DNA of 64,000 bases from an uncultured Lachnospiraceae bacterium (GCA_902798585.1 CADBXF010000010.1:66668-130667); one strand, 5' to 3'. Counted from the stretch's first letter, positions 1 through 64,000 are shown. The notes: generated by a model not told the origin, from the sequence alone. Program-made: numbers and translations.

Positions 1-184
1 CGCGGATGTTATCGCTCTTACCGTACTCGTCCTTGCATGCCGCAAGAAGCGAATCCTCAATCGCCTTGAGAAGTACGCTCTTGCTGATATCGCGCTCCTT
101 CTCAATCAGATCGAGCGCAACAATCAGTTCCTTAAAGTCCTCCTTCTTCAACTCCTCTGCAGATTTCTTAGCTGCCTGTTTCAT
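1..184 (-). CDS. nusA: Transcription factor NusA, N-terminal part (cut by window edge)
   Basis: Only the first 61 codons are visible; the gene runs off the left edge. NusA binds RNA polymerase and controls pausing, termination and antitermination. The start ATG at 182-184 follows a good ribosome site (aggagga at 190-197). The visible N-terminal domain reads MKQAAKKSAEELKK, then IVALDLIEKERDISK and an alpha-helical LLKAIEDSLLAAC stretch, which is the usual NusA opening. A short Lys/Glu-rich leader precedes the conserved part. It follows rimP after 54 bases on the same strand, the standard rimP-nusA order of the nusA-infB operon, so it is probably transcribed from the rimP promoter at 846-874. 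Confidence 0.9.
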   Translation of the reverse strand, partial: MKQAAKKSAEELKKEDFKELIVALDLIEKERDISKSVLLKAIEDSLLAACKDEYGKSDNIR

Positions 185-238
185 GATATTCCTCCTTCAA
201 TAAGTTTCGATAGTATTTGATTGATTTCCAAAAAGAAA

Positions 239-712
239 TCAGATTTCATCCGTAAACGCCTGTCGTATATAACGGATATTTTTCCTCTCCGCACGCATCT
301 GCGTACCGTCCGCAAGCTCCGCGGTAATGTCGTCGTCGGAAAACGCCGTAAGTTTCGCAGTAAATTCCTTGGTTCCGTTAACCGCAGTAAACAAACCGAA
401 TTCAATCATTTTCCCGAGATTTCTTTCGAAATCCTTCGGCTTCTTAAGCGGCCTTGTCAATCCCGGCGAGCTAACCTCGAGGATATACGCTTCCTCGATG
501 AAGTCCTCCTCGTCGAGCCTGTCGCTCAATGCTCTGGAGACAACCTCGCAGTCATCGATCGTAATTCCGCCCTCCTTGTCGATATATGCCCGCAAATACC
601 GTTTCCCGGCCTCCTTGACATACTCGACATCCACCAGTTCAAATCCGTGTTCTGCAAGAATCGGGAGCAGAATCTCCTCGGTCTTTGCCTCACAGTCCCT
701 GACTTTCGCCAT
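239..712 (-). CDS. rimP: Ribosome maturation factor RimP
   Basis: RimP (157 residues, normal length) helps assemble the 30S subunit, acting with ribosomal protein S12. The N-terminal alpha/beta domain carries ELVDVEYVKEAGKRYLRAYI and the conserved ISPGLTRPL-type motif appears as EVSSPGLTRPLKK near residue 80; the C-terminal part (EFTAKLTAFSDDDI) is the Sm-like beta barrel. The ATG at 710-712 is preceded by a ggaggttgt ribosome site. It is the first gene of the rimP-nusA operon, with an unusually structured leader of about 125 bases (hairpin at 792-821). Confidence 0.93.
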   Translation of the reverse strand: MAKVRDCEAKTEEILLPILAEHGFELVDVEYVKEAGKRYLRAYIDKEGGITIDDCEVVSRALSDRLDEEDFIEEAYILEVSSPGLTRPLKKPKDFERNLGKMIEFGLFTAVNGTKEFTAKLTAFSDDDITAELADGTQMRAERKNIRYIRQAFTDEI

Positions 713-791
713 ACAACCTCCGTATCAAACACCGTTTTGCCGGGAGCCTTGACCTTCCCGACGCCGCCGTATTCGACCACTTACATAAAAC

Positions 792-821
792 TGAGAGTGG
801 GCCGTTTCGGACCCACTCTCA
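792..821 (-). promoter_or_regulatory. Leader hairpin of the rimP-nusA transcript
   Basis: A perfect 10-base inverted repeat (TGAGAGTGGG ... CCCACTCTCA) with a 10-base centre that can pair further (GG/CC). On the minus strand it is followed by GTTTTATG, a short U-rich stretch. It lies inside the transcribed leader downstream of the rimP promoter, about 80 bases before the start codon, so it is placed to act as an attenuator, a protein-binding site or a stabilising element. From memory, hairpins with this GAGTGGG/CCCACTC core precede rimP in other Clostridia; that should be confirmed by alignment. As a plain terminator it is mediocre because the U-tract is short. Confidence 0.6.
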
Positions 822-845
822 CATTGACAACTTAGTTACAAACGA

Positions 846-874
846 AGTGTATCACTCTTTTTCGGAAAATGCAA
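846..874 (-). promoter_or_regulatory. Sigma-A-type promoter for rimP-nusA
   Basis: Read on the minus strand: TTGCAT, 17 bases, TACACT. Spacing is ideal. The expected start near 838 leaves a leader of about 125 bases that contains the hairpin at 792-821. Confidence 0.6.
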
Positions 875-919
875 GCACATTTTTCGAAATTGCGCCATCC
901 TTCGAATTACCGGCCTGTT

Positions 920-1069
920 TCACTCCATCGTATCGGCGCCTTCGGCCTGCGCCTTCTTGCGATTCTTACGGGCGCGAAGCGCCTTTCCGGCCAAAACGCC
1001 GCATATCGCGACGGCAATGTAAAATACGAACAGGGCGCCCTGCCGCAAAAACTCCAACAAAAAATCCAT
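920..1069 (-). CDS. Small membrane peptide (49 residues) at the end of the his operon
   Basis: A short gene starting ATG at 1067-1069 with a strong ribosome site (aaggaggttgcaat) and ending TGA at 920-922. It begins 12 bases after the hisIE stop, so it is translationally well placed as the last gene of the his operon. The product starts MDFLLEFLRQGALF, has one hydrophobic segment (about residues 12-29, FVFYIAVAICGVLAGKAL) and a very basic tail (RARKNRKK) before an acidic end. That layout predicts a single-pass membrane peptide with the positive tail in the cytoplasm. I do not recognise a family and assign no function. The ribosome site, spacing and topology argue that it is real. Confidence 0.6.
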   Translation of the reverse strand: MDFLLEFLRQGALFVFYIAVAICGVLAGKALRARKNRKKAQAEGADTME

Positions 1070-1081
1070 ATTGCAACCTCC

Positions 1082-2321
1082 TTAGGACTTCCGCCGGTTG
1101 GCGAGCTCTTTCACGATATCGTTCCAGTCGACATCGCACTCCACCATGAGAACCATGAGATGGAACAGGTAGTCGGCAATCTCGTACTTGAGCTCCTCGG
1201 CGTCGGGATTTTTCGCAGCAATCGTAATCTCCGTCGCCTCCTCGCCGCATTTTTTGAGAATTTTGTCGATTCCCTTGTCGAAGAGATAGTTCGTGTAAGA
1301 CCCTTCCTTCGGATTGACCTTGCGATCCATGATTACATTGTAATCTTCCGTGAGCACGGTGAGCGGATTGAAGTCCGCGAATTCCTTCCTGCAGAGCTCC
1401 GTAAAGAAGCACGAGGTCTCTCCGGTATGGCATGCGGCGCCGAGCTGATGCACCTTAGCGAGCAGCGTATCGTTGTCGCAGTCGATGCGAAGCTCCTTCA
1501 CAAACTGGTAGTGACCGCTCGTCTCACCCTTGACCCAGAGCTCGTTGCGGCTTCTCGACCAATAAGTCATGCGCCCGGTCTCAATCGTCTTATTGAAGGC
1601 CTCCTCGTTCATGTAGGCGACCATCAACACCTGCAGGGTGCGGTAATCCTGTACAACCACTGGAATCAACCCGTGTTCGTTCGTCTTCATATCGGCGAAA
1701 CTTACGGAGGATTCCAGGCAAATCGTCGCAATGCCCTGATCGCGAAGCGAGCGCTTCACCTTGAGGATGTTCTTGCCCTCGTAATAATTCGTCGCGATGC
1801 CGCAGCAGTTGGGCATCGAGAGAATCGTCGCGATATCGTTTCGCACCAGAGAGTCGCGCACAATCACCGGCAGCGGACAATTCTCGAGAATGCGGTTCAT
1901 CGCAGGCGACACGGTCACATGCTTTAAAATAAACTTCGCAACCCCGAGGTCCTTAAGTTCCTCCAGAAGGCGAACGCTCTCATATGCATGGTCGGGCTTG
2001 TCGATGTCGGCGTTGAATTCCACGATGATGCGGTCGCGGCCGAACCGGTCGATTCCCTTGCGCACCTCTTCCTTCGGAAATGTCTTCTCGTACGGAATCA
2101 CGACATAGGACGCGCCGGTATAAAGCGCCTTCTTGATGTCCTCAAACCGCTCGATATGACATGACCGTCTGAAGAAAATGCATCTGCGTGGTCTCATTGT
2201 CGTCGTAATTGTAAATGTAAAGCCCGTCCGCACCGTTTTGCTCATAGCTCATCGCAAGCTCCAAAACAGAGGCGGAGAAAGCATTTTCCGCGTTGATATA
2301 GGCAATAATATTTTTCTCCAT
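1082..2321 (-). pseudogene. hisIE: HisIE with N-terminal HisA/HisF-like domain, frame broken near 2163
   Basis: This gene should encode phosphoribosyl-AMP cyclohydrolase plus phosphoribosyl-ATP pyrophosphatase (histidine steps 2 and 3) behind a degenerate TIM-barrel domain, an arrangement I know from Lachnospiraceae. Translation from ATG at 2319-2321 (site GGGAG) gives MEKNIIAYINAENAF ... GLYIYNY ... FLQTV and then stops at 2142. The continuing homology ([18 protein letters not shown]...) is in another frame. About 15 residues seem to be missing, and the frame change needs a loss of 3n+2 bases. The downstream HisI part ([30 protein letters not shown]) and HisE part ([15 protein letters not shown]) are intact, with stop at 1082, and could still be made from an internal start. 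Either a real lesion or an assembly error; the last enzyme gene of the operon. Confidence 0.85.
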
Positions 2322-2332
2322 ACGCTCTCCCG

Positions 2333-2926
2333 TCAAATCGTTCCCTTAGTAGACAGCACGCCCTCGATGCGGGGGTCAACCCGTGTCGCCATGTCCAAAG
2401 CCTTGGCAAACGCCTTGAACATCGCCTCAAGAATGTGGTGGTTGTTGTCGCCGGAAATCATGCGAATGTGCAGATTCATTCCTGCGCTGTACGAAATCGC
2501 ATAGAAAAATTCCTTCGCCATCTCGACATCCATCTCGCCGAGCTTGTCGACCGTCGTCTTCACATCGTATACGAAATACGGGCGCCCGGAGAGGTCGATT
2601 GCACACTCCACAAGGGTCTCATCCATGGGAAGCAGGAAAAAGCCGTAGCGCGTGATGCCTGCCTTGTCGCCGAGCGCCTCGCGGATTGCCTGTCCGAGAA
2701 CGATGCCGACATCCTCCACGGTGTGGTGGGAATCCACATTCAAATCGCCCTTGGCCTTCAGCTTCAGATCAAAGAAGCCGTGTCTTGCAAATCCCTCCAG
2801 CATATGATTGAAAAAACCGATTCCGGTATCCACATCATATACGCCGTTGCCGTCGATTTTGAAATCGCAGACAATGTTCGTTTCCTTGGTGTCTCTTGCC
2901 ACTTTCGCCCTGCGTTCCGTTTCCAT
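2333..2926 (-). CDS. hisB: Imidazoleglycerol-phosphate dehydratase
   Basis: HisB (197 residues) dehydrates imidazole glycerol phosphate to imidazole acetol phosphate, the sixth step of histidine synthesis. The manganese-binding signatures are present: GFFNHMLEGFARHG, VDSHHTVEDVGIVLGQA and GDNNHHILEAMFKAFA. It is the monofunctional form with no phosphatase domain. The ATG at 2924-2926 has a GGGAGG site 5 bases ahead; longer upstream reading lacks one. The stop TGA lies 11 bases before the hisIE start. A promoter-like sequence sits in the 74-base gap to hisD, so hisB and hisIE may also be transcribed separately. Confidence 0.96.
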   Translation of the reverse strand: METERRAKVARDTKETNIVCDFKIDGNGVYDVDTGIGFFNHMLEGFARHGFFDLKLKAKGDLNVDSHHTVEDVGIVLGQAIREALGDKAGITRYGFFLLPMDETLVECAIDLSGRPYFVYDVKTTVDKLGEMDVEMAKEFFYAISYSAGMNLHIRMISGDNNHHILEAMFKAFAKALDMATRVDPRIEGVLSTKGTI

Positions 2927-2954
2927 ATTCGCCTCCCGTGGGTTATCTGTGTGT

Positions 2955-2983
2955 ATTTTACCGCGATTCTTCCGCGCGGTCAA
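2955..2983 (-). promoter_or_regulatory. Possible internal promoter before hisB
   Basis: Minus strand reads TTGACC, 17 bases, TAAAAT, in the only sizeable gap inside the his operon. The start of transcription would fall near 2947, about 20 bases before the hisB start codon. It carries no copy of the TTAGCA half-site seen at the hisZ promoter. Confidence 0.5.
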
Positions 2984-3000
2984 ATGAATTCTGTGAATCC

Positions 3001-4296
3001 CTATTTTTCGTTCTCAAAGCGGACATAAATCGAGTTTGCATGTGCCGTCAGCCCTTCCGCCTCGGCAAATGTCGTAACCTTGCGGTACACCGGACGAAGC
3101 GCGTCTCTGCTGTAGCAGATTACGCTGCTCTTCTTGATAAACTCATCGACCGAGAGCGGCGAGAAGAAGCGCGCCGTGCCGTTTGTGGGAAGGATGTGGT
3201 CCGGCCCCGCAAAATAATCGCCGAGCGGCTCGCTCGAATACTCTCCGAGGAAAATGGCTCCCGCATTTTGAATGTGCGACATAGTCTCCCACGGATCCTT
3301 CGTGAGAATCTCAACATGCTCGGAGGCGATGTCATTCGCAGCAGAAACGGCATCCTCCATCGACTCGGCGACAAAGATTCTTCCGTATGCCGCAAGCGAC
3401 GCCTCGATGGTCTCTTTGCGGGACAGCGTCTGCGTCATTTTCTCAACTTCCCGGCTGACATTTTCCGCAAGCTCCGCGGATGTCGTAACCAGAATCGCAG
3501 ATGCCATGACATCATGCTCCGCCTGGCTGAGGAGGTCTGCCGCTACAAAGCGGGGCGTTGCGGTCTCGTCCGCAAGCACGAGGATTTCGCTCGGACCTGC
3601 GATGGAATCGATGCCCACGCTTCCGTAGACCGCCTTCTTCGCAAGCGCCACATAGATATTGCCGGGTCCTACAATCTTGTCGACTCTCGGAATGCTCTCA
3701 GTTCCGTATGCAAGCGCTGCAATCGCCTGCGCGCCGCCGACCTTTGCGATTTTCGTTACACCGGCCTCAACAGCCGCGACAATCGATGTCGGATTGAGCG
3801 CACCCTCCTTCTGGGGAGGCGTCACCATGATAATCTCCGGCACACCGGCAACCTTCGCAGGGATGATATTCATCAAAACGCTCGAAGAAAGCACCGCGCG
3901 TCCGCCGGGCACATACACGCCGACCTTTGCAATCGGGGTTACGCGCTGCCCGAGAATGATTCCGTCCTTTGTGTCAAACCAGCTGTTTCTGCGCTGGCGC
4001 ATGTGGAAATCGCGGATGTTTGCCGCCGCTTCGCGGATTACGGTAAGCAGCTCCGGATCAATCGCCGCATATGCGGCATCGATCTCCTCCTGCGTCACCC
4101 ACAGCGTGTCCGGTGTCATCCTTACGCCGTCGAACTTTTCCGTAAGAGCGAAAACCGCCTCATCGCCGCGCTCGCGGACATCGCGGACAATCGCATCAAC
4201 CGCCTCCTGCTGTTTTGCAAACGCATTCGTGCTGCGCATCGCAAGCGTATCCAGCAATTCCTGTTTGGATTCCTTTGTCAAAGGGATAATTTTCAT
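3001..4296 (-). CDS. hisD: Histidinol dehydrogenase
   Basis: HisD (431 residues) oxidises L-histidinol to L-histidine in two NAD-dependent steps with a zinc ion. Family motifs are clear: VYVPGGRAVLSSSVLMN, VGGAQAIAALAYGTE, IVGPGNIYVALAKK, DSIAGPSEILVLAD, LLSQAEHDVMASAILVT, and the C-terminal AEGLTAHANSI with zinc and substrate ligands. The ATG at 4294-4296 (MKIIPLTKES) is preferred over an upstream one because gaggtg lies 6 bases before it. Stop TAG at 3001. It starts 10 bases after hisG ends, in the hisZ-hisG-hisD-hisB-hisIE operon. Confidence 0.97.
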   Translation of the reverse strand: MKIIPLTKESKQELLDTLAMRSTNAFAKQQEAVDAIVRDVRERGDEAVFALTEKFDGVRMTPDTLWVTQEEIDAAYAAIDPELLTVIREAAANIRDFHMRQRRNSWFDTKDGIILGQRVTPIAKVGVYVPGGRAVLSSSVLMNIIPAKVAGVPEIIMVTPPQKEGALNPTSIVAAVEAGVTKIAKVGGAQAIAALAYGTESIPRVDKIVGPGNIYVALAKKAVYGSVGIDSIAGPSEILVLADETATPRFVAADLLSQAEHDVMASAILVTTSAELAENVSREVEKMTQTLSRKETIEASLAAYGRIFVAESMEDAVSAANDIASEHVEILTKDPWETMSHIQNAGAIFLGEYSSEPLGDYFAGPDHILPTNGTARFFSPLSVDEFIKKSSVICYSRDALRPVYRKVTTFAEAEGLTAHANSIYVRFENEK

Positions 4297-4306
4297 ACTG
4301 CGCACC

Positions 4307-4948
4307 TCAGTTTCCTATTACACTTCGCACATCCGCAATCAGCTTCTGGATGCGCTCCTGCTCCATCTTCATGCTCACCTGGTTCACGACCATACGCGCC
4401 GAGAGCGGTACAATCTCCGTCAAAACGGACAGTCCGTTCTCACGGAGTGTCGAACCGGTTTCCACGATATCGACAATCACCTCGCTCAGCCCCACAATCG
4501 GAGCGAGCTCAATCGAGCCGCCGAGCTTAATGATTTCAACCGTCTGATGGAGAACATTCGTAAAATAATCCTTCGCGATGTTCGGGTATTTTGTTGCGAC
4601 GCGAATGCGTCTGCCGCTTCCGAGTAGTTCCCTCGCGCTCTCCGGACCCGCAACGCACATGCGGCATTTGCCGAAGCCGAAGTCAATCACCTCGTAAAGC
4701 TTCTTGCCCTCCTCGAGAATCGTATCCTTTCCGACGATTCCGATATCGGCGGCGCCGTACTCGACATAGGTCGGCACATCTCCCGCCTTCGCAAGGAAAA
4801 ATTTGAATTTGTGCTCCTCATCCGTAAAGATGAGCTTTCTCGTGTTCGGGTCATTCATCTCTTCGCAATGGATTCCGGCTTTGCCGAGCACCTCCATCGC
4901 CTTCTTCGCAAGACGCCCCTTCGCGAGGGCAAATGTTATATATTCCAT
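4307..4948 (-). CDS. hisG: ATP phosphoribosyltransferase, short form catalytic subunit
   Basis: HisG catalyses the first committed step of histidine synthesis, joining ATP and PRPP. At 213 residues it is the short form that lacks the C-terminal histidine-sensing domain and works in a complex with HisZ, which is encoded just upstream. Motifs: [12 protein letters not shown] at the N-terminus, [16 protein letters not shown], and the PRPP-binding loop [16 protein letters not shown] near residue 160. It overlaps the end of hisZ by 13 bases, which suggests coupled translation and balanced subunit supply. The start has a gaggga site within hisZ. Confidence 0.96.
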
Positions 4949-6096
4949 ACGATAACTCCCTCCTTCTCAAGCGCATCCTTAACTCCGCGGCCGTCCGGCA
5001 CAAGCGCAACGGGAATACCCTCCACGCGCTTTCCGCAGGCCATTGCAATGGCTTCCGCAGCCTGCTCGGCGCGGTATACAATCGCATACCGCTCCGACGG
5101 TTTGCGCTCCTCAAGCCCCATGCGCTGAAGCACGGTAAGCAGAGAATCAAGCGTGATCGACATTCCGATGGCGGGAGTAGGCTCGCCGAACTGGCCTGCC
5201 AGCGAATCATAACGGCCGCCCGAGGCAATCGCCTCTCCGGTACCGTAAGTGATTGCGCGGAAAATGATGCCCGTGTAGTAGCGATATTTGCTGAGCATCG
5301 CAAGGTCAAACGAGACAAATTTCTGCACGCCGTATTTGGTCAGGCAATCCCACAGCGACTGAAGTCGTGCAATCGCCGCAAGAGCCGCCTCATTGTCCGT
5401 CAGGGACGAAGCCTTCGAAAGAATCTCCTCGGAGCCGAACAGCTCGGGAAGCGCAAGCAACAGCTCCGCCTCCTTACCTGCGATATTTCGCTCCGCCAAA
5501 AAGTCGGAGATACCGAAAAGGTTTTTGTCCTTGATTCTTCTGCGAAGCTCTTCCTCATCCTCCGAAGTCAAACCGCAGGAATTCGCGATGGCGCGGAAGA
5601 AACCCGCATTGCCTATTTCAATCTGGAACTCCGTCAGACCCGCGGCGCGAAGGCATTCCACGGTCAGCGCTATCACCTCGGCGTCCGCAACGCAGGAATC
5701 GTCTCCGAAGATTTCCACGCCGGCCTGCGTCGTCTCCTTGAGGCGAAGCTGGTATCCGGAGTTGTTGATAAAGGTGTTTCCGATATAGGAAAGGCGAATC
5801 GGGGCCGGCGCATTTTTCCAGTAGGTAACAGCAGCTCTGGCGATCTGCGGCGTCATATCCGGACGCAGCACAAGCGTGTTTCCGTCGCGATCGATGAACT
5901 TGTACATATCCTTCGAAGGAACGGTGCCTCGCTCACTGGAAAAAACATCAAAATACTCAAAGGACGGCGTCTGAATCTCCTCAAAGCCGAAGTTTCGCAT
6001 ACAATTGCATACGCAGTCCGAAAGAGCCCGAAGCTCTCTTTTCTCCGAACCGTAAATATCCCGAACACCTTCCGGCGTATGTAACAAAGGTATCAT
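4936..6096 (-). CDS. hisZ: ATP phosphoribosyltransferase regulatory subunit
   Basis: HisZ (386 residues) is a catalytically inactive relative of histidyl-tRNA synthetase that binds short-form HisG and confers feedback inhibition by histidine. Sequence: [16 protein letters not shown] at the start, motif-2-like [17 protein letters not shown] and YIGNTFINN, later [22 protein letters not shown] (synthetase-like core), ending with a short HisRS-type tail rather than a full anticodon-binding domain. First gene of the his operon, with ribosome site aggagag before ATG at 6094-6096. The leader of about 110 bases begins in the operator at 6176-6201. Confidence 0.95.
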
Positions 6097-6175
6097 AGTA
6101 TTTCCTCTCCTGTGTTGATTATCCGTTGTTTCGATACAGCGAAGCCGAATTCCGCGGACGCTTTATTGCTGTGAA

Positions 6176-6201
6176 GTGCTAATTTGCTAATCAGTTAGCA
6201 C
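6176..6201. promoter_or_regulatory. Putative operator of the his operon (three TGCTAA/TTAGCA half-sites)
   Basis: Plus strand GTGCTAA (6176-6182), TGCTAA (6185-6190) and TTAGCAC (6195-6201). The last two form a perfect 6-base inverted repeat with a 4-base spacer; the outer pair forms a 7-base inverted repeat. The element lies immediately downstream of the -10 box, over the likely transcription start, so a bound protein would block initiation. The inner repeat resembles operators of the TrpR family in arm length and spacing. A TrpR/YerC-like histidine repressor is therefore a reasonable candidate, but that is inference; no regulator gene is in this window. The arms are in the opposite order to CIRCE, so it is not a heat-shock element. 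Confidence 0.6.
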
Positions 6202-6211
6202 GATGAACCGA

Positions 6212-6240
6212 ATTATACACGGTACATATGCACTTGTCAA
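6212..6240 (-). promoter_or_regulatory. Strong sigma-A promoter of the his operon
   Basis: Minus strand TTGACA, 17 bases, TATAAT: a perfect consensus promoter with ideal spacing. Such strength fits an operon held down by a repressor at the adjacent operator. The recU stop codon lies only about 20 bases upstream with no visible terminator, so some read-through from recU is expected. Confidence 0.85.
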
Positions 6241-6258
6241 CCGAAAAATCAACGAATT

Positions 6259-6834
6259 TCAACTTTCTTTCCCGTGATTCTGCTCATCCTTCCAATCGAG
6301 GTAGTCATTGATGTACTCGAGGTAATTGATGTACGGCTCCGCAGGCATGTCATAGAGAAAACGCGGATTCAGCTCTTCGAACCGGAAACTCCGTCTGCCG
6401 TCCTCCTTATGCATCCCTTCCTCCGTACCGCGCTCGTAAAAGCGCGCCATCTCCTCGCAGTTCATGAAGTAAATCTTCTCGCGATGGCTGTAATAAATCA
6501 GCAGAAAGGCCACTCCGCCCTGCTTCTCGAACGCTTTCATGAAGCTGTATTGGTGCTCGTGAATGTTTTGGAGTGCAAAGGTGTCCGCAGCGCACTCCTT
6601 ACAGTCAAAGCAAAGCGCGATGCCCTGCGCAAGCCCGATATAATCGACCGTACTCTTTCTGTCGAAATATGCGAGCGTAATATGGCTGGTCTGCCGATCG
6701 ATGTCAATCGGCGTAATCGGTGTCGGAATCTTCTGCACAAGCGCGGTTCCGCGGTCGCGGTACAGTTCATTTGTGCGGTTTATGATTTCCTCAAACAAAG
6801 ATCCGCGAAGACCCCGGGATTTCCAGGTAGCCAT
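6259..6834 (-). CDS. recU: Holliday junction resolvase RecU
   Basis: RecU (191 residues) cuts Holliday junctions during recombination repair in Bacillota. Nuclease-core features: RGSLFEEIINRTNELY near residue 10, PTPITPIDID, then STVDYIGLAQGIALCFDCKEC, which holds the metal ligands Asp (VDY) and the D-x-K pair (where Bacillus has E-x-K), followed by LQNIHEHQYSFMKAFEKQGG. The ATG at 6832-6834 has a strong site (aaggagggag). Its start lies inside the upstream pseudouridine synthase gene (44-base overlap), so translation is probably coupled. Usual Bacillota neighbours ponA and prfA are not here. Confidence 0.9.
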   Translation of the reverse strand: MATWKSRGLRGSLFEEIINRTNELYRDRGTALVQKIPTPITPIDIDRQTSHITLAYFDRKSTVDYIGLAQGIALCFDCKECAADTFALQNIHEHQYSFMKAFEKQGGVAFLLIYYSHREKIYFMNCEEMARFYERGTEEGMHKEDGRRSFRFEELNPRFLYDMPAEPYINYLEYINDYLDWKDEQNHGKES

Positions 6835-7849
6835 GTTCTCCCTCCTTCTTCGGCAGCTCGCCGCAGAGCAGCTCGGCAAATGTGTCCGGCACGATTCCCG
6901 TGATGGTTTCGCCGGACAGCTCCGAGAGCACCTCCGGCACATTTTCCGGAAATACATACGCATATGCGAACAATTGCTGTCCGTGCAGATGGTATTTGCT
7001 GCGGAAATAAGCGACCGTGTCCGCATCCTCCGGCATATATTTCGGATCTCCCAGCACGGGATGGCCGAGATGTTTCAAAACCGCGCGGATCTGATGGGAT
7101 TTTCCCGTATACAGCCGGATTCGGACGAGCGTGACTCTCCTGTTGTGCGTAACCGGCTCGATTCCCGTGTGAATGACCGATGCGCCCTCCGAAGGCTTTT
7201 CGGAGATTGTGACAACATTCGTCTCCGCATTCTTTTGCAGATACAAGACCGAGTCGACCGGCTTTTCAAAAATTCCGGTTGCAAATGCAAAATAATACTT
7301 CGCAAGCGCTCTTCCGCGAAGTACCTCCGACATCGCCTGTGCGCCGGCAAGCGTCTTCGCCGCCCAAACGATTCCTGCGGTGTTGCGGTCCAACCGGTTG
7401 CATACGCCGGGCTTATACCGGCGGATGGAATCCGGCGTCAGATCTCCGCGGTCCGCAAGATATTGAAGCATCGCCTCGTTCAGCGATTCCTCACCTTCCG
7501 CATCCTGCTGCGACAACACGCCCTGCGGTTTGTATACCGCCATGACATGCTCATCCTCGTACACAATCTGTTCCTCGTTGACGGGATGCAGGGAAAATCT
7601 CGGCAGCGGCCGTTTTGCATCCGCCCCGGCGCCGCTCATCGCCGCGAAGGTCTCATCGGAGAAGTAGATTGTGACTACATCGCCCTCGCGGACGGTCTCA
7701 TTTCCTTCGGCCTTTGCATGGTTCAGGGTTATATTTTTCTTTCGAAGCATCTTATAGAGAAACCCCGACCCTGCTTCGGGCAGCATTCTTCCCAGATATT
7801 TCGAAAAACGCTGTCCCGCCTCCTGCCTGGCAATCGTAAATTCTTTCAT
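6791..7849 (-). CDS. RluA-family pseudouridine synthase
   Basis: An enzyme of 352 residues that isomerises uridine to pseudouridine in rRNA or tRNA. An S4-like RNA-binding region opens the protein (FTIARQEAGQRFSKYLGRML ... GFLYKMLRKKNITLN). The catalytic motif CNRLDRNTAGIVWAAKT (Asp within RLDRN) is at about residues 148-164. The later VRIRLYTGKSHQIRAVLKHLGHPVLGD stretch is typical of RluA/RluC/RluD. Which base it modifies cannot be told from sequence; RluC-like is most likely from the S4 domain. The 3' end overlaps recU by 44 bases. Ribosome site agaggga precedes ATG at 7847-7849. Confidence 0.9.
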   Translation of the reverse strand: MKEFTIARQEAGQRFSKYLGRMLPEAGSGFLYKMLRKKNITLNHAKAEGNETVREGDVVTIYFSDETFAAMSGAGADAKRPLPRFSLHPVNEEQIVYEDEHVMAVYKPQGVLSQQDAEGEESLNEAMLQYLADRGDLTPDSIRRYKPGVCNRLDRNTAGIVWAAKTLAGAQAMSEVLRGRALAKYYFAFATGIFEKPVDSVLYLQKNAETNVVTISEKPSEGASVIHTGIEPVTHNRRVTLVRIRLYTGKSHQIRAVLKHLGHPVLGDPKYMPEDADTVAYFRSKYHLHGQQLFAYAYVFPENVPEVLSELSGETITGIVPDTFAELLCGELPKKEGEHGYLEIPGSSRIFV

Positions 7850-7861
7850 CGCATCCCTCTG

Positions 7862-8419
7862 TCAAACAAGAATCATACGCACAAAAGCTGTAATTTCCAC
7901 GGGAATTTCCGGGGATTCCCCGCTGAGATCCCCGATTCGCGCGGTCATCTCCGCCGCGCGCTCAAAGATATGCATATGCACGGAACATCCCCGTTTCTTC
8001 AGGGATTCCGTAAAATAAGCCAGCACATTTTCCTTTTCCTTCGGCTTCATTTTTTCGGCATATCCCACGAGCTCCGTGCCGTTTATATACAAAGCATCCA
8101 GATGCATGACATTTTTCTCGGAAGTAAACACGAGATCGGAATAGAGCTTCCCGCTCCCGCCGGCCGCTTCAATGAACCTGCGGTAAACATCTTCCTCGAG
8201 GGAACGATACGGAAACAAAACGATGCATGCGACAAGCGATTTTGCGGCCGGCAGAACGCCCAGCACGGAAATGACCGTGAGAAGGTTCCGCGTTGTTCCC
8301 TTCAGATACCATCCGATGAAGAACAATCCGAGGGATACCAAAACAATGCAAATCGTCCAAAGAGCCGACAGCATTTTCCGTCTCCCGATATAACCGTTTG
8401 TACCTTTACCTGCTTTCAT
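7862..8419 (-). CDS. Uncharacterised membrane protein with two N-terminal helices
   Basis: A 185-residue protein that I do not assign to a characterised family. It has two predicted membrane segments, about residues 17-39 (LSALWTICIVLVSLGLFFIG) and 47-70 (LLTVISVLGVLPAAKSLVACI), then a soluble mixed alpha/beta domain of about 110 residues (LYSDLVFTSEKNVMHLDALY ... VLAYFTESLKKRGCSVHMHIF). The N-terminus is basic (MKAGKGTNGYIGRRK), so it should stay inside. The ATG at 8417-8419 overlaps the end of the HAD gene by 14 bases and has a gaggggg site. It sits in a run with HAD phosphatase, RsuA and RluA-type genes, all likely co-transcribed. Confidence 0.75.
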   Translation of the reverse strand: MKAGKGTNGYIGRRKMLSALWTICIVLVSLGLFFIGWYLKGTTRNLLTVISVLGVLPAAKSLVACIVLFPYRSLEEDVYRRFIEAAGGSGKLYSDLVFTSEKNVMHLDALYINGTELVGYAEKMKPKEKENVLAYFTESLKKRGCSVHMHIFERAAEMTARIGDLSGESPEIPVEITAFVRMILV

Positions 8420-9080
8420 TCAATGCCCCCTCGTCCTCCAAAAGCTCCGTAAAATCTCTGATATGATATTCCGACTGCGCTATGATTTCGTCCATCTGCG
8501 CCTCCGCATGCGCATCGTATACGGAGCATACGCGCATTCCCGCATTGTGACCGGCCTCAATCCCCTGAAGAATATCTTCAAACACCATGCAATCCGCGGG
8601 ATTTACACCGAGATCGTCGGCAACGAGCAGATAAATATCCGGGGCCGGCTTTCCTCGTGTAATCTCGCATGCGGTATGAATGCTGTCCATATATTCGCGA
8701 AGCCCCGTCGCGTCAAGCACGGCGTCGAGAAGCTCCCTCGAGTTCGATGTCGCAATCCCCGTGCGGACTCCCTTCCCGCGGAGCGTTCGCAGATACGCAA
8801 GAACGCCCGGTTTCAGCGGAACCTTCGTGCGGTAATACTCCATTGCCATATTGTTCCACTCGGCCTGAATCTCCTCAATCGAGTCTGTAATTCCGTAATT
8901 TTCCTGAAAATATACAGCGGTTTCACGAAGGCTCATCCCGCCGATTTTCGCCTGAAGGCCTTCGTCGTAAGGAATTCCGTGCCTTCCCATATAGTCCATA
9001 TCAATATCTTTCCAAATCCACATCGAATCGACAATCGTCCCGTCCAAATCAAAGATTGCCGCCGAAAAATCCGTCTTCAC
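8406..9080 (-). CDS. HAD-superfamily phosphatase, beta-phosphoglucomutase-like
   Basis: A 224-residue haloacid-dehalogenase hydrolase. Motif I is IFDLDGTIVDSMW (nucleophile Asp near residue 11), motif II is GIATSNSRELL, motif III/IV is GKPAPDIYLLVADDLGV and CMVFEDILQGIEAGHNAGM. The helical cap domain inserted after motif I places it with beta-phosphoglucomutase and sugar-phosphate phosphatases; the exact substrate is unknown. The start is GTG at 9078-9080 with a ggagaa site, directly after the rsuA stop codon, so the two are coupled. Confidence 0.85.
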   Translation of the reverse strand: MKTDFSAAIFDLDGTIVDSMWIWKDIDMDYMGRHGIPYDEGLQAKIGGMSLRETAVYFQENYGITDSIEEIQAEWNNMAMEYYRTKVPLKPGVLAYLRTLRGKGVRTGIATSNSRELLDAVLDATGLREYMDSIHTACEITRGKPAPDIYLLVADDLGVNPADCMVFEDILQGIEAGHNAGMRVCSVYDAHAEAQMDEIIAQSEYHIRDFTELLEDEGALNESR

Positions 9081-9806
9081 TCAATTCTCCTCCGAAATAC
9101 GAATCCGCGCAATTTCCGCGGTCGTCAGTTCTGTATAATGCCCTGCCGGCAAATCGTCCGGCAGGGAGAGGCCTCCCATCGAAACGCGACGAAGCGCGGT
9201 CACCTCGCTTCCGACCGCCTGTACCATACGCTTCACCTGATGGAATTTTCCTTCGGTTATCGTAAGAAACAATACCGTCTCCGTATCTCCCTTACGCAAA
9301 ATGCCTGCCTTCGCGGGAGCCGTGACAAAATCTCCCAAATCGATGCCTGCGGACAGTTTCGCACAGTCCTCCTCCGTCAAAACGCCGCGGCAGACAGCGT
9401 GGTAGGTCTTTGGCACATGCTTCTTCGGTGAAAGCAGTTCGTGGGCAAGCGCGCCGTCGTTGGTAATCAGCAGAAAGCCTTCCGTATCGATATCAAGACG
9501 CCCGACCGGAAAATATTTCTCCGGGTCGATTCCCGGAATCAGGTCAAGCACTGTCTTTTGCTTTTTATCCCGCGATGCCGACAGTACCCCGGCAGGTTTG
9601 TTTAAGAGAAAATACCGAAACCGCGCATAGGAGAACGCAATCCCATCCAAAGCCACGGTCTCCGCTTCGGGATCGGTTTTACGCTCGGGATCCCGCACGG
9701 CTGCACCGTCCACACTCACACGGCCGGCGCGTATGGCGTCACGACACTGTTTGCGGCTCATCTTCGGTGAAAGCTCCGAGAGTAAGCGGTCAAGTCGCAT
9801 TCCCAT
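9081..9806 (-). CDS. rsuA: RsuA-family 16S rRNA pseudouridine synthase
   Basis: This 241-residue enzyme most likely makes pseudouridine 516 in 16S rRNA. It opens with an S4 domain (MRLDRLLSELSPKMSRKQCRDAI ... GRVSVDG), then LNKPAGVLSASRD, the catalytic GRLDIDTEGFLLITNDG near residue 105, and EGKFHQVKRMVQAVG. The family also contains RluB/RluE/RluF, but the short length and S4 domain favour RsuA. Start chosen at ATG 9804-9806 with gggaggga before it; a second ATG two codons later is possible. It lies 52 bases after the rRNA methyltransferase gene. Confidence 0.88.
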   Translation of the reverse strand: MGMRLDRLLSELSPKMSRKQCRDAIRAGRVSVDGAAVRDPERKTDPEAETVALDGIAFSYARFRYFLLNKPAGVLSASRDKKQKTVLDLIPGIDPEKYFPVGRLDIDTEGFLLITNDGALAHELLSPKKHVPKTYHAVCRGVLTEEDCAKLSAGIDLGDFVTAPAKAGILRKGDTETVLFLTITEGKFHQVKRMVQAVGSEVTALRRVSMGGLSLPDDLPAGHYTELTTAEIARIRISEEN

Positions 9807-9858
9807 GGCATCTCCCTCCCTGCGTTTATTCCCGGTCAATTGCCCCGGAAAATCATTG

Positions 9859-11346
9859 TTACAGCATTCGCCATCCCGACAGATAGCGGTTTTTCAGCAC
9901 GCCGTCCTTTGCCTTGGCGAAACCGAGCGGAAAGCCGTTCACACAAACCAGGACAAAACCGTCAGCTACCGCTGTGTCCGTCTCTATTGTCTCGCATTTC
10001 AAATAGCGAATCACATTCGGATCGTCCGCCTCGAGGTTGCATACATTCGGATATTCCGAAGCCGCAAGCCCCATCGCACAAGCCTGGCTCGGCTCAAAGC
10101 GTTCCTTGCGGTAATCCCCGAGGTACCATCCGGTGCGGAGCACGCGCAGCCCGGAGACATCGGGCATCAACCTGGGAACCATGCATACGCGCTCGCCGGA
10201 GATGACAAGCTCCGAGTTATCCCATTTTGCGGAGGTTTCGGGCGTTTTTGCAAGCGACGAGAGCCAGTCGGAAACCGCAGGCGGAGTCTTCGGCCCCGAA
10301 ACGGTTCTCACGGCTCCGCGGTTGCCGGAATTTGCTTTTGAGCGATTCCCCTTTCGCCCGGAACAAGCGCCGTCTGCGGCACCTGAAACAAAGCCAGCGC
10401 CGTACGCGTCATCCTTCTTTCGGAACAATGCGACAAAATGTCCCTCACCCTCAAGGCGATGCGGGAACAACCGCGCACACTTTGTCACCTCGGGAAGCGG
10501 CGCCCTCATCCACTCCTGATGACCCGTGTCAAAGCCGCATGCGGCGTATTCATCCTCGCGCCCTTCCGGAATCACCGGGAGAAGCTCCATCTCCGGATAA
10601 TTGGCAAGCACGAATTCCACCGCTTCCTCGTCCTCAAGCGCGGAAAAGGTGCATGTCGAATACAAGAGCATTCCGCCCGGTCGAAGCATTTGTATTGCCT
10701 GCGGAAGAATCTCATGCTGAAGCTTACTGTAATACTCCGTGCCGTATTGCTCCCAGTTGCGCATAATCGCGGGCTGTTTGCGGAACATTCCCTCACCCGA
10801 ACACGGTGCATCCACCAAAATCTTGTCAAAGAAACCCGGGAAACGGTCCGCAAGCTTGTCCGAGGATTCGCTCGTAATCAAAATGTTCGGAGCCCCGAAC
10901 ACCTCCAGGTTTTTCAGAAGCGCCTTCGCTCTTGTCGCCGAGATATCGTTCGCCACCAAAAGGCCGGTGTCCCCGAGCTTTGCGGCAAGCTCCGTGCTTT
11001 TGCCGCCGGGAGCTGCACAGAGATCGAGCACGCGATCTCCTTCGGAAATCGGCAGAAGACTCGCCGGCGTCATCGCCGAGGGCTCCTGCAGATAATACAG
11101 CCCCGCATAGTAATACGGATGCTTCGAGGGAGCATCCGTATCCGCATAATAATATCCGTTGGAAATCCACGGAACGCGCCGGAGTGTGAAGGGAGATATC
11201 TCCGCAAACCGCTCGGGCGTTATTTTCCGTGTGTTTACGCGAAGCGCCGAGCTGACACTTCTCTCAAGGCACGCCTCATACGCCCGGAAATCGTCCTCTC
11301 CGAGCATCTCAAGCATCCGTTTTGAAAAGGCTTCCGGCAGCCGCAT
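9859..11346 (-). CDS. RsmF/NSUN-type rRNA cytosine-C5 methyltransferase
   Basis: A 495-residue S-adenosylmethionine-dependent RNA methyltransferase. The SAM site is LDLCAAPGGKSTELAAKLG (about residues 108-126). Two catalytic motifs follow: VDAPCSGEGMFRKQ (Cys in PCSG releases product) and LLYSTCTFSALEDEEAV (Cys in STC attacks the base). A linker rich in Gly/Ser/Arg (about 330-365) leads to a C-terminal PUA-like/FAU domain (FEPSQACAMGLAASEYPN ... VNGFPLGFAKA). That architecture matches RsmF (16S m5C1407) and its Gram-positive relatives. Ribosome site aaagga. Same strand and spacing as its neighbours. Confidence 0.88.
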   Translation of the reverse strand: MRLPEAFSKRMLEMLGEDDFRAYEACLERSVSSALRVNTRKITPERFAEISPFTLRRVPWISNGYYYADTDAPSKHPYYYAGLYYLQEPSAMTPASLLPISEGDRVLDLCAAPGGKSTELAAKLGDTGLLVANDISATRAKALLKNLEVFGAPNILITSESSDKLADRFPGFFDKILVDAPCSGEGMFRKQPAIMRNWEQYGTEYYSKLQHEILPQAIQMLRPGGMLLYSTCTFSALEDEEAVEFVLANYPEMELLPVIPEGREDEYAACGFDTGHQEWMRAPLPEVTKCARLFPHRLEGEGHFVALFRKKDDAYGAGFVSGAADGACSGRKGNRSKANSGNRGAVRTVSGPKTPPAVSDWLSSLAKTPETSAKWDNSELVISGERVCMVPRLMPDVSGLRVLRTGWYLGDYRKERFEPSQACAMGLAASEYPNVCNLEADDPNVIRYLKCETIETDTAVADGFVLVCVNGFPLGFAKAKDGVLKNRYLSGWRML

Positions 11347-11372
11347 GGTAATCCTTTCCGGACGCGGGCAAA

Positions 11373-12176
11373 TCAGACGGTGGTCTGAGCCCGGTATCCT
11401 TCCGCAATAATGTCAAGTTCCGTCGCAAAATGCTTCAGCTTCTCGATGTCCTTTTCCTCATAGATTCGGAAAAATTCTTCCTGAATCCGCACGGCCTCGC
11501 GGTGACTAGCAAAGCGATACAGGTTCTGAATCGTAAGCAAAATGTCGTTCACAATACGCTCTTCCTCAAACCGAAGCTCCCTCGCGGCCGTGATCTCGTC
11601 GCGAATCTCGGAGAGCTCGCGGTCGGTATTGATCATCTCGTCCGCAACGCGCACAAGGCGTTCCTTGAGTTCGTCCGGAATGTTGCTCCGATATTTGTAT
11701 TGCAGCGAATGCTCGATGGTCGACCAGCAGTTCATACCGAGCGTACGGATTTGAATCTCTGCGTTCAAAGTCTTCGGACCGTCAACCATATGCACCGTAT
11801 ACCGGATTTTCATATGATAGCTTCGATAGCCGCTCGACTTCGGCGTCGCGATATAATCGCTCTCGCTCACAACCTCCATGTCGGAGCGGCGCTTAATCAT
11901 ATCCGCTACGACATAGCAGTCCTCCACAAACTGGCAGATGAGGCGGATTCCGGCGATATCGGCCATCTCCTCCTCAAGCCGCTCCAGAGGAATCTTCTTG
12001 CGGCTGCATTTTTCTACAATGCTCGCAATCGTCTTAACACGCCCCGTAACAAGCTCAATCGGGCAGTAATCATCCTGTTTTCGCAGGGATTTCTGGATGT
12101 GCGTAAACTTGACGACAAGCTCGTCAACCGCAAGCGAATACGGCTCCAGAATCTCTCTCCACAATTGTATCTCCAT
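11373..12176 (-). CDS. Small alarmone synthetase, RelQ/YjbM-like
   Basis: A 267-residue RelA/SpoT-type (p)ppGpp synthetase without a hydrolase domain. It transfers pyrophosphate from ATP to GDP or GTP. Synthetase motifs: GRVKTIASIVEKC, MADIAGIRLICQFVEDCY (DIAGIR core), ATPKSSGYRSYHMKIRY (nucleotide-binding GYRS) and LNAEIQIRTLGMNCWSTIEHSLQYKY (EIQIRT, catalytic Glu). The C-terminal third (ELSEIRDEITAAREL onward) is helical and probably mediates oligomerisation. It is longer than Bacillus RelQ but typical of Clostridia versions. Ribosome site ggagaa before ATG at 12174-12176. Lies 23 bases after the PFL gene. Confidence 0.9.
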   Translation of the reverse strand: MEIQLWREILEPYSLAVDELVVKFTHIQKSLRKQDDYCPIELVTGRVKTIASIVEKCSRKKIPLERLEEEMADIAGIRLICQFVEDCYVVADMIKRRSDMEVVSESDYIATPKSSGYRSYHMKIRYTVHMVDGPKTLNAEIQIRTLGMNCWSTIEHSLQYKYRSNIPDELKERLVRVADEMINTDRELSEIRDEITAARELRFEEERIVNDILLTIQNLYRFASHREAVRIQEEFFRIYEEKDIEKLKHFATELDIIAEGYRAQTTV

Positions 12177-12199
12177 CTCTTCTCCTTACTCGCGCCGCA

Positions 12200-13564
12200 T
12201 CAGTTCTTGAAACTGTGAATCGGCGCAGGGATACGACCCTTCCTCGCGACAAATGCCTCGCAGCTGAACCGATTGACCGGCATAATCGGCGCATATCCGA
12301 GCAAACCTCCGAACTCTGCCTGTTCCCCCACAGTCTTACCGACAACGGGGATCAGGCGCACCGCCGTCGTCTTTTGATTGATCATACCGATTGCCGTCTC
12401 GTCCGCAATGATACCCGAGATTGTCGCGGGCGTCGTATCGCCGGGAATCGCTATCATATCAAGTCCTACCGAGCAGACACAGGTCATCGCCTCGAGCTTT
12501 TCGAGCGTAAGGCAACCGGCGTTCACAGCGTCAATCATGCCCTGATCCTCACTCACCGGGATAAATGCACCGCTGAGTCCTCCGACATAGGACGAGGCCA
12601 TAACTCCGCCCTTCTTCACCTGATCGTTGAGAAGCGCAAGCGCTGCTGTTGTTCCGGGAGCTCCCGGATACTCCAGTCCGATTTCCTGTAAAATCTCTGC
12701 TACGGAGTCTCCGACTGCAGGCGTCGGCGCCAGGGAGAGGTCGACGATGCCGAAAGGCACCTGCAGCAGCTCCGATGCACGCTTCGCAACGAGCTGGCCG
12801 ACTCTTGTTATCTTAAATGCCGTGCGCTTTATGGTCTCGCACAGCACCTCGAAATCTTTGCCTCTTGCAGATTCCAAAGCCTTCTTTACAACTCCCGGAC
12901 CGCTTACGCCGACATTGATTACGGCCTCCGCCTCGGTGATTCCGTGAAACGCGCCCGCCATGAACGGGTTGTCATCCGGCGCATTGCAAAATACGACAAG
13001 CTTTGCGCAGCCGATAGAATCGGCATCTTTCGTAAGCTTTGCGGTCTCGCAGATCATCTCGCCCATCAAACGGACGGCATCCATATTGATTCCTGTTTTT
13101 GTGGAGCCCACATTTACAGAGCTGCATACACGCTCCGTCTGCGAGAGCGCCTTCGGAATCGAGCGCATCAAAAGCTCATCGGATTTGGTCATTCCCTTTG
13201 CGACAACCGCGGAAAAACCGCCGATGAAGTTTACGCCTACCTCCTTCGCGACATCGTCCAAAACCTTGGCAATCGTCACGAAATCGTCCTCGGTCTTACA
13301 TGCCGCGGAACCGATAATTCCGATGGGCGTCACGCTGATTCTTTTGTTGACGACCGGGATTCCGTATTCCCGGCCGATCTCGTCACCGGTCTCGACAAGT
13401 TTTCCGGCGAGACGGACTATTTTATCATGAATCTCCCGACACATCACGGTAAGATCGGAATCCATACAGTCAAGAAGACTGATACCCATCGTGATTGTGC
13501 GGACATCGAGATTTTCCTTCTCGATCATTTGATTGGTTTCCCATATTTCACTTCTGCTGATCAT
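12200..13564 (-). CDS. PFL family protein (DUF711, UPF0210)
   Basis: A 454-residue protein of the UPF0210/DUF711 family, whose fold is related to pyruvate-formate lyase but which has no known reaction. Characteristic segments: [104 protein letters not shown] and [20 protein letters not shown] at 13562-13564 with aaggagc site 11 bases ahead. It follows the small ACT-domain gene by 86 bases; the ACT/PFL pair is widely conserved in Bacillota, which suggests an amino-acid-responsive partnership, though this is unproven. Confidence 0.9.
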
Positions 13565-13650
13565 GCAATTCGAAGCTCCTTTAGCCTGTTTCCTGTGCCG
13601 CGCATTTCCGACTCCCTGCAGAACGGACAAACTGTCCCGCCCGCGCAAAA

Positions 13651-13923
13651 TCAGATGCGGTGCATCATATCAAAGATATCCTCAAGCTGAATGCGAATGA
13701 CGCAATCAATGCTCTTTCCGACCTCGGAAAGGCCGTTGGCAATTCCGTCGAAATCGGTCTTCGCATCGGCGACATCAACCACCATCATCATGTTGAAGAA
13801 GCCTCCGACAATTGTCTGTGAAATGTCAAGGATATTGATTCCGCTCTCCGAAAGATACGTGCATACGCGCGCGATGATACCGACACGGTCCTTTCCCACT
13901 ACCGTGATAATCGCTTTCTTCAT
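13651..13923 (-). CDS. ACT domain protein (UPF0237)
   Basis: A 90-residue single ACT domain, the ligand-binding fold used to sense amino acids. The sequence [24 protein letters not shown] carries the conserved Gly-(IL)-ARV turn where a small ligand would bind at a dimer interface; [20 protein letters not shown] is the second beta-alpha unit. It is the stand-alone regulatory form that pairs with the PFL gene next to it. The ATG at 13921-13923 has a ggagg site. Ligand unknown. Confidence 0.88.
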
Positions 13924-13936
13924 AAAAAATCCTCCG

Positions 13937-14731
13937 TCAAATCGTTATACATTCTCCGGGCATATCCCGCGGCGCTACCATAAGGCGCGGGCACGGCTCC
14001 GTGTAATGCCAGTTTTTTTCAAGCGTCACAAGCGCACATTGGTACGCAAGCTCCGGGTAATTATTTTCTTTGCTCAGGTGCCCCAGAATGACATACCGAA
14101 GGCCCCTGTGCAGCAGCGATACAAGCAAGCTTCCGCAATCGTCGTTGGACAGATGTCCGTAGGTGCCGAGAATCCGCTTTTTTAAGTGGTACGGATACGG
14201 TCCTACCAAAAGCATATCACGGTCGTAGTTGGACTCCAAAAGCACGGCATCCGCGCCGGACAAATGCGCGACCACGGTACTGTCATAGCAACCGAGGTCG
14301 GTCGCCATCGCAAGCTTTTTTCCGCCGCTTGAAACCGAATAACAGACGGGCTTCGCTGCATCATGAGAAATGTAGCAGGCCGAAATCTCGGCGTCACCGA
14401 TTTTCGTTACCCGGCCGGGTACAATCGGATGAAACAACTCCGGTGACAGCTGTCCGGACCGGTCCGCATTCATGACCGCCTGCAGTGTCTCGTGCGTACC
14501 GTAAACCGGCGTCCGGTACTTCTTCAGGAAGACCGTTAGCCCTGCGATATGGTCGCTGTGCTCATGGGTGATGAAAATCGCATCGATTCGTTCCGGCTCG
14601 ACGCCGCCTCCCTGCAGTCCGTCGACAATCCGCTTGGCGGATATACCTGCATCGATTAATATCCCCGTCTCTTCGGTTGTGATGCAGGTGCAGTTCCCAC
14701 TGCTCCCGCTGGCTATGCAAAATGCTCTCAT
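13937..14731 (-). CDS. MBL-fold metallo-hydrolase, WalJ/YycJ type
   Basis: A 264-residue metallo-beta-lactamase-fold protein. The zinc motif is FITHEHSDHIAGLTVFL (HxHxDH, about residues 57-73); further ligands are in CYISHDAAKPV, MATDLGCY and ILGHLSKENNYPELA. The opening MRAFCIASGSSGNCTCI is typical of YycJ/WalJ, an exonuclease-like protein usually encoded near walRK. Here the two-component genes are far away (49.7-51.8 kb). ATG at 14729-14731 has only a weak ribosome site (ataggcg), but it matches the family N-terminus. Lies 40 bases after coaE. Confidence 0.87.
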   Translation of the reverse strand: MRAFCIASGSSGNCTCITTEETGILIDAGISAKRIVDGLQGGGVEPERIDAIFITHEHSDHIAGLTVFLKKYRTPVYGTHETLQAVMNADRSGQLSPELFHPIVPGRVTKIGDAEISACYISHDAAKPVCYSVSSGGKKLAMATDLGCYDSTVVAHLSGADAVLLESNYDRDMLLVGPYPYHLKKRILGTYGHLSNDDCGSLLVSLLHRGLRYVILGHLSKENNYPELAYQCALVTLEKNWHYTEPCPRLMVAPRDMPGECITI

Positions 14732-14771
14732 GGAATCGCCTATCTTGTGTCTGTCTTTGTTTAAAGCGGCT

Positions 14772-15437
14772 TCAGTATACCATATCTTCCTTCTGCCTGC
14801 AACCGATAGAAGGCGATTTTCCGGCAATCCATACGGCGCGTCCGACGGCATTGTCGAGATAATGCTGCAATTGATGCAGAATCAAATACCGGTTGTTATC
14901 CCGGTCATTGACAATCATCGGCATGCCGGGCGTAATCAATTGCGACTGCGGTGTCTGCGATGACATCACGGCATCGATTCGCTCCTCCGAATACCCGCGA
15001 AGACGAAGTCTTCTTCTGCGGGTTTCCTCCGAGGCAATCACAATCCAGAGCGCATCGCAGAAGTCACGGTACCCGGCCTGATCGGCCAGCGCCGATTCCA
15101 CGAACGCAACCGGATATCCCTCCTCCTCATACTGGAAAAGAAGGCGGCGAATCTCCCGTATCGTTGCGGGATGCGTGAGCGAATTCAGCAAAGAGAGCGC
15201 CCTGGCATCCGCGAACACCTTAGCCGCAAGTTTCGCGCGGTCAAGCGTCCCGTCAGACGCAAGGTAATCCTCGCCGAAGACGCGAACGACTTCCTCATAC
15301 ACCGGCTGTCCCGGCATCATCAATTCCTGGCACACGGCATCGGAGTCGATTACCGGGCAATGCGTGAGATCGATTGCGCATTTACACACATAACTTTTTC
15401 CGCTTCCGGCATTTCCGGTCAAACCGATTACATACAT
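14772..15437 (-). CDS. coaE: Dephospho-CoA kinase
   Basis: CoaE (221 residues) phosphorylates dephospho-CoA, the last step of coenzyme A synthesis. The P-loop is GLTGNAGSGKSYVCKCA at residues 5-21; CPVIDSDAVCQELM holds the substrate Asp; FVESALADQAGY and later RLRLRGYSEERIDAVMSSQ (lid region) are typical. Start at ATG 15435-15437 because agggaggtgaggg precedes it. Follows polA after 70 bases, a common polA-coaE order in Bacillota. The 70-base gap is AT-rich with a short inverted repeat but no convincing promoter. Confidence 0.93.
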   Translation of the reverse strand: MYVIGLTGNAGSGKSYVCKCAIDLTHCPVIDSDAVCQELMMPGQPVYEEVVRVFGEDYLASDGTLDRAKLAAKVFADARALSLLNSLTHPATIREIRRLLFQYEEEGYPVAFVESALADQAGYRDFCDALWIVIASEETRRRRLRLRGYSEERIDAVMSSQTPQSQLITPGMPMIVNDRDNNRYLILHQLQHYLDNAVGRAVWIAGKSPSIGCRQKEDMVY

Positions 15438-15507
15438 AGCCCTCACCTCCCTTTGTAAACTCAGCATTGTTCCGTTATTTACGAAAAATAGTAACTTTTA
15501 CTGTCAA

Positions 15508-18273
15508 TCAGCCCTTCGCTTCAAGCCAGTTTGAGCCGAGATGCACTTCGCACTCAAGCGGTACCGCGAGATCGGCGACCGACTCCATGGCGTCCTTCAG
15601 AAGGGAGGAAACCTTCTCCGCCTCGTCCTCCGGAACCTCAAGCAGCAGTTCGTCATGCACCTGAACCAAAACTCTCGCCTTGAGATTGTTTTCACGCAAT
15701 GCCCTGTCGACGGCAATCATCGCAAGCTTCATAATATCCGCGGCAGTACCCTGAATCGGTGAATTCATCGCTACGCGCTCGCCGAAGGCACGCTTTTGGA
15801 ACGAGTCGGACGACAGCTCGGGAATCGGACGAATGCGTCCGTACAATGTGCGAACAAAGCCGTTTTTCTTCGCTTCGGCAACGGTCCTGTCCAAATAGGT
15901 CCGCACACCGGGGAACCGCTCAAAATAATCCTCGATGTATTTTTCGGCCGCAGCCCGCGAAATCCCCAGGTCCTGCGCGAGCGAGAAGGAGCTTATTCCG
16001 TACAGAATTCCGAAGTTGACCGCCTTGGCGGCGCCTCTTTGCTCCGGCGTTACCTCCTCATACGGAATGCCGAGCACCTGCGAGGCAGTCAAACGATGAA
16101 TGTCCGCAGCGTCGTGGTATGCCTTCTGAAGATTCCGGTCGCCCGAAAGATGCGCCATCAGCCGAAGCTCAATCTGCGAATAATCGGCGTCTGCAAATAT
16201 GCAGCCCTCCTTCGGAATAAACGCCTTGCGGATATCCCTTCCGAGCTCTGTCCGCACGGGAATATTCTGCAGATTCGGATCGACGGAGCTGAGTCTTCCA
16301 GTAGCCGTAACGGTCTGCGTAAAGGTTGTGTGTATTCTTCCGTCCGCGGCAATATAGGCGTGCAGTCCTTCGGCATAGGTGGAATACAATTTGCTGTATT
16401 GCCGATAGGTAAGAACCGAATCAACAATCGGATAATCCGGGCGGAGCATCTCCAAAATGTCCGCATTTGTGGAATATCCGCTCTTTTTCTTCTTGTCCGG
16501 ATACGGAATATGCATCCGTTCAAACAGCACCTCGGCAAGCTGCTTCGGCGAGTTGATATTGAATTCGGTGCCGCTCTGCTCATAAATCAAGCGCGTGAGC
16601 TTGTCAATCTCGGTGCGCAGCATCGCGGAAAATGCCCCGAGCTGTGCCGTATCAACCGCAATTCCCGCGGATTCCATGTCCGCAAGCACATAACACAACG
16701 GCATTTCGGCCGTCAGAAACAGCTCTTTCATGCCCTGCTCGTCAAGCTTTTTCGAAAGCTTCTCACCGAGCGCAAGTGTAGCCTCGGCAGTCAGCTCCGG
16801 CGCCGGCACTTCGCCGTTCCACTCCGTAAAGACGGCATCCGCATCATGGGATTGCGCCAACGGGCGAAGCAGATAATCCATAAGCGCGACATCCTGCAGA
16901 CCGCTTCCGCGCGAAAAAATCCCGCACCAGTATTCCTTTGCGCCGAACACATAGACCGTAGAGCCGGATAGCTCGGACAGCGCCCCGGTAAAGCCGGCCT
17001 CTTCATCCTCCCCTACACGGAAAATATATCTGACGGAGTCCTGCGCCAGCGTGTATCTCGCACTTGTTACCGCGAGTCCGAAAGCAACCTGCCAGTCCTC
17101 CGCATTGTTCTCCTCCGCGACCTTTGTAAGTCCGATCGGCAGATTGCGTGAACCGATTTCCTTTAAAATTTTCGCCGCATCCGCAGTGCTGCATTCCTTC
17201 TCTTTAAATGCAATCTTCACCGACGCTTCCGCCTCGGGAAGCGGTATGGTACGAATCTCAAGCTCCTCGAAAACCTTCTTTAATTCCGCGTAATCAATCG
17301 CCACGGCAAGGTCCTCAAGCGACTCCGCAATCGGAATGTCTCTCTTGATTGTCGCAAGTGCGCGGCTCAATTTCGCGGCTTCCTCACCGACCACGGAATC
17401 CCCGTCCGTCTTGATTAACGCGGGAATCGGATTTTTCGTGATGCCGAGATCGTTTTTCCAGGCGGTCGCAAGCGCCTTCGCGCCCTCCTCTCCGGCCTCG
17501 TGAACCGCCTCATACAAAGCTGCAACAGTGCGGTAATGCGAAATCAGCGAAAGGGCTGTCTTCTCGCCGATTCCCGGCACACCCTTGATGTTGTCGGAGG
17601 GATCGCCTGCAATCGCCTTCAACTCGGCAACACTCCCGGGATACACCCCGTACTCCGCGGCGATACGGTCGGGCGTCATCGGAAACGCCTTCTCCGCAAC
17701 AGTCGGCGCCTCCTTGCGGATTCCGTATTTCGTGAACAGCTCATCCGCCTTTTTCTGCGCCTGCTGAAGCAGCCAGATTACCGTGTATTCATTCGCCAAC
17801 TGCAGATAATCGCGGTCCTTTGTAAGAATCCGAACAGGAATCTCCCGCTCGAATCTCGCGGCAAGCGACCCACTGAAATCATCCGCTTCAAAGTCGTTCG
17901 ACATATACTGCCGCACGCCGATTCGCGCTAAAATCTCCTGACACAGTGCAAATTGTTCGCGCAGCGGCACAATTGTCTCGCTTCGGTTGGCCTTGTAATC
18001 CGCGCACATTTTGCGGCGGAAAGTGTCCCGCGTCAGGTCCCAGGCAACCGCAAGATGCGTCGGCTTCTGCTGGCGAAGCACCTTCAGCAGATACCGAAAG
18101 AAGCCGAAAATTCCGTTTGTGTAAACACCCGAAGATGTCTGCATAATCCGCGGAAAATACTTCTCCTTCTCCTCCGGCGTCTTTGCATAGGTGATCGCCG
18201 GCGGCAGATTGCCGTAAAACTGTGTCGACAGAAGACTCGAACCGTCGATAATCAACAGATATCCGTCATTCAT
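15508..18273 (-). CDS. polA: DNA polymerase I
   Basis: PolA (921 residues) fills gaps and removes RNA primers in replication and repair. N-terminal 5'-nuclease domain: MNDGYLLIIDGSSLLS, DFEADDFSGSLAA, ILTKDRDYLQLANE and the helix-hairpin-helix IKGVPGIGEKTALSLI. The middle 3'-5' exonuclease-like domain (about 340-540) lacks the DEDD acidic residues, so proofreading is probably absent. Polymerase domain: TGRLSSVDPNLQNIPVRTE, motif A FADADYSQIELRLMA, motif B RGAAKAVNFGILYGIS, motif C VLVQVHDELLLEVPE. It starts with an ATGA overlap on the anti-sigma-like gene upstream, so the two are translationally coupled. A 25-residue insert near residue 30 is lineage-specific. Confidence 0.96.
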   Translation of the reverse strand: MNDGYLLIIDGSSLLSTQFYGNLPPAITYAKTPEEKEKYFPRIMQTSSGVYTNGIFGFFRYLLKVLRQQKPTHLAVAWDLTRDTFRRKMCADYKANRSETIVPLREQFALCQEILARIGVRQYMSNDFEADDFSGSLAARFEREIPVRILTKDRDYLQLANEYTVIWLLQQAQKKADELFTKYGIRKEAPTVAEKAFPMTPDRIAAEYGVYPGSVAELKAIAGDPSDNIKGVPGIGEKTALSLISHYRTVAALYEAVHEAGEEGAKALATAWKNDLGITKNPIPALIKTDGDSVVGEEAAKLSRALATIKRDIPIAESLEDLAVAIDYAELKKVFEELEIRTIPLPEAEASVKIAFKEKECSTADAAKILKEIGSRNLPIGLTKVAEENNAEDWQVAFGLAVTSARYTLAQDSVRYIFRVGEDEEAGFTGALSELSGSTVYVFGAKEYWCGIFSRGSGLQDVALMDYLLRPLAQSHDADAVFTEWNGEVPAPELTAEATLALGEKLSKKLDEQGMKELFLTAEMPLCYVLADMESAGIAVDTAQLGAFSAMLRTEIDKLTRLIYEQSGTEFNINSPKQLAEVLFERMHIPYPDKKKKSGYSTNADILEMLRPDYPIVDSVLTYRQYSKLYSTYAEGLHAYIAADGRIHTTFTQTVTATGRLSSVDPNLQNIPVRTELGRDIRKAFIPKEGCIFADADYSQIELRLMAHLSGDRNLQKAYHDAADIHRLTASQVLGIPYEEVTPEQRGAAKAVNFGILYGISSFSLAQDLGISRAAAEKYIEDYFERFPGVRTYLDRTVAEAKKNGFVRTLYGRIRPIPELSSDSFQKRAFGERVAMNSPIQGTAADIMKLAMIAVDRALRENNLKARVLVQVHDELLLEVPEDEAEKVSSLLKDAMESVADLAVPLECEVHLGSNWLEAKG

Positions 18274-18758
18274 TTTCCGTCCTCGTTTCGTGTATTGTCC
18301 CGAAGCCTTCGAATCGCTTCGTCATTGTATCTGCGAATGGTTTCCTTGACGGGATCGGCCGACTCGTCGATTCCGTAAAACCGAAGCTGAAGGGATTCCT
18401 CTCTCCCCTCCGGCAGAAAATATTTCTCCTGTGCGGGCAGTCGCGTCGCAAGAAATACGGCGATTACCGCAATCAAACCGAATACGACCGCACGCTTGAA
18501 CACCTGAATACGAATGTGCCGCAGTATCGTCTGTCGCGACCGCTCAAGCTTTCCCTCAAGCTCCCTTGTGTAATCGGTCGAAAAATCCTCGTTCCGGTTA
18601 ATCTGGTCAATCGCTCTGGTGAGGGAGTAATCCGTTCGGAGGTTCTCCATACAGTGCTCGCAGGTGCGAATATGTGCGAGATACTCCGGCAGAATGTCCG
18701 TGGGCAGCTCGCCGTACAAATAGCGGTCACTCCATTTTTGTGCAGTTTTGCAATCCAT
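18270..18758 (-). CDS. Anti-sigma-like membrane protein with zinc motif
   Basis: A 162-residue protein with an N-terminal zinc anti-sigma (ZAS, zf-HC2-like) motif: Cys3, then HIRTCEHC (H-x3-C-x2-C) at about residues 35-42. One membrane segment follows (about 89-105, AVVFGLIAVIAVFLATRL), then a charged domain outside. This is the layout of membrane anti-sigma factors that hold ECF sigma factors inactive. No sigma factor gene lies next to it; instead its stop overlaps the polA start (ATGA). Start chosen at ATG 18756-18758 with aaaggagc before it. Target unknown; it may have been recruited to another role. Confidence 0.7.
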   Translation of the reverse strand: MDCKTAQKWSDRYLYGELPTDILPEYLAHIRTCEHCMENLRTDYSLTRAIDQINRNEDFSTDYTRELEGKLERSRQTILRHIRIQVFKRAVVFGLIAVIAVFLATRLPAQEKYFLPEGREESLQLRFYGIDESADPVKETIRRYNDEAIRRLRDNTRNEDGK

Positions 18759-18781
18759 GGACGCTCCTTTCAAATTAGTGC

Positions 18782-18810
18782 TTGATTTTTCGCGGAAACC
18801 GTGATAAAAT
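18782..18810 (+). promoter_or_regulatory. Promoter for tRNA-Leu
   Basis: TTGATT, 17 bases, TAAAAT, ending 11 bases before the mature tRNA 5' end, so the primary transcript needs only slight 5' trimming. On the opposite strand this region is the leader of the anti-sigma-like gene. Confidence 0.65.
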
Positions 18811-18821
18811 CAGGTTCGTTC

Positions 18822-18904
18822 GCGGATGTGGCGGAATGGCAGACGCATCAGACTCAAAATCTGACGGGCTAACACTCGTGCGGGTTCAAGTCCCGCCATC
18901 CGCA
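18822..18904 (+). tRNA. tRNA-Leu (anticodon CAA)
   Basis: An 83-base class II tRNA. Acceptor stem GCGGATG/CATCCGC with discriminator A18904; D arm with GGAATGGCAGAC; anticodon stem TCAGA/TCTGA with loop CTCAAAA, giving CAA; long variable arm; T arm GCGGG/CCCGC with loop TTCAAGT. CCA is not encoded. It reads leucine UUG codons. It has its own promoter and terminator, but the opposite strand carries the 3' end of a MutS-like gene (stop at 18886-18888). Confidence 0.97.
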
Positions 18905-20463
18905 TTGCCGGGGGTATCTCCCCCGGTATTTTTATTGCCCGAATATGTGCCGTCGAGAATGTCGTTGTAAAGCTCCATTCCGTATCCGGTAGTTCCGGGC
19001 TCGCCGTGTCGCATAATGTATGTGCGCTCGCCCTCGCTCGTGCGCTCCGCCTGCAGAAACTGCGTGCGCGGACGCTCCTCATCGTACGCTTTCTTCGCAA
19101 ACGCGTAGATGTGCGTCACGAAAAATGTCGTGACCTCATTGTCCGAAAATGCCTTTAGAATATCCTCGGCAATCGCCGCTCCGTCTCTCTCCGAGGTCGT
19201 CGCAAACGACTCGTTTAAGAAAATCACGGACTCTGCCTGCATATGGTCGACAATCTTCGACAGACGCTGCAGCTCCTCCTCGAGCTTGCCGGCGTTCATC
19301 GTCACATCCTCATTCCTCACAAAGTGCGTATAAATCCCCGGGAAGATTCGCGTAATCATGTCGTGCGCAGGCACAAACATTCCGCTCTGCGCCATCAGCT
19401 GCGCAATCGCGGCGCTCCGGATAAATGTCGTCTTGCCGCCGTGGTTTGTTCCCGTGATCAGATATGTGAGCGTGTCATCCCCCTCGATATCGTTTGCCAT
19501 CGGCATCTTCAAATCCCGGATGGCAACACCGAGGTCGTAAATCCCGTGCCCCGTGATGGCGTGCTTTTCCGCCGTGACCTCGGGGAAACATACGGGGAAA
19601 CACATATTCTTCATATGGTTGTACAGGTTGCAGCAGCCGTGGAAGAAGGCAAGCTGCTGACGAAGCGTATTGAACAGCTTCATGAGTCCCATCGAAAAAC
19701 CGTCGAAGGTCGATGCGACATGCAGCAGGCCCGCATTTTGCAAATCAATGCAGTCCCGATAAAGCTGCAAATCCTCGTACGAGATGCGAATCTCATTTTT
19801 CTTGATTTTCGTTGAAAACAGCGACTCCATGATGTCGAACTTGCGCTTCGTTCGGTACTCCGAAAGCGCGTTTACCACAAGTCCGTCGGTCTTCAGCCCG
19901 TTTCCGATGGTTCCGCTGATCTGAATCTCACCGCCCTCGTCAATCGCCTTCAAGAGCGCAGCCTTCTCGTGCACAAGCTGCACGAATTCGGCGTTGAATT
20001 CCATCAGAAACTCATCGTAGAAATCACGGAAAATCGTTCCGGTAAAATGTCCGTAAGTATTGACAATCTCGCCCTTTAACCGCTCCAGGCCCTTCGCTAA
20101 GACATCCAGCTGCTCAATCGCCGTCATGAGGCGCACGGACGGCAGCGGGTTCCCGTTCTTTCTCTGCGATGTGCGGAAATTGCTGATGTCCGTGACAACC
20201 TCGGCCACGGTAGCGTACAGCGAAAGAATCGTCTTTGTGTTGCGAATCGCGTCGCGGAGCGCGCTCTGCCGGTGAAGCAGGTTTTCACGGTCCGTAAGCG
20301 GCGAAAGAAGGATTTGTTTGCACTGCTGATAGACATAGTTGTCGCCCTTGGCCATTGCCTGTAAAATCGGCTCAAGTACAAGGTCCTGACACAGATCGTT
20401 TTTGAACGGCGCGATATCTCCTTCCTGCGTGAAGCCCGGCCGGTTTAACAATTGAACTTTCAT
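18886..20463 (-). CDS. MutS-like ATPase, first of a tandem pair (A)
   Basis: A 525-residue MutS-related protein with no mismatch-recognition domain. Residues 1-330 are mostly helical, like the MutS core and clamp; the ABC-type ATPase is C-terminal. Walker A is GTNHGGKTT (338-346); the ABC signature region is around MNAGKLEEELQRL; Walker B reads SVIFLNESFATTSERD, with Asn417-Glu418 where MutS has Asp-Glu; the switch His is in FFVTHIY (451). It likely dimerises, possibly with the next gene's product, through its ATPase. Start ATG at 20461-20463 with gggggaga site, 9 bases after gene B. The last roughly 16 residues are encoded by the antisense of the tRNA-Leu terminator and T arm; the stop lies in the T-loop. 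Confidence 0.85.
   Translation of the reverse strand: MKVQLLNRPGFTQEGDIAPFKNDLCQDLVLEPILQAMAKGDNYVYQQCKQILLSPLTDRENLLHRQSALRDAIRNTKTILSLYATVAEVVTDISNFRTSQRKNGNPLPSVRLMTAIEQLDVLAKGLERLKGEIVNTYGHFTGTIFRDFYDEFLMEFNAEFVQLVHEKAALLKAIDEGGEIQISGTIGNGLKTDGLVVNALSEYRTKRKFDIMESLFSTKIKKNEIRISYEDLQLYRDCIDLQNAGLLHVASTFDGFSMGLMKLFNTLRQQLAFFHGCCNLYNHMKNMCFPVCFPEVTAEKHAITGHGIYDLGVAIRDLKMPMANDIEGDDTLTYLITGTNHGGKTTFIRSAAIAQLMAQSGMFVPAHDMITRIFPGIYTHFVRNEDVTMNAGKLEEELQRLSKIVDHMQAESVIFLNESFATTSERDGAAIAEDILKAFSDNEVTTFFVTHIYAFAKKAYDEERPRTQFLQAERTSEGERTYIMRHGEPGTTGYGMELYNDILDGTYSGNKNTGGDTPGNADGGT
18908..18933 (+). terminator. Rho-independent terminator after tRNA-Leu
   Basis: Perfect 7-base stem CCGGGGG/CCCCCGG with loop TATCT, followed by TATTTTT. 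It starts three bases after the tRNA. The minus-strand MutS-like reading frame passes through it. Confidence 0.9.
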
Positions 20464-20472
20464 TCTCTCCCC

Positions 20473-22011
20473 CTATTTTCTGTGCAACCGGTAGTTAATA
20501 TGGCTGTAATCAAGCTTGTATTTGCTGACGATGGAATTCGCATAGGCTACACCGTCGGCGCGTTTCCGAACGATTCGATAGGTTCTCCGGCAGGTTCCGT
20601 CCTCCACGACGGTTGCAACCAGGCTGACATAATCCTCGGAATCAAGCGCAATCTCATAGGTGTGCGTGACATAGAAGCAAATCGCATTGTTTGCAAGAAG
20701 ACGCTTCAGCAGATCACGGCTCATCGCAAGCGCGTCAATCGTCGGAGCCGAGGTAAACAGCTCATTCAAAATGACGATGCTTCGGTGGTCAACCTGAGAC
20801 AGCATGTCCCGAATTCTGGTGATTTCGTTGGCGAGCCGGCCGTCCACGCCGTCCGCGCCCTCCTCGTTTGCAAAATGCGTGAAGATGTTCGTGATATAGG
20901 GAAGCTTACATACGCCGGCAGGTACAGGCAATCCCATCATACCGAAATAAAAGCACTGACCGAAGGCACGGGCAAGCGTCGTCTTGCCGCCCTGGTTCGG
21001 GCCGGTCACGATGATGGCCTTCTCGAAATTTGCCTTCATGATATCGTTTAAAATGACTTCCCTCTTCGCCTTCGTGTTTCGAAGAGCAAGCACGAAATCA
21101 TAGCAGTTATCGAGATACAGCTCCTTGTCCTTCACCAGAAGAGGCATGACAATCGGAAGTCCCTCGTCCTTCATTTTGTTTAAGAAATTGAGATTGTCGC
21201 GGAAAAACCGGATCTCGCGCAGAAGGTCGAGAACATCCTGCGAGAGCACATTGCCGCACCGCTCGCCGAACGAGGTCAGCTGTAAAAACACCTGACGGTT
21301 CTCTTTCTCGAGCTGTTTGAGAATAAAGCTCTCAAGGGGCGATACATCCATCGCGGGGAACGGATGGTCGCGGAACGGTACAAACACTTCATCCTCTGCA
21401 ATCGTGTTGGCGAGCGCCAGCCTGAGCGGCGCGCAATAATCCGCCGGATTGTAGGAAAGGTCAAAGGTCGCTTTATCCTTGTTAATGCTGATGTGGAAAC
21501 GCATCTTTTCAAACTCGTCATGGATTGTCTTCGCGGTCACGCGAAGGCGTCTTACCGCAGAGGTGTTGAGCAGGCGGAACAATTCCTGGTGAAGCGCGTA
21601 AAACGCCCTGGATTTGGGCGGTACGCGGTTAAACGCGACACAGAGATCCTCCATCGCCTGATAATACTGCAAAATGCAGTCCGTGTTCCATTTGTATTTC
21701 TGCGAAGCCTCGAGCACATTGTCGGCACACTGGCGGCAACGCACCGCCTCACCGATTTTCGAAACGAAATCATCGATGATTTCCGAGATTTCGGGATCGG
21801 ACAGGTCGCGAATAACCTCCTGACGGTATTTTGCGACATCATAGGACTTCGCTTCGCAGTAAAAGTACGGAATCAGCTCCCTGTCATCGTACGACTCCGC
21901 CCATTCCGCAGCATATTGATCGAGATTCAAATCACGAAAAAACGAAGGCTCGGGAATCGTGCATACATCCTCGTATGTCATCGTATCCTCCGGCCAGAAC
22001 AGACTGATCAT
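20473..22011 (-). CDS. MutS-like ATPase, second of a tandem pair (B)
   Basis: A 512-residue paralogue of gene A with the same plan: a helical region of about 330 residues, then a C-terminal MutS-type ATPase. Walker A is GPNQGGKTT (337-345), followed by GMMGLPVPAGVCKLPYITNI, a close match to the MutS P-loop helix region. Walker B is SIVILNELFTSAPTIDA, again Asn416-Glu417 instead of Asp-Glu. The switch His is in CFYVTHTYEIA. No DNA-mismatch (Phe-x-Glu) domain is present. First gene of a likely operon with A (gap 9 bases); start ATG 22009-22011 with ggga ggt site. Tandem arrangement and matched divergence suggest a heterodimer. Function unknown: DNA repair, recombination control or RNA/ribosome work are all possible. 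Confidence 0.85.
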   Translation of the reverse strand: MISLFWPEDTMTYEDVCTIPEPSFFRDLNLDQYAAEWAESYDDRELIPYFYCEAKSYDVAKYRQEVIRDLSDPEISEIIDDFVSKIGEAVRCRQCADNVLEASQKYKWNTDCILQYYQAMEDLCVAFNRVPPKSRAFYALHQELFRLLNTSAVRRLRVTAKTIHDEFEKMRFHISINKDKATFDLSYNPADYCAPLRLALANTIAEDEVFVPFRDHPFPAMDVSPLESFILKQLEKENRQVFLQLTSFGERCGNVLSQDVLDLLREIRFFRDNLNFLNKMKDEGLPIVMPLLVKDKELYLDNCYDFVLALRNTKAKREVILNDIMKANFEKAIIVTGPNQGGKTTLARAFGQCFYFGMMGLPVPAGVCKLPYITNIFTHFANEEGADGVDGRLANEITRIRDMLSQVDHRSIVILNELFTSAPTIDALAMSRDLLKRLLANNAICFYVTHTYEIALDSEDYVSLVATVVEDGTCRRTYRIVRKRADGVAYANSIVSKYKLDYSHINYRLHRK

Positions 22012-22050
22012 AGTAACCTCCCTTACACCGTATTGCCTCCCCCTGCAGTC

Positions 22051-22896
22051 TCATCGCAGAGAAAGAATCCCCACACCACGCAAATCCTTGTGCGTCAGAA
22101 GCGATGTATCGCTCCACGCCGTAATCGCGTCACGGTTCTCAGCCGTGTATGCATCGTTGACCCGGATATCAAATCCGATGTCGTTGCTTCTCCTGTTGGA
22201 GGGCAACACAAACCGTATTGCAATCTCCATCCGGTATCCGCCTTCGGTTTCGACGACAACAAACTCCGCATTGTCCCCGTCAGCGCCGTTACCGCATACG
22301 CAGGTACCGTCGCGCAGGAAAATGAAATGGCAGTCGCCCTCCCCGTATTGTCCCGGGCGAAGCCCGGACTCGTTGATAAATATCTCCACGCCGTCTTTTC
22401 TCGTCGGAACATCCCCTGCCGTATGTCTCGTATTGTCAAACACTTCGACGAGGAGATAGAGATGCGTGTTATCACAGCAGGCGCGGAAATCAGCCTGCGT
22501 CGGCTTTCCGAAGATTCCGTTGACAAGCAAGTAGGTTTGACTGAGGTCATACAGCCGGTCCGCGACACCGTCAATTCGGATGCCGGACAGCCTTGCGGAG
22601 CCTGCAACCTTGTCGGAACGCTGCGCAAAATAGGCGTCTTCCGACTCCTCCACCTCAATTCTTCCGTATCTTGACTCCGTGATGTCCGAACCCGGAACCG
22701 GTGTCACGGTCACATCGCGGGGAGGTCTCTTCGTCGGCGCCGGAGTCGGTGTCGGAAGATCGTTTCTGTCGTCATAACGCTCGCCCGAGCACGGAGTCGG
22801 CTTTGCGTTTGCATTCATACGGCTGGAAAGCGATGCAACAAGAATAAACAGTACAGCTGCGGGCAGAACGAAACGCATTTTCCGTGAAGCTTTCAT
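22051..22896 (-). CDS. Secreted CBM9-like protein with Pro/Thr linker
   Basis: A 281-residue exported protein. It opens with a basic N-terminus and one hydrophobic segment (MKASRKMRFVLPAAVLFILVASL), which could be a signal peptide or an anchor; no lipobox Cys is present. A low-complexity linker (LPTPTPAPTKRPPRD) follows, then a beta-rich domain from about residue 85 (RIDGVADRLYDLSQTYLLVN ... LYLLVEVFDNTRH ... GVEIFINESG ... YRMEIAIRF ... IGFDIRVNDAYT ... AITAWSD) that resembles family 9 carbohydrate-binding modules. No catalytic domain is attached. ATG at 22894-22896 with gaggagg site. Paralogue of the lipoprotein encoded just upstream. Confidence 0.75.
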   Translation of the reverse strand: MKASRKMRFVLPAAVLFILVASLSSRMNANAKPTPCSGERYDDRNDLPTPTPAPTKRPPRDVTVTPVPGSDITESRYGRIEVEESEDAYFAQRSDKVAGSARLSGIRIDGVADRLYDLSQTYLLVNGIFGKPTQADFRACCDNTHLYLLVEVFDNTRHTAGDVPTRKDGVEIFINESGLRPGQYGEGDCHFIFLRDGTCVCGNGADGDNAEFVVVETEGGYRMEIAIRFVLPSNRRSNDIGFDIRVNDAYTAENRDAITAWSDTSLLTHKDLRGVGILSLR

Positions 22897-22930
22897 CTCT
22901 TTCCTCCTCTCCGACGATTTTTTCGACAGT

Positions 22931-23677
22931 TTAATCCATTCGAACCGTTCCCACACCGGTCATTGTAATCTCCGTTTTTCCGCTGGTATCCGCCCATTGC
23001 ACAACATGCACGCATTCACCCTCGAAGGCATTGTTGATTCGAACATCAAATCCGATCTCCCGGTCATACCGTCCCGTCACCGAGCGAAGCGGTATGCGAA
23101 ACTCCGCATAATAGGCGTTTCCCTTTGCCTCGGGATCCTCATAGACCGAGCAGACGAAGCCTTCCTCCGCGCCGCCGCGCCCGACATATCCTCTTCCGCT
23201 CCGATCCACAGCGTAAAATGCATCTCCGACCGCATACCGGAGGTTCTTCCGGCCGTCCTCGTTGATGTAAATGACAACGCTGTCACGCTCGTACACATCA
23301 TCCGCTCCGGTATCGAAAGTGTTGTCGTTCACCCGAACCAAAACATAGACCGCATCCTCCTCCCAGAGAAAGCGAAACCATCCGTCCGTTCCTCCGTCGC
23401 CTGACACCGTCTGCGTGATCGGATTGTCCTTCGCAAGGTTCCAGACATTCTGCCGGTGTCCGAGAAAAATCGGGGAAACCGGCTCCGCAAGCGCATGCAG
23501 ATTCGTCTCCACGGGATTGCGAAACGGCGGTGTCGGCGTCACGACTGCGGTCGGCGCAGGCTCCGGCGTAAGGTTCTTATCAGCGGAAGTACAGGCTCCG
23601 AGCATCAAAAGCAAAACCGTCACTGCTGCGAGCAGTACGATTGTCCTTCGAATTCGGTTGTGAAGCCCGTGACTCAT
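22931..23677 (-). CDS. Lipoprotein with CBM9-like domain
   Basis: A 248-residue lipoprotein: hydrophobic signal (TIVLLAAVTVLLLMLGAC) with lipobox LGAC, lipid-bearing Cys at about residue 29, and a Pro/Thr-rich linker (PEPAPTAVVTPTPPFRNP). The outer domain (FLWEEDAVYVLVRVNDNTF ... DSVVIYINEDGRKN ... AYYAEFRIPLRS ... IGFDVRINNAF ... VVQWADTSGKTE) shares its pattern of beta strands with the next gene and with CBM9 modules. It likely binds a carbohydrate at the cell surface. ATG at 23675-23677 with aaggac site, 11 bases after trhP, so it may be transcribed from the trmR-trhP operon even though the functions differ. Confidence 0.8.
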   Translation of the reverse strand: MSHGLHNRIRRTIVLLAAVTVLLLMLGACTSADKNLTPEPAPTAVVTPTPPFRNPVETNLHALAEPVSPIFLGHRQNVWNLAKDNPITQTVSGDGGTDGWFRFLWEEDAVYVLVRVNDNTFDTGADDVYERDSVVIYINEDGRKNLRYAVGDAFYAVDRSGRGYVGRGGAEEGFVCSVYEDPEAKGNAYYAEFRIPLRSVTGRYDREIGFDVRINNAFEGECVHVVQWADTSGKTEITMTGVGTVRMD

Positions 23678-23688
23678 CTGTCTGTCCT

Positions 23689-24927
23689 TTACTTCTGTTT
23701 CTCCGCAGCGATAACCGTCCGCATGACATCACCCGGTTCGGGCGCAATCTCCGTCCGGATTCCGACACGCATACCGGGATGCGGACAGGAATCTATCTCC
23801 GCACCGTCCCCGTCTCTCATGGCAAGCACGCGGGTCGAAATGTTTCTTCCGTCCGTCTTCATAAACGCGACGGTATCCCCGACACAGAACTTGTTTTTCT
23901 GCGTAAACTCCGAATATCCGTCCGAAGTTACAGTGTCTACGGTGCCGAGATAAACCGCGCCGGTATCGGCCGTCGCAGATTCATATTTCATGGATTCCTC
24001 TCCGGGGGTTCCGAAGAAGAAGCCGGTCGTACAGTCCCTTCCCTCGCACAGGCGAATCTCCTCCGCAAGCATCGGAAGCATCGCCCGATACTCCTCCGGG
24101 TCGCGCTTTGCGGCGTCGATTGCGAGGCGATAGGCCCTTGCAATTCCCGCGATATACAGCGAATGCTTCATGCGGCCTTCCACTTTCCAGCTGTCGATTC
24201 CCGCGGCAAGAAGCTCGGGAACATTTTCAATCATACATAAATCGCGGGAGTTTAAAATGTATGTCCCGCGCTCGTTTTCCTCGACCGGAAAATACTCACC
24301 GGGCCGTTTTTCCTCCACAAGCGCATAGCGCCAGCGGCACGGATGCGTACATGCACCGAGATTGGCATCGCGCCCCGTCATATAGTTTGACAAAAGGCAG
24401 CGCCCGGAGTAGGAAATGCACATCGCGCCGTGGACGAAGGCCTCAATCTCCTGCTCCTTCGAAAGCTCCGCGCGAATCTGCGCAATCTCCGCAAGCGACA
24501 ACTCTCTTCCGCAGACGACGCGGGATGCACCGAGGCGGTACCAGAAGCGAAATGTCTCAACATTCACATTGTTCGCCTGCGTGCTTATATGAATTGCAAT
24601 CTCCGGGCGAAGCGTCTCCTTCGCAATAGAGAAAACACCGGGATCCGATATAATCACCGCATCCGGCACGATTTCATTCAATTCCGCAAAATACTTCCTG
24701 ACACCGCTTAAATCCCTGTTGTGCGCCGTGATATTGGCCGTCACATATAGTTTCCGCCCGTTTGCATGGCAAAATGCAATACCTTTGGCCATATCCTCCG
24801 GGGAGAAATTAATCGCTTTTGCACGCAGACCGTACTGCTCGCCGCCGACATATACAGCGTCAGCGCCGTACCGGACGGCAGTCTTAAGAAGCGGAAGGGA
24901 GCCTGCAGGCATCAACAATTCCGTCAT
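23689..24927 (-). CDS. trhP: tRNA uridine-34 hydroxylase / U32 peptidase family
   Basis: A 412-residue U32-family protein. The family signature EAFVHGAMCISYSGRCLLSNYM and the following CTHPCRW supply Cys residues for an iron-sulfur cluster. MTELLMPAGSLPLLKTAVRYGADAVYVGG is the TIM-barrel opening. Members of this family (TrhP; YrrN/YrrO in Bacillus) add the oxygen that makes 5-hydroxyuridine at tRNA position 34, using prephenate. The next gene upstream is trmR, which methylates that product, so the assignment to tRNA modification rather than proteolysis is well supported by context. ATG at 24925-24927. Gap to trmR is 32 bases. Confidence 0.85.
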   Translation of the reverse strand: MTELLMPAGSLPLLKTAVRYGADAVYVGGEQYGLRAKAINFSPEDMAKGIAFCHANGRKLYVTANITAHNRDLSGVRKYFAELNEIVPDAVIISDPGVFSIAKETLRPEIAIHISTQANNVNVETFRFWYRLGASRVVCGRELSLAEIAQIRAELSKEQEIEAFVHGAMCISYSGRCLLSNYMTGRDANLGACTHPCRWRYALVEEKRPGEYFPVEENERGTYILNSRDLCMIENVPELLAAGIDSWKVEGRMKHSLYIAGIARAYRLAIDAAKRDPEEYRAMLPMLAEEIRLCEGRDCTTGFFFGTPGEESMKYESATADTGAVYLGTVDTVTSDGYSEFTQKNKFCVGDTVAFMKTDGRNISTRVLAMRDGDGAEIDSCPHPGMRVGIRTEIAPEPGDVMRTVIAAEKQK

Positions 24928-24959
24928 AGTACTCACAATCCCCCTTTCCGGTGTAATCG

Positions 24960-25628
24960 TCATTTTGCTTTCCGACTGATTGTCATCCCGTCTCCGACCG
25001 GCAGCAGCACACTCGTCAAGTCGGAATCTCCGAACAGTGCGTCAACATACTCGCGCATGCGCATATGAATCGTCCTATCCCGCCGCGGAACCGTGAATTT
25101 CGAATCCGCAAGGCTGCCTTCCTGCAGAACATTGTCCGTGACCAGAATGCCGCCCGGAGCAAGCATTTTTCGAAGATGCGGCAGATATACCGGATACTGC
25201 GCCTTCGCCGCGTCAAGGAAAATGAAATCATATTGTCTTCCCTCCGCGCTCAACCGCTCGCACCAATCGGCTGCATCTCCCTCAAGAAGCGTGATACAGG
25301 AGCGCAAATCCTCCCACTCCGCGAGGAGCGCATGCACGGCCGCAATCCGTGCCGGAACTTTTTCAATCGTCTCTATCGGCACCCGGTATCCGGTATAATG
25401 CGCCATGAGCGAAGCGGAAAATCCGACGGCGGTACCGATTTCAAGAATGGATTCCGGCTGCTGCCATTCCAACAAAAAGCGAAGAAGTCCCTGTGCTTCT
25501 TTGCGAATGATAGGAACTTCCTCTTGCTTAGCTCTGCTTTCCATTGTCGACAGCCGATCCGGCAAATCCGGTACGAGTGAGCTCACATATTCGGCAATAT
25601 GAGGCTGGACCAGCAGGGAGTCAATCAT
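24960..25628 (-). CDS. trmR: tRNA 5-hydroxyuridine methyltransferase
   Basis: A 222-residue class I SAM methyltransferase of the O-methyltransferase family (YrrM). SAM-binding motif I is ESILEIGTAVGFSASLMAHY (about residues 58-77); FIFLDAAKAQYPVYLPHL has the metal-binding Asp; ILVTDNVLQEGSL and FGDSDLTSVLLPVGDGM complete the fold. TrmR converts 5-hydroxyuridine-34 to 5-methoxyuridine in tRNAs that read codons ending in several bases. Its start overlaps the mltG-like gene by 8 bases and trhP follows, matching Bacillus yrrL-yrrM-yrrN-yrrO. Confidence 0.87.
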   Translation of the reverse strand: MIDSLLVQPHIAEYVSSLVPDLPDRLSTMESRAKQEEVPIIRKEAQGLLRFLLEWQQPESILEIGTAVGFSASLMAHYTGYRVPIETIEKVPARIAAVHALLAEWEDLRSCITLLEGDAADWCERLSAEGRQYDFIFLDAAKAQYPVYLPHLRKMLAPGGILVTDNVLQEGSLADSKFTVPRRDRTIHMRMREYVDALFGDSDLTSVLLPVGDGMTISRKAK

Positions 25629-26052
25629 TCAGCAACTCCTCCTCTTCGAACTTCTCGGTCGAGACGGAAATGATATTCAATATTTCAGTATAGTTCATGT
25701 TTGTGTTGAGCTTGTATGTCCCGGGGATGATGTTGTATTTGTTGATTTTGACCTTGACATAGAATGAAAGCTCGTTGACGATGATTCCCTCGCGTTCGAG
25801 ACGCTTCGCGACATCGCGAGTCGAGTCGCCGGCTTCGATAAAGATTTCCTTCTCCTCGCCGTCCTCATAGGAAGCCATCGTCACATTGCCGAACAGCTGA
25901 TAGCAAAAATCCTTGGCGTAAAAGCTTGCTCTTACGATGAAAAATGCGACAAGCAAATAAAAGACGACATCGATGATGATTCGGATAATCATCGTCGAAC
26001 TTGAAATAACAAGCCGTCCCGCCTGATTGGTTTTGTTTGGTTTCTTTCTCAT
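25621..26052 (-). CDS. MltG/YceG-like membrane protein, no catalytic domain
   Basis: A 143-residue protein with a basic N-terminus, one membrane helix (about 22-50, IIRIIIDVVFYLLVAFFIVRA) and an outer domain resembling the LysM-like part of MltG (IFIEAGDSTRDVAKRLEREGI ... YNIIPGTYKLNTNMNYTEIL). Full MltG is over 330 residues and ends in a transglycosylase domain with a catalytic Glu; that domain is missing here. It occupies mltG's place next to trmR. The second ATG (26050-26052) is preferred because ggagg lies 7 bases ahead; the first is too close to it. It may be a peptidoglycan-binding or regulatory relic, and short forms like this occur in other Clostridia to my knowledge. Confidence 0.75.
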   Translation of the reverse strand: MRKKPNKTNQAGRLVISSSTMIIRIIIDVVFYLLVAFFIVRASFYAKDFCYQLFGNVTMASYEDGEEKEIFIEAGDSTRDVAKRLEREGIIVNELSFYVKVKINKYNIIPGTYKLNTNMNYTEILNIISVSTEKFEEEELLND

Positions 26053-26088
26053 ATGCATTCCTCCCCGGCACCCGCGAAATGTGCCGTC

Positions 26089-27759
26089 TTATTCCGCCTC
26101 GACGATGATCGGAAGAATCATCGGCCGACGCTTCAGCTCACGCCAGATGAATTCACTGAGCGCATTGCGGATGTCCGCCTTAAGACGCCCGATATCCCTG
26201 CTGTGGCTGTCGGAAAACATTTCCATGCACGAGACGACAATCTCCTTCGCCCGGTTGATTATCTCCTCGGCATCCTTGATATACACAAAGCCCTTCGTCA
26301 CAATCTCGGGCTCGCTCACGAAATACATCTCGTCGGTATCCATGCAAAGCGATACGATAAGAATACCGTTTTCGGAGAGATACTGCCGATCGCGAAGCAC
26401 GATGTTGCCGACATCTCCGACACCGAGTCCGTCGACAAGCACCCCGCGAGCCGGAACAGTCTCCGTAATCTCCGCCTTCTTCTGTGAAAGCGAGAGCACA
26501 TCGCCGGATTTTAATACAATGACATGCTCCTTATCCCAGCCGAGATCCAGGCAGAGATTTCTCTGTGCGATGCGATGACGGAACTCGCCGTGAATCGGAA
26601 TCGCATACTTCGGGCGAATCAGGCTGTACAAAAAGCGAATCTCGTCCTGGCATGCATGTCCGGATACATGCGTATCCTGGAAAATTACATTCGCGCCGAG
26701 CACCGACAGATCGTTGATTAACCGGAATACGCTCTTCTCGTTGCCCGGAATCGGCGTGGAGCTTATGATTACAACATCTCCCGGGAATATCGTAATCTTT
26801 TTGTGCGCCGAAGCGGCAACCCTCGAGAGCGCTGCCATCGGTTCGCCCTGGCTTCCCGTCATAATCAGCACAAGCTGTTCCGACGGATACCGGGAGGTCT
26901 CCTCAAGCGGAATCAAAACATTTTCCGGAAGACGTATATAACCGAGCTCGACGGCTGTATTGACAATATTGACCATGCTTCGTCCGTCGATGGCAACCTT
27001 GCGGCCGTACTTGACGGCACAGTTGATAATCTGCTGAATCCGGTCGACATTCGATGCAAATGTGGCCACGATAATGCGGTGGTTCACATTGTCGGCAAAA
27101 ATGTTGTCAAAAGTCTTGCCGACTGTGCGCTCTGACATCGTCATGCCGGGCTTTAAGGCGTTCGTGCTGTCGCAAAGAAGCGCCAATACGCCCTTCGTTC
27201 CGAGAACACCCAACCGCTGTAAATCGATGGTATCGCCGTAAACCGGCGTAAAGTCGATTTTGAAATCGCCGGTATGAATCACGGTTCCGGCGGGAGTCGT
27301 GATGGCAAGTGCACTTGAACCGGCAATGCTGTGATTTGTGCGGATATATTCCACGGAGATGCTTCCGCACGAAATCGTGTCTCCGTAATCGACAACCTCA
27401 AGCGGCACATCCACCTCGCGGGGCGCCTCCTCGAGCTTGTTTGCGATAATTGCAATTGTAAGCTGCGTACCGTATACCGGCGCGGGAACATCGCGGAGAA
27501 CATACGGGAGCGCTCCGATATGGTCCTCATGACCGTGGGTGATGAAATATCCTCTGACCTGCTCTTTATGTTCACGCAAAAAAGTCACATCAGGAATGAC
27601 CAAATCGATTCCCAGCATGTCGTCGCTCGGAAAAGCAAGACCGCAGTCGACAACAATAATATCCTCTCCGTAGCAGAAGGCCGTGATATTCATGCCTACC
27701 TGCTCCAGTCCGCCGAGCGGAATTATACGCATTGTTTTTTTCGTACCTTTAGAACTCAT
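26089..27759 (-). CDS. rnj: Ribonuclease J
   Basis: RNase J (556 residues) is the 5'-3' exo- and endoribonuclease central to RNA decay and processing in Bacillota. Zinc site: YFITHGHEDHIGALPYVLRD (HxHxDH near residue 77), further ligands in IHTGDFKIDFTP and later. The beta-CASP domain has LLCDSTNALKPGMTMSE, TGSQGEPMAALSRVA and VSGHACQDEIRFLYSLIRPKYAIPIHGEFRH. The C-terminal domain (ENGILIVSLCMD ... FVYIKDAEEIINRAKE) is typical. Start MSSKGTKKTMRIIPLGG with aaagga site. It lies 12 bases after the DUF1292 gene. Confidence 0.94.
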   Translation of the reverse strand: MSSKGTKKTMRIIPLGGLEQVGMNITAFCYGEDIIVVDCGLAFPSDDMLGIDLVIPDVTFLREHKEQVRGYFITHGHEDHIGALPYVLRDVPAPVYGTQLTIAIIANKLEEAPREVDVPLEVVDYGDTISCGSISVEYIRTNHSIAGSSALAITTPAGTVIHTGDFKIDFTPVYGDTIDLQRLGVLGTKGVLALLCDSTNALKPGMTMSERTVGKTFDNIFADNVNHRIIVATFASNVDRIQQIINCAVKYGRKVAIDGRSMVNIVNTAVELGYIRLPENVLIPLEETSRYPSEQLVLIMTGSQGEPMAALSRVAASAHKKITIFPGDVVIISSTPIPGNEKSVFRLINDLSVLGANVIFQDTHVSGHACQDEIRFLYSLIRPKYAIPIHGEFRHRIAQRNLCLDLGWDKEHVIVLKSGDVLSLSQKKAEITETVPARGVLVDGLGVGDVGNIVLRDRQYLSENGILIVSLCMDTDEMYFVSEPEIVTKGFVYIKDAEEIINRAKEIVVSCMEMFSDSHSRDIGRLKADIRNALSEFIWRELKRRPMILPIIVEAE

Positions 27760-27771
27760 AAATTCCTTTCT

Positions 27772-28059
27772 TTACTCTTCATACTCGAAGTCAACATCCT
27801 CGAGGATGTCGTCGAACGCTTCTCCGAGCTCGCGCAACTCGGCATCGTCATCGACCATTCGATAGGTGATTGTGTCCTGTGCGGACCCGTTTGCCTCGAG
27901 AATATAAGCCATGTCGTCCCCGGGCTCCGTAACCAGAAGATATTCCTTCCCGTCGCGGCTTGTCGACGCAACCACGGTAAACGACACCTTGGTTCCGTCC
28001 TCCGCCTCAAACACCACCGTTGACTCCGTATTTTGTAATTCCCTGTTTTCCTGTTTCAT
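27772..28059 (-). CDS. DUF1292 family protein
   Basis: A 95-residue acidic protein of the DUF1292 family (YrzB-like). The core STVVFEAEDGTKVSFTVV ... EYLLVTEPGDD ... ITYRMVDDDAEL shows the family beta-strand pattern, and the tail is strongly acidic (FDDILEDVDFEYEE). No known function; it is nearly always found between ruvX and mltG or rnj in Bacillota. ATG at 28057-28059 with taaggag site, 10 bases after ruvX. Confidence 0.88.
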   Translation of the reverse strand: MKQENRELQNTESTVVFEAEDGTKVSFTVVASTSRDGKEYLLVTEPGDDMAYILEANGSAQDTITYRMVDDDAELRELGEAFDDILEDVDFEYEE

Positions 28060-28069
28060 GTAATTCTCC

Positions 28070-28570
28070 TTAACCGAGCCGGCTCAAGGCAATCCTTGAG
28101 AGCAGGCTCTCCTTCTCCTCCGGATGATTTGACACAAATTCCATATAGGATTGCAAAATCACCACTGCCGCAAGCTTGTCAATCACCGACTCCCGCGTCT
28201 CGCGCTTCACACCGGCCGAATTCAATGCCCGTCCGGCCTCCACCGTGGTAAGTCTCTCGTCCCACAAAACAACGGGCAGCCCCGTCCGTCTCTCCAGGTC
28301 TGCCGCAAAAGCCTCCGTCTTCTCGGCGCGCTCGCCTACGGAGTTATCCAGTCGTTTCGGGTAACCTACAATAAGCGCGTTGACACCGCGCTCCGCAACA
28401 ATCTCCTCAATTCTCGCATAGGTCTGACGAAGCTTCGACTCATGCTTACGGCGAATCACCTCAAGCGGCTGCGCAGTAAGGAAGAGCCCGTCACTGCCGG
28501 CAACGCCGACCGTGGCCGCTCCGAAATCCAATCCGAGTAATCGCAATTCTTCCATTCCGTGTCCGGGCAT
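28070..28570 (-). CDS. ruvX: Putative pre-16S rRNA nuclease RuvX (YqgF)
   Basis: RuvX trims the 5' end of 16S rRNA precursor and has a Holliday-junction resolvase fold. Catalytic elements: [17 protein letters not shown] (first Asp), [38 protein letters not shown] and [17 protein letters not shown] (last Asp). The start is uncertain. The ATG at 28568-28570 lies inside a hairpin (CGGGCAT/ATGCCCG) and 12 bases from ggagg. The ATG at 28553-28555 ([12 protein letters not shown]) fits the family N-terminus and would be brought near the same ggagg if the hairpin forms. It lies 20 bases after ireB. Confidence 0.9.
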
Positions 28571-28590
28571 AGCATGCCCGTGCCTCCGTA

Positions 28591-28845
28591 CTAAAATTCA
28601 ATCTGATTGATGTACATCTTCACGAGCTCTTCGATAATTTCATCGCGTTCGATGCGCGCAATCGCGCTGCGGGCATTCATATGGCTCGTAATATATGTGG
28701 GATCCCCGCTCATCAGATATCCTACAATCTGTGCAGTAGGATTGTATCCCTTCTCTCGGAGTGCCATATATACGAGATCCAGAACCTCATGAATTCGCTC
28801 GTTGGAATGCTCCGGGGATGTAAAATGTACTGTGTTGCCGTTCAT
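28591..28845 (-). CDS. ireB: IreB family regulatory phosphoprotein (DUF965)
   Basis: An 84-residue member of the IreB/YrzL family, a substrate of the Ser/Thr kinase IreK in enterococci that tunes cephalosporin resistance. The conserved core [37 protein letters not shown] is intact; the N-terminal phosphorylatable Thr/Ser region is [16 protein letters not shown]. Start at ATG 28843-28845 with gaggaga site. A possible promoter lies at 28876-28905 (TTGCAA, 18 bases, TATTTT on the minus strand). It heads the ireB-ruvX-DUF1292-rnj-mltG-trmR-trhP run. Confidence 0.92.
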
Positions 28846-28958
28846 ATTCTTTTCTCCTCTCCTTCTTTCGACATTAAAATACGCACATGGCGGAAAGATT
28901 TGCAACGCAACTCCCGCATCTTCCGAAAGAAACCCTATTTATTTTACCGCAAACACCG

Positions 28959-30338
28959 TCAAATAGCAACTGTTTCTTGCGAAAGTACCGTGCCGTCGGA
29001 AAGCAGCGAAACGCCGGTCACCGTGCGCACCTCATTTCGCGGGTCGTTGTCACATTGCATCGCATACGGCACATAGTTCTTTCCGTAGCCGATGTAATAT
29101 TCCGCACCGTCAATCACCGCCGTCTCCTCAAAAAGCACTTCCGCCGTCTCACCGATTCTGCGTTGCCGGTAGGAAAGCTTCTCCTCTTCTGAAACCGCAA
29201 TCATTTCAGCGGCGCGCTCCTTCTTGACCGCCTCCGTAAGCTGTCCCTCCATCCGGTCGGCAACCGTTCCCTTTCTACGGGAAAACGGGAACACATGCAC
29301 CTGCGCAAACCCGATTTTCCGCACAAATGCTGTCGATTCGAAGAAATCTTCTTCGGTTTCTCCCGGAAATCCGACAATGATGTCCGTCGTAATCGCCGGG
29401 TTGGAAAATGCTCCGCGAATCCTGCTTACGACCTCCGAATACTCTGCGGCCGTGTATTTTCGGTTCATGGCGCGAAGCGTCCGGTCACATCCGCTCTGAA
29501 GAGACAGATGGAACTGCGGGCACAGCCCGCGTATTTTCGCCAGCGCCTGTACGGTTTCCTCCGTCATCGCCCGCGGTTCGAGGGATCCGAGGCGGATTCT
29601 CCCGATTCCCGGCACCTCACTCACGGCCCTCACAAGCGTTATCAGCGGAAGCTCCCCGTCCTTCACAACCAATGACGCCTGCTCCGAAACGCTTCGGGTC
29701 TCGAGCCCGTAGGAAGAGAGATGAATACCGTTCAAAACCACTTCCTTTGCGCCCTCCGAAGCCAATTGCCGAACCTCAGAGAGTACGGATTCGACGCTTC
29801 TTGAGCAGATTCGACCTCTTGCAAACGGGATGATGCAATAGCTGCAAAACTGATTGCAACCGTCCTGCACCTTCAAAAATGCCCGTGTCCGCTTCGAGCA
29901 ATGCAGCGGCGGCAGGTCCTCAAACCCGGTCGAAGCCTCCGCAAAATAAAAGAACGGCCCCGATTCGCCGGCTGCAAGCCCGGAAAAAACCTCGTTGACA
30001 AGTTGCGTTATCTCGCCCTTTCTCCGGTTTCCGACGAAGACATCGACCGCCTCGTCGGGCGCATTTTTCGACTGCTCCTGCACATAGCATCCCGTGGCGA
30101 CAATAAGCGCATCCGGGGAAAGCGTCCGTGCGCGGTGAAGCATCTGCCTCGATTTCCGATCTGCAATATTGGTCACTGAGCAGGTGTTTACGAGGTAGAG
30201 GTCGGCCGCCTCGTCGAAGGCAACCTCCTTTGCCCCGCATGCAAGCAACTGCTCGCGAATCGCCTCGGATTCACAGGTGTTAACCTTACAGCCGAGCGTA
30301 TGAATCGCAAATCTCTTGTCCTGCAGATGATTTTCCAT
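28959..30338 (-). CDS. mtaB: tRNA t6A37 methylthiotransferase MtaB
   Basis: A 459-residue radical-SAM methylthiotransferase that converts t6A37 to ms2t6A in tRNAs reading ANN codons. N-terminal UPF0004 domain: FAIHTLGCKVNTCESEAI, LYLVNTCSVTNIADRKSR and VATGCYVQ supply three Cys for the auxiliary cluster. The radical-SAM motif is KVQDGCNQFCSYCIIPFARG (CxxxCxxC). The C-terminal TRAM domain is in GETAEVLFEE. VNTCSVTN and CKVNTCE place it in the MtaB (YqeV) group rather than MiaB. Start at ATG 30336-30338 with cggag. Stands between the ireB run and a divergent HPr-like gene. Confidence 0.92.
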   Translation of the reverse strand: MENHLQDKRFAIHTLGCKVNTCESEAIREQLLACGAKEVAFDEAADLYLVNTCSVTNIADRKSRQMLHRARTLSPDALIVATGCYVQEQSKNAPDEAVDVFVGNRRKGEITQLVNEVFSGLAAGESGPFFYFAEASTGFEDLPPLHCSKRTRAFLKVQDGCNQFCSYCIIPFARGRICSRSVESVLSEVRQLASEGAKEVVLNGIHLSSYGLETRSVSEQASLVVKDGELPLITLVRAVSEVPGIGRIRLGSLEPRAMTEETVQALAKIRGLCPQFHLSLQSGCDRTLRAMNRKYTAAEYSEVVSRIRGAFSNPAITTDIIVGFPGETEEDFFESTAFVRKIGFAQVHVFPFSRRKGTVADRMEGQLTEAVKKERAAEMIAVSEEEKLSYRQRRIGETAEVLFEETAVIDGAEYYIGYGKNYVPYAMQCDNDPRNEVRTVTGVSLLSDGTVLSQETVAI

Positions 30339-30410
30339 AAAAACTCCGAAAGCCGCGTGCAAAGGCGCGGAAAATAGTGCATAAAAAGCGAATAAAATGT
30401 CGCAAAATCA

Positions 30411-30439
30411 TTGACAATCGCAGTCCGAAAAGGTACTAT
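30411..30439 (+). promoter_or_regulatory. Promoter for the HPr-like gene
   Basis: TTGACA, 17 bases, TACTAT; the expected start is near 30446, about 24 bases before the start codon. The divergent mtaB start is about 75 bases to the left. Confidence 0.8.
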
Positions 30440-30469
30440 GAATACAGCATCGTACAAGGAGGAAGCTTC

Positions 30470-30700
30470 ATGAAAACAGTTACGATTACACTGAATTCCA
30501 TCGACAAGGTGAAGAATTTCGTCAACGACATCACGCGGTTTAATTCCGATTTCGATCTGGTGTCGGGACGCTATGTCATCGATGCAAAGTCCATCATGGG
30601 AATCTTCAGCCTCGACCTTTCCCGGCCGATTACGCTGAACATCCACAACGAGGACGAAATCGAAACCATTCTCGACGTTTTGAAGCCGTATTTGTGCTGA
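30470..30700 (+). CDS. HPr-like protein without the phosphorylatable histidine
   Basis: A 76-residue protein with the HPr fold pattern: MKTVTITLNSIDKVKNFVN, then RYVIDAKSIMGIFSLDLSRPI (the region that holds Ser46 in HPr), then a last helix DEIETILDVLKPYL. The active-site loop GLHARPA with His15 is absent: residues 10-18 read SIDKVKNFV. It therefore cannot accept phosphate from enzyme I as normal HPr does. It may be a regulatory relative or may bind partners through the Ser46 surface. Single gene on the plus strand with its own promoter, an aaggagg site and a terminator, in opposite direction to both neighbours. Confidence 0.85.
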   Translation: MKTVTITLNSIDKVKNFVNDITRFNSDFDLVSGRYVIDAKSIMGIFSLDLSRPITLNIHNEDEIETILDVLKPYLC

Positions 30701-30738
30701 TTTGCACAGCGCGTAGCAATTGTTCTGACGATACCGGG

Positions 30739-30770
30739 CGCAATCCCTTCACGGGATTGTGCCTGTTTTC
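30739..30770 (+). terminator. Terminator after the HPr-like gene
   Basis: Stem GCGCAATCCC/GGGATTGTGC (one G-U pair) with loop TTCAC, followed by CTGTTTT. It lies between the convergent 3' ends of the HPr-like gene and thiI. Confidence 0.8.
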
Positions 30771-30784
30771 GTATTCGGAATGAT

Positions 30785-31978
30785 TCAGGCGTTATCTTCC
30801 GAGGAGATGCGAATCACCTTCCGCTCCGCGAGGGCGCGCTCCGTCATCTCGTCAATCTGATCCGCAAGAAGCCTCTCCGACTTCTCCATCGCTTTTACAA
30901 TCGGCTTGGTTACGGGATGCTTGGCCACATAGATTGTGCAGCAGTCCTCAAACGGCAGAATGCTCGTTTCGTAAGTGCCGATTTTCTTGGAAATCGCGAC
31001 GATATCCTCCTTGTCAAACGCAATCAGCGGACGGTATACCGGCAGCGTGCATACTGCGTTGGTCGTATTGAGGCTCTGCATCGTCTGACTCGCCACCTGT
31101 CCGATGCTCTCGCCGGTCACAAGCGCAAGGCAGTCGTGTTCTTTGGCAATCCGCTCCGCAATGCGCATCATATAGCGGCGCATGAGAATCGTAAGCTCGT
31201 CGTGCGGACAGCGGTCGTAGATAAACATCTGAATCTCCGTAAAATTCACGACATTCAGATGAATCGGTCCGGTGTATTTTGCGATGATTCGCGCAAGGTC
31301 AATCACCTTCTGCAAAGCTCGTTCGCTCGTGTAGGGCGGCGCATGAAAATAGGTCGCGTCGATATAAACGCCGCGCTTTGCAATCATATAGCCGGCAACG
31401 GGGCTGTCGATTCCGCCGGAAAGCAGGAGCATCGCCTTGCCGTTGCAGCCTACCGGCATTCCGCCCGGTCCCGCATAGGTATCGGTATAGATATAGACTC
31501 TTCCGCGAACCTCCACGGTAAAACTCAGCTGCGGATTCACAACATCCACCTTCATCTCCGGGAAGCACGAAAGCAGATGTTCTCCGATGTCAGCGCAAAT
31601 CTCCGGCGAAGTCTTCGGATAGTTCTTATCGCCTCTTTTGCAAAATACCTTAAAAGTCACATTGCGGTCGGCAATATGCTCCCTGATATAGCGCTCGCAG
31701 GCAGCGAGTATATCCTCCCATGCAGTGCTTTTCTCAATCTCCACGGGGCAATATCCCGACACGCCGAACACACAGGAAATCGCCTCAACGGTGTCATCAT
31801 AATCAAATCCGTCCGGACATTCCACGAAAATTCTTCCGGGCTCCTTGCGAACCTGATAATCGCTTCCGACACGGCGAAGACTGTACCGAAGCTGTTTCAC
31901 GAGGCAATCCTCGAAATAAGCCCTGTTGTTTCCCTTGAGGCCGATCTCTGCGTATTTGATCAAAAATGCATGGTACAT
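30785..31978 (-). CDS. thiI: tRNA 4-thiouridine synthase ThiI
   Basis: ThiI (397 residues) adenylates tRNA uridine 8 and transfers sulfur to give 4-thiouridine; it can also feed thiamine synthesis. The THUMP domain occupies about residues 60-165; the PP-loop is MLLLSGGIDSPVAGYMIAKRG (about 184-204); VTGESIGQVASQTMQSL and CVLPV-type segments follow. It ends without the C-terminal rhodanese domain of the E. coli enzyme, so sulfur must come directly from a dedicated cysteine desulfurase, which is the adjacent upstream gene (here frame-broken). Start ATG 31976-31978 with taggaga site. Last gene of prmA-rsmE-nifS-thiI. Confidence 0.94.
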   Translation of the reverse strand: MYHAFLIKYAEIGLKGNNRAYFEDCLVKQLRYSLRRVGSDYQVRKEPGRIFVECPDGFDYDDTVEAISCVFGVSGYCPVEIEKSTAWEDILAACERYIREHIADRNVTFKVFCKRGDKNYPKTSPEICADIGEHLLSCFPEMKVDVVNPQLSFTVEVRGRVYIYTDTYAGPGGMPVGCNGKAMLLLSGGIDSPVAGYMIAKRGVYIDATYFHAPPYTSERALQKVIDLARIIAKYTGPIHLNVVNFTEIQMFIYDRCPHDELTILMRRYMMRIAERIAKEHDCLALVTGESIGQVASQTMQSLNTTNAVCTLPVYRPLIAFDKEDIVAISKKIGTYETSILPFEDCCTIYVAKHPVTKPIVKAMEKSERLLADQIDEMTERALAERKVIRISSEDNA

Positions 31979-32076
31979 ATAGCTCTCCTAAGTCTGTTTT
32001 CAGTGGTTTTTGTATGTATATTCATGTTTTGCGCGCGATATTCAACGGCACATTTGAATAATCTGTTATATCGGTA

Positions 32077-33167
32077 TTATCCTCTGCGGTATCTCGACAA
32101 AACCGGCACAAGCTCGCGAAGCGCCGCCGCCGCAAAATCAATCTCCTCTTCCGTCGTCGCCGCGGAAAAGCTGAATCGCAGCGTACTGTCGAGAAGCTCC
32201 TTCGCGACGCCGATTGCGGACAGCGTGCCGCTGATTGCCGGATGGTTGGAGGAACATGCGGAACCGGAGGAGACATACACTCCCTTCTCGGCAAGCGCAT
32301 GGAGAAGCACTTCGCTTCGCACGCCCGCAAAGCTCACGCTCACAATATGCGGCGCTGTTCTGCGAACACGCTCGGCCAGCGGAGCATTTTCCGCGGCAAA
32401 AACTGCATTCACGGTGGCGCCTGGAACATCCTCCATCGCCTTAATCAACTGTTCTTTTCGCTTATACATCGTCTCGCGGATTGCGTCCGCATTGCTGAAA
32501 AATGCCCGAACAGCGGTTCCGAGGCCTGCGATTGCAGGGACATTTTCCGTGCCGGAGCGACGGTCCTTCTGCTGTCCGCCGCCGTAAATCAGCGGCTTCA
32601 TGCTCAGCTTGTCGCGGATGTACAAAAAGCCGCTTCCCTTCGGCGCATTCAGCTTATGTCCGCTTACGGACATCAGGTCAATACCCATACGCCCGGGAAA
32701 AATCGGAATCTTACCGTAAGCCTGAATCGCATCGGTGTGAAAGAGAATGTCCTTTTTAAACGAGTGCGTGATTTCCGCAAGCTCCGCAATCGGTTCCACC
32801 GCTCCGATTTCGTTGTTTACCGCCATAACCGAAACAAAAATCGTGTCGTCGCGAAGCGCTTCGCGCAAATCCTTCGGGGAGACAAGTCCGTTCCCGTCAA
32901 CCGGCAGAAAAGTCACTTCATATCCGAGCTCCTCAAGCTTATCAAGCGTTCCGTTCCGCCGGAGGTGAAAACAATCTCGCTCTCCGACACTTTAAGGCTC
33001 GCCGCAACGGCTCTCCGCGCATCGGTGACATACTTCTCCGCCTCATAGCCCTTCGTATGCAGAGACGAGGGATTCCCGTAGTCCTCCGTCATCACTTTCA
33101 TCATTACTTCCGCCGCTTCCGGAAGCACCCGTGTGGTAGCGGCATTATCCAGATAAATCTCTCTCAT
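32077..33167 (-). pseudogene. nifS: NifS-type cysteine desulfurase, frame broken near 32948
   Basis: This should supply sulfur to ThiI. Reading from ATG at 33165-33167 gives MREIYLDNAATTRVLPEAA ... NPSSLHTKGYEAEKYV ... IVFTSGGTE, then goes out of frame and stops at 32913. Homology resumes in another frame with LEELGYEVTFLPVDGNG and continues through the PLP-lysine segment SVSGHKLNAPKGSGFLYI, GGGQQKDRRSGTENV and the catalytic Cys loop YVSSGSACSSNHPA to the stop at 32077. About 35 residues are missing at the break, including the expected EHP histidine; loss of 3n+1 bases fits. The desulfurase cannot be functional as written. A true deletion or an assembly error; neighbours thiI and rsmE are intact. 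Overlaps the rsmE stop (ATGA). Confidence 0.87.
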
Positions 33168-33925
33168 CTATTGTCCTCCGAAGCCTCCTCCGTAAGCAAC
33201 ATCAATGCCGAAAGCGCCGTAAGTCCCGCTGTCTCCGTTCGGAGAATCCGTCTTCCGAGACTTATAATGCGCGCGCCTGCTTCGTTTGCAAGCTCTACCT
33301 CGGATCGTTCAAAACCACCCTCCGGGCCGATAAATATCCCGACGCTTCCCGACGAAACCGCAGCCGTCAATGCCTCGCGCGTCTCCTTCATCCCGAGCGC
33401 ATTTTCGTAAGGCAGCAAAATGACTTTGCACTCCGTTGCCGCAGCTTTGATTGCCTCTTTGAACGAAACCGGGCTCGATACCTCGGGCACAATTCCTCTT
33501 CCGCTCTGCTTGGCAGCGCTCTCGGCGATGGCACGCAGCCGCTCGGTCTTGCGCTCCTCGCGCTTCTGGTCCTCAATCTTCACAATCGTTCTTTTGCATA
33601 CTACGGGAACAATTCGCGCGGCCCCGAGCTCCACTGCCTTTTGAACAATCAATTCCATCTTGTCCTTCTTCGGAAGCCCCTGGTACAGCGTGATAGCAAC
33701 CGGAAGCTCCACCGCGGAATCTTCTCGGGCAAGAATTCTGAGCCGGCAAACGCCGTTTTCGTAATCGTTCACTTCGCAGCGATAATCCGTCCCCTCGCCG
33801 TCACAGACCGTGAGCGATTCCCCGATATGCATTCGAAGAACATTGCGAATATGGTTATAATCGCCCTCCGTGACTGTGATATACTCCTCCGACACAGCCT
33901 CCGGAGCAACAAAAAAGCGCGGCAT
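33164..33925 (-). CDS. rsmE: 16S rRNA m3U1498 methyltransferase RsmE
   Basis: RsmE (253 residues) methylates N3 of uridine 1498 in 16S rRNA using SAM. N-terminal PUA-like domain: MPRFFVAPEAVSEEYITV ... YNHIRNVLRMHIGESLTVCDG. The C-terminal SPOUT knot has QKAVELGAARIVPVVCKRT, RLRAIAESAAKQSGRGIVP, VGIFIGPEGGFERSEVE and SLGRRILRTETAGLTAL. Start ATG 33923-33925 with ggaggt; the longer reading frame lacks one. It begins 8 bases after prmA. Confidence 0.94.
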   Translation of the reverse strand: MPRFFVAPEAVSEEYITVTEGDYNHIRNVLRMHIGESLTVCDGEGTDYRCEVNDYENGVCRLRILAREDSAVELPVAITLYQGLPKKDKMELIVQKAVELGAARIVPVVCKRTIVKIEDQKREERKTERLRAIAESAAKQSGRGIVPEVSSPVSFKEAIKAAATECKVILLPYENALGMKETREALTAAVSSGSVGIFIGPEGGFERSEVELANEAGARIISLGRRILRTETAGLTALSALMLLTEEASEDNR

Positions 33926-33933
33926 GGGACCTC

Positions 33934-34938
33934 CTATCGAACCTGCGCAAGCAGGCTCACCCAATCGTTTTTACGGCGAACTCCGATTACTTCATAACCG
34001 TCTTTTGCAAGCGAAGCCCGCACTTCCTCTTCCCTCGTATTCAGTATTCCCGAGCACAGAAACACGCCGCCGTCCCGCAAAAATCTCTTTACAACCGGCG
34101 CAAGCGGCATTATTACATCCGCTAAGATGTTTGCCACGACAATCGGATATTTCTCAAGTGTTATCGCTTCGCAAAATGTCTCATCCGAAAGAACATCCCC
34201 TGCAAAAAACGATACGGTTCCCGGCGCAATCCGCGGTTCGTCACCTTCGTCAAGGGAAAGCCCGTTCTGCACGGCATTATCCGCGGAAACCGCCACGGCA
34301 ATCGGGTCGATGTCAACGCCGACGGCATAGGGCGCCCCGAGCTTTTTCGAGACAATGGAAAGAATGCCGCTTCCGCACCCGATATCGAGCACGGGTGTCT
34401 CCTCCGTCACAAGACCGCGAAGTCCTTCGATGCAAAGCCAGGTGGTCTCATGCGACCCGGTTCCGAATGCCGTTCCCGGATCGATTTCAATCACCATATC
34501 GCCCTCGCGAATTTCCGCATCTGTCTCCCATGTCGGCTTGATTACGATATCCTCGCCGATTCGGAAGGAATGAAAATACTGTTTCCAGTTGTTAATCCAG
34601 TCAAGATCCTCCGTGACCGAGGTGTCCACGCGAAGATTGCCGAGATTCACAACCTCCGAATATTCGTTGATTGCCTCTAGAATCTTTTGCACATTTTCCG
34701 CGGTTTCCGCTTCGTCCGCCTCACCGTCGGGCAATTCTTCGTAACAGCGAACATGCGATGTTTTATCGTTCTCATCGCACTCAAGCGGAATATCGATGAA
34801 CTGCGCCTCGGCCTCCTCTTTCGTAAGCGGAACGCTGTCCGCTATCTCAACGCCCTCATATCCGAGCGACAGCAATGCCGCGCATACATAATCCTCGGCC
34901 TCTACGCTCGTTGTCACGGTATATACCGTCCATCTCAT
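33934..34938 (-). CDS. prmA: Ribosomal protein L11 methyltransferase PrmA
   Basis: PrmA (334 residues) trimethylates ribosomal protein L11. An N-terminal substrate domain (MRWTVYTVTTSVEAEDYVCAAL) leads, through an acidic insert (about 75-100), to the SAM domain: IDPGTAFGTGSHETTWLCIEG, VLDIGCGSGILSIVSKKLG, AVGVDIDPIAVAVSADNAV and VVANILADVIMPLAP. In Clostridia it follows dnaJ, as here. It has its own promoter at 34974-35002, so it can be expressed apart from the heat-shock operon. ATG 34936-34938 with ggaggtaaag. Confidence 0.94.
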   Translation of the reverse strand: MRWTVYTVTTSVEAEDYVCAALLSLGYEGVEIADSVPLTKEEAEAQFIDIPLECDENDKTSHVRCYEELPDGEADEAETAENVQKILEAINEYSEVVNLGNLRVDTSVTEDLDWINNWKQYFHSFRIGEDIVIKPTWETDAEIREGDMVIEIDPGTAFGTGSHETTWLCIEGLRGLVTEETPVLDIGCGSGILSIVSKKLGAPYAVGVDIDPIAVAVSADNAVQNGLSLDEGDEPRIAPGTVSFFAGDVLSDETFCEAITLEKYPIVVANILADVIMPLAPVVKRFLRDGGVFLCSGILNTREEEVRASLAKDGYEVIGVRRKNDWVSLLAQVR

Positions 34939-34973
34939 AATTATCTTTACCTCCGGTTGTCAAAACCTCCTAA

Positions 34974-35002
34974 AGAATACCACAAACCGCGTTGTGCGGC
35001 AA
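34974..35002 (-). promoter_or_regulatory. Promoter for prmA-rsmE-nifS-thiI
   Basis: Minus strand TTGCCG, 17 bases, TATTCT. The spacer contains the short inverted repeat CACAA/TTGTG. It lies downstream of the dnaJ terminator. Confidence 0.55.
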
Positions 35003-35060
35003 GTCCCAACTGTATACGAAGCGGAGACTGAGAGAGCCTCTCTCGTTGTGCAAATACACA

Positions 35061-35094
35061 CAAAAAGTGTGTGCCGCATGCGCGACACACACCG
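35061..35094 (-). terminator. Terminator after dnaJ
   Basis: Minus-strand stem GTGTGTG/CACACAC with a GC-rich centre that can pair further, followed by TTTTTG. It begins a few bases after the dnaJ stop and closes the hrcA-grpE-dnaK-dnaJ operon. Confidence 0.85.
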
Positions 35095-35098
35095 TTTC

Positions 35099-36212
35099 TC
35101 ATTTGCCGAAGAACTTGTTTTTCTTCTTTTCGGAATCGCCTCCCGGCGTCTTTCCGTTGAGCGCATCATCGAACGCGCGAAGCAATTCCTTCTGCTGACT
35201 CGTCAGCTTCTCCGGAACCTGTACAACAAGGGTCACATAGTGATCGCCCCGCTGATTGTCCCGATGCAGCACCGGAACACCTTTGCCGCGAAGGCGAACC
35301 TTCGTGTCGGTCTGTGTGCCGGGCTTCAAATCATAGAGAACATCGCCGTCGATTGTATGAATGCGAATGTCTCCGCCGAGCGCTGCCTGAGCGTACGAAA
35401 TCGGCATCGTGGAATACAAATCGTAGCCATCCCGCTGGAACACGGGGTCCCTTGCAATCACAACATCCACAAGCAGGCTTCCGCGCTCACCGCCGTTTGT
35501 GCCCGGTTCGCCGAGGTCGCGCATGCGGATGCTCTGTCCCTCATCGATACCTGCCGGTATCACGACCTTGATGGTCTTGCGCGTCGTAATATATCCCGTG
35601 CCGTAGCAATCCTTGCATTTGTCGCGGATTACTTTGCCCGAGCCCTTACAATCCGGGCAGACTTTTTGATTTTGTATCACGCCGAGAATCGTCTGCTGGG
35701 TAAAGACGATGGAACCGCTTCCTTTACATTTGCTGCAGGTCTCTGCACTTGTTCCGGGCTTTGCGCCAGAACCGCCGCAGGTCTTGCAGGTGTCTTTGAA
35801 ATTGAGTTCCAGTTCTTTCTCACATCCGAAAACAGCCTCGCGGAATGTGATTCGAATCGTTGCGCGTACACCCGCCCCTCGATTGCGAACGCCGACCGCC
35901 GCCGAACATGTCTCCGAAGCCGAACATATCGAAGATGTCGCTGAAATCGCCCGTAAAATCAAATCCGCCGCCACCGCCCTGTTCAAAGGCGGCATGTCCG
36001 AAGCGGTCGTATTGTGCGCGCTTGTCTGCATCGCTCAATACGGAGTACGCTTCGCTTGCCTCCTTGAACTTGGCTTCTGCAGTCTTATCCCCTGGATTCA
36101 CATCCGGGTGGTATTTCTTCGCGAGATTCCGGTAGGCCTTCTTTATCTCGTCTTCCGTTGCCGTCTTCGAAACGCCGAGGACCTCATAGTAATCTCTCTT
36201 AGTGTCTGCCAT
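35099..36212 (-). pseudogene. dnaJ: Chaperone DnaJ, frame broken near 35880
   Basis: DnaJ is the Hsp40 partner of DnaK. From ATG at 36210-36212 the J domain ([21 protein letters not shown] ... [10 protein letters not shown]) and Gly/Phe region ([16 protein letters not shown] ... GGGRRSQS) are normal. The frame then changes between about 35888 and 35876. The rest, [21 protein letters not shown], four zinc-finger repeats ([32 protein letters not shown]) and the C-terminal domains to the stop at 35099, is in another frame. One extra G in a GGGG run, or loss of a few codons plus two bases, would both explain it. As written only a J-domain fragment is made. Being in the same operon as a broken dnaK makes sequence error likely. 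Confidence 0.88.
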
Positions 36213-36239
36213 ATACAGCTCCTGTCAGCTTACGCTGAT

Positions 36240-38158
<1,919 letters not shown>

Positions 38159-38177
38159 TTATCCGCAAACCGTTAAA

Positions 38178-38894
38178 TCAGTTTGCTACTTTAACCATGC
38201 TGTGCCGAAGCACTGTGTCGTGGTAGAGATATCCTTTCTGGAATTCCTCGACAACGACATTCTCGCCGAGAGACTCATCCTCGACATGCATCACCGCGTT
38301 GTGAAGGTCCGGATTGAACGGCTGTCCGACCGCTTCAATCGGCTTCACGCCGGCTTCCGCAAGCGCGTTCATCAGCTGCTTGTATGTCTTGTCGATACCG
38401 CTTGCAAACGGCTGCTCACGCTCCTCTTCGGAGAGCGTCGCCAACCCGCGCTCGAAATTGTCAATCACGGGAAGTATTTTCTCAAAAGCGCTCTTCGCTC
38501 CGACTTCGAACATCTGGGCTTTCTCCTTGTCCGTGCGGTTGCGGTAGTTGATGAACTCCGCCTGCTGCCGCAGGACACGGTCGGAAAGCTCTGCAATCTT
38601 CTCGTCGCGAGGGTCTTTCTTTTTGTCGTTCTTCTTTTTCTTTCCGCTGTCTTCGGATTTCTTCGCGATTTCCGCCTCACCGGCTTCCTCCGCGGCGTCA
38701 TCCGCCGTTACTTTTTCGGCATCTGCGCTGTCTCCGTTTTGTTCCGGCTCCTTCGCTTCCGCCGTGTCGCTTCCTTCGGCTTCTGCAGAGTATTCCGCAT
38801 CACCCTCGGCTTCGACTTTCTCCTCGTTCTCCCGGAAGAGATCTACGGTCTCATCCTCCGGCGGAACGCCTTTGTTCTTTTCTTCCTCTGTCAT
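38178..38894 (-). CDS. grpE: Nucleotide exchange factor GrpE
   Basis: GrpE (238 residues) releases ADP from DnaK. The N-terminal 100 residues are very acidic and low in complexity (EEE, EGDAEY, AEEAGEAE), followed by a Lys-rich stretch (KKKKNDKKKD) and a long coiled coil (RDEKIAELSDRVLRQQAEF). The conserved core is NYRNRTDKEKAQMFEVGAK, LPVIDNFERGL and the beta domain GQPFNPDLHNAVMHVEDE ... VVEEFQKGYLYHDTVLRHSMVKV. ATG with cggaggt site, 20 bases after hrcA. The 115-base gap to dnaK holds a 7-base inverted repeat (GGCAACG/CGTTGCC) that may be an RNA processing site. Confidence 0.95.
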   Translation of the reverse strand: MTEEEKNKGVPPEDETVDLFRENEEKVEAEGDAEYSAEAEGSDTAEAKEPEQNGDSADAEKVTADDAAEEAGEAEIAKKSEDSGKKKKNDKKKDPRDEKIAELSDRVLRQQAEFINYRNRTDKEKAQMFEVGAKSAFEKILPVIDNFERGLATLSEEEREQPFASGIDKTYKQLMNALAEAGVKPIEAVGQPFNPDLHNAVMHVEDESLGENVVVEEFQKGYLYHDTVLRHSMVKVAN

Positions 38895-38914
38895 GCTAAC
38901 CTCCGTTATATCGC

Positions 38915-39937
38915 TTACTTGCCCTTCTTGAAAATCTGGTCAAGTTCCGACATCAAATTCTGCAAAGTCCCCACGACTTTCTTGTAATCCATACGGCGCG
39001 GTCCGATGATACCGATTTTGCCGTAAACACCTTCCTCGATATGATAGGTGGCGGTAACCACGGAACAATCCTTCGTCGCCTCAATCGGGGATTCATCGCC
39101 GATGTAGACCTGAATTCCGCGGTCGGAGTCGCCCTCCTGGTACATGAGTTCGGTCAGCTCCTTCTTCTCCTCGAGCGCCGTCAGAAGATTGCTCGCTTTC
39201 GCGGAATCGTTCAGCTCCGGGTATTTGAAAATGTTGGTCGAGCCGCTTGTATATGCCTCAACCTCCTCGTTTTCAAGGCTCGTCGCGATGACATCCAAAA
39301 TGTCGGAAATCAACGGGGCGTAGCCGCCGGACTCCGTGCGAAGCTTCTGCATCACGCTTGCGTTAATCTCCTCGATATCAAGCCCCTGAAGGAAGGTATT
39401 CAGCATCAGATTGAGCTTGAGGAGCGTTTCCTGCGTCAGCACCTCATCCACATGAATAAGGTTGTTCTTTACAACATTTCCCTCGAGGATGACGACCGCA
39501 AGAAGGCTTGCGTTGTCGACCTGCGTGAGCTGAAGGAATTTAATCCTTCTTCTGTGGTAGCGGGGCGCCGTGATCATCGAAGCATAGTTCGTATTGACCG
39601 CAATCACTTTCGCCGCTTCCTTCAAAATGCTGTCGAGCTTCTCGGATTTGGCGTTAAGCTCAAGTTTTAAGTTGTCCATCTCCATCTGCTTGTCCTGCAT
39701 CAGCATGTCGACATACAGACGGTATCCCTTGTCGGAGGGAATACGACCCGCCGATGTGTGCGGCTGGATAATGTATCCCATCTCCTCGAGATCGGACATC
39801 TCGTTTCGTATCGTTGCAGAGCTCAGATTCAGATCCGTATACTTGGAAATCGTACGGGAACCAACCGGTTCGCCGGTTTCCAGATAGTTCTGAATGATGG
39901 CCCGCAGAATCGTCATTTTCCGCTCGTCCAATTCCAC
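38915..39937 (-). CDS. hrcA: Heat-inducible transcription repressor HrcA
   Basis: HrcA (340 residues) binds CIRCE and represses the chaperone operon. The N-terminal winged helix reads MTILRAIIQNYLETGEPVGSRTISKY ... LSSATIRNEMSDLEEMGYIIQPHTSAGRIPSDKGYR; the rest is the GAF-like and inserted dimerisation domains, ending IGPRRMDYKKVVGTLQNLMSELDQI. The start is GTG at 39935-39937 with a weak cgggaa site, which may keep repressor levels low. First gene of the operon behind the CIRCE at 39962-39988, so it represses itself. Confidence 0.95.
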   Translation of the reverse strand: MELDERKMTILRAIIQNYLETGEPVGSRTISKYTDLNLSSATIRNEMSDLEEMGYIIQPHTSAGRIPSDKGYRLYVDMLMQDKQMEMDNLKLELNAKSEKLDSILKEAAKVIAVNTNYASMITAPRYHRRRIKFLQLTQVDNASLLAVVILEGNVVKNNLIHVDEVLTQETLLKLNLMLNTFLQGLDIEEINASVMQKLRTESGGYAPLISDILDVIATSLENEEVEAYTSGSTNIFKYPELNDSAKASNLLTALEEKKELTELMYQEGDSDRGIQVYIGDESPIEATKDCSVVTATYHIEEGVYGKIGIIGPRRMDYKKVVGTLQNLMSELDQIFKKGK

Positions 39938-39961
39938 GATAGTTCCCGCCTTTCCAAATTA

Positions 39962-39988
39962 TTAGCACTCAAATTGCCTGAGTGCTAA
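39962..39988. promoter_or_regulatory. CIRCE operator
   Basis: Perfect consensus: TTAGCACTC, nine bases, GAGTGCTAA. It lies between the promoter and hrcA, in the early transcribed region, so HrcA bound here blocks the hrcA-grpE-dnaK-dnaJ operon. Confidence 0.97.
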
Positions 39989-39999
39989 CATCTATCCAA

Positions 40000-40029
40000 A
40001 ATATACACCCCCGCAGGGGTGTTTGTCAA
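40000..40029 (-). promoter_or_regulatory. Promoter of the hrcA-grpE-dnaK-dnaJ operon
   Basis: Minus strand TTGACA, 18 bases, TATATT. The spacer holds a GC-rich inverted repeat (ACACCCC/GGGGTGT) followed by an A/T run; it can form a hairpin that may also stop transcripts from hemW. CIRCE begins about 12 bases downstream of the -10 box. Confidence 0.8.
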
Positions 40030-40068
40030 TACATTTCCGTAATATTTTTCGAAAAATGTCGATTTAAT

Positions 40069-41190
40069 TTACATAATCAGCCCGGCGATAACCGGATTGC
40101 TCACGAGGAATCCGCGGACCGTGAAGAACGCGCGGTCACCCTGTTTTTCCATGAGCCCGAGCCGCGTATAATCGGCGATTTTTTCCTCGATGCGGCTGCG
40201 GCATTCGATGCCGAAACGCTCCTCTAAGCAATGCAAATCAAGCCCGTCCGAAGTGCGCAGCGAAAGCATTACCGTCTCCTCAAGGATGTCATTTTCCGTC
40301 AAAGTCGCGTCGGAATCATACCGGAGTCCACGCAGATAATCTTCAAAATCCCTCGTGACCGAAAGTCTCCGCTCCCCGATCAGGCTTGCAGCACCGAGGC
40401 CGATTCCGAGATACTCCTCGCGCGTCCAATAGCCCTTATTATGTCGGCACTCTCTCCCGTCCCTCGCAAAATTGGAAATCTCGTATTGGCGATATCCCGC
40501 ATCGGCAAGCATGCGAACCGCATTTTCGTAGGTTTGGCATGTCTCGTCCTCCGTCGGAAGCAGCTCGGGATTTCCATCGTATTTCGCAAAAAACGGCGTG
40601 CCTGGCTCGATAATCAGGCTGTATGCGGAAATATGCTCCGGAGCAAGCGCAATCGTCTCCGAAAGTGTTCGCTCGAAATCATTCCACTGCCGCCCCGGGA
40701 GATTCATCATGAGATCAATATTGATATTTTCAAAGCCCGCCTCGCGCGCCGCGCGAAACGACTGCACTGCCTCGTCCCGTGTGTGGATTCGACCCAAAAG
40801 GGAAAGCTCGCAATCGTTCATCGACTGTACGCCGAAGCTGATTCGGTTGATTCCGCATCTTCGGTACTCCGCAAGCTTTTCGCGGTTCACCGTACCCGGG
40901 TTACATTCGATGGTGATTTCGGCATCCGGGGAAAGCGAAAAATTCTCTCTTACACAGTCGAACAGTCGCTCATAAAAGCCCTGCGGCATCAGCGAAGGCG
41001 TTCCGCCGCCGATAAAAACCGTCTCCGTCCGGGGCTTCTCTTCGCGAAACAAAATCCCGCCGCGCGAGGAAATATCCCGAATAAGAGCGCGTCCGTATTC
41101 CTGCTGCCGGTCTTCACGGTCCGCGAAGGACAGGAAATCGCAATAGGCACATTTGCGTGCGCAGAACGGAATGTGAATATACAGTTCCAT
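40069..41190 (-). CDS. hemW: Heme chaperone HemW (radical SAM)
   Basis: HemW (373 residues) is a radical-SAM relative of coproporphyrinogen oxidase that handles heme. Motif FCARKCAYCDFLSFAD carries the CxxxCxxC cluster ligands; VFIGGGTPSLM, ITIECNPGTV, ISFGVQSMNDCEL, NIDLMMNLPGRQW and ISNFARDGRECRHNKGYW follow. The C-terminal HemN-type domain (MLSLRTSDGLDL ... LMEKQGDRAFFTVRGFLVSNPVI) is present. It lacks the fourth Cys pattern of true HemN, so it is unlikely to be the oxidase. ATG 41188-41190 with gggga site. Lies 51 bases after lepA, the usual lepA-hemW-hrcA order. Confidence 0.93.
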   Translation of the reverse strand: MELYIHIPFCARKCAYCDFLSFADREDRQQEYGRALIRDISSRGGILFREEKPRTETVFIGGGTPSLMPQGFYERLFDCVRENFSLSPDAEITIECNPGTVNREKLAEYRRCGINRISFGVQSMNDCELSLLGRIHTRDEAVQSFRAAREAGFENINIDLMMNLPGRQWNDFERTLSETIALAPEHISAYSLIIEPGTPFFAKYDGNPELLPTEDETCQTYENAVRMLADAGYRQYEISNFARDGRECRHNKGYWTREEYLGIGLGAASLIGERRLSVTRDFEDYLRGLRYDSDATLTENDILEETVMLSLRTSDGLDLHCLEERFGIECRSRIEEKIADYTRLGLMEKQGDRAFFTVRGFLVSNPVIAGLIM

Positions 41191-41241
41191 GAAATCCCCT
41201 TTTTGAAGAAAACGCCGACAATGCCGGCGCTTTCCCATTAA

Positions 41242-43056
41242 TCATTCCTCATCCAGTTTCAATACGCTCATGAAGGCTGACTGCGGAATTTCGACATTTC
41301 CGACCTGTCGCATTCGCTTTTTGCCTTCCTTCTGCTTCTCAAGAAGCTTCTTCTTTCGCGTGATATCACCGCCGTAACATTTTGCAAGCACATCCTTGCG
41401 CATTGCGCGGACCGTCTCGCGTGCGATAATCTTGCTTCCGACTGCCGCCTGAATCGGAATCTCGAAGAGCTGTCTCGGAATCTCCTCCTTTAACTTCTCG
41501 CACATTTTGCGGCCTCTGTCGTAGGCAGTCGCCTCGTGTACAATAAAGGAAAGTGCGTCGACCTCCTCGTGATTCACCAAAATGTCAAGCTTGGCAAGCT
41601 TTGACGGTACATATTCCTTAAAGTCGTAATCAAAGGAGGCATAGCCTTTCGATCTTGACTTGAGCGCATCGAAAAAGTCGTAGATTATTTCATTTAACGG
41701 AAGCTCATACTTGAGGAGCGCCCTGGTCTGCTCAAGATATTCCATCCCGAGATATACGCCGCGGCGATCCTGACACAGCTTCATGATGGAGCCTACATAC
41801 TCGGTCGTCACCATAATTTCCGCGCTTACGAAAGGTTCTTCCATGTGGTCGATCTCCGAAGGATCCGGAAGATTCGCCGGGTTCGAGATGTCAAGCACGG
41901 TTCCGTCGGTCTTATAAACTTTGTAAATAACGCTCGGCGCTGTCGTGACCAGATCGAGGTTGTACTCCCGCTCCAGTCGCTCCTGGATAATCTCAAGGTG
42001 AAGCAAACCGAGGAAACCGCAGCGGAAACCGAATCCGAGAGCTATGGAAGTCTCGGGTTCAAACTGCAGAGAAGCGTCATTGAGCTGGAGCTTCTCAAGC
42101 GCATCCCGAAGATCCGGGTATTTTGCGCCGTCCGCCGGATACATTCCGCAGTACACCATCGGGTTGACCTTCTTATATCCTGGAAGCGCTTCGGACGCCG
42201 GTCGCGCCGCATCGGTTACGGTGTCGCCGACCCGCGTATCCTTGACATTCTTAAGGCTGGCGGTGATATAGCCGACCATTCCGGCGGAAAGCTCGTCGCA
42301 GGGAATGAATTTGCCGGGACCGAGCGTACCGATTTCGACAACATCGGCCTCCGCCCCGGTCGCCATCATTCGGATGCGGGTATCTCTGGTGATACGGCCT
42401 TCCTTGATTCTGCAGAAAATAATAACTCCCTTGTAAGAGTCGTATACCGAATCGAAAATAAGTGCCTGAAGAGGCGCCTCGGGATCGCCCGCCGGTGCCG
42501 GAATCTTCTTGGTAATCTGCTCAAGCACTTCCTCGATATTGATTCCCATCTTCGCCGAAATCAGGGGCGCATCCGACGCCTCGAGGCCGATAACATCCTC
42601 AATCTCGTGGATTACACGCTCCGGCTCCGCGCTCGGAAGGTCGATTTTGTTAATGACAGGCATAATCTCAAGGTCATGGTCGAGCGCCAGGTACACATTG
42701 GCAAGTGTCTGCGCCTCGATTCCCTGCGCCGCATCCACAACCAAAATCGCGCCCTCGCAGGCAGCCAGTGACCGGGAAACCTCGTAGTTAAAGTCGACAT
42801 GGCCGGGCGTATCGATCAAATTGAAAATGTATTCCTTCCCGTCCTTCGCGCGGTATACGGTTCGAATCGTCTGCGCTTTGATGGTGATTCCCCTCTCGCG
42901 CTCCAAATCCATATTGTCTAGAACCTGTTCCTGCATCTCGCGCGATGTAAGCAGACCGGTCTTCTCAATAATCCGGTCCGCCAGCGTCGATTTGCCGTGA
43001 TCGATGTGCGCGATAATGCAGAAATTGCGGATTCTGCTCTGTTCTTCGTTCGCCAT
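41242..43056 (-). CDS. lepA: Elongation factor 4
   Basis: LepA (604 residues) is a ribosome-associated GTPase that affects initiation and back-translocation. GTPase motifs: [16 protein letters not shown] (G1), RGITIKAQT (G2), [14 protein letters not shown] (G3), NKIDLPSA (G4) and [12 protein letters not shown] (G5). Domains II and III follow, and the LepA-specific C-terminal domain ends [27 protein letters not shown] ... [15 protein letters not shown] 43054-43056 with ggaagga. In spore formers gpr and spoIIP usually lie between rpsT and lepA; here only a tRNA gene does. Confidence 0.97.
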
Positions 43057-43134
43057 AGTTCAATCCTTCCATCGGCCGTTTCCGCACAGCAGCGCGTGTT
43101 CGCGAAAAATGTAAATTCCGCGGAAACTTTACTC

Positions 43135-43163
43135 TTGCCAAACGCCGACTTCTATAGTATAAT
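43135..43163 (+). promoter_or_regulatory. Promoter for tRNA-Ser
   Basis: TTGCCA, 17 bases, TATAAT, ending 15 bases before the mature tRNA. It lies in the short divergent gap between lepA and the tRNA gene. Confidence 0.8.
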
Positions 43164-43178
43164 GCAACCGTTGTCTTT

Positions 43179-43267
43179 GGAGGAGTACCCAAGTGGCTGA
43201 AGGGTCTGGCTTCGAACACCAGTAGGTCGGTAACACCGGCGCAAGGGTTCAAATCCCTTCTCCTCCG
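43179..43267 (+). tRNA. tRNA-Ser (anticodon CGA)
   Basis: An 89-base class II tRNA. Acceptor stem GGAGGAG/CTCCTCC with discriminator G43267; D arm GTGGCTGAAGGG; anticodon loop TTCGAAC giving CGA, which reads UCG serine codons; variable arm TAGGTCGGTAACACCGGC; T arm AAGGG/CCCTT with TTCAAAT. The base pair closing the anticodon loop is C-A (CTGGC with ACCAG), a mismatch. CCA is not encoded. Confidence 0.93.
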
Positions 43268-43271
43268 TCTC

Positions 43272-43298
43272 GCCCCGCACATCCTGCGGGGCTTTTTT
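43272..43298 (+). terminator. Terminator after tRNA-Ser
   Basis: Stem GCCCCGC/GCGGGGC, loop ACATCCT, followed by six T. It begins 5 bases after the tRNA. Confidence 0.92.
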
Positions 43299-43351
43299 GT
43301 TGCCTTTGTTTCATTTCATGACGGGCAACCCGTCCGCTTGAATCTTTGTAG

Positions 43352-43382
43352 AAAAAAAGCGGGCCAGATTTCTCTGTCCCGC
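43352..43382 (-). terminator. Terminator after rpsT
   Basis: Minus-strand stem GCGGG.CAGA / TCTG.CCCGC (one A-G mismatch) with loop GAAA, followed by seven T. It closes the rpsT transcript before the convergent tRNA-Ser terminator. Confidence 0.9.
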
Positions 43383-43397
43383 CGCTTACTTTCAACA

Positions 43398-43661
43398 TTA
43401 AGCCATTGTATTGACCGCGCGCTGAAGTCTGGAGACTTTTCTGGCGGCATTATTCTTATGGAAAATGCCCTTTGCGGCAGCCTTATCAATCGCAACAATC
43501 GCAGTCTTAAGATTGGTCTCAGCCAAAGCCTTGTCACCGGCAGCCACGGCGGCATCTACTTTCTTGGTCAGAGTCTTAATCTTCGACTTGATAATCTTGT
43601 TGCGCAGCGTCTTCGTCTCAATAACAAGAATTCTCTTCTTCGCAGATTTGATATTTGCCAT
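43398..43661 (-). CDS. rpsT: 30S ribosomal protein S20
   Basis: S20 (87 residues) binds 16S rRNA in the small subunit. The sequence is typical: MANIKSAKKRILVIETKTLRN at the start, then a Lys/Ala-rich three-helix bundle (VDAAVAAGDKALAETNL, AAAKGIFHKNNAARKVSRLQR). Start at ATG 43659-43661 with a ggaggtg site. It has its own strong promoter, a leader of about 75 bases and its own terminator. S20 is known to control its own translation in other bacteria, so the leader may take part; no structure was proven here. Confidence 0.97.
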   Translation of the reverse strand: MANIKSAKKRILVIETKTLRNKIIKSKIKTLTKKVDAAVAAGDKALAETNLKTAIVAIDKAAAKGIFHKNNAARKVSRLQRAVNTMA

Positions 43662-43744
43662 ATTCACACCTCCTATACGTAGTCTGGTTCTTCGCATGAA
43701 TTGTGAACAGATCCGGACACGGACGCTCTGAACACACCGCATGA

Positions 43745-43773
43745 ATTGTATTACACAATCCGGCGTCTGTCAA
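43745..43773 (-). promoter_or_regulatory. Promoter of rpsT
   Basis: Minus strand TTGACA, 17 bases, TACAAT: near-perfect, as expected for a ribosomal protein gene. It lies between the end of holA and rpsT. Confidence 0.88.
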
Positions 43774-43814
43774 TAGCATTTTTCAAAAATTACCTGCGAT
43801 TTTTCGGAAAACAT

Positions 43815-44795
43815 TTATGCATTTCCGCATTGCTTCATCACAAACAGCTCCACTGCCATCCGGTCGGGCAACAAACCGTTTTTCACTTTGGCTTCCAGTT
43901 CCGAGCCGTACGCCACCGCAGCAGTCACGGCATCGATTGACGCGCCTCTTGCTGCTTTGACATATTTGCCGACGACAAAGGAACTCATCTTGAGCTGCTG
44001 CGCGATATCAAACGAGGACAGTCCCTTGCGAAGCAGCCGAAGCACGAGGGAAAACTGATAAAAACTGTTCGTGAGATTATACAGAATGACGGCCGGAGGC
44101 GTCTGTGCCGTCAACAGATCCCGGTACAATGCGACAGCCGCTCTTCGGTTCTTTGCCACAATCGCATCCACCATTTTAAACATCTGCGCCTGCGTAACAG
44201 CGGAGCTGAGCGTCAGAATATCATCCCTTGTCACCTCGTTGCGCCCGTAGCAATAGGCTGCAAGCTTGTCGGTTTCATTGGCGATGGAATGCAGATCGTT
44301 GTCCGCGATATCCGCAAGCAGCTTTGCATCCGCATCGGAAATCGCAAATCCGAGCCGTTTTAACATATTGGCGGCAAATGCAGCCGCATCCTTCTCCTGA
44401 AGCGGTTCAAAGGTTGCGATATGACCGTTCTCCTCGGCGTATTTGTAGAGACGGTTTCTCTTGTCGCACTCCTTTTCCGAAAACAGAAAATAGGTTGTCT
44501 CGGGGATTTCGTCGAGATGATCCGCGAGTGCACACGAGGATTTCAGCCAACCGCTGTCGCGTATGATAATCAATCGTCTTTCTGCAAGAAACGGAAGGGT
44601 TACGGCGGCCTCGAGCACTTCCATCGGATCCGCTTTGTTTCCCTCGAACACCGTGCGGTTCATGGTGTCGTCCTCCGGCAGAAGGGCGCGCGACAACCTG
44701 CTGAGGTAAACACGGCGAAGATAATCCTCTGTTCCGGTCAGAACATAGATTCTTCGCAGATTGCCCGATTGTAAGTCATCGCGGATAGTTCTCAT
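43815..44795 (-). CDS. holA: DNA polymerase III delta subunit
   Basis: HolA (326 residues) opens the beta clamp as part of the clamp loader. The N-terminal AAA-like domain has RIYVLTGTEDYLRRVYLSRL (in place of a working P-loop), LEAAVTLPFLAERRLIIIRDSGW and TYFLFSEKECDKRNRLYKY. The C-terminal collar domain includes IADNDLHSIANETDKLAAYC and SFYQFSLVLRLLRKGLSSFDIAQQL. Start ATG 44793-44795 with ggaggtc. It begins 2 bases after psd, though in many genomes it follows comEC, which here is two genes upstream; rpsT downstream is the usual neighbour. Confidence 0.92.
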   Translation of the reverse strand: MRTIRDDLQSGNLRRIYVLTGTEDYLRRVYLSRLSRALLPEDDTMNRTVFEGNKADPMEVLEAAVTLPFLAERRLIIIRDSGWLKSSCALADHLDEIPETTYFLFSEKECDKRNRLYKYAEENGHIATFEPLQEKDAAAFAANMLKRLGFAISDADAKLLADIADNDLHSIANETDKLAAYCYGRNEVTRDDILTLSSAVTQAQMFKMVDAIVAKNRRAAVALYRDLLTAQTPPAVILYNLTNSFYQFSLVLRLLRKGLSSFDIAQQLKMSSFVVGKYVKAARGASIDAVTAAVAYGSELEAKVKNGLLPDRMAVELFVMKQCGNA

Positions 44796-44797
44796 CC

Positions 44798-45685
44798 TTA
44801 TCGACCTCCGATGCGCTCTCCCATCTTGACGATTGTTTCGAATCCTTCGCCTGTGTTGTTTAACAGGTCCTCGCACGGCTTATAGCTGTCGGCGTCGACC
44901 AGTACAAGGATTGTCGACCCTCCGAATTCAAAATGGCCCTGTTCTTCGCCCTGGTAAACCTGCGCCGCGCCCATTTCGTCATTGACAATTTTGCCGACGC
45001 CCAGAGCTCCGACCTGCATAACGGTTACGCGGGCCCCGTCCAGGGTGATAATCTCGCAGCTCTCCCTTGCGTTTTCGCGGTATACCGCGGCATACCGGTG
45101 AATCAGAGGATGAACGGTGTACAATTTGCCGGGGATAATCCGATCGGACGATTTATAGCCGCTCACGGGATACATATAATGGTGATAATCATCGAGACTT
45201 AAGCGGAGCAGGAACAGATATCCGCCGTCATAAGCCTGTGCCGCCACCGGATCATCCAGGACTTCCGCAACCGTATACGGAATACCTTTGATGGAAAAGC
45301 AGGAGTCCTGCGAAATCGGATACACGCTTGCCTTGCAGTCGCAGGGCGACAAAAGCGCTTTGTCGGAAACCCTGTACGGGCGTGCCGACGGTTTAATCTC
45401 ACGCTTGAAGAAATCGTGGAACGAAGTATACTTTTTCTTCTTATACTCCGAAAGACAGATTCCGTTCTTACGCACGAATCCGCTCACGAAAAACGAGGAT
45501 ACAAAAGAGCTCATCACTGCCCTCTGCGCATTCGCATACCAGCGTGAAGAGACAAGCTTCATGATTCCTCTCGTGAAAACATTGGAGAACATCTTCTCAA
45601 TCAGAGCATTATTAGAAACCGGGATCGGCACTTCTCTGCCATCCCGGCCCTTATAACATTTCGGTTCCTTATCCGTGTTACTCAT
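44798..45685 (-). CDS. psd: Phosphatidylserine decarboxylase
   Basis: Psd (295 residues) makes phosphatidylethanolamine from phosphatidylserine. It is a pyruvoyl enzyme made as a proenzyme; the self-cleavage motif is EFGGSTILVLVDADS (Gly-Ser bond near residue 260), with the catalytic His in LSLDDYHHYMYPVSG and PLIHRYAAVYREN. The N-terminal helix region is membrane-facing. Start ATG 45683-45685 overlaps the pssA stop (ATGA), with a gggag site inside pssA, so both steps are made together. Confidence 0.93.
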   Translation of the reverse strand: MSNTDKEPKCYKGRDGREVPIPVSNNALIEKMFSNVFTRGIMKLVSSRWYANAQRAVMSSFVSSFFVSGFVRKNGICLSEYKKKKYTSFHDFFKREIKPSARPYRVSDKALLSPCDCKASVYPISQDSCFSIKGIPYTVAEVLDDPVAAQAYDGGYLFLLRLSLDDYHHYMYPVSGYKSSDRIIPGKLYTVHPLIHRYAAVYRENARESCEIITLDGARVTVMQVGALGVGKIVNDEMGAAQVYQGEEQGHFEFGGSTILVLVDADSYKPCEDLLNNTGEGFETIVKMGERIGGR

Positions 45686-46347
45686 ACAATCAATACTCCC
45701 GCAAAGAGTGCAAGACAACAAACAATCATAATCATCATTCCGCGTTTGTGAGGCTTGCGCACCGGAAAATTAAAGATATACAAAAATGCAACAAACAACA
45801 TGAATGCGCTGAAGAACAGCGGCAATGCATTCGTTTCGGAAACAAGCTTAGTCAGAATTCTTCCCACGATAAAGGCTACGGGGACACCGATGGCCGAAGC
45901 CGTAATCGGCATACCCTGATAGTACTCTCTGCGCTCGCTCGTCTCCGCCTGACGCTCCTCTTCCGTGACATTGAAATAGGCAAGTCGGATGACACCGCAA
46001 ATCGTCAATACCCATCCGGCAACGAGACCGAAGAAGCGAAGGTCATCGCCGAGATACAGCATAAAAGCAATCGTTGCCGGCGTTACACCGAAGCAAACGA
46101 TATCGCACAGCGAATCCAGCTGAATTCCGAACTTCTTTTCCTGCTCCGTCCGCTTGACCCGGCGCGCTACGGTGCCGTCAAACATATCGCAAAGACCGGC
46201 AAGCATCAAGAAAAAGATGCTCCATCGAAAATCCGTCTGTTCGGTGGCACTCCAGGCGAGATACATGCTTACAAATGCAAAAGTAACTCCGATATAGGTC
46301 AAAATAACCGAGGGATTGTAAAAACCAACAAATCGATTTTCTTTCAT
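45682..46347 (-). CDS. pssA: CDP-diacylglycerol-serine O-phosphatidyltransferase
   Basis: A 221-residue membrane enzyme that forms phosphatidylserine from CDP-diacylglycerol and serine. The CDP-alcohol phosphotransferase motif is complete: CDMFDGTVARR ... FGIQLDSLCD (D-x2-D-G-x2-A-R, G-x3-D-x3-D). About six membrane segments are visible (VILTYIGVTFAFVSMYLAW, WSIFFLMLAGLC, ATIAFMLYLG, FFGLVAGWVLTICGVIRL and two near the C-terminus). Its pairing with psd supports serine as substrate. Start ATG 46345-46347 (MKENRFVGFYNPSV); the ribosome site is weak or far (agagga). Own promoter at 46386-46414. Confidence 0.9.
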   Translation of the reverse strand: MKENRFVGFYNPSVILTYIGVTFAFVSMYLAWSATEQTDFRWSIFFLMLAGLCDMFDGTVARRVKRTEQEKKFGIQLDSLCDIVCFGVTPATIAFMLYLGDDLRFFGLVAGWVLTICGVIRLAYFNVTEEERQAETSERREYYQGMPITASAIGVPVAFIVGRILTKLVSETNALPLFFSAFMLFVAFLYIFNFPVRKPHKRGMMIMIVCCLALFAGVLIV

Positions 46348-46385
46348 GAGACTCACACATCCTCTGAGGAAATATTTCTGACACG

Positions 46386-46414
46386 ATTTTATCATCATTT
46401 GCCGTAAAAAGCAA
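46386..46414 (-). promoter_or_regulatory. Promoter of pssA-psd-holA
   Basis: Minus strand TTGCTT, 17 bases, TAAAAT. It lies directly after the comEC stop codon. Confidence 0.65.
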
Positions 46415-46417
46415 ACC

Positions 46418-48706
46418 TTATTTCCCTTCTCCGGACAAATAGGAAGTCACAAATATGCCTCCCCTGGTAAATGAAACCGTGACCTGACCCGAGGTTTGTG
46501 TAATATACACTCCGGCTCCCGTTCTCCGCAAAGCTTCCGCAACAAGCGGCGAAGGATGCCCGTAGTTGTTTCTCCCGCAGGAAATCACGGTAACCTCCGG
46601 ATGAACCGCTTCATAAAACTCCTCCGACAGGGAATGAACCGAGCCGTGATGCGCTACCTTCAGATACCCGGCGCGAAGTGTGGCTGAGCCGTATCGCTCC
46701 GCAAGACATTCGAGTATTTCCGCGTCGGAGTCCGCCGCAAATACGGCTTCCCCGTAACGGTCCGAAAGCCTCAAAACCAGATTGCCGTCATTCCGATTCT
46801 CACTTCCCGTTTCCCCACAGGGCCAGAGCACTGTTATCTCAAGCGCGTCCGACAAAAAGCCGCAGGGCACCTTCAGGGTATCGCCCCCGGCAACCGTATG
46901 TATCCGCTCCGAACGCACCGGAATTTCCGAAACGAAATCACTGTCTGCTTCCGTAATCGGGAATACCAGTTCTGCGGATTCCCATTTTTCGCTCAAGAGC
47001 GCATTAAGGCCGTTGACATGGTCGGCATCCGTGTGTGTCACGAAGACTGCCGACGGCTCTTCGTAGCCGTGGTACTCAAGAAACGGTTGAAGCACTCTTT
47101 CCCCTACTTTTGACCGGCTTGTGCTGCCGCAGTCGATTACGATACAGGCCGGGCCTTTCATAATCACACAGCAGTCTCCCTGCCCGACGGAAAGGTTTGC
47201 AATTTTAAGCACCCCGGAATGAATCGGAATAAAGCACAGAAAGGCTGCTGCCGCAATCACCGTCGACAGCCGCGATTTCTTAAGGACAAGCAGCAAAACA
47301 AGCAACGCCGTCGCTGTGTAAAAAACAAGGGAATACCACCGCGGAAAGCCTGTGACAACAACTGCAAACGGAAGCTTGCGGACATGCAGGCTCATCCCGT
47401 GAAGCATCCGCAGCCCGAAACAAGCCGGTCCGGAGATGAATTTCCCGACGGACAGGGCTATTCCCGACGCAAGAATCCCCGCGGCCGCGCTTACAAAAAT
47501 GATGCTTATCATCGGAACGAAAGCCGCATTCAACACAAAGCCGTAGGGTGAAATCTTATGAAACAATGCAATTTGTGCCGGCATCAGAAGAAACTGAAGA
47601 AAAATCGTAAACCGAAACGCTTTTCCGACCTTTTTCAACAACCGGTACTTGAAAGAGTCCGGTTCTCTCCCGCATAAGCTTTTCTCCCGGTATGTTTCCA
47701 TCCGCATCAAAAGCAAAATCGCATAAGCGCAGACAAAGGACAACAGAAAACCGCTTTGGAGACAAAGTGTCGGTCTTCGTATAAGCATAACCGCCATAAC
47801 AAAGGTAACGGAGGTAATACGGTCCGCGGTTCTTCGCACGACAATTCCGAAGCTCACGAACAAATAGCACAACACAGCGCGGACGCAGGACGGCGGAAAC
47901 CCGGTCACCCATCCGTAGACAAGAAGCCCCGCCGAGGTCGTCAGTCTTGCGTAGGACTTCCTCTGAAAGCGGGAAAACAGATAATAAAGCGCGCCTCCCA
48001 AAGCAGCGACATGCATTCCGCTCACAGCCAGAATATGCGCCATTCCTAGTTCACGGAACCGTTCCTCCTCCGACGGTTCCATCGCATCCCGGTCACCGCA
48101 CAAAATACCGTTCACAATCCCCTGCAGGCTCTCGGGAAAAAGCAACGCAATCCGCTCTTTGATCCGCGCCCGGAATCCCGCGATTTTTTCCCGAATACCG
48201 CTTACCCCGCGACCGACAATGTGATACCCGGACGCAGCAACCGTCACACCGAGACTTCGATAATATGCTGCGGCATTCCATTCGCCGTCATTGGCCGGAC
48301 CTTCAATCTTAACAAAAGGCCCCTGCAAAACAACAACAGCGTCAGCGGACGGAATATCATTCCCGCAGTATGCAAGTACTCCGAATCGTCCGCTCAATCC
48401 TTCGGGATAAGCAATAAACCAGGCCTCCCGCACTTCCCCGACGGATGCTTCAATCTCTTTTTTATCAAGCATCGCGTCGGCATACCGCGTCTCCGCCTGC
48501 GCATAGAGCGCACCGTAAGAAGCCCCCAGGAGAAAACAAACCGGAAGGCAAACGGTGATTGTCGGAAATGTGTGCAACACATGGGATAAAGCAACAACGC
48601 CTGCAAGAAGAAATCCTGCGGTCATCGTCTTCACAGACTGCAGAAACAAGCCGGAGACAATTCCTGCAACTGCACAGAGAGACGCCCAAAACAAAGGGCG
48701 TTTCAT
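46418..48706 (-). CDS. comEC: DNA uptake channel ComEC/Rec2
   Basis: ComEC (762 residues) is the inner-membrane channel for transforming DNA. An N-terminal membrane pair and DUF4131 region (about 1-180) lead to the competence domain, with NGILCGDRDAM, LGMAHILAVSGMHVAALGG and GFPPSCVRAVLCYLFV and several membrane helices. The C-terminal metallo-beta-lactamase domain has SVGQGDCCVIMKGPACIVIDCG, FVTHTDADHVNGLNALL and LKVAHHGSVHSLSEEF, and likely degrades one strand. Full-length with all motifs. ATG with aaagga site, 63 bases after the GerMN lipoprotein gene. comEA lies 3.2 kb upstream on the same strand. Confidence 0.93.
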   Translation of the reverse strand: MKRPLFWASLCAVAGIVSGLFLQSVKTMTAGFLLAGVVALSHVLHTFPTITVCLPVCFLLGASYGALYAQAETRYADAMLDKKEIEASVGEVREAWFIAYPEGLSGRFGVLAYCGNDIPSADAVVVLQGPFVKIEGPANDGEWNAAAYYRSLGVTVAASGYHIVGRGVSGIREKIAGFRARIKERIALLFPESLQGIVNGILCGDRDAMEPSEEERFRELGMAHILAVSGMHVAALGGALYYLFSRFQRKSYARLTTSAGLLVYGWVTGFPPSCVRAVLCYLFVSFGIVVRRTADRITSVTFVMAVMLIRRPTLCLQSGFLLSFVCAYAILLLMRMETYREKSLCGREPDSFKYRLLKKVGKAFRFTIFLQFLLMPAQIALFHKISPYGFVLNAAFVPMISIIFVSAAAGILASGIALSVGKFISGPACFGLRMLHGMSLHVRKLPFAVVVTGFPRWYSLVFYTATALLVLLLVLKKSRLSTVIAAAAFLCFIPIHSGVLKIANLSVGQGDCCVIMKGPACIVIDCGSTSRSKVGERVLQPFLEYHGYEEPSAVFVTHTDADHVNGLNALLSEKWESAELVFPITEADSDFVSEIPVRSERIHTVAGGDTLKVPCGFLSDALEITVLWPCGETGSENRNDGNLVLRLSDRYGEAVFAADSDAEILECLAERYGSATLRAGYLKVAHHGSVHSLSEEFYEAVHPEVTVISCGRNNYGHPSPLVAEALRRTGAGVYITQTSGQVTVSFTRGGIFVTSYLSGEGK

Positions 48707-48769
48707 GAAACTGTCCTTTCACCCGCATCGCGGGCACCTATAGAAAACCAATCGTGATTTATACTCTCA

Positions 48770-49696
48770 TCAATTCATGGCAGCAGCGATGGATGCCACG
48801 CAAACCGCAGGAAGCTCATACTCCCGGTATGTCTGAAGCCTGATGCCTTCCACGCTGTATACCACACCTTCGATATCCGGTCCGGTTCCTCCTGCGGACG
48901 ACACGATGATGGATGTCGTTATCGCCTGAATCACGGAAGCTCCCGATACGGGAACCGGATTCTTCTCAAACTCCTTCGAGAAATCCACATAGCATATACC
49001 GTCACGGACTCGCACATCAAGAATGCGGACACCATCGGGCGTAACTTTAACAAACCCTGTCTCGTTCTCGGCTGGGCCGGCAAGAAGCGCCTCCAAAACA
49101 TATCGCGGGCGCAATTCGTAATCGTTGAATAAAACCTTGCGGAATACGGTCTTAAGCTCGCGTCGGTCTGCCGTGGCAAACTGCAGGGCAATCTCCGAGA
49201 CCTCGGTCGTATCCGTGACATTCAGATAAAAATCGCTCGCATGGAATTCAACCGGGCCGTATTCCGTCTTGAACAACGGCTCCCCGTTCAAAGTAAGCAG
49301 GAAGCGGTAGGTGTCGGGAACCTGTGAAAGCGTGCGAACCACGGCCGCCCTTACCAGTATTTCCCGAAGCGCGTTGCTCTTGTTGTATTTCGAAAAATCA
49401 ACACTTACCAATCCGGATTCCAGCGATACGGAAGCAATTTCAAAATCATCCGAAAGCACGGAATAATAACCCTTGTCCGGATCCCCCTCGTCCAGCTGTA
49501 CCGCCAGTTCCCGAAGAATTGCGGATGAGTTCGCTGCCACCGCGGAATACGGCATGGCAATCAGTTCTTTTTCGCCTCTTCGACAACAATATACCGCGTA
49601 TTCGCCTTCCGCGACATCACGGGACTGCGTCTTACCGCACGAAGCTGCAACAGCGGCGGAAAGAACAAGCAAAACAAGTAACCAGAGTCGTTTCAT
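48770..49696 (-). CDS. GerMN-domain lipoprotein
   Basis: A 308-residue lipoprotein: signal MKRLWLLVLLVLSAAVAASC with Cys20 as lipid site. It contains two GerMN domains, the first around VLSDDFEIASVSLESGLVSVDFSKY, the second around GVRILDVRVRDGICYVDFSKEF, each with the beta pattern of the GerM/LpqB family. Such proteins often accompany two-component systems as outside sensors or modulators (LpqB with MtrAB). Here its start overlaps the histidine kinase stop (ATGA), which ties it to the signalling system. Despite the family name it gives no evidence of sporulation. Confidence 0.87.
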   Translation of the reverse strand: MKRLWLLVLLVLSAAVAASCGKTQSRDVAEGEYAVYCCRRGEKELIAMPYSAVAANSSAILRELAVQLDEGDPDKGYYSVLSDDFEIASVSLESGLVSVDFSKYNKSNALREILVRAAVVRTLSQVPDTYRFLLTLNGEPLFKTEYGPVEFHASDFYLNVTDTTEVSEIALQFATADRRELKTVFRKVLFNDYELRPRYVLEALLAGPAENETGFVKVTPDGVRILDVRVRDGICYVDFSKEFEKNPVPVSGASVIQAITTSIIVSSAGGTGPDIEGVVYSVEGIRLQTYREYELPAVCVASIAAAMN

Positions 49697-51144
49697 TGAT
49701 TCCCACCGCCTTTCTGCTGTCTTGCCAGCGGGATTCGTATGGAAAATGTCGTTCCCTCATTTTCCTTGCTGAAGGCCTTAATCTGACCTCCGTGCGCGGA
49801 AATAATCTCCTTTGTGATTGCAAGGCCCAGACCGGTTCCGCCGGTCGCACGCGAACGATCCTTGTCCACACGGTAGAAACGCTCGAAAATATGGGAAATA
49901 TGCGGCTCCGGAATGCCGTAGCCGGTATCCTGAACCGTGACAAAGAAATAGGTCATATTGGCATTCAGCGTCACAAATACATTGCCCTGCGGTCTATTGT
50001 ACAGGATGGCGTTCTCGACAATATTGGTGATTGCCGTAAGAAGCTTTGCTTCGTCGACATCCGCATAAACATCGCGGTAGCTCTCGTAAACGACCTCCAC
50101 CTCATGGCTCTCCGCAAGAGGACGGATTCGCTTAAGAATGACATCCAGCAAATCGTTGATGTGCGTCCGCTCGAAGCGCACGACATCGGTTCTCCGGTCG
50201 AGACGGGCCAATGCCAGCAAATCGGAAATGATATGGTTTTCCCGATCGATTTCGGAATTGATGTCCGTGAGGAATTCCCGGACATCCGGAGAAAACTCCT
50301 GACCGGATTGCAGCAATGCATCCGAAAGAACCTTCATTGAAGTCATCGGCGTCTTCAACTCATGGGAGACATCGGAGATAAAGTTTCTTCTCTTCTCATC
50401 GGTCTCCTGCGTCTGCTCCAAAAGCTCGTTCACGGCATCGGTAATCCCTGCCACCTGTCGGTTTTGGTATACGGAAAGACGGTTATCCCGATTGCCGGAA
50501 TTGATGGCAGCCAATTGGTCTTTGATCTCCCGCAGAGGCTGCGTGAAAAAATATGCCCGGAAAATCGCATATGCCAGCGTTACAATCAAAACACAGAGAC
50601 AGACAAGAATGACAAGCCTTCGAAGCGTGTTGTAATGCCCCAACTCCTCTCCGATGGGATATGTCATATAAAAGACTCCGGCTGCGCCTTCCTTGGAGCG
50701 CATGGCAACAGGCTTGATAATCGTTGCCGTGCAATTCGACTCGTCGACATCGAAATAACTCTTGCCCGAAAGCGCCGACGGCACATGCGAAATCACGAGA
50801 TAACGACGGTTGTCATCCGTTCCGAAGCGGGTGCGAAAAGAATCATAGACGATGCCGAGCTGACTGTCCGCCAGAATCACACGGCCGTTGTAGGTGTCCG
50901 CCAGGACATCGAGCTCCTGCCTGGTAAAATCGTTCGGCGCCACGGAATAACCGCTGAATTCAACGGCTGAAGACAGAGCTGAGACATAAGAAGATATGCG
51001 ATTATGACTGTTGTCATACGCATGACGATGGGTATATTTGACGATAATCAGCGAAATCAAAACACAGGAAGCAATCCCGCACACAATCGTGGCGAGAAAC
51101 AGAGAAAATGTCATGCTGGTTTTGCGTCGCAGCTTATTCATCAT
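49693..51144 (-). CDS. Sensor histidine kinase (OmpR-partner type)
   Basis: A 483-residue membrane kinase. Membrane segments at about 11-36 (MTFSLFLATIVCGIASCVLISLIIV) and 177-200 enclose an outer sensor domain of about 140 residues. HAMP follows (FFTQPLREIKDQLAAINSG). The phosphorylated His261 is in FISDVSHELKTPMTSMK; the ATP domain has N box NIVENAILYN, G1 DTGYGIPE, F box HIFERFYRVDK and G2 GGTGLGLAITK. It resembles PhoR/WalK kinases. Its start overlaps the regulator stop (ATGA). Signal unknown. Confidence 0.92.
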   Translation of the reverse strand: MMNKLRRKTSMTFSLFLATIVCGIASCVLISLIIVKYTHRHAYDNSHNRISSYVSALSSAVEFSGYSVAPNDFTRQELDVLADTYNGRVILADSQLGIVYDSFRTRFGTDDNRRYLVISHVPSALSGKSYFDVDESNCTATIIKPVAMRSKEGAAGVFYMTYPIGEELGHYNTLRRLVILVCLCVLIVTLAYAIFRAYFFTQPLREIKDQLAAINSGNRDNRLSVYQNRQVAGITDAVNELLEQTQETDEKRRNFISDVSHELKTPMTSMKVLSDALLQSGQEFSPDVREFLTDINSEIDRENHIISDLLALARLDRRTDVVRFERTHINDLLDVILKRIRPLAESHEVEVVYESYRDVYADVDEAKLLTAITNIVENAILYNRPQGNVFVTLNANMTYFFVTVQDTGYGIPEPHISHIFERFYRVDKDRSRATGGTGLGLAITKEIISAHGGQIKAFSKENEGTTFSIRIPLARQQKGGGNQ

Positions 51145-51833
51145 TCATGATCGGAAAAATAGTATCCCACTCCCCACTTAGTGTGAACAAAAATCGGTTC
51201 GCTTGCATCCGGCTCAATCTTCTCACGGAGACGCCGGACATGGACATCCACCGTACGCGCGTCCTTGAGATAGTCGTAACCCCATACGATATTCATCAGA
51301 TTCTCACGGGAATAAATCTTGTTCGGATGTGTCAGAAGAAGCTCCAGAACATCATACTCCTTCACCGTGAGCCGGATTTCGTTGCCGTTAACGAAGACCT
51401 GACGGCTCTCCGGAACAAGGCGCAGTCCGCGGTATTGAATCTCCTTCGATGCAGATGCATCCGAGGTAAGCTCGCTTCTGCGGAAAATCGCCTTCATGCG
51501 TGCCTTCACCTCAAGAATATTAAACGGTTTCGTGATATAGTCATCGGCGCCGTACTCCAGACCGAGAATCTTGTCGGAGTCGTCTCCCTTGGCCGTGAGC
51601 ATGATAATCGGCACCTGCGAGGTCTCGCGAATCTTACGGCACACCTCATAGCCGCTGAGCTTCGGAAGCATGACATCAAGCAAAATCAAATCATAGGAAC
51701 CGCTCGCAACCTTCTCTACCGCCTCCTCACCGTCATAGGCGCAGTCAACAATCATGCAATCGGACTCAAGACTGAATTTGATTCCCTTGGCAATCAATTT
51801 CTCATCATCAACGACCAAAACACGCTTTCCCAT
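51141..51833 (-). CDS. OmpR-family response regulator
   Basis: A 230-residue regulator. The receiver domain has acidic pocket VVDDEK, phosphorylated Asp53 in LILLDVMLPKLSG, Thr in IIMLTAKG and Lys102 in DYITKPFN. The C-terminal winged helix has EIRLTVKEYDVLELLLTHPNKIYSRENLMNIVWG and ARTVDVHVRRLREKIE, close to WalR/PhoP regulators. It controls unknown genes; the nearest are the kinase, GerMN lipoprotein and com genes. ATG 51831-51833 with ggaggt, 39 bases after comEA. Confidence 0.94.
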   Translation of the reverse strand: MGKRVLVVDDEKLIAKGIKFSLESDCMIVDCAYDGEEAVEKVASGSYDLILLDVMLPKLSGYEVCRKIRETSQVPIIMLTAKGDDSDKILGLEYGADDYITKPFNILEVKARMKAIFRRSELTSDASASKEIQYRGLRLVPESRQVFVNGNEIRLTVKEYDVLELLLTHPNKIYSRENLMNIVWGYDYLKDARTVDVHVRRLREKIEPDASEPIFVHTKWGVGYYFSDHE

Positions 51834-51872
51834 AGCACCTCCGCCTGCGCGAATTCCGTCACCGGTCCGGGA

Positions 51873-52526
51873 CTACCTTGCGCAGATATGATTTTGTATC
51901 CTGTCAAACAGCGCCGACTTGATTCCCGGCACTTTCATAATGTCCTCCGCATTGCGAAAAGGACCGTTCTTCTCACGGTAAGCGATAATGTCTCCTGCCT
52001 TCTTCTCCCCGATTCCCGGCAGTGACATGAGCCGGGAGACATCAGCCGTGTTGATATTCACGGGTCCGACCTCCGATTCCGGCTCCGCCGCAACCATCGG
52101 AATTGCAACCACTTCATCGGCAAACGGGACATAAATCTTCATCCCGTCCGATACCGGCTGCGCGAGATTCAGAAAGCTTGTCGCGGCCCCCTCGGAAAAT
52201 CCGCCGGCCGCTTCGAGAGCATCGGCAATACGCGCCCCCTTCGTCAGGAAGAAGATTCCTTCTTCTCCAACCGCTCCACACACATGGACGCAAACGGAAG
52301 AATCTTCAGCAAAAGCAGAAACGCCCTGACCGCGGTCTTCGTCAGTTTCCCGAAGAGTTTCGCCAGGATTCGAAGGAACGAGCGCTTCTTCGGCTTCTTT
52401 TGTTGTTTTGCTTTGGATTGCAAGGCCTTCCCCTCTCCCGTGAATAAACAGATAGACTGCCCCGGCCAGCAAAAAGAGCGCTGCGGACAGCACTGCCGGG
52501 ACTTTTTTTGATTTGAAATGCGTCAT
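51873..52526 (-). CDS. comEA: Competence DNA-binding protein ComEA
   Basis: ComEA (217 residues) binds double-stranded DNA at the cell surface and passes it to ComEC. N-terminal membrane anchor (VPAVLSAALFLLAGAVYLFIHG, about 9-30), a flexible acidic linker, an SLBB domain (VCVHVCGAVGEEGIFFLTKG ... NLAQPVSDGMKIYVPF), and the helix-hairpin-helix DNA-binding domain (VNINTADVSRLMSLPGIGEKKAGDII ... FRNAEDIMKVPGIK). Start ATG 52524-52526 with gaaggga; promoter just upstream. Confidence 0.92.
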   Translation of the reverse strand: MTHFKSKKVPAVLSAALFLLAGAVYLFIHGRGEGLAIQSKTTKEAEEALVPSNPGETLRETDEDRGQGVSAFAEDSSVCVHVCGAVGEEGIFFLTKGARIADALEAAGGFSEGAATSFLNLAQPVSDGMKIYVPFADEVVAIPMVAAEPESEVGPVNINTADVSRLMSLPGIGEKKAGDIIAYREKNGPFRNAEDIMKVPGIKSALFDRIQNHICAR

Positions 52527-52564
52527 ATCGAACTCCCTTCCGACGCACCTCACACAGTACTGTT

Positions 52565-52593
52565 ATTATATCCGATTCCGGTTTGACTTACAA
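52565..52593 (-). promoter_or_regulatory. Promoter of comEA and the two-component operon
   Basis: Minus strand TTGTAA, 17 bases, TATAAT, directly downstream of the argD terminator. Confidence 0.65.
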
Positions 52594-52631
52594 TAAAAAA
52601 AGCGCGGAAATCATGCCAAATTCCGCGCTTT
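52592..52631 (-). terminator. Terminator of the arg operon (after argD)
   Basis: Stem AAAGCGCGGAA/TTCCGCGCTTT (11 bases) with loop of 11, followed on the minus strand by more T (seven in a row). It separates the arg genes from comEA. Confidence 0.93.
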
Positions 52632-52704
52632 ACTTTTGTACAATTCCTATAGTCCCGACCCGGAGACGGGAAATTCATTTCCGAGTTCCCGGGTACAGCC
52701 GCAT

Positions 52705-53901
52705 TCAGCCGACAACCTTGCGGATTGCCCTGCGAAGCTTTTCGGCCATCTCATCCACATGCGCCTCCGTCACTACAAGCGGCGGAATAAAGCGGATTAC
52801 ATTGCTGCCTGCGGCAATCAATATACAGCCCTCGACCATCGTCGCCTTCACGATGTCTCCGACCGGAATGCTGAATTCGAGGCCCTGCATCAGTCCGATT
52901 CCGCGGTGGTCGGTAATCACGGAAAATTCTCCGCGAATCGCCTCGAGCGTGTCCCACAGATATACGGAAACCTTCTTCACATTGTCAACTACGGCAAGTC
53001 TCTCAAACTCGTCGAACACCGTCTCCACCGCGCGGCATGCAAAAGGATTTCCGCCGTATGTGGAGCCGTGATCTCCGGGGACAAGCGCCTCCGCAGCCTC
53101 GCCTCTTGCTGCAAATGCGCCGACCGGAACGCCGCATCCGAGAGCCTTCGCCATCGTCACGACATCCGGAAGCACACCGTACTGCTCATAGGCAAACATG
53201 GTACCCGTACGACCCATTCCGCACTGAATTTCATCGAGAATCAGAAGAATATCGTTGTCATCGCAAAGTTTGCGGACGCCCTGCAGGAAGTCTTTGTCGG
53301 CAGGATAAATACCGCCCTCTCCCTGTACGGTCTCCATGATGATTGCCGCCGTACGGTCGTCGATGAGGGCCTTCACGCTCTCAAGATTATTGTATTCTGC
53401 GAACAGAACGCCTCCGATCAAAGGCTCGAACGGCTCGCGATATGCAGCTTTTCCGGTTACGGCTACCGCTCCGAGCGTGCGGCCGTGGAAGGAATGATTC
53501 ATCGCAATTATCGTGCTGTCCGCATGACCGTGCTTGTTGTAATAGAGCTTTCTCGCAACCTTGATTGCACCCTCTACCGCCTCGGCGCCGCTGTTTGTGA
53601 AAAATACGCGGTCCATTCCGGATGCCTTGCACACGCGCTGAGCAGCCACTGTTGCAGGCACATTGTAGTAATAGTTGGAGGTGTGAAGAAGCTTGTCAAC
53701 CTGATCCTTCAGCGCCGCTTTGTAATTATCATTGCTGTAACCGAGCGCGAACACGGCGATTCCCGCCGCAAAATCCAGGTATTTCGTCCCGTCGGTCTCA
53801 TAGAGATACAGTCCCTCGCCGTGGTCGAGCACCATCGGAAAACGCCCGTAAGTATGCATGAGCACGGACTCCGCCGTATTCATTATCTGCTGTTTATCCA
53901 T
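52705..53901 (-). CDS. argD: Acetylornithine aminotransferase
   Basis: ArgD (398 residues) is a PLP-dependent class III aminotransferase that converts N-acetylglutamate semialdehyde to N-acetylornithine. Motifs: DGTKYLDFAAGIAVFALG, VFFTNSGAEAVEGAIKVARK, NHSFHGRTLGAVAVTG, METVQGEGGIYPA, LLILDEIQCGMGRTGTMFAYE and the PLP Lys in VTMAKALGCGVPVGAF. ATG 53899-53901 with aggaga site. Last gene of argC-argJ-argB-argD; it starts 80 bases after argB. Confidence 0.95.
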   Translation of the reverse strand: MDKQQIMNTAESVLMHTYGRFPMVLDHGEGLYLYETDGTKYLDFAAGIAVFALGYSNDNYKAALKDQVDKLLHTSNYYYNVPATVAAQRVCKASGMDRVFFTNSGAEAVEGAIKVARKLYYNKHGHADSTIIAMNHSFHGRTLGAVAVTGKAAYREPFEPLIGGVLFAEYNNLESVKALIDDRTAAIIMETVQGEGGIYPADKDFLQGVRKLCDDNDILLILDEIQCGMGRTGTMFAYEQYGVLPDVVTMAKALGCGVPVGAFAARGEAAEALVPGDHGSTYGGNPFACRAVETVFDEFERLAVVDNVKKVSVYLWDTLEAIRGEFSVITDHRGIGLMQGLEFSIPVGDIVKATMVEGCILIAAGSNVIRFIPPLVVTEAHVDEMAEKLRRAIRKVVG

Positions 53902-53981
53902 GGAAATCTCCTATTCTGCGGACGGAATCCACAGCAGGCAGTCTGTGCTGCCGCCCGGTCGCATCCGCCGAAGCCGTTTAC

Positions 53982-54890
53982 CTACAAATCCGCGCGATTG
54001 CTCTGCCAGCCTTCACGGACATCGTCGATAATCGCCGTTCCGATACCTTTCTCGGTGAAGAACTCAAGCAGAAGGCAATGCGGGCGTCGACCGTCCAGAA
54101 TATGTACGCGGGATACGCCGCAGTTCACTGCATCGATACAGTTTTTAAGCTTCGGAATCATTCCGCCGCCGACATAACCGTCCTCAATCAGCTTCTCCGC
54201 ATCCGAGAGCGTCAATACGGACAGTAGCGTGGACGGGTCCTTGGGATCCCTGTAAACGCCCTCGATATCCGTGAGGAATGCGAGTTTTTCGGCGCTCAAA
54301 GCCTCTGCAATCGCACATGCGGCATCATCCGCATTGATATTGTAAGTCTGAAAATCGTCGTCCATACCGATCGGTGCAATCACCGGGACATAACCGTTCT
54401 TAATCAGCGTGTTAATCAGATTCGCATTAACGCTCTTAACCTCGCCGACAAAGCCGATATCCTGCCCGTCCACGGTCTTTCTGCGAACCGTAAGCATGTT
54501 GCCGTCCTTGCCGCTGATGCCGGCCGCACGCACACCATTGGCCTCGAGAAGCTGCACCAGACTCTTGTTAACCTTGTTGAGAACCATCTCGGCAACTTCC
54601 ATTGTGTCGGCATCGGTCACACGAAGTCCGCTCACAAACTGCGGCTCCTTGCCCATAAGGCCGACCCATTTGCTGATTTCCTTGCCGCCGCCGTGTACAA
54701 TCACGGGATGCATTCCGACGAGCTTAAGAAGCGCTATATCCTGGCTGACCTTCTTTTTGAGCTCCTCGTCCAGCATCGCGCTGCCGCCGTATTTGACGAC
54801 CACGGTCTTATTGCTGAATTCACGGATATAAGGAAGCGCCTCAATCAGCGTCTGCGCCTTGTCCATCATACTGTCGATCCTGTCTGCCAT
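53982..54890 (-). CDS. argB: Acetylglutamate kinase
   Basis: ArgB (302 residues) phosphorylates N-acetylglutamate, usually the arginine-inhibited step. Motifs: [57 protein letters not shown] and [14 protein letters not shown]. The N-terminal helix before the first motif (about 25 residues) is of the kind found in hexameric, arginine-sensitive kinases. Start ATG 54888-54890 with aggaggaaat. It begins 17 bases after argJ. Confidence 0.95.
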
Positions 54891-54907
54891 ATTTCCTCCT
54901 AAACCGA

Positions 54908-56134
54908 TTACGACCGGTAATCTCCGTTGATTTTCACATAGTCGTAAGTCAAATCGCATCCCCATGCAGTCGCCTTTTCATAGCCGTCGTTGCAGTTGAT
55001 GCGGAATGTCATCATTTCCTTCGAAAGCAGGCGGGTTGCCTCCTCCTCGGAATAATCGACCGCCATACCGCCTTTTACAAGCAAATACCGGTCGTCACCG
55101 TCCTGCAGATAGATGTCCACCTTATCGGGGTCGAACTCACCGCCGGAGTAGCCCATTGCGCACAGAACGCGTCCCCAGTTGGCGTCGCTTCCGTAAAATG
55201 CAGCCTTCACAAGGTTCGAGGAAATCACGGCCTTCGCGATTTTCACGGCGTCCTCATGTGTTCGCGCATGGCGCACCTTGACCTCGAGAAGCTTCGTCGC
55301 ACCCTCGCCGTCCTTCGCCATCTTCATCGCAAGATCCTTGCAGACGAGGAACAATGCCAGCACAAAATCCTCGTAAACCTTATTTTTCTTCGTAATCTTC
55401 TCGTTTCCGGCGAGACCGTTTGCGAGCACGATAAAGGTGTCGTTCGTCGAGGTGTCGCGGTCAACGGAAATCATGTTGAAGGTGTCTGCAACCACCTGCG
55501 AAACAGCTTCCTGCAGGAGCGCTTCGTCGATGTTAATGTCGGTCGTCACAACCGAGAGCATGGTCGCCATGTTCGGATGAATCATGCCGGAGCCCTTGCT
55601 CATACCGCCGAGCGTTACCTCAATCTCATCCTCCGCGGTAAACTGGCACGCCACGGTCTTGCAAACCGTATCCGTTGTCATAATCGCCTGCGCCGCATTC
55701 AGACCGTCCTCCTCAGCGCTTCCGAGGGAAATGCACGCCTCGTGAATTCCCGGTAGAATCACATTCATCGGCATCGGCTGACCGATTACTCCCGTCGATG
55801 CGGTAAACACCTGATCCGCAGTGCATCCGAGTCCTTCCGCGGTCGCTGTTGCCATCGCAAGGTCGTCGGTCACGCCCTGCGCGCCCATGCAGGCATTTGC
55901 AATGCCGGAGTTGAGCACAACCGCATGCTTCGGCTTTCCGTTTTTAAGAATTTCGATATCGCGCACGACCGGCGCCGCCTTCACCTTGTTCGTAGTGAAT
56001 GTCGCGCCCGCAACGCACGGCGTTTCGCTGTACACAAGCGCAATGTCCTTTTTATTTTTCTTACGGATCCCCGCGATTACGCCGCTCGCGGAAAATCCCT
56101 TCGGTGTCGTAACATTTCCTTTAAACTTTCTCAT
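54908..56134 (-). CDS. argJ: Bifunctional glutamate N-acetyltransferase ArgJ
   Basis: ArgJ (408 residues) transfers acetyl from acetylornithine to glutamate, recycling it; bifunctional forms also use acetyl-CoA. It is made as one chain and cuts itself before a Thr: the motif here is [17 protein letters not shown] (about residue 190). Other segments: [50 protein letters not shown] and [17 protein letters not shown]. The ATG at 56132-56134 is preferred because ggagg lies 7 bases ahead. It has its own promoter (56171-56199) in the gap to argC. Confidence 0.94.
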
Positions 56135-56170
56135 ATCCAAACCTCCGCCTTACGGCTTTACTGAATAGGT

Positions 56171-56199
56171 ATTATACTCCGCATTTACGGAAACTGCAA
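56171..56199 (-). promoter_or_regulatory. Promoter of argJ-argB-argD with possible ArgR site
   Basis: Minus strand TTGCAG, 17 bases, TATAAT. Overlapping the -10 on the plus strand is TGAATAGGTATTAT (56162-56175), a partial match to the ArgR consensus TGAAT-N4-ATTCA. The ArgR call is weak; the promoter call is good. The gap upstream also holds overlapping inverted repeats (ATTTTCC/GGAAAAT and CCGCAT/ATGCGG). Confidence 0.6.
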
Positions 56200-56254
56200 T
56201 CCGCATTTTCCATAGAAACATGCGGAAAATAACTGTTTTCCCTATCCAATCTTA

Positions 56255-57199
56255 CTACAGGTTGAGTCCTTTGGCCTCATCTGTCCCGAGAACGATGTTC
56301 ATGCATTCGATGGCCGCGCCGCTCGCACCCTTCCCCAGATTGTCAAACCGCGTCGCTGCAACGATTCGATCGTCGTTGCCGGTCACGAGAATTTCCATGC
56401 CGTCCCAACCCGCGCAGGCGTCGGAGAAAAGCGCTCCGCCGGCCTCGACATCCGCACCGAACGGAAGAACGCGGATGAATTTCTCGTCCTTGTAGTAATC
56501 CGCGAAGAAATCACGAAGCTCCGCGGGAGTAATTTTCTTTGCGAGACGGTCGGTGAAAAGCGGTACCTGCACAATCATGCCGCTGTGGTAGTCCGTCGTC
56601 ATCGGGCAGAACAACGGCTCCGCCGCAAGTCCGACAATCTGCTTCATCTCCTTCAGATGCTTATGGCTCTGGCCCCATGCATACATCCGGGCGGAACTGA
56701 ATTTGTCTTCGCGGTTCTCATCCTCATACGCAGCAATCAGCTTCTTGCCGCCGCCGCTGTACCCGGACACAGCAAATACGGAAACCGGATAATCCGCAGG
56801 GAGAATGCCCTTTTTCACCAACGGATAGCCGATTGCGATAAAGCCCGAGGCATAGCATCCGGGCACGGAGATTCTTTTGCCGGAGCGGATTGCCGCTCTG
56901 TGCTCCGCAGACAGCTCCGGAAAACCGTAAGCCCAATCGGGGTTGGTTCTGTGCGCCGTCGAGGTATCGATAATCACCACATCGTCCTTTGCCATCGCAG
57001 CGGCTTCAACGGCTGCCGCATCGGGAAGGCACAAAAAAGTGATGTCCGAAGCATTGATGTATTCCCGGATGGTATCGGGATCCTTCCTAAGCTCCGAGGG
57101 AATCTTCAGAAGCTCCACATCATCCCTTCCCTCGAACCGCTCGAAGATGCGAAGTCCGGTGGTTCCTTCACTGCCGTCGATAAACACTTTTGTTTTCAT
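56255..57199 (-). CDS. argC: N-acetyl-gamma-glutamyl-phosphate reductase, type 2
   Basis: ArgC (314 residues) reduces N-acetylglutamyl phosphate with NADPH. The shorter type 2 form is recognised by MKTKVFIDGSEGTTGLRIFERF, ITFLCLPDAAAVEAAAM, VVIIDTSTAHRTNPDWAYGFPE, the catalytic Cys in ISVPGCYASGFIAIGYPL, and VSGYSGGGKKLIAAYE. Start ATG 57197-57199 with aaggagt. It follows maf by 45 bases. Upstream of the ribosome site is a short inverted repeat (TTCAT/ATGAA, 57213-57229) whose meaning is unclear. Confidence 0.93.
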   Translation of the reverse strand: MKTKVFIDGSEGTTGLRIFERFEGRDDVELLKIPSELRKDPDTIREYINASDITFLCLPDAAAVEAAAMAKDDVVIIDTSTAHRTNPDWAYGFPELSAEHRAAIRSGKRISVPGCYASGFIAIGYPLVKKGILPADYPVSVFAVSGYSGGGKKLIAAYEDENREDKFSSARMYAWGQSHKHLKEMKQIVGLAAEPLFCPMTTDYHSGMIVQVPLFTDRLAKKITPAELRDFFADYYKDEKFIRVLPFGADVEAGGALFSDACAGWDGMEILVTGNDDRIVAATRFDNLGKGASGAAIECMNIVLGTDEAKGLNL

Positions 57200-57244
57200 A
57201 TTTGTACTCCTTTTCATGCATAAAATGAATTAATTTGCGCATTT

Positions 57245-57841
57245 TTATTGTTCGGTCAAAACGCCGAGATTTCGCATTCTGTTGTACAGCCCGCACATCG
57301 GCAGCCCAACCACGGTGTAAAAATCACCGTAAATCCCGGTAATAAACCGTCCGCCGAGCCCCTGTACCGCATAAGCGCCCGCCTTGTCCATCGGCTCTCC
57401 CGTGCTTACATACCATCGGATTTCCTCGTCGCTCATCGGCGCAAACGCGACATCCGCCCGCTCGTAAAATGTCTCCCGGTGCACTTTTCCGTTCCTTTTC
57501 ATAATCAGGCACACGCCCGTATACACGGAGTTCGTATCGCCGGAGAGGTCCGAAAGCATGGCCTCCGCCGCTTTACAATCTGCCGGTTTCCCGAGCATCT
57601 TACCGTCTTTCCACACGATTGTATCGCTTCCGATCACAAGGAAATCCTCCGAACTGTGCCGGGAAGCCACGGCTTCCGCCTTGCACGCAGCGAGCTCCGA
57701 GACGATGCGTCCGGGTTCCGTTTCGCCGGTCGTCTCCTCGGTGTCGGAAACCTCGACGGTAAAGTCGACGCCTAACATTGTAAGAATCTCCCGTCGCCTC
57801 GGCGAGGCGCTCGCAAGGATAACCGGTATTGTCTGTCGCAT
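57245..57841 (-). CDS. maf: Maf-like nucleotide pyrophosphatase
   Basis: A 198-residue Maf/YhdE-family nucleoside triphosphate pyrophosphatase that hydrolyses dTTP/UTP or modified nucleotides. Motifs: VILASASPRRREILTML, KAEAVASRHSSEDFLVIGSDTIV (catalytic Asp), MLGKPADCKAAEAML, MDKAGAYAVQGLGGRFI. The QG-x-G pattern fits the dTTP/UTP subgroup. ATG 57839-57841 with ggagggg site. Upstream gene of the argC run, with its own promoter at 57875-57903. Confidence 0.93.
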   Translation of the reverse strand: MRQTIPVILASASPRRREILTMLGVDFTVEVSDTEETTGETEPGRIVSELAACKAEAVASRHSSEDFLVIGSDTIVWKDGKMLGKPADCKAAEAMLSDLSGDTNSVYTGVCLIMKRNGKVHRETFYERADVAFAPMSDEEIRWYVSTGEPMDKAGAYAVQGLGGRFITGIYGDFYTVVGLPMCGLYNRMRNLGVLTEQ

Positions 57842-57874
57842 TGCCGTCCCCTCCGTTTCGTGAAAGATGTTGCC

Positions 57875-57903
57875 ATTCTAAACCCGTTTTATAAAAATTG
57901 CAA
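57875..57903 (-). promoter_or_regulatory. Promoter of maf-argC
   Basis: Minus strand TTGCAA, 17 bases, TAGAAT. The inverted repeat TGTTGC/GCAACA (57869-57874 and 57900-57905) brackets the whole promoter. The rest of the 277-base gap to argG is AT-rich on this side and GC-richer near argG. Confidence 0.6.
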
Positions 57904-57970
57904 CATATTTTTGTGAATCTTTTGTAAAATTATGCAGATTGACGGTTTTTCATAAAATTGCGAAAAATAC

Positions 57971-57999
57971 TTGCTTTTCCGTGTCGTTTGATGTACCTT
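57971..57999 (+). promoter_or_regulatory. Likely promoter of argG
   Basis: TTGCTT, 17 bases, TACCTT; the -10 is poor. The leader from about 58006 to the start codon is about 110 bases and rich in CGG/GCG. No clear ArgR site or riboswitch was found in it. Confidence 0.4.
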
Positions 58000-58118
58000 T
58001 ATCATCAAGCGGCGGCGCATACCGTTTGCGCGGGTATTTTACGGCGGTTTCCGTGGGAATCGCGAATCACCCTTACGCCGACATTCTATTGAAACTTTGT
58101 GTATAGGAGGCTTTACCA

Positions 58119-59342
58119 ATGAAAGAGAAAGTCATTCTTGCGTATTCCGGCGGTCTGGATACCACCGCGATTATCCCGTGGCTTAAAGAAAACTATGATT
58201 ATGAAGTAATCTGCTGCTGCATCGACTGCGGTCAGGAGAGCGAGCTCGACGGTCTTGAGGAGCGCGCGAAATACTGCGGTGCCGAGAAGCTCTACATTCT
58301 CGATGTCAACGATGAGTTTGCCGAGGATTACATCGTTCCCTGCGTTCAGGCGAACACCGTATATGAGAACAAGTACCTTCTCGGTACCTCGATGGCGCGT
58401 CCTTTGATTGCCAAGAAGCTCGTTGAGATTGCCCGCAAGGAGGGCGCTACGGCAATCTGCCACGGCGCTACCGGCAAGGGCAACGACCAGGTTCGTTTCG
58501 AGCTCGGCATCAAGGCTCTCGCTCCCGATCTTAAGATTATCGCTGCATGGAGAAGTCCTTACTGGACCATGAACTCCCGTGAGGAAGAGATTGAGTACTG
58601 CAAGCAGCACGGCATCGATCTTCCGTTCAGCGCCGACAACTCCTACTCCCGCGACCGCAACCTGTGGCACATCAGCCATGAGGGTCTCGAGCTCGAGGAT
58701 CCGGCCAATGCGCCGAACTACGATCATCTCCTTGTTCTCGGCGTTTCTCCCGAGAAGGCTCCCGAGGAGGGCGAGGTTATCTCCCTCTCCTTCGAGAAGG
58801 GTGTTCCGGTTGCCATCAACGGTGTTAAGAAGAAGGTTGCCGATATCATCCGCGACCTCAACAAGCTCGGCGGCAAGCACGGCGTAGGCATCATCGATAT
58901 CGTTGAGAACCGTGTCGTAGGTATGAAGTCCCGCGGTGTGTACGAGACTCCCGGCGGAACCATCCTCATGGAGGCGCATCAGCAGCTTGAGGAACTCATC
59001 GCCGACCGCGATATGATGGCTTTCAAGAAGAACATCAGCAACCGCTTTGCCGACCTCGTTTACGAAGGAAAATGGTTCACTCCTCTTCGCGAGTGCCTGC
59101 AGGCATTTATCGAGAAGTCCCAGGAGTTCGTGACCGGTGAAGTTAAGCTGAAGCTCTACAAGGGAAACATCATCAAGCAGGGAACCACTTCTCCGTACAG
59201 CCTTTACAACGAGAGCATCGCTTCCTTCACAACCGGTGACCTTTACAACCACAAGGATGCCGAGGGCTTCATCAACCTCTTCGGTCTCTCCCTCAAGGTT
59301 CGCGCCATGAAGCAGGCTGAGCTTGACAAGAAGAACAAATAA
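58119..59342 (+). CDS. argG: Argininosuccinate synthase
   Basis: ArgG (407 residues) joins citrulline and aspartate with ATP. The PP-loop is VILAYSGGLDTTAIIPWLK; other motifs are CCIDCGQESELDGLEERAK, YLLGTSMARPLIAKKLVEIA, CHGATGKGNDQVRFELG, PYWTMNSREEEIEYCKQHG and DNSYSRDRNLWHISHEG. Divergent from the other arg genes, with its own leader and terminator. Ribosome site taggagg. Codon choice is biased towards a few C- or T-ending codons, more than in neighbours, which suggests strong expression. argH and argF are not in the window. Confidence 0.97.
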   Translation: MKEKVILAYSGGLDTTAIIPWLKENYDYEVICCCIDCGQESELDGLEERAKYCGAEKLYILDVNDEFAEDYIVPCVQANTVYENKYLLGTSMARPLIAKKLVEIARKEGATAICHGATGKGNDQVRFELGIKALAPDLKIIAAWRSPYWTMNSREEEIEYCKQHGIDLPFSADNSYSRDRNLWHISHEGLELEDPANAPNYDHLLVLGVSPEKAPEEGEVISLSFEKGVPVAINGVKKKVADIIRDLNKLGGKHGVGIIDIVENRVVGMKSRGVYETPGGTILMEAHQQLEELIADRDMMAFKKNISNRFADLVYEGKWFTPLRECLQAFIEKSQEFVTGEVKLKLYKGNIIKQGTTSPYSLYNESIASFTTGDLYNHKDAEGFINLFGLSLKVRAMKQAELDKKNK

Positions 59343-59392
59343 TTTTTGCAGATGCGGGCTTTCCCGTGTCTGACAATCTCAAAATGCACAAA

Positions 59393-59426
59393 AGAAGGAG
59401 GATTCCGAAGAATCCCCCTTCTTTTT
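59393..59426. terminator. Bidirectional terminator between argG and the lipoprotein gene
   Basis: Stem AGAAGG.GGATTC / GAATCC.CCTTCT with loop CGAA and one A-C mismatch, T-rich on both strands (TTTTT on plus, CTTTTG on minus). It serves the convergent ends of argG and the solute-binding protein gene. Confidence 0.88.
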
Positions 59427-59451
59427 ATTGTACGGTAATCATTCAACAGTC

Positions 59452-61158
59452 TTAGTTTTCATTCAGGTCGATTAGGCGATGTAACAGCTCTATAAGCTCC
59501 TCCGCATCATAATCGTCAACAATTCCCTGTGTGACACTGTATTCATAATCCATGGCATCGTTAATCGAAATTATACTGCTTGAGAACGGAAGCAGGAAAG
59601 CATCTGCCGAAAGCGCCCGCTTTATTCCCGCAACAAAATCTTTGTTTTCAACGGGAATTACATCGAATTTCCAAGTCGGCATCATATACGACTCGCAGGC
59701 ATACCGGCTCACCAGTTTTGCAAGCGTAAACGCATATTCCGCAAGCTTTTCGCTGTCTTCGGAATTCGCATTTACAACAAGTCCGGTCTGCGGTCCTCCG
59801 ACATATTGTCTGGCAGCGGAATCCCCTCCCTTTACGGACGGAAATGTCATAACCGTTGCGCGTTCGCTTCCTGCCAGAGCGGAGCTCGCAAGATTCCAGC
59901 TGCCGTCATACATAAATCCGCAGGCATTCTGCTCGAAGATTTCTTTGGATTCGTCGATTTGTACGACTTTGACATATTTTCTCCGGAACTCCGTGAACTG
60001 CGTTACGGCAGCTACGATCTCCGGGTCATTCCAGGAAACCTTGTAATTTTTGAGGTCCGTCATCTTCTCATAGCCGCAATACCGCATCAGATAATCCCGG
60101 AAAAACATATCAAGGATAAAGTCTTCGCAGGTAATCGGCGTGATTCCGGCCTGCTTCAGCTTCTCGCAGCATTTTACGAATTCTTCATATGTTGTCGGCG
60201 CGCTCTCATATCCTACGGACGAAAGCACCTGCTTATTTGCAAAGACAGCCATATAGTCAATCCCGTACGGAATCATATAGCTTTTCCCATCGATTTTCAT
60301 ACAATCAATCATGGAAGCGGGCAATTCGTCCCTGTAAGCTTCGTAACAGTCACCCAATTCAAATGCGCTGCCGTTCTTCACCACATCCGGTAAATAGTTG
60401 AATATAACATAGGCAATTTCCGGGAAACACCCGTTATCATGAGCAGCAAGCACCCGCGTCTGCTCATCCGAGAGATCTTCTCCGACAAGCAAAAATTCCA
60501 CATCCGGATAGGCGGTCTTTAAATCCGCAATGGCTTTTTCATACGGCTCCGTATACACATCGGGCCCGTATGCCGGAGTCCAGATACGAACAATCTTCTT
60601 CTCAAAAAACTCATGAATCGAGGCTGCCGCTGTCAGATCTTTCATCGCGGTAACAAGCGTTTTGTCCGCATTTACATATTCCCAATACAGTGTGTCATCC
60701 TTCATCAGGGTTCCGCGCAGCTCGCCCGTCCCGGCGGTTATTAACTGTTTCTCCGAAAAATGATAAACTCCGGTTTCCTCGGACACATCGCACTGTCTGC
60801 ACCATTCTTTTACAAATTCAATGTCCCGCTCGAGATAAGTCGGACCCGTAACCGAACATCCCTGATAAATAAGTTCCGCCTCACCGTTTTCGATACGGAT
60901 CAGAAAAACCACACCTGCGGGAAGCTTGCGGTTGGGATCGATTGCATTCTTTTCGGCTGCAAGCATGATTTTCCGCAATGCGGCAAGATCCCCTTTAAGC
61001 TCCGCCTTCGGCTGTTCCGTCGGCGTCGCTGTCACGGTCGGCGTCGTTTTCTTCGTATCCTTCCCGTCGGACTCCTGCTCGCACCCGGCAAGGCACAGCA
61101 GGCAGACGATAAGCAATACCGCAAGAATCGATTTCATTGCACCACAGTTTCTTTTCAT
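59452..61158 (-). CDS. Orphan extracellular solute-binding lipoprotein with extra N-terminal domain
   Basis: A 568-residue lipoprotein. Signal peptide SILAVLLIVCLLCLAGC with lipobox LAGC; Thr/Pro linker (TKKTTPTVTATPTEQPK). A first domain of about 140 residues (LKGDLAALRKIMLAAEKN ... VVFLIRIENGEAELIYQG) is unfamiliar. The second is a family 1 solute-binding domain: KKIVRIWTPAYGPDVYTEPYEKAIADL ... FPEIAYVIFNYLPDVV ... YMIPYGIDYMAVFANKQVL ... FEQNACGFMYDGSWN, resembling sugar-binding proteins. No permease or ATPase gene is adjacent, so it may sense rather than import, or share a transporter encoded elsewhere. Start ATG 61156-61158 with aaggggg. Confidence 0.85.
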   Translation of the reverse strand: MKRNCGAMKSILAVLLIVCLLCLAGCEQESDGKDTKKTTPTVTATPTEQPKAELKGDLAALRKIMLAAEKNAIDPNRKLPAGVVFLIRIENGEAELIYQGCSVTGPTYLERDIEFVKEWCRQCDVSEETGVYHFSEKQLITAGTGELRGTLMKDDTLYWEYVNADKTLVTAMKDLTAAASIHEFFEKKIVRIWTPAYGPDVYTEPYEKAIADLKTAYPDVEFLLVGEDLSDEQTRVLAAHDNGCFPEIAYVIFNYLPDVVKNGSAFELGDCYEAYRDELPASMIDCMKIDGKSYMIPYGIDYMAVFANKQVLSSVGYESAPTTYEEFVKCCEKLKQAGITPITCEDFILDMFFRDYLMRYCGYEKMTDLKNYKVSWNDPEIVAAVTQFTEFRRKYVKVVQIDESKEIFEQNACGFMYDGSWNLASSALAGSERATVMTFPSVKGGDSAARQYVGGPQTGLVVNANSEDSEKLAEYAFTLAKLVSRYACESYMMPTWKFDVIPVENKDFVAGIKRALSADAFLLPFSSSIISINDAMDYEYSVTQGIVDDYDAEELIELLHRLIDLNEN

Positions 61159-61204
61159 TGTTAACCCCCTTGATTTGCCCGTTTTTACTTCACGGTACCT
61201 GCAC

Positions 61205-61234
61205 ATCATATCACAAAAATGTAAATTGTGTCAA
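61205..61234 (-). promoter_or_regulatory. Promoter of the solute-binding lipoprotein gene
   Basis: Minus strand TTGACA, 18 bases, TATGAT. Two direct TGTAAAT repeats (61220-61226, 61236-61242; 16-base period) flank the -35 box and could bind a regulator. Confidence 0.7.
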
Positions 61235-61268
61235 CTGTAAATGTAATTATTATTTACCTCTCAGTGAT

Positions 61269-61307
61269 AAAAACATCCCGGAGCGACGGTACCTCTGCTC
61301 CGGGGTG
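61269..61307 (-). terminator. Terminator after the anti-sigma gene
   Basis: Minus-strand stem CACCCCGGAGC/GCTCCGGGATG (core CCCGGAGC/GCTCCGGG) followed by TTTTTA. It closes the sigma/anti-sigma operon. Confidence 0.85.
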
Positions 61308-61370
61308 CTTTTCGGCTCATCTCAGTCTTTCGCATCGATTCACCGTTGTCTTTGCTTTTTCTGCTTTAGG

Positions 61371-62351
61371 TTATCTCGCACGGAAGCTGTTCATCCACTG
61401 CGTGATTACAGTCTCGGCTTCCGCCCGGTTGTCTTCGCTGTAGGTGATATGGAATGTGAAGACAATGTTGTCCTCTGTAAGGAACACATCCGTAAACAAA
61501 AGCTTCTTTCCCGAATCCGGCTCTTCAACATGCAGCAGACTGAAAGTCCTTCCGCCTGCAGTGCGCTCCTCGGTTGCAAGCTTTGCCTTCTCCGAGAGCC
61601 CGATTCTCGTGCTGCACAACGGGCCGGCATTTTCCGTGAAAAATGTCGCCCAGCTCTGGCAGAAACAGTCGGAAGCGGAGTCGTACTTCATATCAACCAT
61701 CAGAGTAAACATTTCGAGAGAATATTCCTCTTCCGCTTTTGCTTTCTCGTATTCCGACGAAAGCATCGAACCCTGTTCGGACAATTCCGCATCCACCGGA
61801 GAATATCCCTGGATCTCAATTCCGATTCGTTCCTTCGGATATTCGAGATTCGGATACACCATACCGGCATAGCCGATGTAATCGAGCGCTTCATCAACAG
61901 TAGCAAACGACTTGTACAGCGATGTCGGAAGCTTGCTGGACGCGAATCTCTGCATCTCCGGAAGCTTCAGGAAATCATCATACTGTTTCTTGATTTCCTT
62001 CGGTGCATTTTTGATTTCACCGTGGAATGCCGACATCGGAATCTTGACATCCTCAATCGTTGTATACTCTACCGTCGTTGTTCCGTCACCGTCTGTTCCG
62101 TTCTCACGCAGGATTCTGAACAAACCTTTCACACCTCCCGCCGCGTATGCTGCAATACTGCTTAACAGCAAAACCGCACAGACTGCAATCAGGAACATAT
62201 TTCTTCGTCTGCGCGGTGACGACATTTTCGTCTCCCGCTTCGCTTCGCCCTGAATCACAACCGACGGGCCTGTTTCCGCAAACGGATTGGACTCTGCGAT
62301 AAATGCATCGTCAATTTTGCCGAGCGCATCGATCAATTGCTCTTCTTTCAT
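61371..62351 (-). CDS. Membrane anti-sigma factor-like protein
   Basis: A 326-residue protein with a short cytoplasmic N-terminus (MKEEQLIDALGKIDDAFIAES), one membrane segment (about 52-72, FLIAVCAVLLLSSIAAYAAG) and a large outer domain (SLYKSFATVDEALDYIGYAG ... GIEIQGYSPVDAELSEQGSM ... FTFHITYSEDN). It directly follows the ECF sigma gene with an ATGA overlap, the standard place for a cognate anti-sigma factor. No ZAS cysteine motif is present, so sigma binding must be of another kind. The outer domain is DUF4367-like at best; family not certain. Confidence 0.75.
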   Translation of the reverse strand: MKEEQLIDALGKIDDAFIAESNPFAETGPSVVIQGEAKRETKMSSPRRRRNMFLIAVCAVLLLSSIAAYAAGGVKGLFRILRENGTDGDGTTTVEYTTIEDVKIPMSAFHGEIKNAPKEIKKQYDDFLKLPEMQRFASSKLPTSLYKSFATVDEALDYIGYAGMVYPNLEYPKERIGIEIQGYSPVDAELSEQGSMLSSEYEKAKAEEEYSLEMFTLMVDMKYDSASDCFCQSWATFFTENAGPLCSTRIGLSEKAKLATEERTAGGRTFSLLHVEEPDSGKKLLFTDVFLTEDNIVFTFHITYSEDNRAEAETVITQWMNSFRAR

Positions 62352-62908
62352 GACATAAAACCCTCCTTTTCCAAATACTCCCGCAGTTTTCTCCGGGTTC
62401 GGAACAACACGGTCTTGGCGTTTGCCTCACTGATTCCGCAGGACTGTGCAATTTCCCTGACCGGACAGAACCAATAGTATCTGCCCAGAAACAGTTTCCG
62501 CACTTCCGCTGTCTGCTCAGCCAAAAACCGTTCAATCGCCTCGGTAAGCAGCGTCTCCTCGAGCGCTCTCTCCGGCGACGAATCCCCCGCGAACACTTCC
62601 GAGAGTTCCTCAAGAGAAACCGCATATTCCTGCGCCTGCCGCTTCTTTCTTGTATTGTTTCGCAAACGGTCGATTGCTTTCTTCCGGGCAATCCGACACA
62701 GAAATGCCCCGAGGTGCGCAGGCACTGCGGAAGGCACCGCATCCCATGCCGCCAGATAAGTGTCATTCACACACTCTTCCGCGTCTTCCCGGTCATTCAG
62801 GATTTGCATCGCAACACGCATGAGCATGCCCTGATATCGCGCGGCCGTCGCTGAAATCGCAGCCTCATCGCGGTTTTGATACAAATCCGTTAATTCCGCA
62901 TCTGTCAT
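62348..62908 (-). CDS. ECF-type RNA polymerase sigma factor
   Basis: A 186-residue ECF sigma factor. Region 2: ARYQGMLMRVAMQILNDREDAEECVNDTYLAAWDAVP (core binding and -10 recognition) and RIARKKAIDRLRNNTRKKR. Region 4: FLAEQTAEVRKLFLGRYYWF, REIAQSCGISEANAKTVLFRTRRKLREYL (helix-turn-helix for -35). It probably controls an envelope response with the anti-sigma encoded by the overlapping next gene. ATG with a strong aaaggagg site. An ECF-type promoter lies just upstream, so it likely activates its own gene. Confidence 0.92.
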   Translation of the reverse strand: MTDAELTDLYQNRDEAAISATAARYQGMLMRVAMQILNDREDAEECVNDTYLAAWDAVPSAVPAHLGAFLCRIARKKAIDRLRNNTRKKRQAQEYAVSLEELSEVFAGDSSPERALEETLLTEAIERFLAEQTAEVRKLFLGRYYWFCPVREIAQSCGISEANAKTVLFRTRRKLREYLEKEGFMS

Positions 62909-62941
62909 AGGCGCCTCCTTTCTTTGTTTCTCACCCCATAT

Positions 62942-62968
62942 GTCGACAAAACCGGCGCCGGGGTTACA
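62942..62968 (-). promoter_or_regulatory. ECF-type promoter upstream of the sigma factor gene
   Basis: Minus strand TGTAAC, 17 bases, CGAC. This matches the consensus known for Bacillus SigX (TGTAAC-N17-CGAC) and, more loosely, other ECF sigmas. No good sigma-A promoter is visible in the same 160-base gap. The start would be near 62934, leaving a leader of about 25 bases. Autoregulation is the natural reading. Confidence 0.65.
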
Positions 62969-63045
62969 ACGGAGACGGCAAAATCTTTATTCGGCAAAAC
63001 ATTTTCCGAAGCATTCGGCCTGCATTATCTTCCCTGTGTACCTAC

Positions 63046-63074
63046 GAAAAATGCGGTGACTCTCCGTTCACCGC
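63046..63074 (-). terminator. Terminator overlapping the PPTase stop codon
   Basis: Minus-strand stem GCGGTGA/TCACCGC with loop of 8, followed by ATTTTTC. The TGA stop of the phosphopantetheinyl transferase is part of the 5' arm. Confidence 0.85.
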
Positions 63075-63640
63075 ATTCGGGCTGTTCTTACAAAATATTC
63101 CTCGCCTTCATGCAAACAGCTCCAAACGGTCATCCGATATCCGCACACCCGAAGTTCGTCAAACGGTATCGTGATTCCCTTTCCGAGCAGTTTCGCAATC
63201 GCCTCTTTGGCCGTCCATACATCTGCGAGATACCGGGCCGCCGCATGGTCCGGCAACGCGCGGTATGCAGTCATTTCGGCTTCATTTAGAATCTTTCGGG
63301 CAACCTTCGTTCCGGTAAACCGCGACACCCGCTCAATATCAAGTCCGACCGGCTCCTCTGCAATCGCACATGCAATCAGCTCGCCGCTGTGGGAAATGCT
63401 GTAGCACGGGCCGTCTGCGAGATACGGCTTTCCCTCGTCGGTATATCGAACCGGCAGCGGTCCCTCCGGAACCGCAAACGAAGACTCTGCGAGCGCATGC
63501 CGCAGAAGCCCCGCACCTGCCAGGATTTCCCGCCGTCGTACAGAGCTTTTCGCCCTCGCGTATTCCTCCGCGCGCCGCTCGTCCGAAAGCGCGGGATCGG
63601 TATTCGCAAAATGTTCGATTGTCGAAAGAAAGATTCGCAT
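63068..63640 (-). CDS. Sfp-type 4'-phosphopantetheinyl transferase
   Basis: A 190-residue enzyme that transfers phosphopantetheine from CoA to carrier proteins. Motifs: CYSISHSGELIACAIA, VGLDIERVSRF (G-x-D-x-E, magnesium) and DVWTAKEAIAKLLGKG (W-x-x-K-E-A-x-x-K). The overall length and an N-terminal half (ILAGAGLLRHALAESS) fit the Sfp group, usually serving polyketide or peptide synthases, but it could also be the only carrier-protein activator. Start ATG 63638-63640 with gaggagag. It follows the metallophosphoesterase gene by 8 bases. Confidence 0.9.
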   Translation of the reverse strand: MRIFLSTIEHFANTDPALSDERRAEEYARAKSSVRRREILAGAGLLRHALAESSFAVPEGPLPVRYTDEGKPYLADGPCYSISHSGELIACAIAEEPVGLDIERVSRFTGTKVARKILNEAEMTAYRALPDHAAARYLADVWTAKEAIAKLLGKGITIPFDELRVCGYRMTVWSCLHEGEEYFVRTARMR

Positions 63641-63648
63641 ACCTCTCC

Positions 63649-64000
63649 TCACTTTGCGTCCGTTATCTTGATTACTACATATTCGGACTTTGTCCCTGTT
63701 TTTATCGAGCAGCCCCAGGTTCCGACGCCCGTGCTCACGACAAAGGAAGTGCCGCCGACGGTACGGGTCCCCGCATAACAATCCGCATCGCCGAAGAAAC
63801 CGGTCATAACTCCCTGCAACATCCGAATCGGCATCAGATAGCCTCCGTGCATATGTCCGCACAGCACAAGGTCCGCGCCGCTTTTTGCTTCTTTTTCAAA
63901 ATCGTTCGGCTGATGGTCGAGGACAACAATGAACTTTGACCGGTCAAGCTCCCGCGTCAGTTCCGAAATTCCGGCTCTTTCCTCTGTTCTGTCCTTCCGC
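63649..64000 (-). CDS. Metallophosphoesterase, C-terminal part (cut by window edge)
   Basis: The reading frame enters from the right edge and ends at TGA 63649-63651; 116 codons are visible. FIVVLDHQPNDFEKEAKSGADL contains one metal-binding His, and VLCGHMHGGYLMP is the C-terminal GHxHGG metal motif of calcineurin-like phosphoesterases. The pattern DHQP plus CGHMHGG and the tail GGTSFVVSTGVGTWGCSIK resemble the YkuE/YaeI group of membrane-associated phosphoesterases. Substrate cannot be named. Probably co-transcribed with the PPTase gene that follows. Confidence 0.85.
   Translation of the reverse strand, partial: RKDRTEERAGISELTRELDRSKFIVVLDHQPNDFEKEAKSGADLVLCGHMHGGYLMPIRMLQGVMTGFFGDADCYAGTRTVGGTSFVVSTGVGTWGCSIKTGTKSEYVVIKITDAK

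Follow-up and report, generated by a model that had tools for sequence, protein, structure and literature searches.

The two genes considered here lie next to each other on the minus strand of a 64,000-nucleotide stretch of DNA from an uncultured Lachnospiraceae bacterium (GCA_902798585.1, CADBXF010000010.1:66668-130667), hereafter the window. Gene B, the first gene of the pair (20473-22011, 512 amino acids), lies upstream of gene A, the second one (18886-20463, 525 amino acids), with a spacing of 9 nucleotides, and both encode MutS-like ATPase subunits of the domain III-V type. MutS_V is the sole Pfam match in either protein (82.7 and 61.6 bits for A and B, respectively, at a cut-off of 30.2); the mismatch-recognition domain MutS_I and all other Pfam models of MutS domains give no match, and the connector domain II, Smr and KOW are absent as well. 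The Walker A motif reads TGTNHGGKT in A and TGPNQGGKT in B, the switch histidine is present in both (VTHIY and VTHTY, respectively), and the Walker B motif, FLNESFATT in A and ILNELFTSA in B, contains Asn-Glu in each case. The basic observations of an earlier note on this DNA, namely two adjacent MutS-type ATPase genes that lack a mismatch-recognition domain and combine Asn-Glu in Walker B with a good Walker A and switch His, are thus borne out, with the ORF coordinates exact.

The genes around the pair are ordinary. Upstream of B, on the same strand, are genes for two CBM9 proteins (22051-22956 and 22931-23677) and a U32 peptidase (23689-24963), and the upstream flank also includes an O-methyltransferase gene; downstream of A, again on the minus strand, are a gene for a small protein of no known type (18270-18773), polA (15508-18273), which is two genes away from the pair, and coaE (14772-15467), so that no classical mutS or mutL is found among the neighbors, as previously claimed. 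These flanking genes are syntenic in the genus, with the order RNase J gene, small gene, O-methyltransferase, U32, CBM9, CBM9, B, A, small gene, polA and coaE held in all congeners read, save for single absent CBM9 genes and contig ends; A itself is found in 20 of 21 further genomes from this genus, and the one in which it is missing is a draft of 79% completeness. The co-directional genes upstream (22051-24963) and downstream (14772-18773) may be no more than syntenic neighbors of the pair. Of the seven MutS_V genes in the host genome, two are A and B, two form another B-A pair on contig C8, and the remaining three are MutS1, MutS2 and a further MutS-like gene with Asp-Glu. No constant functional neighbor of such pairs was found in Lachnospiraceae: the window pair (A1/B1) is syntenic within the genus only, and the genomic contexts of the second pairs (A2/B2) differ among Lachnospiraceae.

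Neither A nor B receives an NCBIfam equivalog assignment, and comparison with the known MutS-type systems led to the rejection of each of them. For MutS1, the scores are 75.9 and 56.9 bits for A and B, respectively, against an equivalog cut-off of 480, and domains I and II are missing. MutS1, MSH2-MSH6 and MSH2-MSH3 resemble the pair in forming an ABC-type composite ATPase dimer, and the eukaryotic MSH proteins are paired paralogs as well, but the window pair is devoid of both the mismatch-recognition and the connector domains, and other clients are to be expected. The description of the two genes as an uncharacterized pair, distinct from mismatch repair, is sustained. MutS2, the ribosome-collision-splitting and endonuclease protein, shares the domain III-V core with the pair and ranks with the structures that the model of B matches best, but A and B score only 63.0 and 52.7 bits against its cut-off of 400, lack Smr and KOW and carry Asn, and MutS2 is separately encoded in the same genome. 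The nearest stand-alone protein that has been characterized is KamC (NCBIfam NF052383, lysine 5,6-aminomutase reactivase ATPase), also a MutS-type protein of ∼510-550 amino acids with no mismatch domain that, judging by the family name, acts on an enzyme. Unlike the pair, KamC has Asp-Glu in Walker B and is the single MutS-like gene in a kam operon, with a partner, KamB, from outside the MutS-like proteins; the KamC model, with a cut-off of 300, gives 66 bits for A and 51 for B, and no kam genes were found beside the window pair. Among anti-phage defense systems, PADLOC gives marginal, ATPase-level matches only (best E-value of 5.8e-05 at 21 bits).

The two proteins belong to a distinct family. 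A profile built from A, B and a few relatives was searched against 392 genomes of the order, where family members score 260-630 bits across ∼500 amino acids and the next MutS-type protein scores 149 bits; A and B themselves reach 603 and 628 bits, against 149 for the best non-member, and although both helped to build the profile, the gap also holds for members outside the build set. The family is present in 53 of these 392 genomes and is patchy at a wider scale, with representatives in 23 of 245 genomes of the class and 27 of 398 genomes of the phylum; on the phage side, one divergent match was the only one obtained.

The residue that precedes the catalytic Glu is Asn in 319 of the 326 distinct family members, whereas Asp occupies this position in six, all of them unpaired singletons of one clade. 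The catalytic Glu is retained in 325 of the 326 members, the Walker A Lys in all 326, and the Walker A Thr/Ser always. The one odd case is A of the second pair in the host genome, in which a poly-T run and 20 nucleotides of the Illumina P5 adapter stand in place of the motif, whereas the congeners read LNESFATTTEKEG at the position of the adapter hit; this odd Walker B is a sequencing-adapter artefact. Because nearly all members carry Asn, the singletons included, this residue is a hallmark of the whole family and not a change private to the window pair. The earlier note had taken the Asn residues for matched changes peculiar to a co-evolved pair, which is not supported; its counter-hypothesis, that Asn is standard in an already characterized MutS subfamily, is half right, in that Asn is standard in a subfamily, but no characterized one was found, and KamC has Asp.

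The pairing itself is consistent. Among 80 named loci that represent the second-pair type in Lachnospiraceae, 76 have both genes, and each of the other four starts no more than a few hundred bases from where its contig ends, so that A and B co-occur, which had been set as a test. In two separate trees, the first genes and the second genes form clades that mirror each other; the A and B distance matrices correlate at r = 0.986 (33 A/B pairs), a value that was reached in none of 2000 permutations (maximum 0.48). In many pairs, the stop and start codons of the two genes overlap. Taken together, these observations provide strong genomic evidence that A and B would form an obligate two-subunit unit. 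From this genomic pattern we infer a heterodimer, the structure models being single chains. Accordingly, the earlier proposal of a heterodimer with altered ATP use stands as far as a co-inherited, presumably heterodimeric pair is concerned, but not in its derivation from changes that turned out not to be pair-specific. The family includes singletons as well and, therefore, pairing is not required everywhere. Given that mirrored clades of first and second genes recur in other families (f8, f22 and f180), pairing apparently arose from singletons more than once, the deep placements in the trees being weak.

The AlphaFold single-chain models (mean pLDDT of 83.5 for A and 87.2 for B) comprise the ATPase and a short beta clamp in addition to a helical lever/core. 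The model of A matches MutS folds and that of B matches MutS and MutS2 folds; the best solved matches to B include two MutS2 structures, one from Bacillus in a complex with the ribosome and the other of the core from Thermus. The net charge of the clamp is +1 in A and -2 in B, compared with -1 in the core of MutS1 from the same genome, and such a near-neutral clamp speaks weakly against a DNA client.

The Walker B Asp holds the Mg2+ water shell. The Asn of the family is equivalent to the D693N substitution in Escherichia coli MutS, for which a crystal structure is available (PDB 3K0S), and because of this equivalence, altered or slowed ATP use by A and B is plausible by analogy. Substitutions in the Walker B motif of E. 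coli MutS are reported to abolish both ATPase activity and repair (PMC3848065). It could be imagined, then, that Asn abolishes any useful Mg-ATP hydrolysis and that the pair is a catalytically dead scaffold, a structural dimer with bound nucleotide. The presence of the Asp-to-Asn replacement in every pair fits this possibility, as do the loss of the switch His from one subunit of the fluoride clade described below (where read) and a B protein (genome G011) that has lost the Walker A and switch features; however, the near-universal conservation of the catalytic Glu, together with the invariant Walker A Lys and Thr/Ser, implies that selection still maintains the ATPase site, and we consider a dead scaffold unlikely.

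The main finding concerns a sister branch. Outside Lachnospiraceae, the recurrent neighbors of the pairs are an MFS transporter, a dynamin-type GTPase, UspA, a cation:proton antiporter, a P-type ATPase and enolase. When the Rfam model of the fluoride riboswitch (RF01734) was run on 60 genomes, the riboswitch was found to adjoin the pairs: at 20 loci, it lies ahead of the pair on the same strand, at 16 of these with no intervening gene and mostly less than ∼200 nucleotides away (410 at the furthest), and at the remaining 4 with a single MFS gene in between. Most of the pair-linked matches are above the Rfam gathering score, and five (in genomes G544, G756, G658, G1017 and G1015) are below; by a rough estimate, the chance of such linkage is ∼1 in 3,500 per gene. 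In one clade of the tree, 19 of the 22 pairs are riboswitch-linked, and this clade is the sister, in A as well as in B, of the clade that includes the window pair and the second pairs of Lachnospiraceae.

The fluoride clade is represented in 48 plasmid records from Klebsiella, Citrobacter, Enterobacter, Rhodococcus, Burkholderia and others, where the pair is usually accompanied by crcB, eno, uspA, pyrophosphatase and antiporter genes. In an island on an Enterobacter ludwigii plasmid, the order is antiporter, UspA, B, A, P-ATPase, crcB, gpmA and eno; in Burkholderia multivorans, it is eno, DUF190, ppa, eno, NUDIX, B, A, dynamin and pyrophosphatase; and in Rhodococcus, it is B, A, PAP2, MFS, eno, two crcB genes and UspA. 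All five plasmid islands searched contain RF01734 matches, including a Burkholderia island (L300) with the aptamer at 6274-6338, directly ahead of B, which starts at 6487. In B proteins of this clade (where read), Phe replaces the switch His that A retains, an asymmetry that would be expected of a specialized heterodimer. The experimentally characterized fluoride operon of Enterobacter cloacae FRM, which is a mobile fluoride island of the same class, includes ppaC, uspA, eno, gpmA, crcB and the riboswitch and contains no mutS gene (PMC5533749), so that the pair would be an accessory part of such islands.

The plasmid genes of this clade are annotated as 'DNA mismatch repair protein MutS', and 'DNA repair (mutS)' is indeed listed among the genes downstream of the RF01734 RNA in the survey of Weinberg et al. 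2010 (PMC2864571); in the present analysis, it is the sister clade that lies behind this RNA, with the same crcB, eno, uspA, ppa and antiporter neighbors. The 'mutS' of that survey is most likely the paired MutS-like family, and because the sister branch of the window pair is riboswitch-linked and resides in fluoride islands, a mismatch-repair function of the fluoride-response 'mutS' is improbable. In a sample of 398 genomes, no canonical MutS was found behind the riboswitch at the 30 strongest loci, but the paired family is also absent there, which makes this a weak test. Misannotation of fluoride-network genes has been pointed out in a 2020 review (PMC7266159), and mutS goes unmentioned in a 2024 review of fluoride resistance (PMC11139923); the pairing, the missing mismatch domain and the Asn are undescribed in the literature on the fluoride 'mutS' covered here (PMC2864571 and others, but not Baker et al. 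2012). The database annotation translates into a model of DNA repair or recombination in which the MutS-like clamp acts on stress-induced DNA structures, and the location of polA two genes downstream of the window pair could be taken in its favor. We regard this as the least likely of the readings considered here, in view of the absent mismatch domain, scores (57-76 bits) well short of the 480-640 bits that the MutS equivalog models require, an Asn in a motif where substitutions inactivate the E. coli protein, the non-basic clamp and the complete MutS1 encoded elsewhere in the genome.

How much of the fluoride connection extends to the window pair is a separate matter. A aligns with the second gene of an Enterobacter fluoride-island pair at 31% identity over 484 amino acids (237 bits), and B with the first gene at 28% identity over 487 amino acids (216 bits), whereas A and its own neighbor B show 29% identity over 199 amino acids only; because each protein matches the island pair over a greater length than it matches its partner, these are side-specific counterparts. 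The window pair nevertheless falls outside the riboswitch clade, in the sister clade on both sides of the tree, and unlike the fluoride 'mutS', it has no riboswitch: RF01734 gives no match at 17500-29500 of the window even at E<=1, no other Rfam cis element was found upstream of the pair, and there is no RF01734 match in the whole host genome or near the 80 related Lachnospiraceae loci. Neither CrcB nor CLC was found in the host genome, and the neighbors of the window pair differ from the crcB, eno and uspA genes of the islands. Given that neither the riboswitch nor CrcB or CLC was found, a fluoride role for the window copy is no more than a possibility. An origin of the Asn as a fluoride adaptation was also considered and is unlikely because this residue is found in singletons and in clades with no fluoride link.

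The explanation that we favor, and consider fairly probable, is that A and B constitute an obligate heterodimer that works as an ATP-gated clamp or remodeller on a non-mismatch client and represents an uncharacterized MutS-like family. Each subunit is confined to domains III-V, made up of the lever/core, the ATPase and a short clamp. Given that Asn throughout replaces the Asp responsible for holding the water shell of Mg2+, ATP binding would be expected to gate a conformational switch more than to power fast turnover. A mismatch is an improbable client and, at low certainty, a protein or ribonucleoprotein appears likelier than DNA. One paired branch, judging from the riboswitch position and the neighboring genes, would be a fluoride-inducible part of fluoride-tolerance islands, with the induction predicted; the window pair, from the sister branch, is kept vertically at a fixed chromosomal place and most likely performs the same molecular job outside fluoride control.

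As to what this job might be, we give enzyme reactivation first place among three readings that are all held with low confidence, the other two being ribosome rescue and DNA repair. A KamC-like reactivase would use ATP-driven closure to pry Mg-fluoride-phosphate, ADP-MgFx or ADP-AlFx off phosphoryl-transfer enzymes, and the window lineage would serve some other jammed enzyme. This is a tentative possibility, suggested by the precedent of KamC, a MutS-like ATPase that likewise stands alone, equals A and B in size and is named a reactivase by NCBIfam, by the fluoride-sensitive enolase, pyrophosphatase and phosphoglycerate mutase encoded beside the plasmid pairs, and by the lack of any known DNA-acting domain or partner among those found; yet KamC is another family, single-copy, with Asp in Walker B and a P-loop partner, no enzyme neighbor is constant across the family, and those of the window pair are ordinary. 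The matches of the B model to ribosome-bound MutS2, along with the dynamin-type GTPase that repeatedly adjoins the fluoride-clade pairs, would also fit a role in translation, the pair acting like the MutS2 core on stress-stalled ribosomes or translational GTPases, with GDP-fluoride trapping as the relevant state in the sister clade. The lack of Smr and KOW in proteins with MutS_V only, the MutS2 already encoded in the genome and the lack of a tie to translation genes make this improbable. The heterodimeric clamp model can be taken further still: the pair might be an asymmetric, MutS-derived heterodimer dedicated to the ATP-driven repair of enzymes or nucleotide sites poisoned by fluoride, in which Asn weakens the trapping of its own Mg/ADP-fluoride, so that the pair keeps working while stripping Mg- or Al-fluoride from its clients, and Lachnospiraceae that have no exporter would keep constitutive copies as a defense against fluoride or related anions. 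We consider this extended scenario to be a long shot.

A 'mutS' gene controlled by the fluoride riboswitch has been listed since 2010 as a DNA repair gene with no explanation. The present evidence corrects this annotation, in that the plasmid-borne 'DNA mismatch repair protein MutS' corresponds to paired, mismatch-domain-free ATPases with a fixed Walker B Asn, and this raises the testable question of how an ATP-gated MutS-like pair acts against fluoride. The Asn of this family is a natural counterpart of the inactivating D693N substitution in MutS, and the several, apparently independent pairings of MutS-like proteins provide material on how homodimeric ABC clamps turn heterodimeric.

In the fluoride clade, the sister clade of the window pair in which fluoride riboswitches (RF01734) precede most of the gene pairs, the expected switch His is replaced by Phe (VTF) in the first subunit, B, wherever this position was read (L121, L261, L263-L265, L268, L272, L273, L279 and L285), and is kept in the second subunit. 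The Phe/His difference is an ATPase asymmetry inside the pair. In a divergent congener (G011), the Walker A motif of B (L058 9866-11422) is decayed (GPEKSGKT) and the switch His is lost (ITDT), and A is intact. In another genome (G763), two ATPases of the family appear to be fused in a single open frame of 1111 amino acids (L283 8052-11384), which would be a natural covalent pair.

In the second A gene of the window's own genome (contig C8), 20 nt of Illumina P5 adapter sequence (AATGATACGGCGACCACCGA; L008 10478-10497, reverse strand) follow a poly-T run and lie exactly at the Walker B codons, resulting in the read-out FFFNDTATTE. Because the native Walker B codons of this gene probably resemble the adapter end (GCGACCACCGAG), the stretch in the deposited genome looks like adapter mispriming or misassembly.

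Within the window, the final 19 nt of gene A (18886-20463, minus strand) are overlapped by a convergent tRNA-Leu (CAA) gene (18822-18904, plus strand), and the last 16 residues of the gene A product are predicted to be disordered. Two adjacent genes for CBM9-domain lipoprotein-like proteins lie just upstream of the pair (22051-23677), a position kept across most of the genus.

Some neighbors of the fluoride-clade pairs recur. One of them, encoded near the pairs at six loci (L262, L264, L271, L272, L273 and L279), is a small protein (about 220-240 amino acids) that contains Cys and has the motif GC.[VI]C close to its start. The gene for a dynamin-family GTPase recurs beside the pairs (L257, L261-L265, L272, L273 and L300) and has a fluoride riboswitch of its own at L315, L321 and L322; it is possibly a further, unexplained fluoride-response gene.
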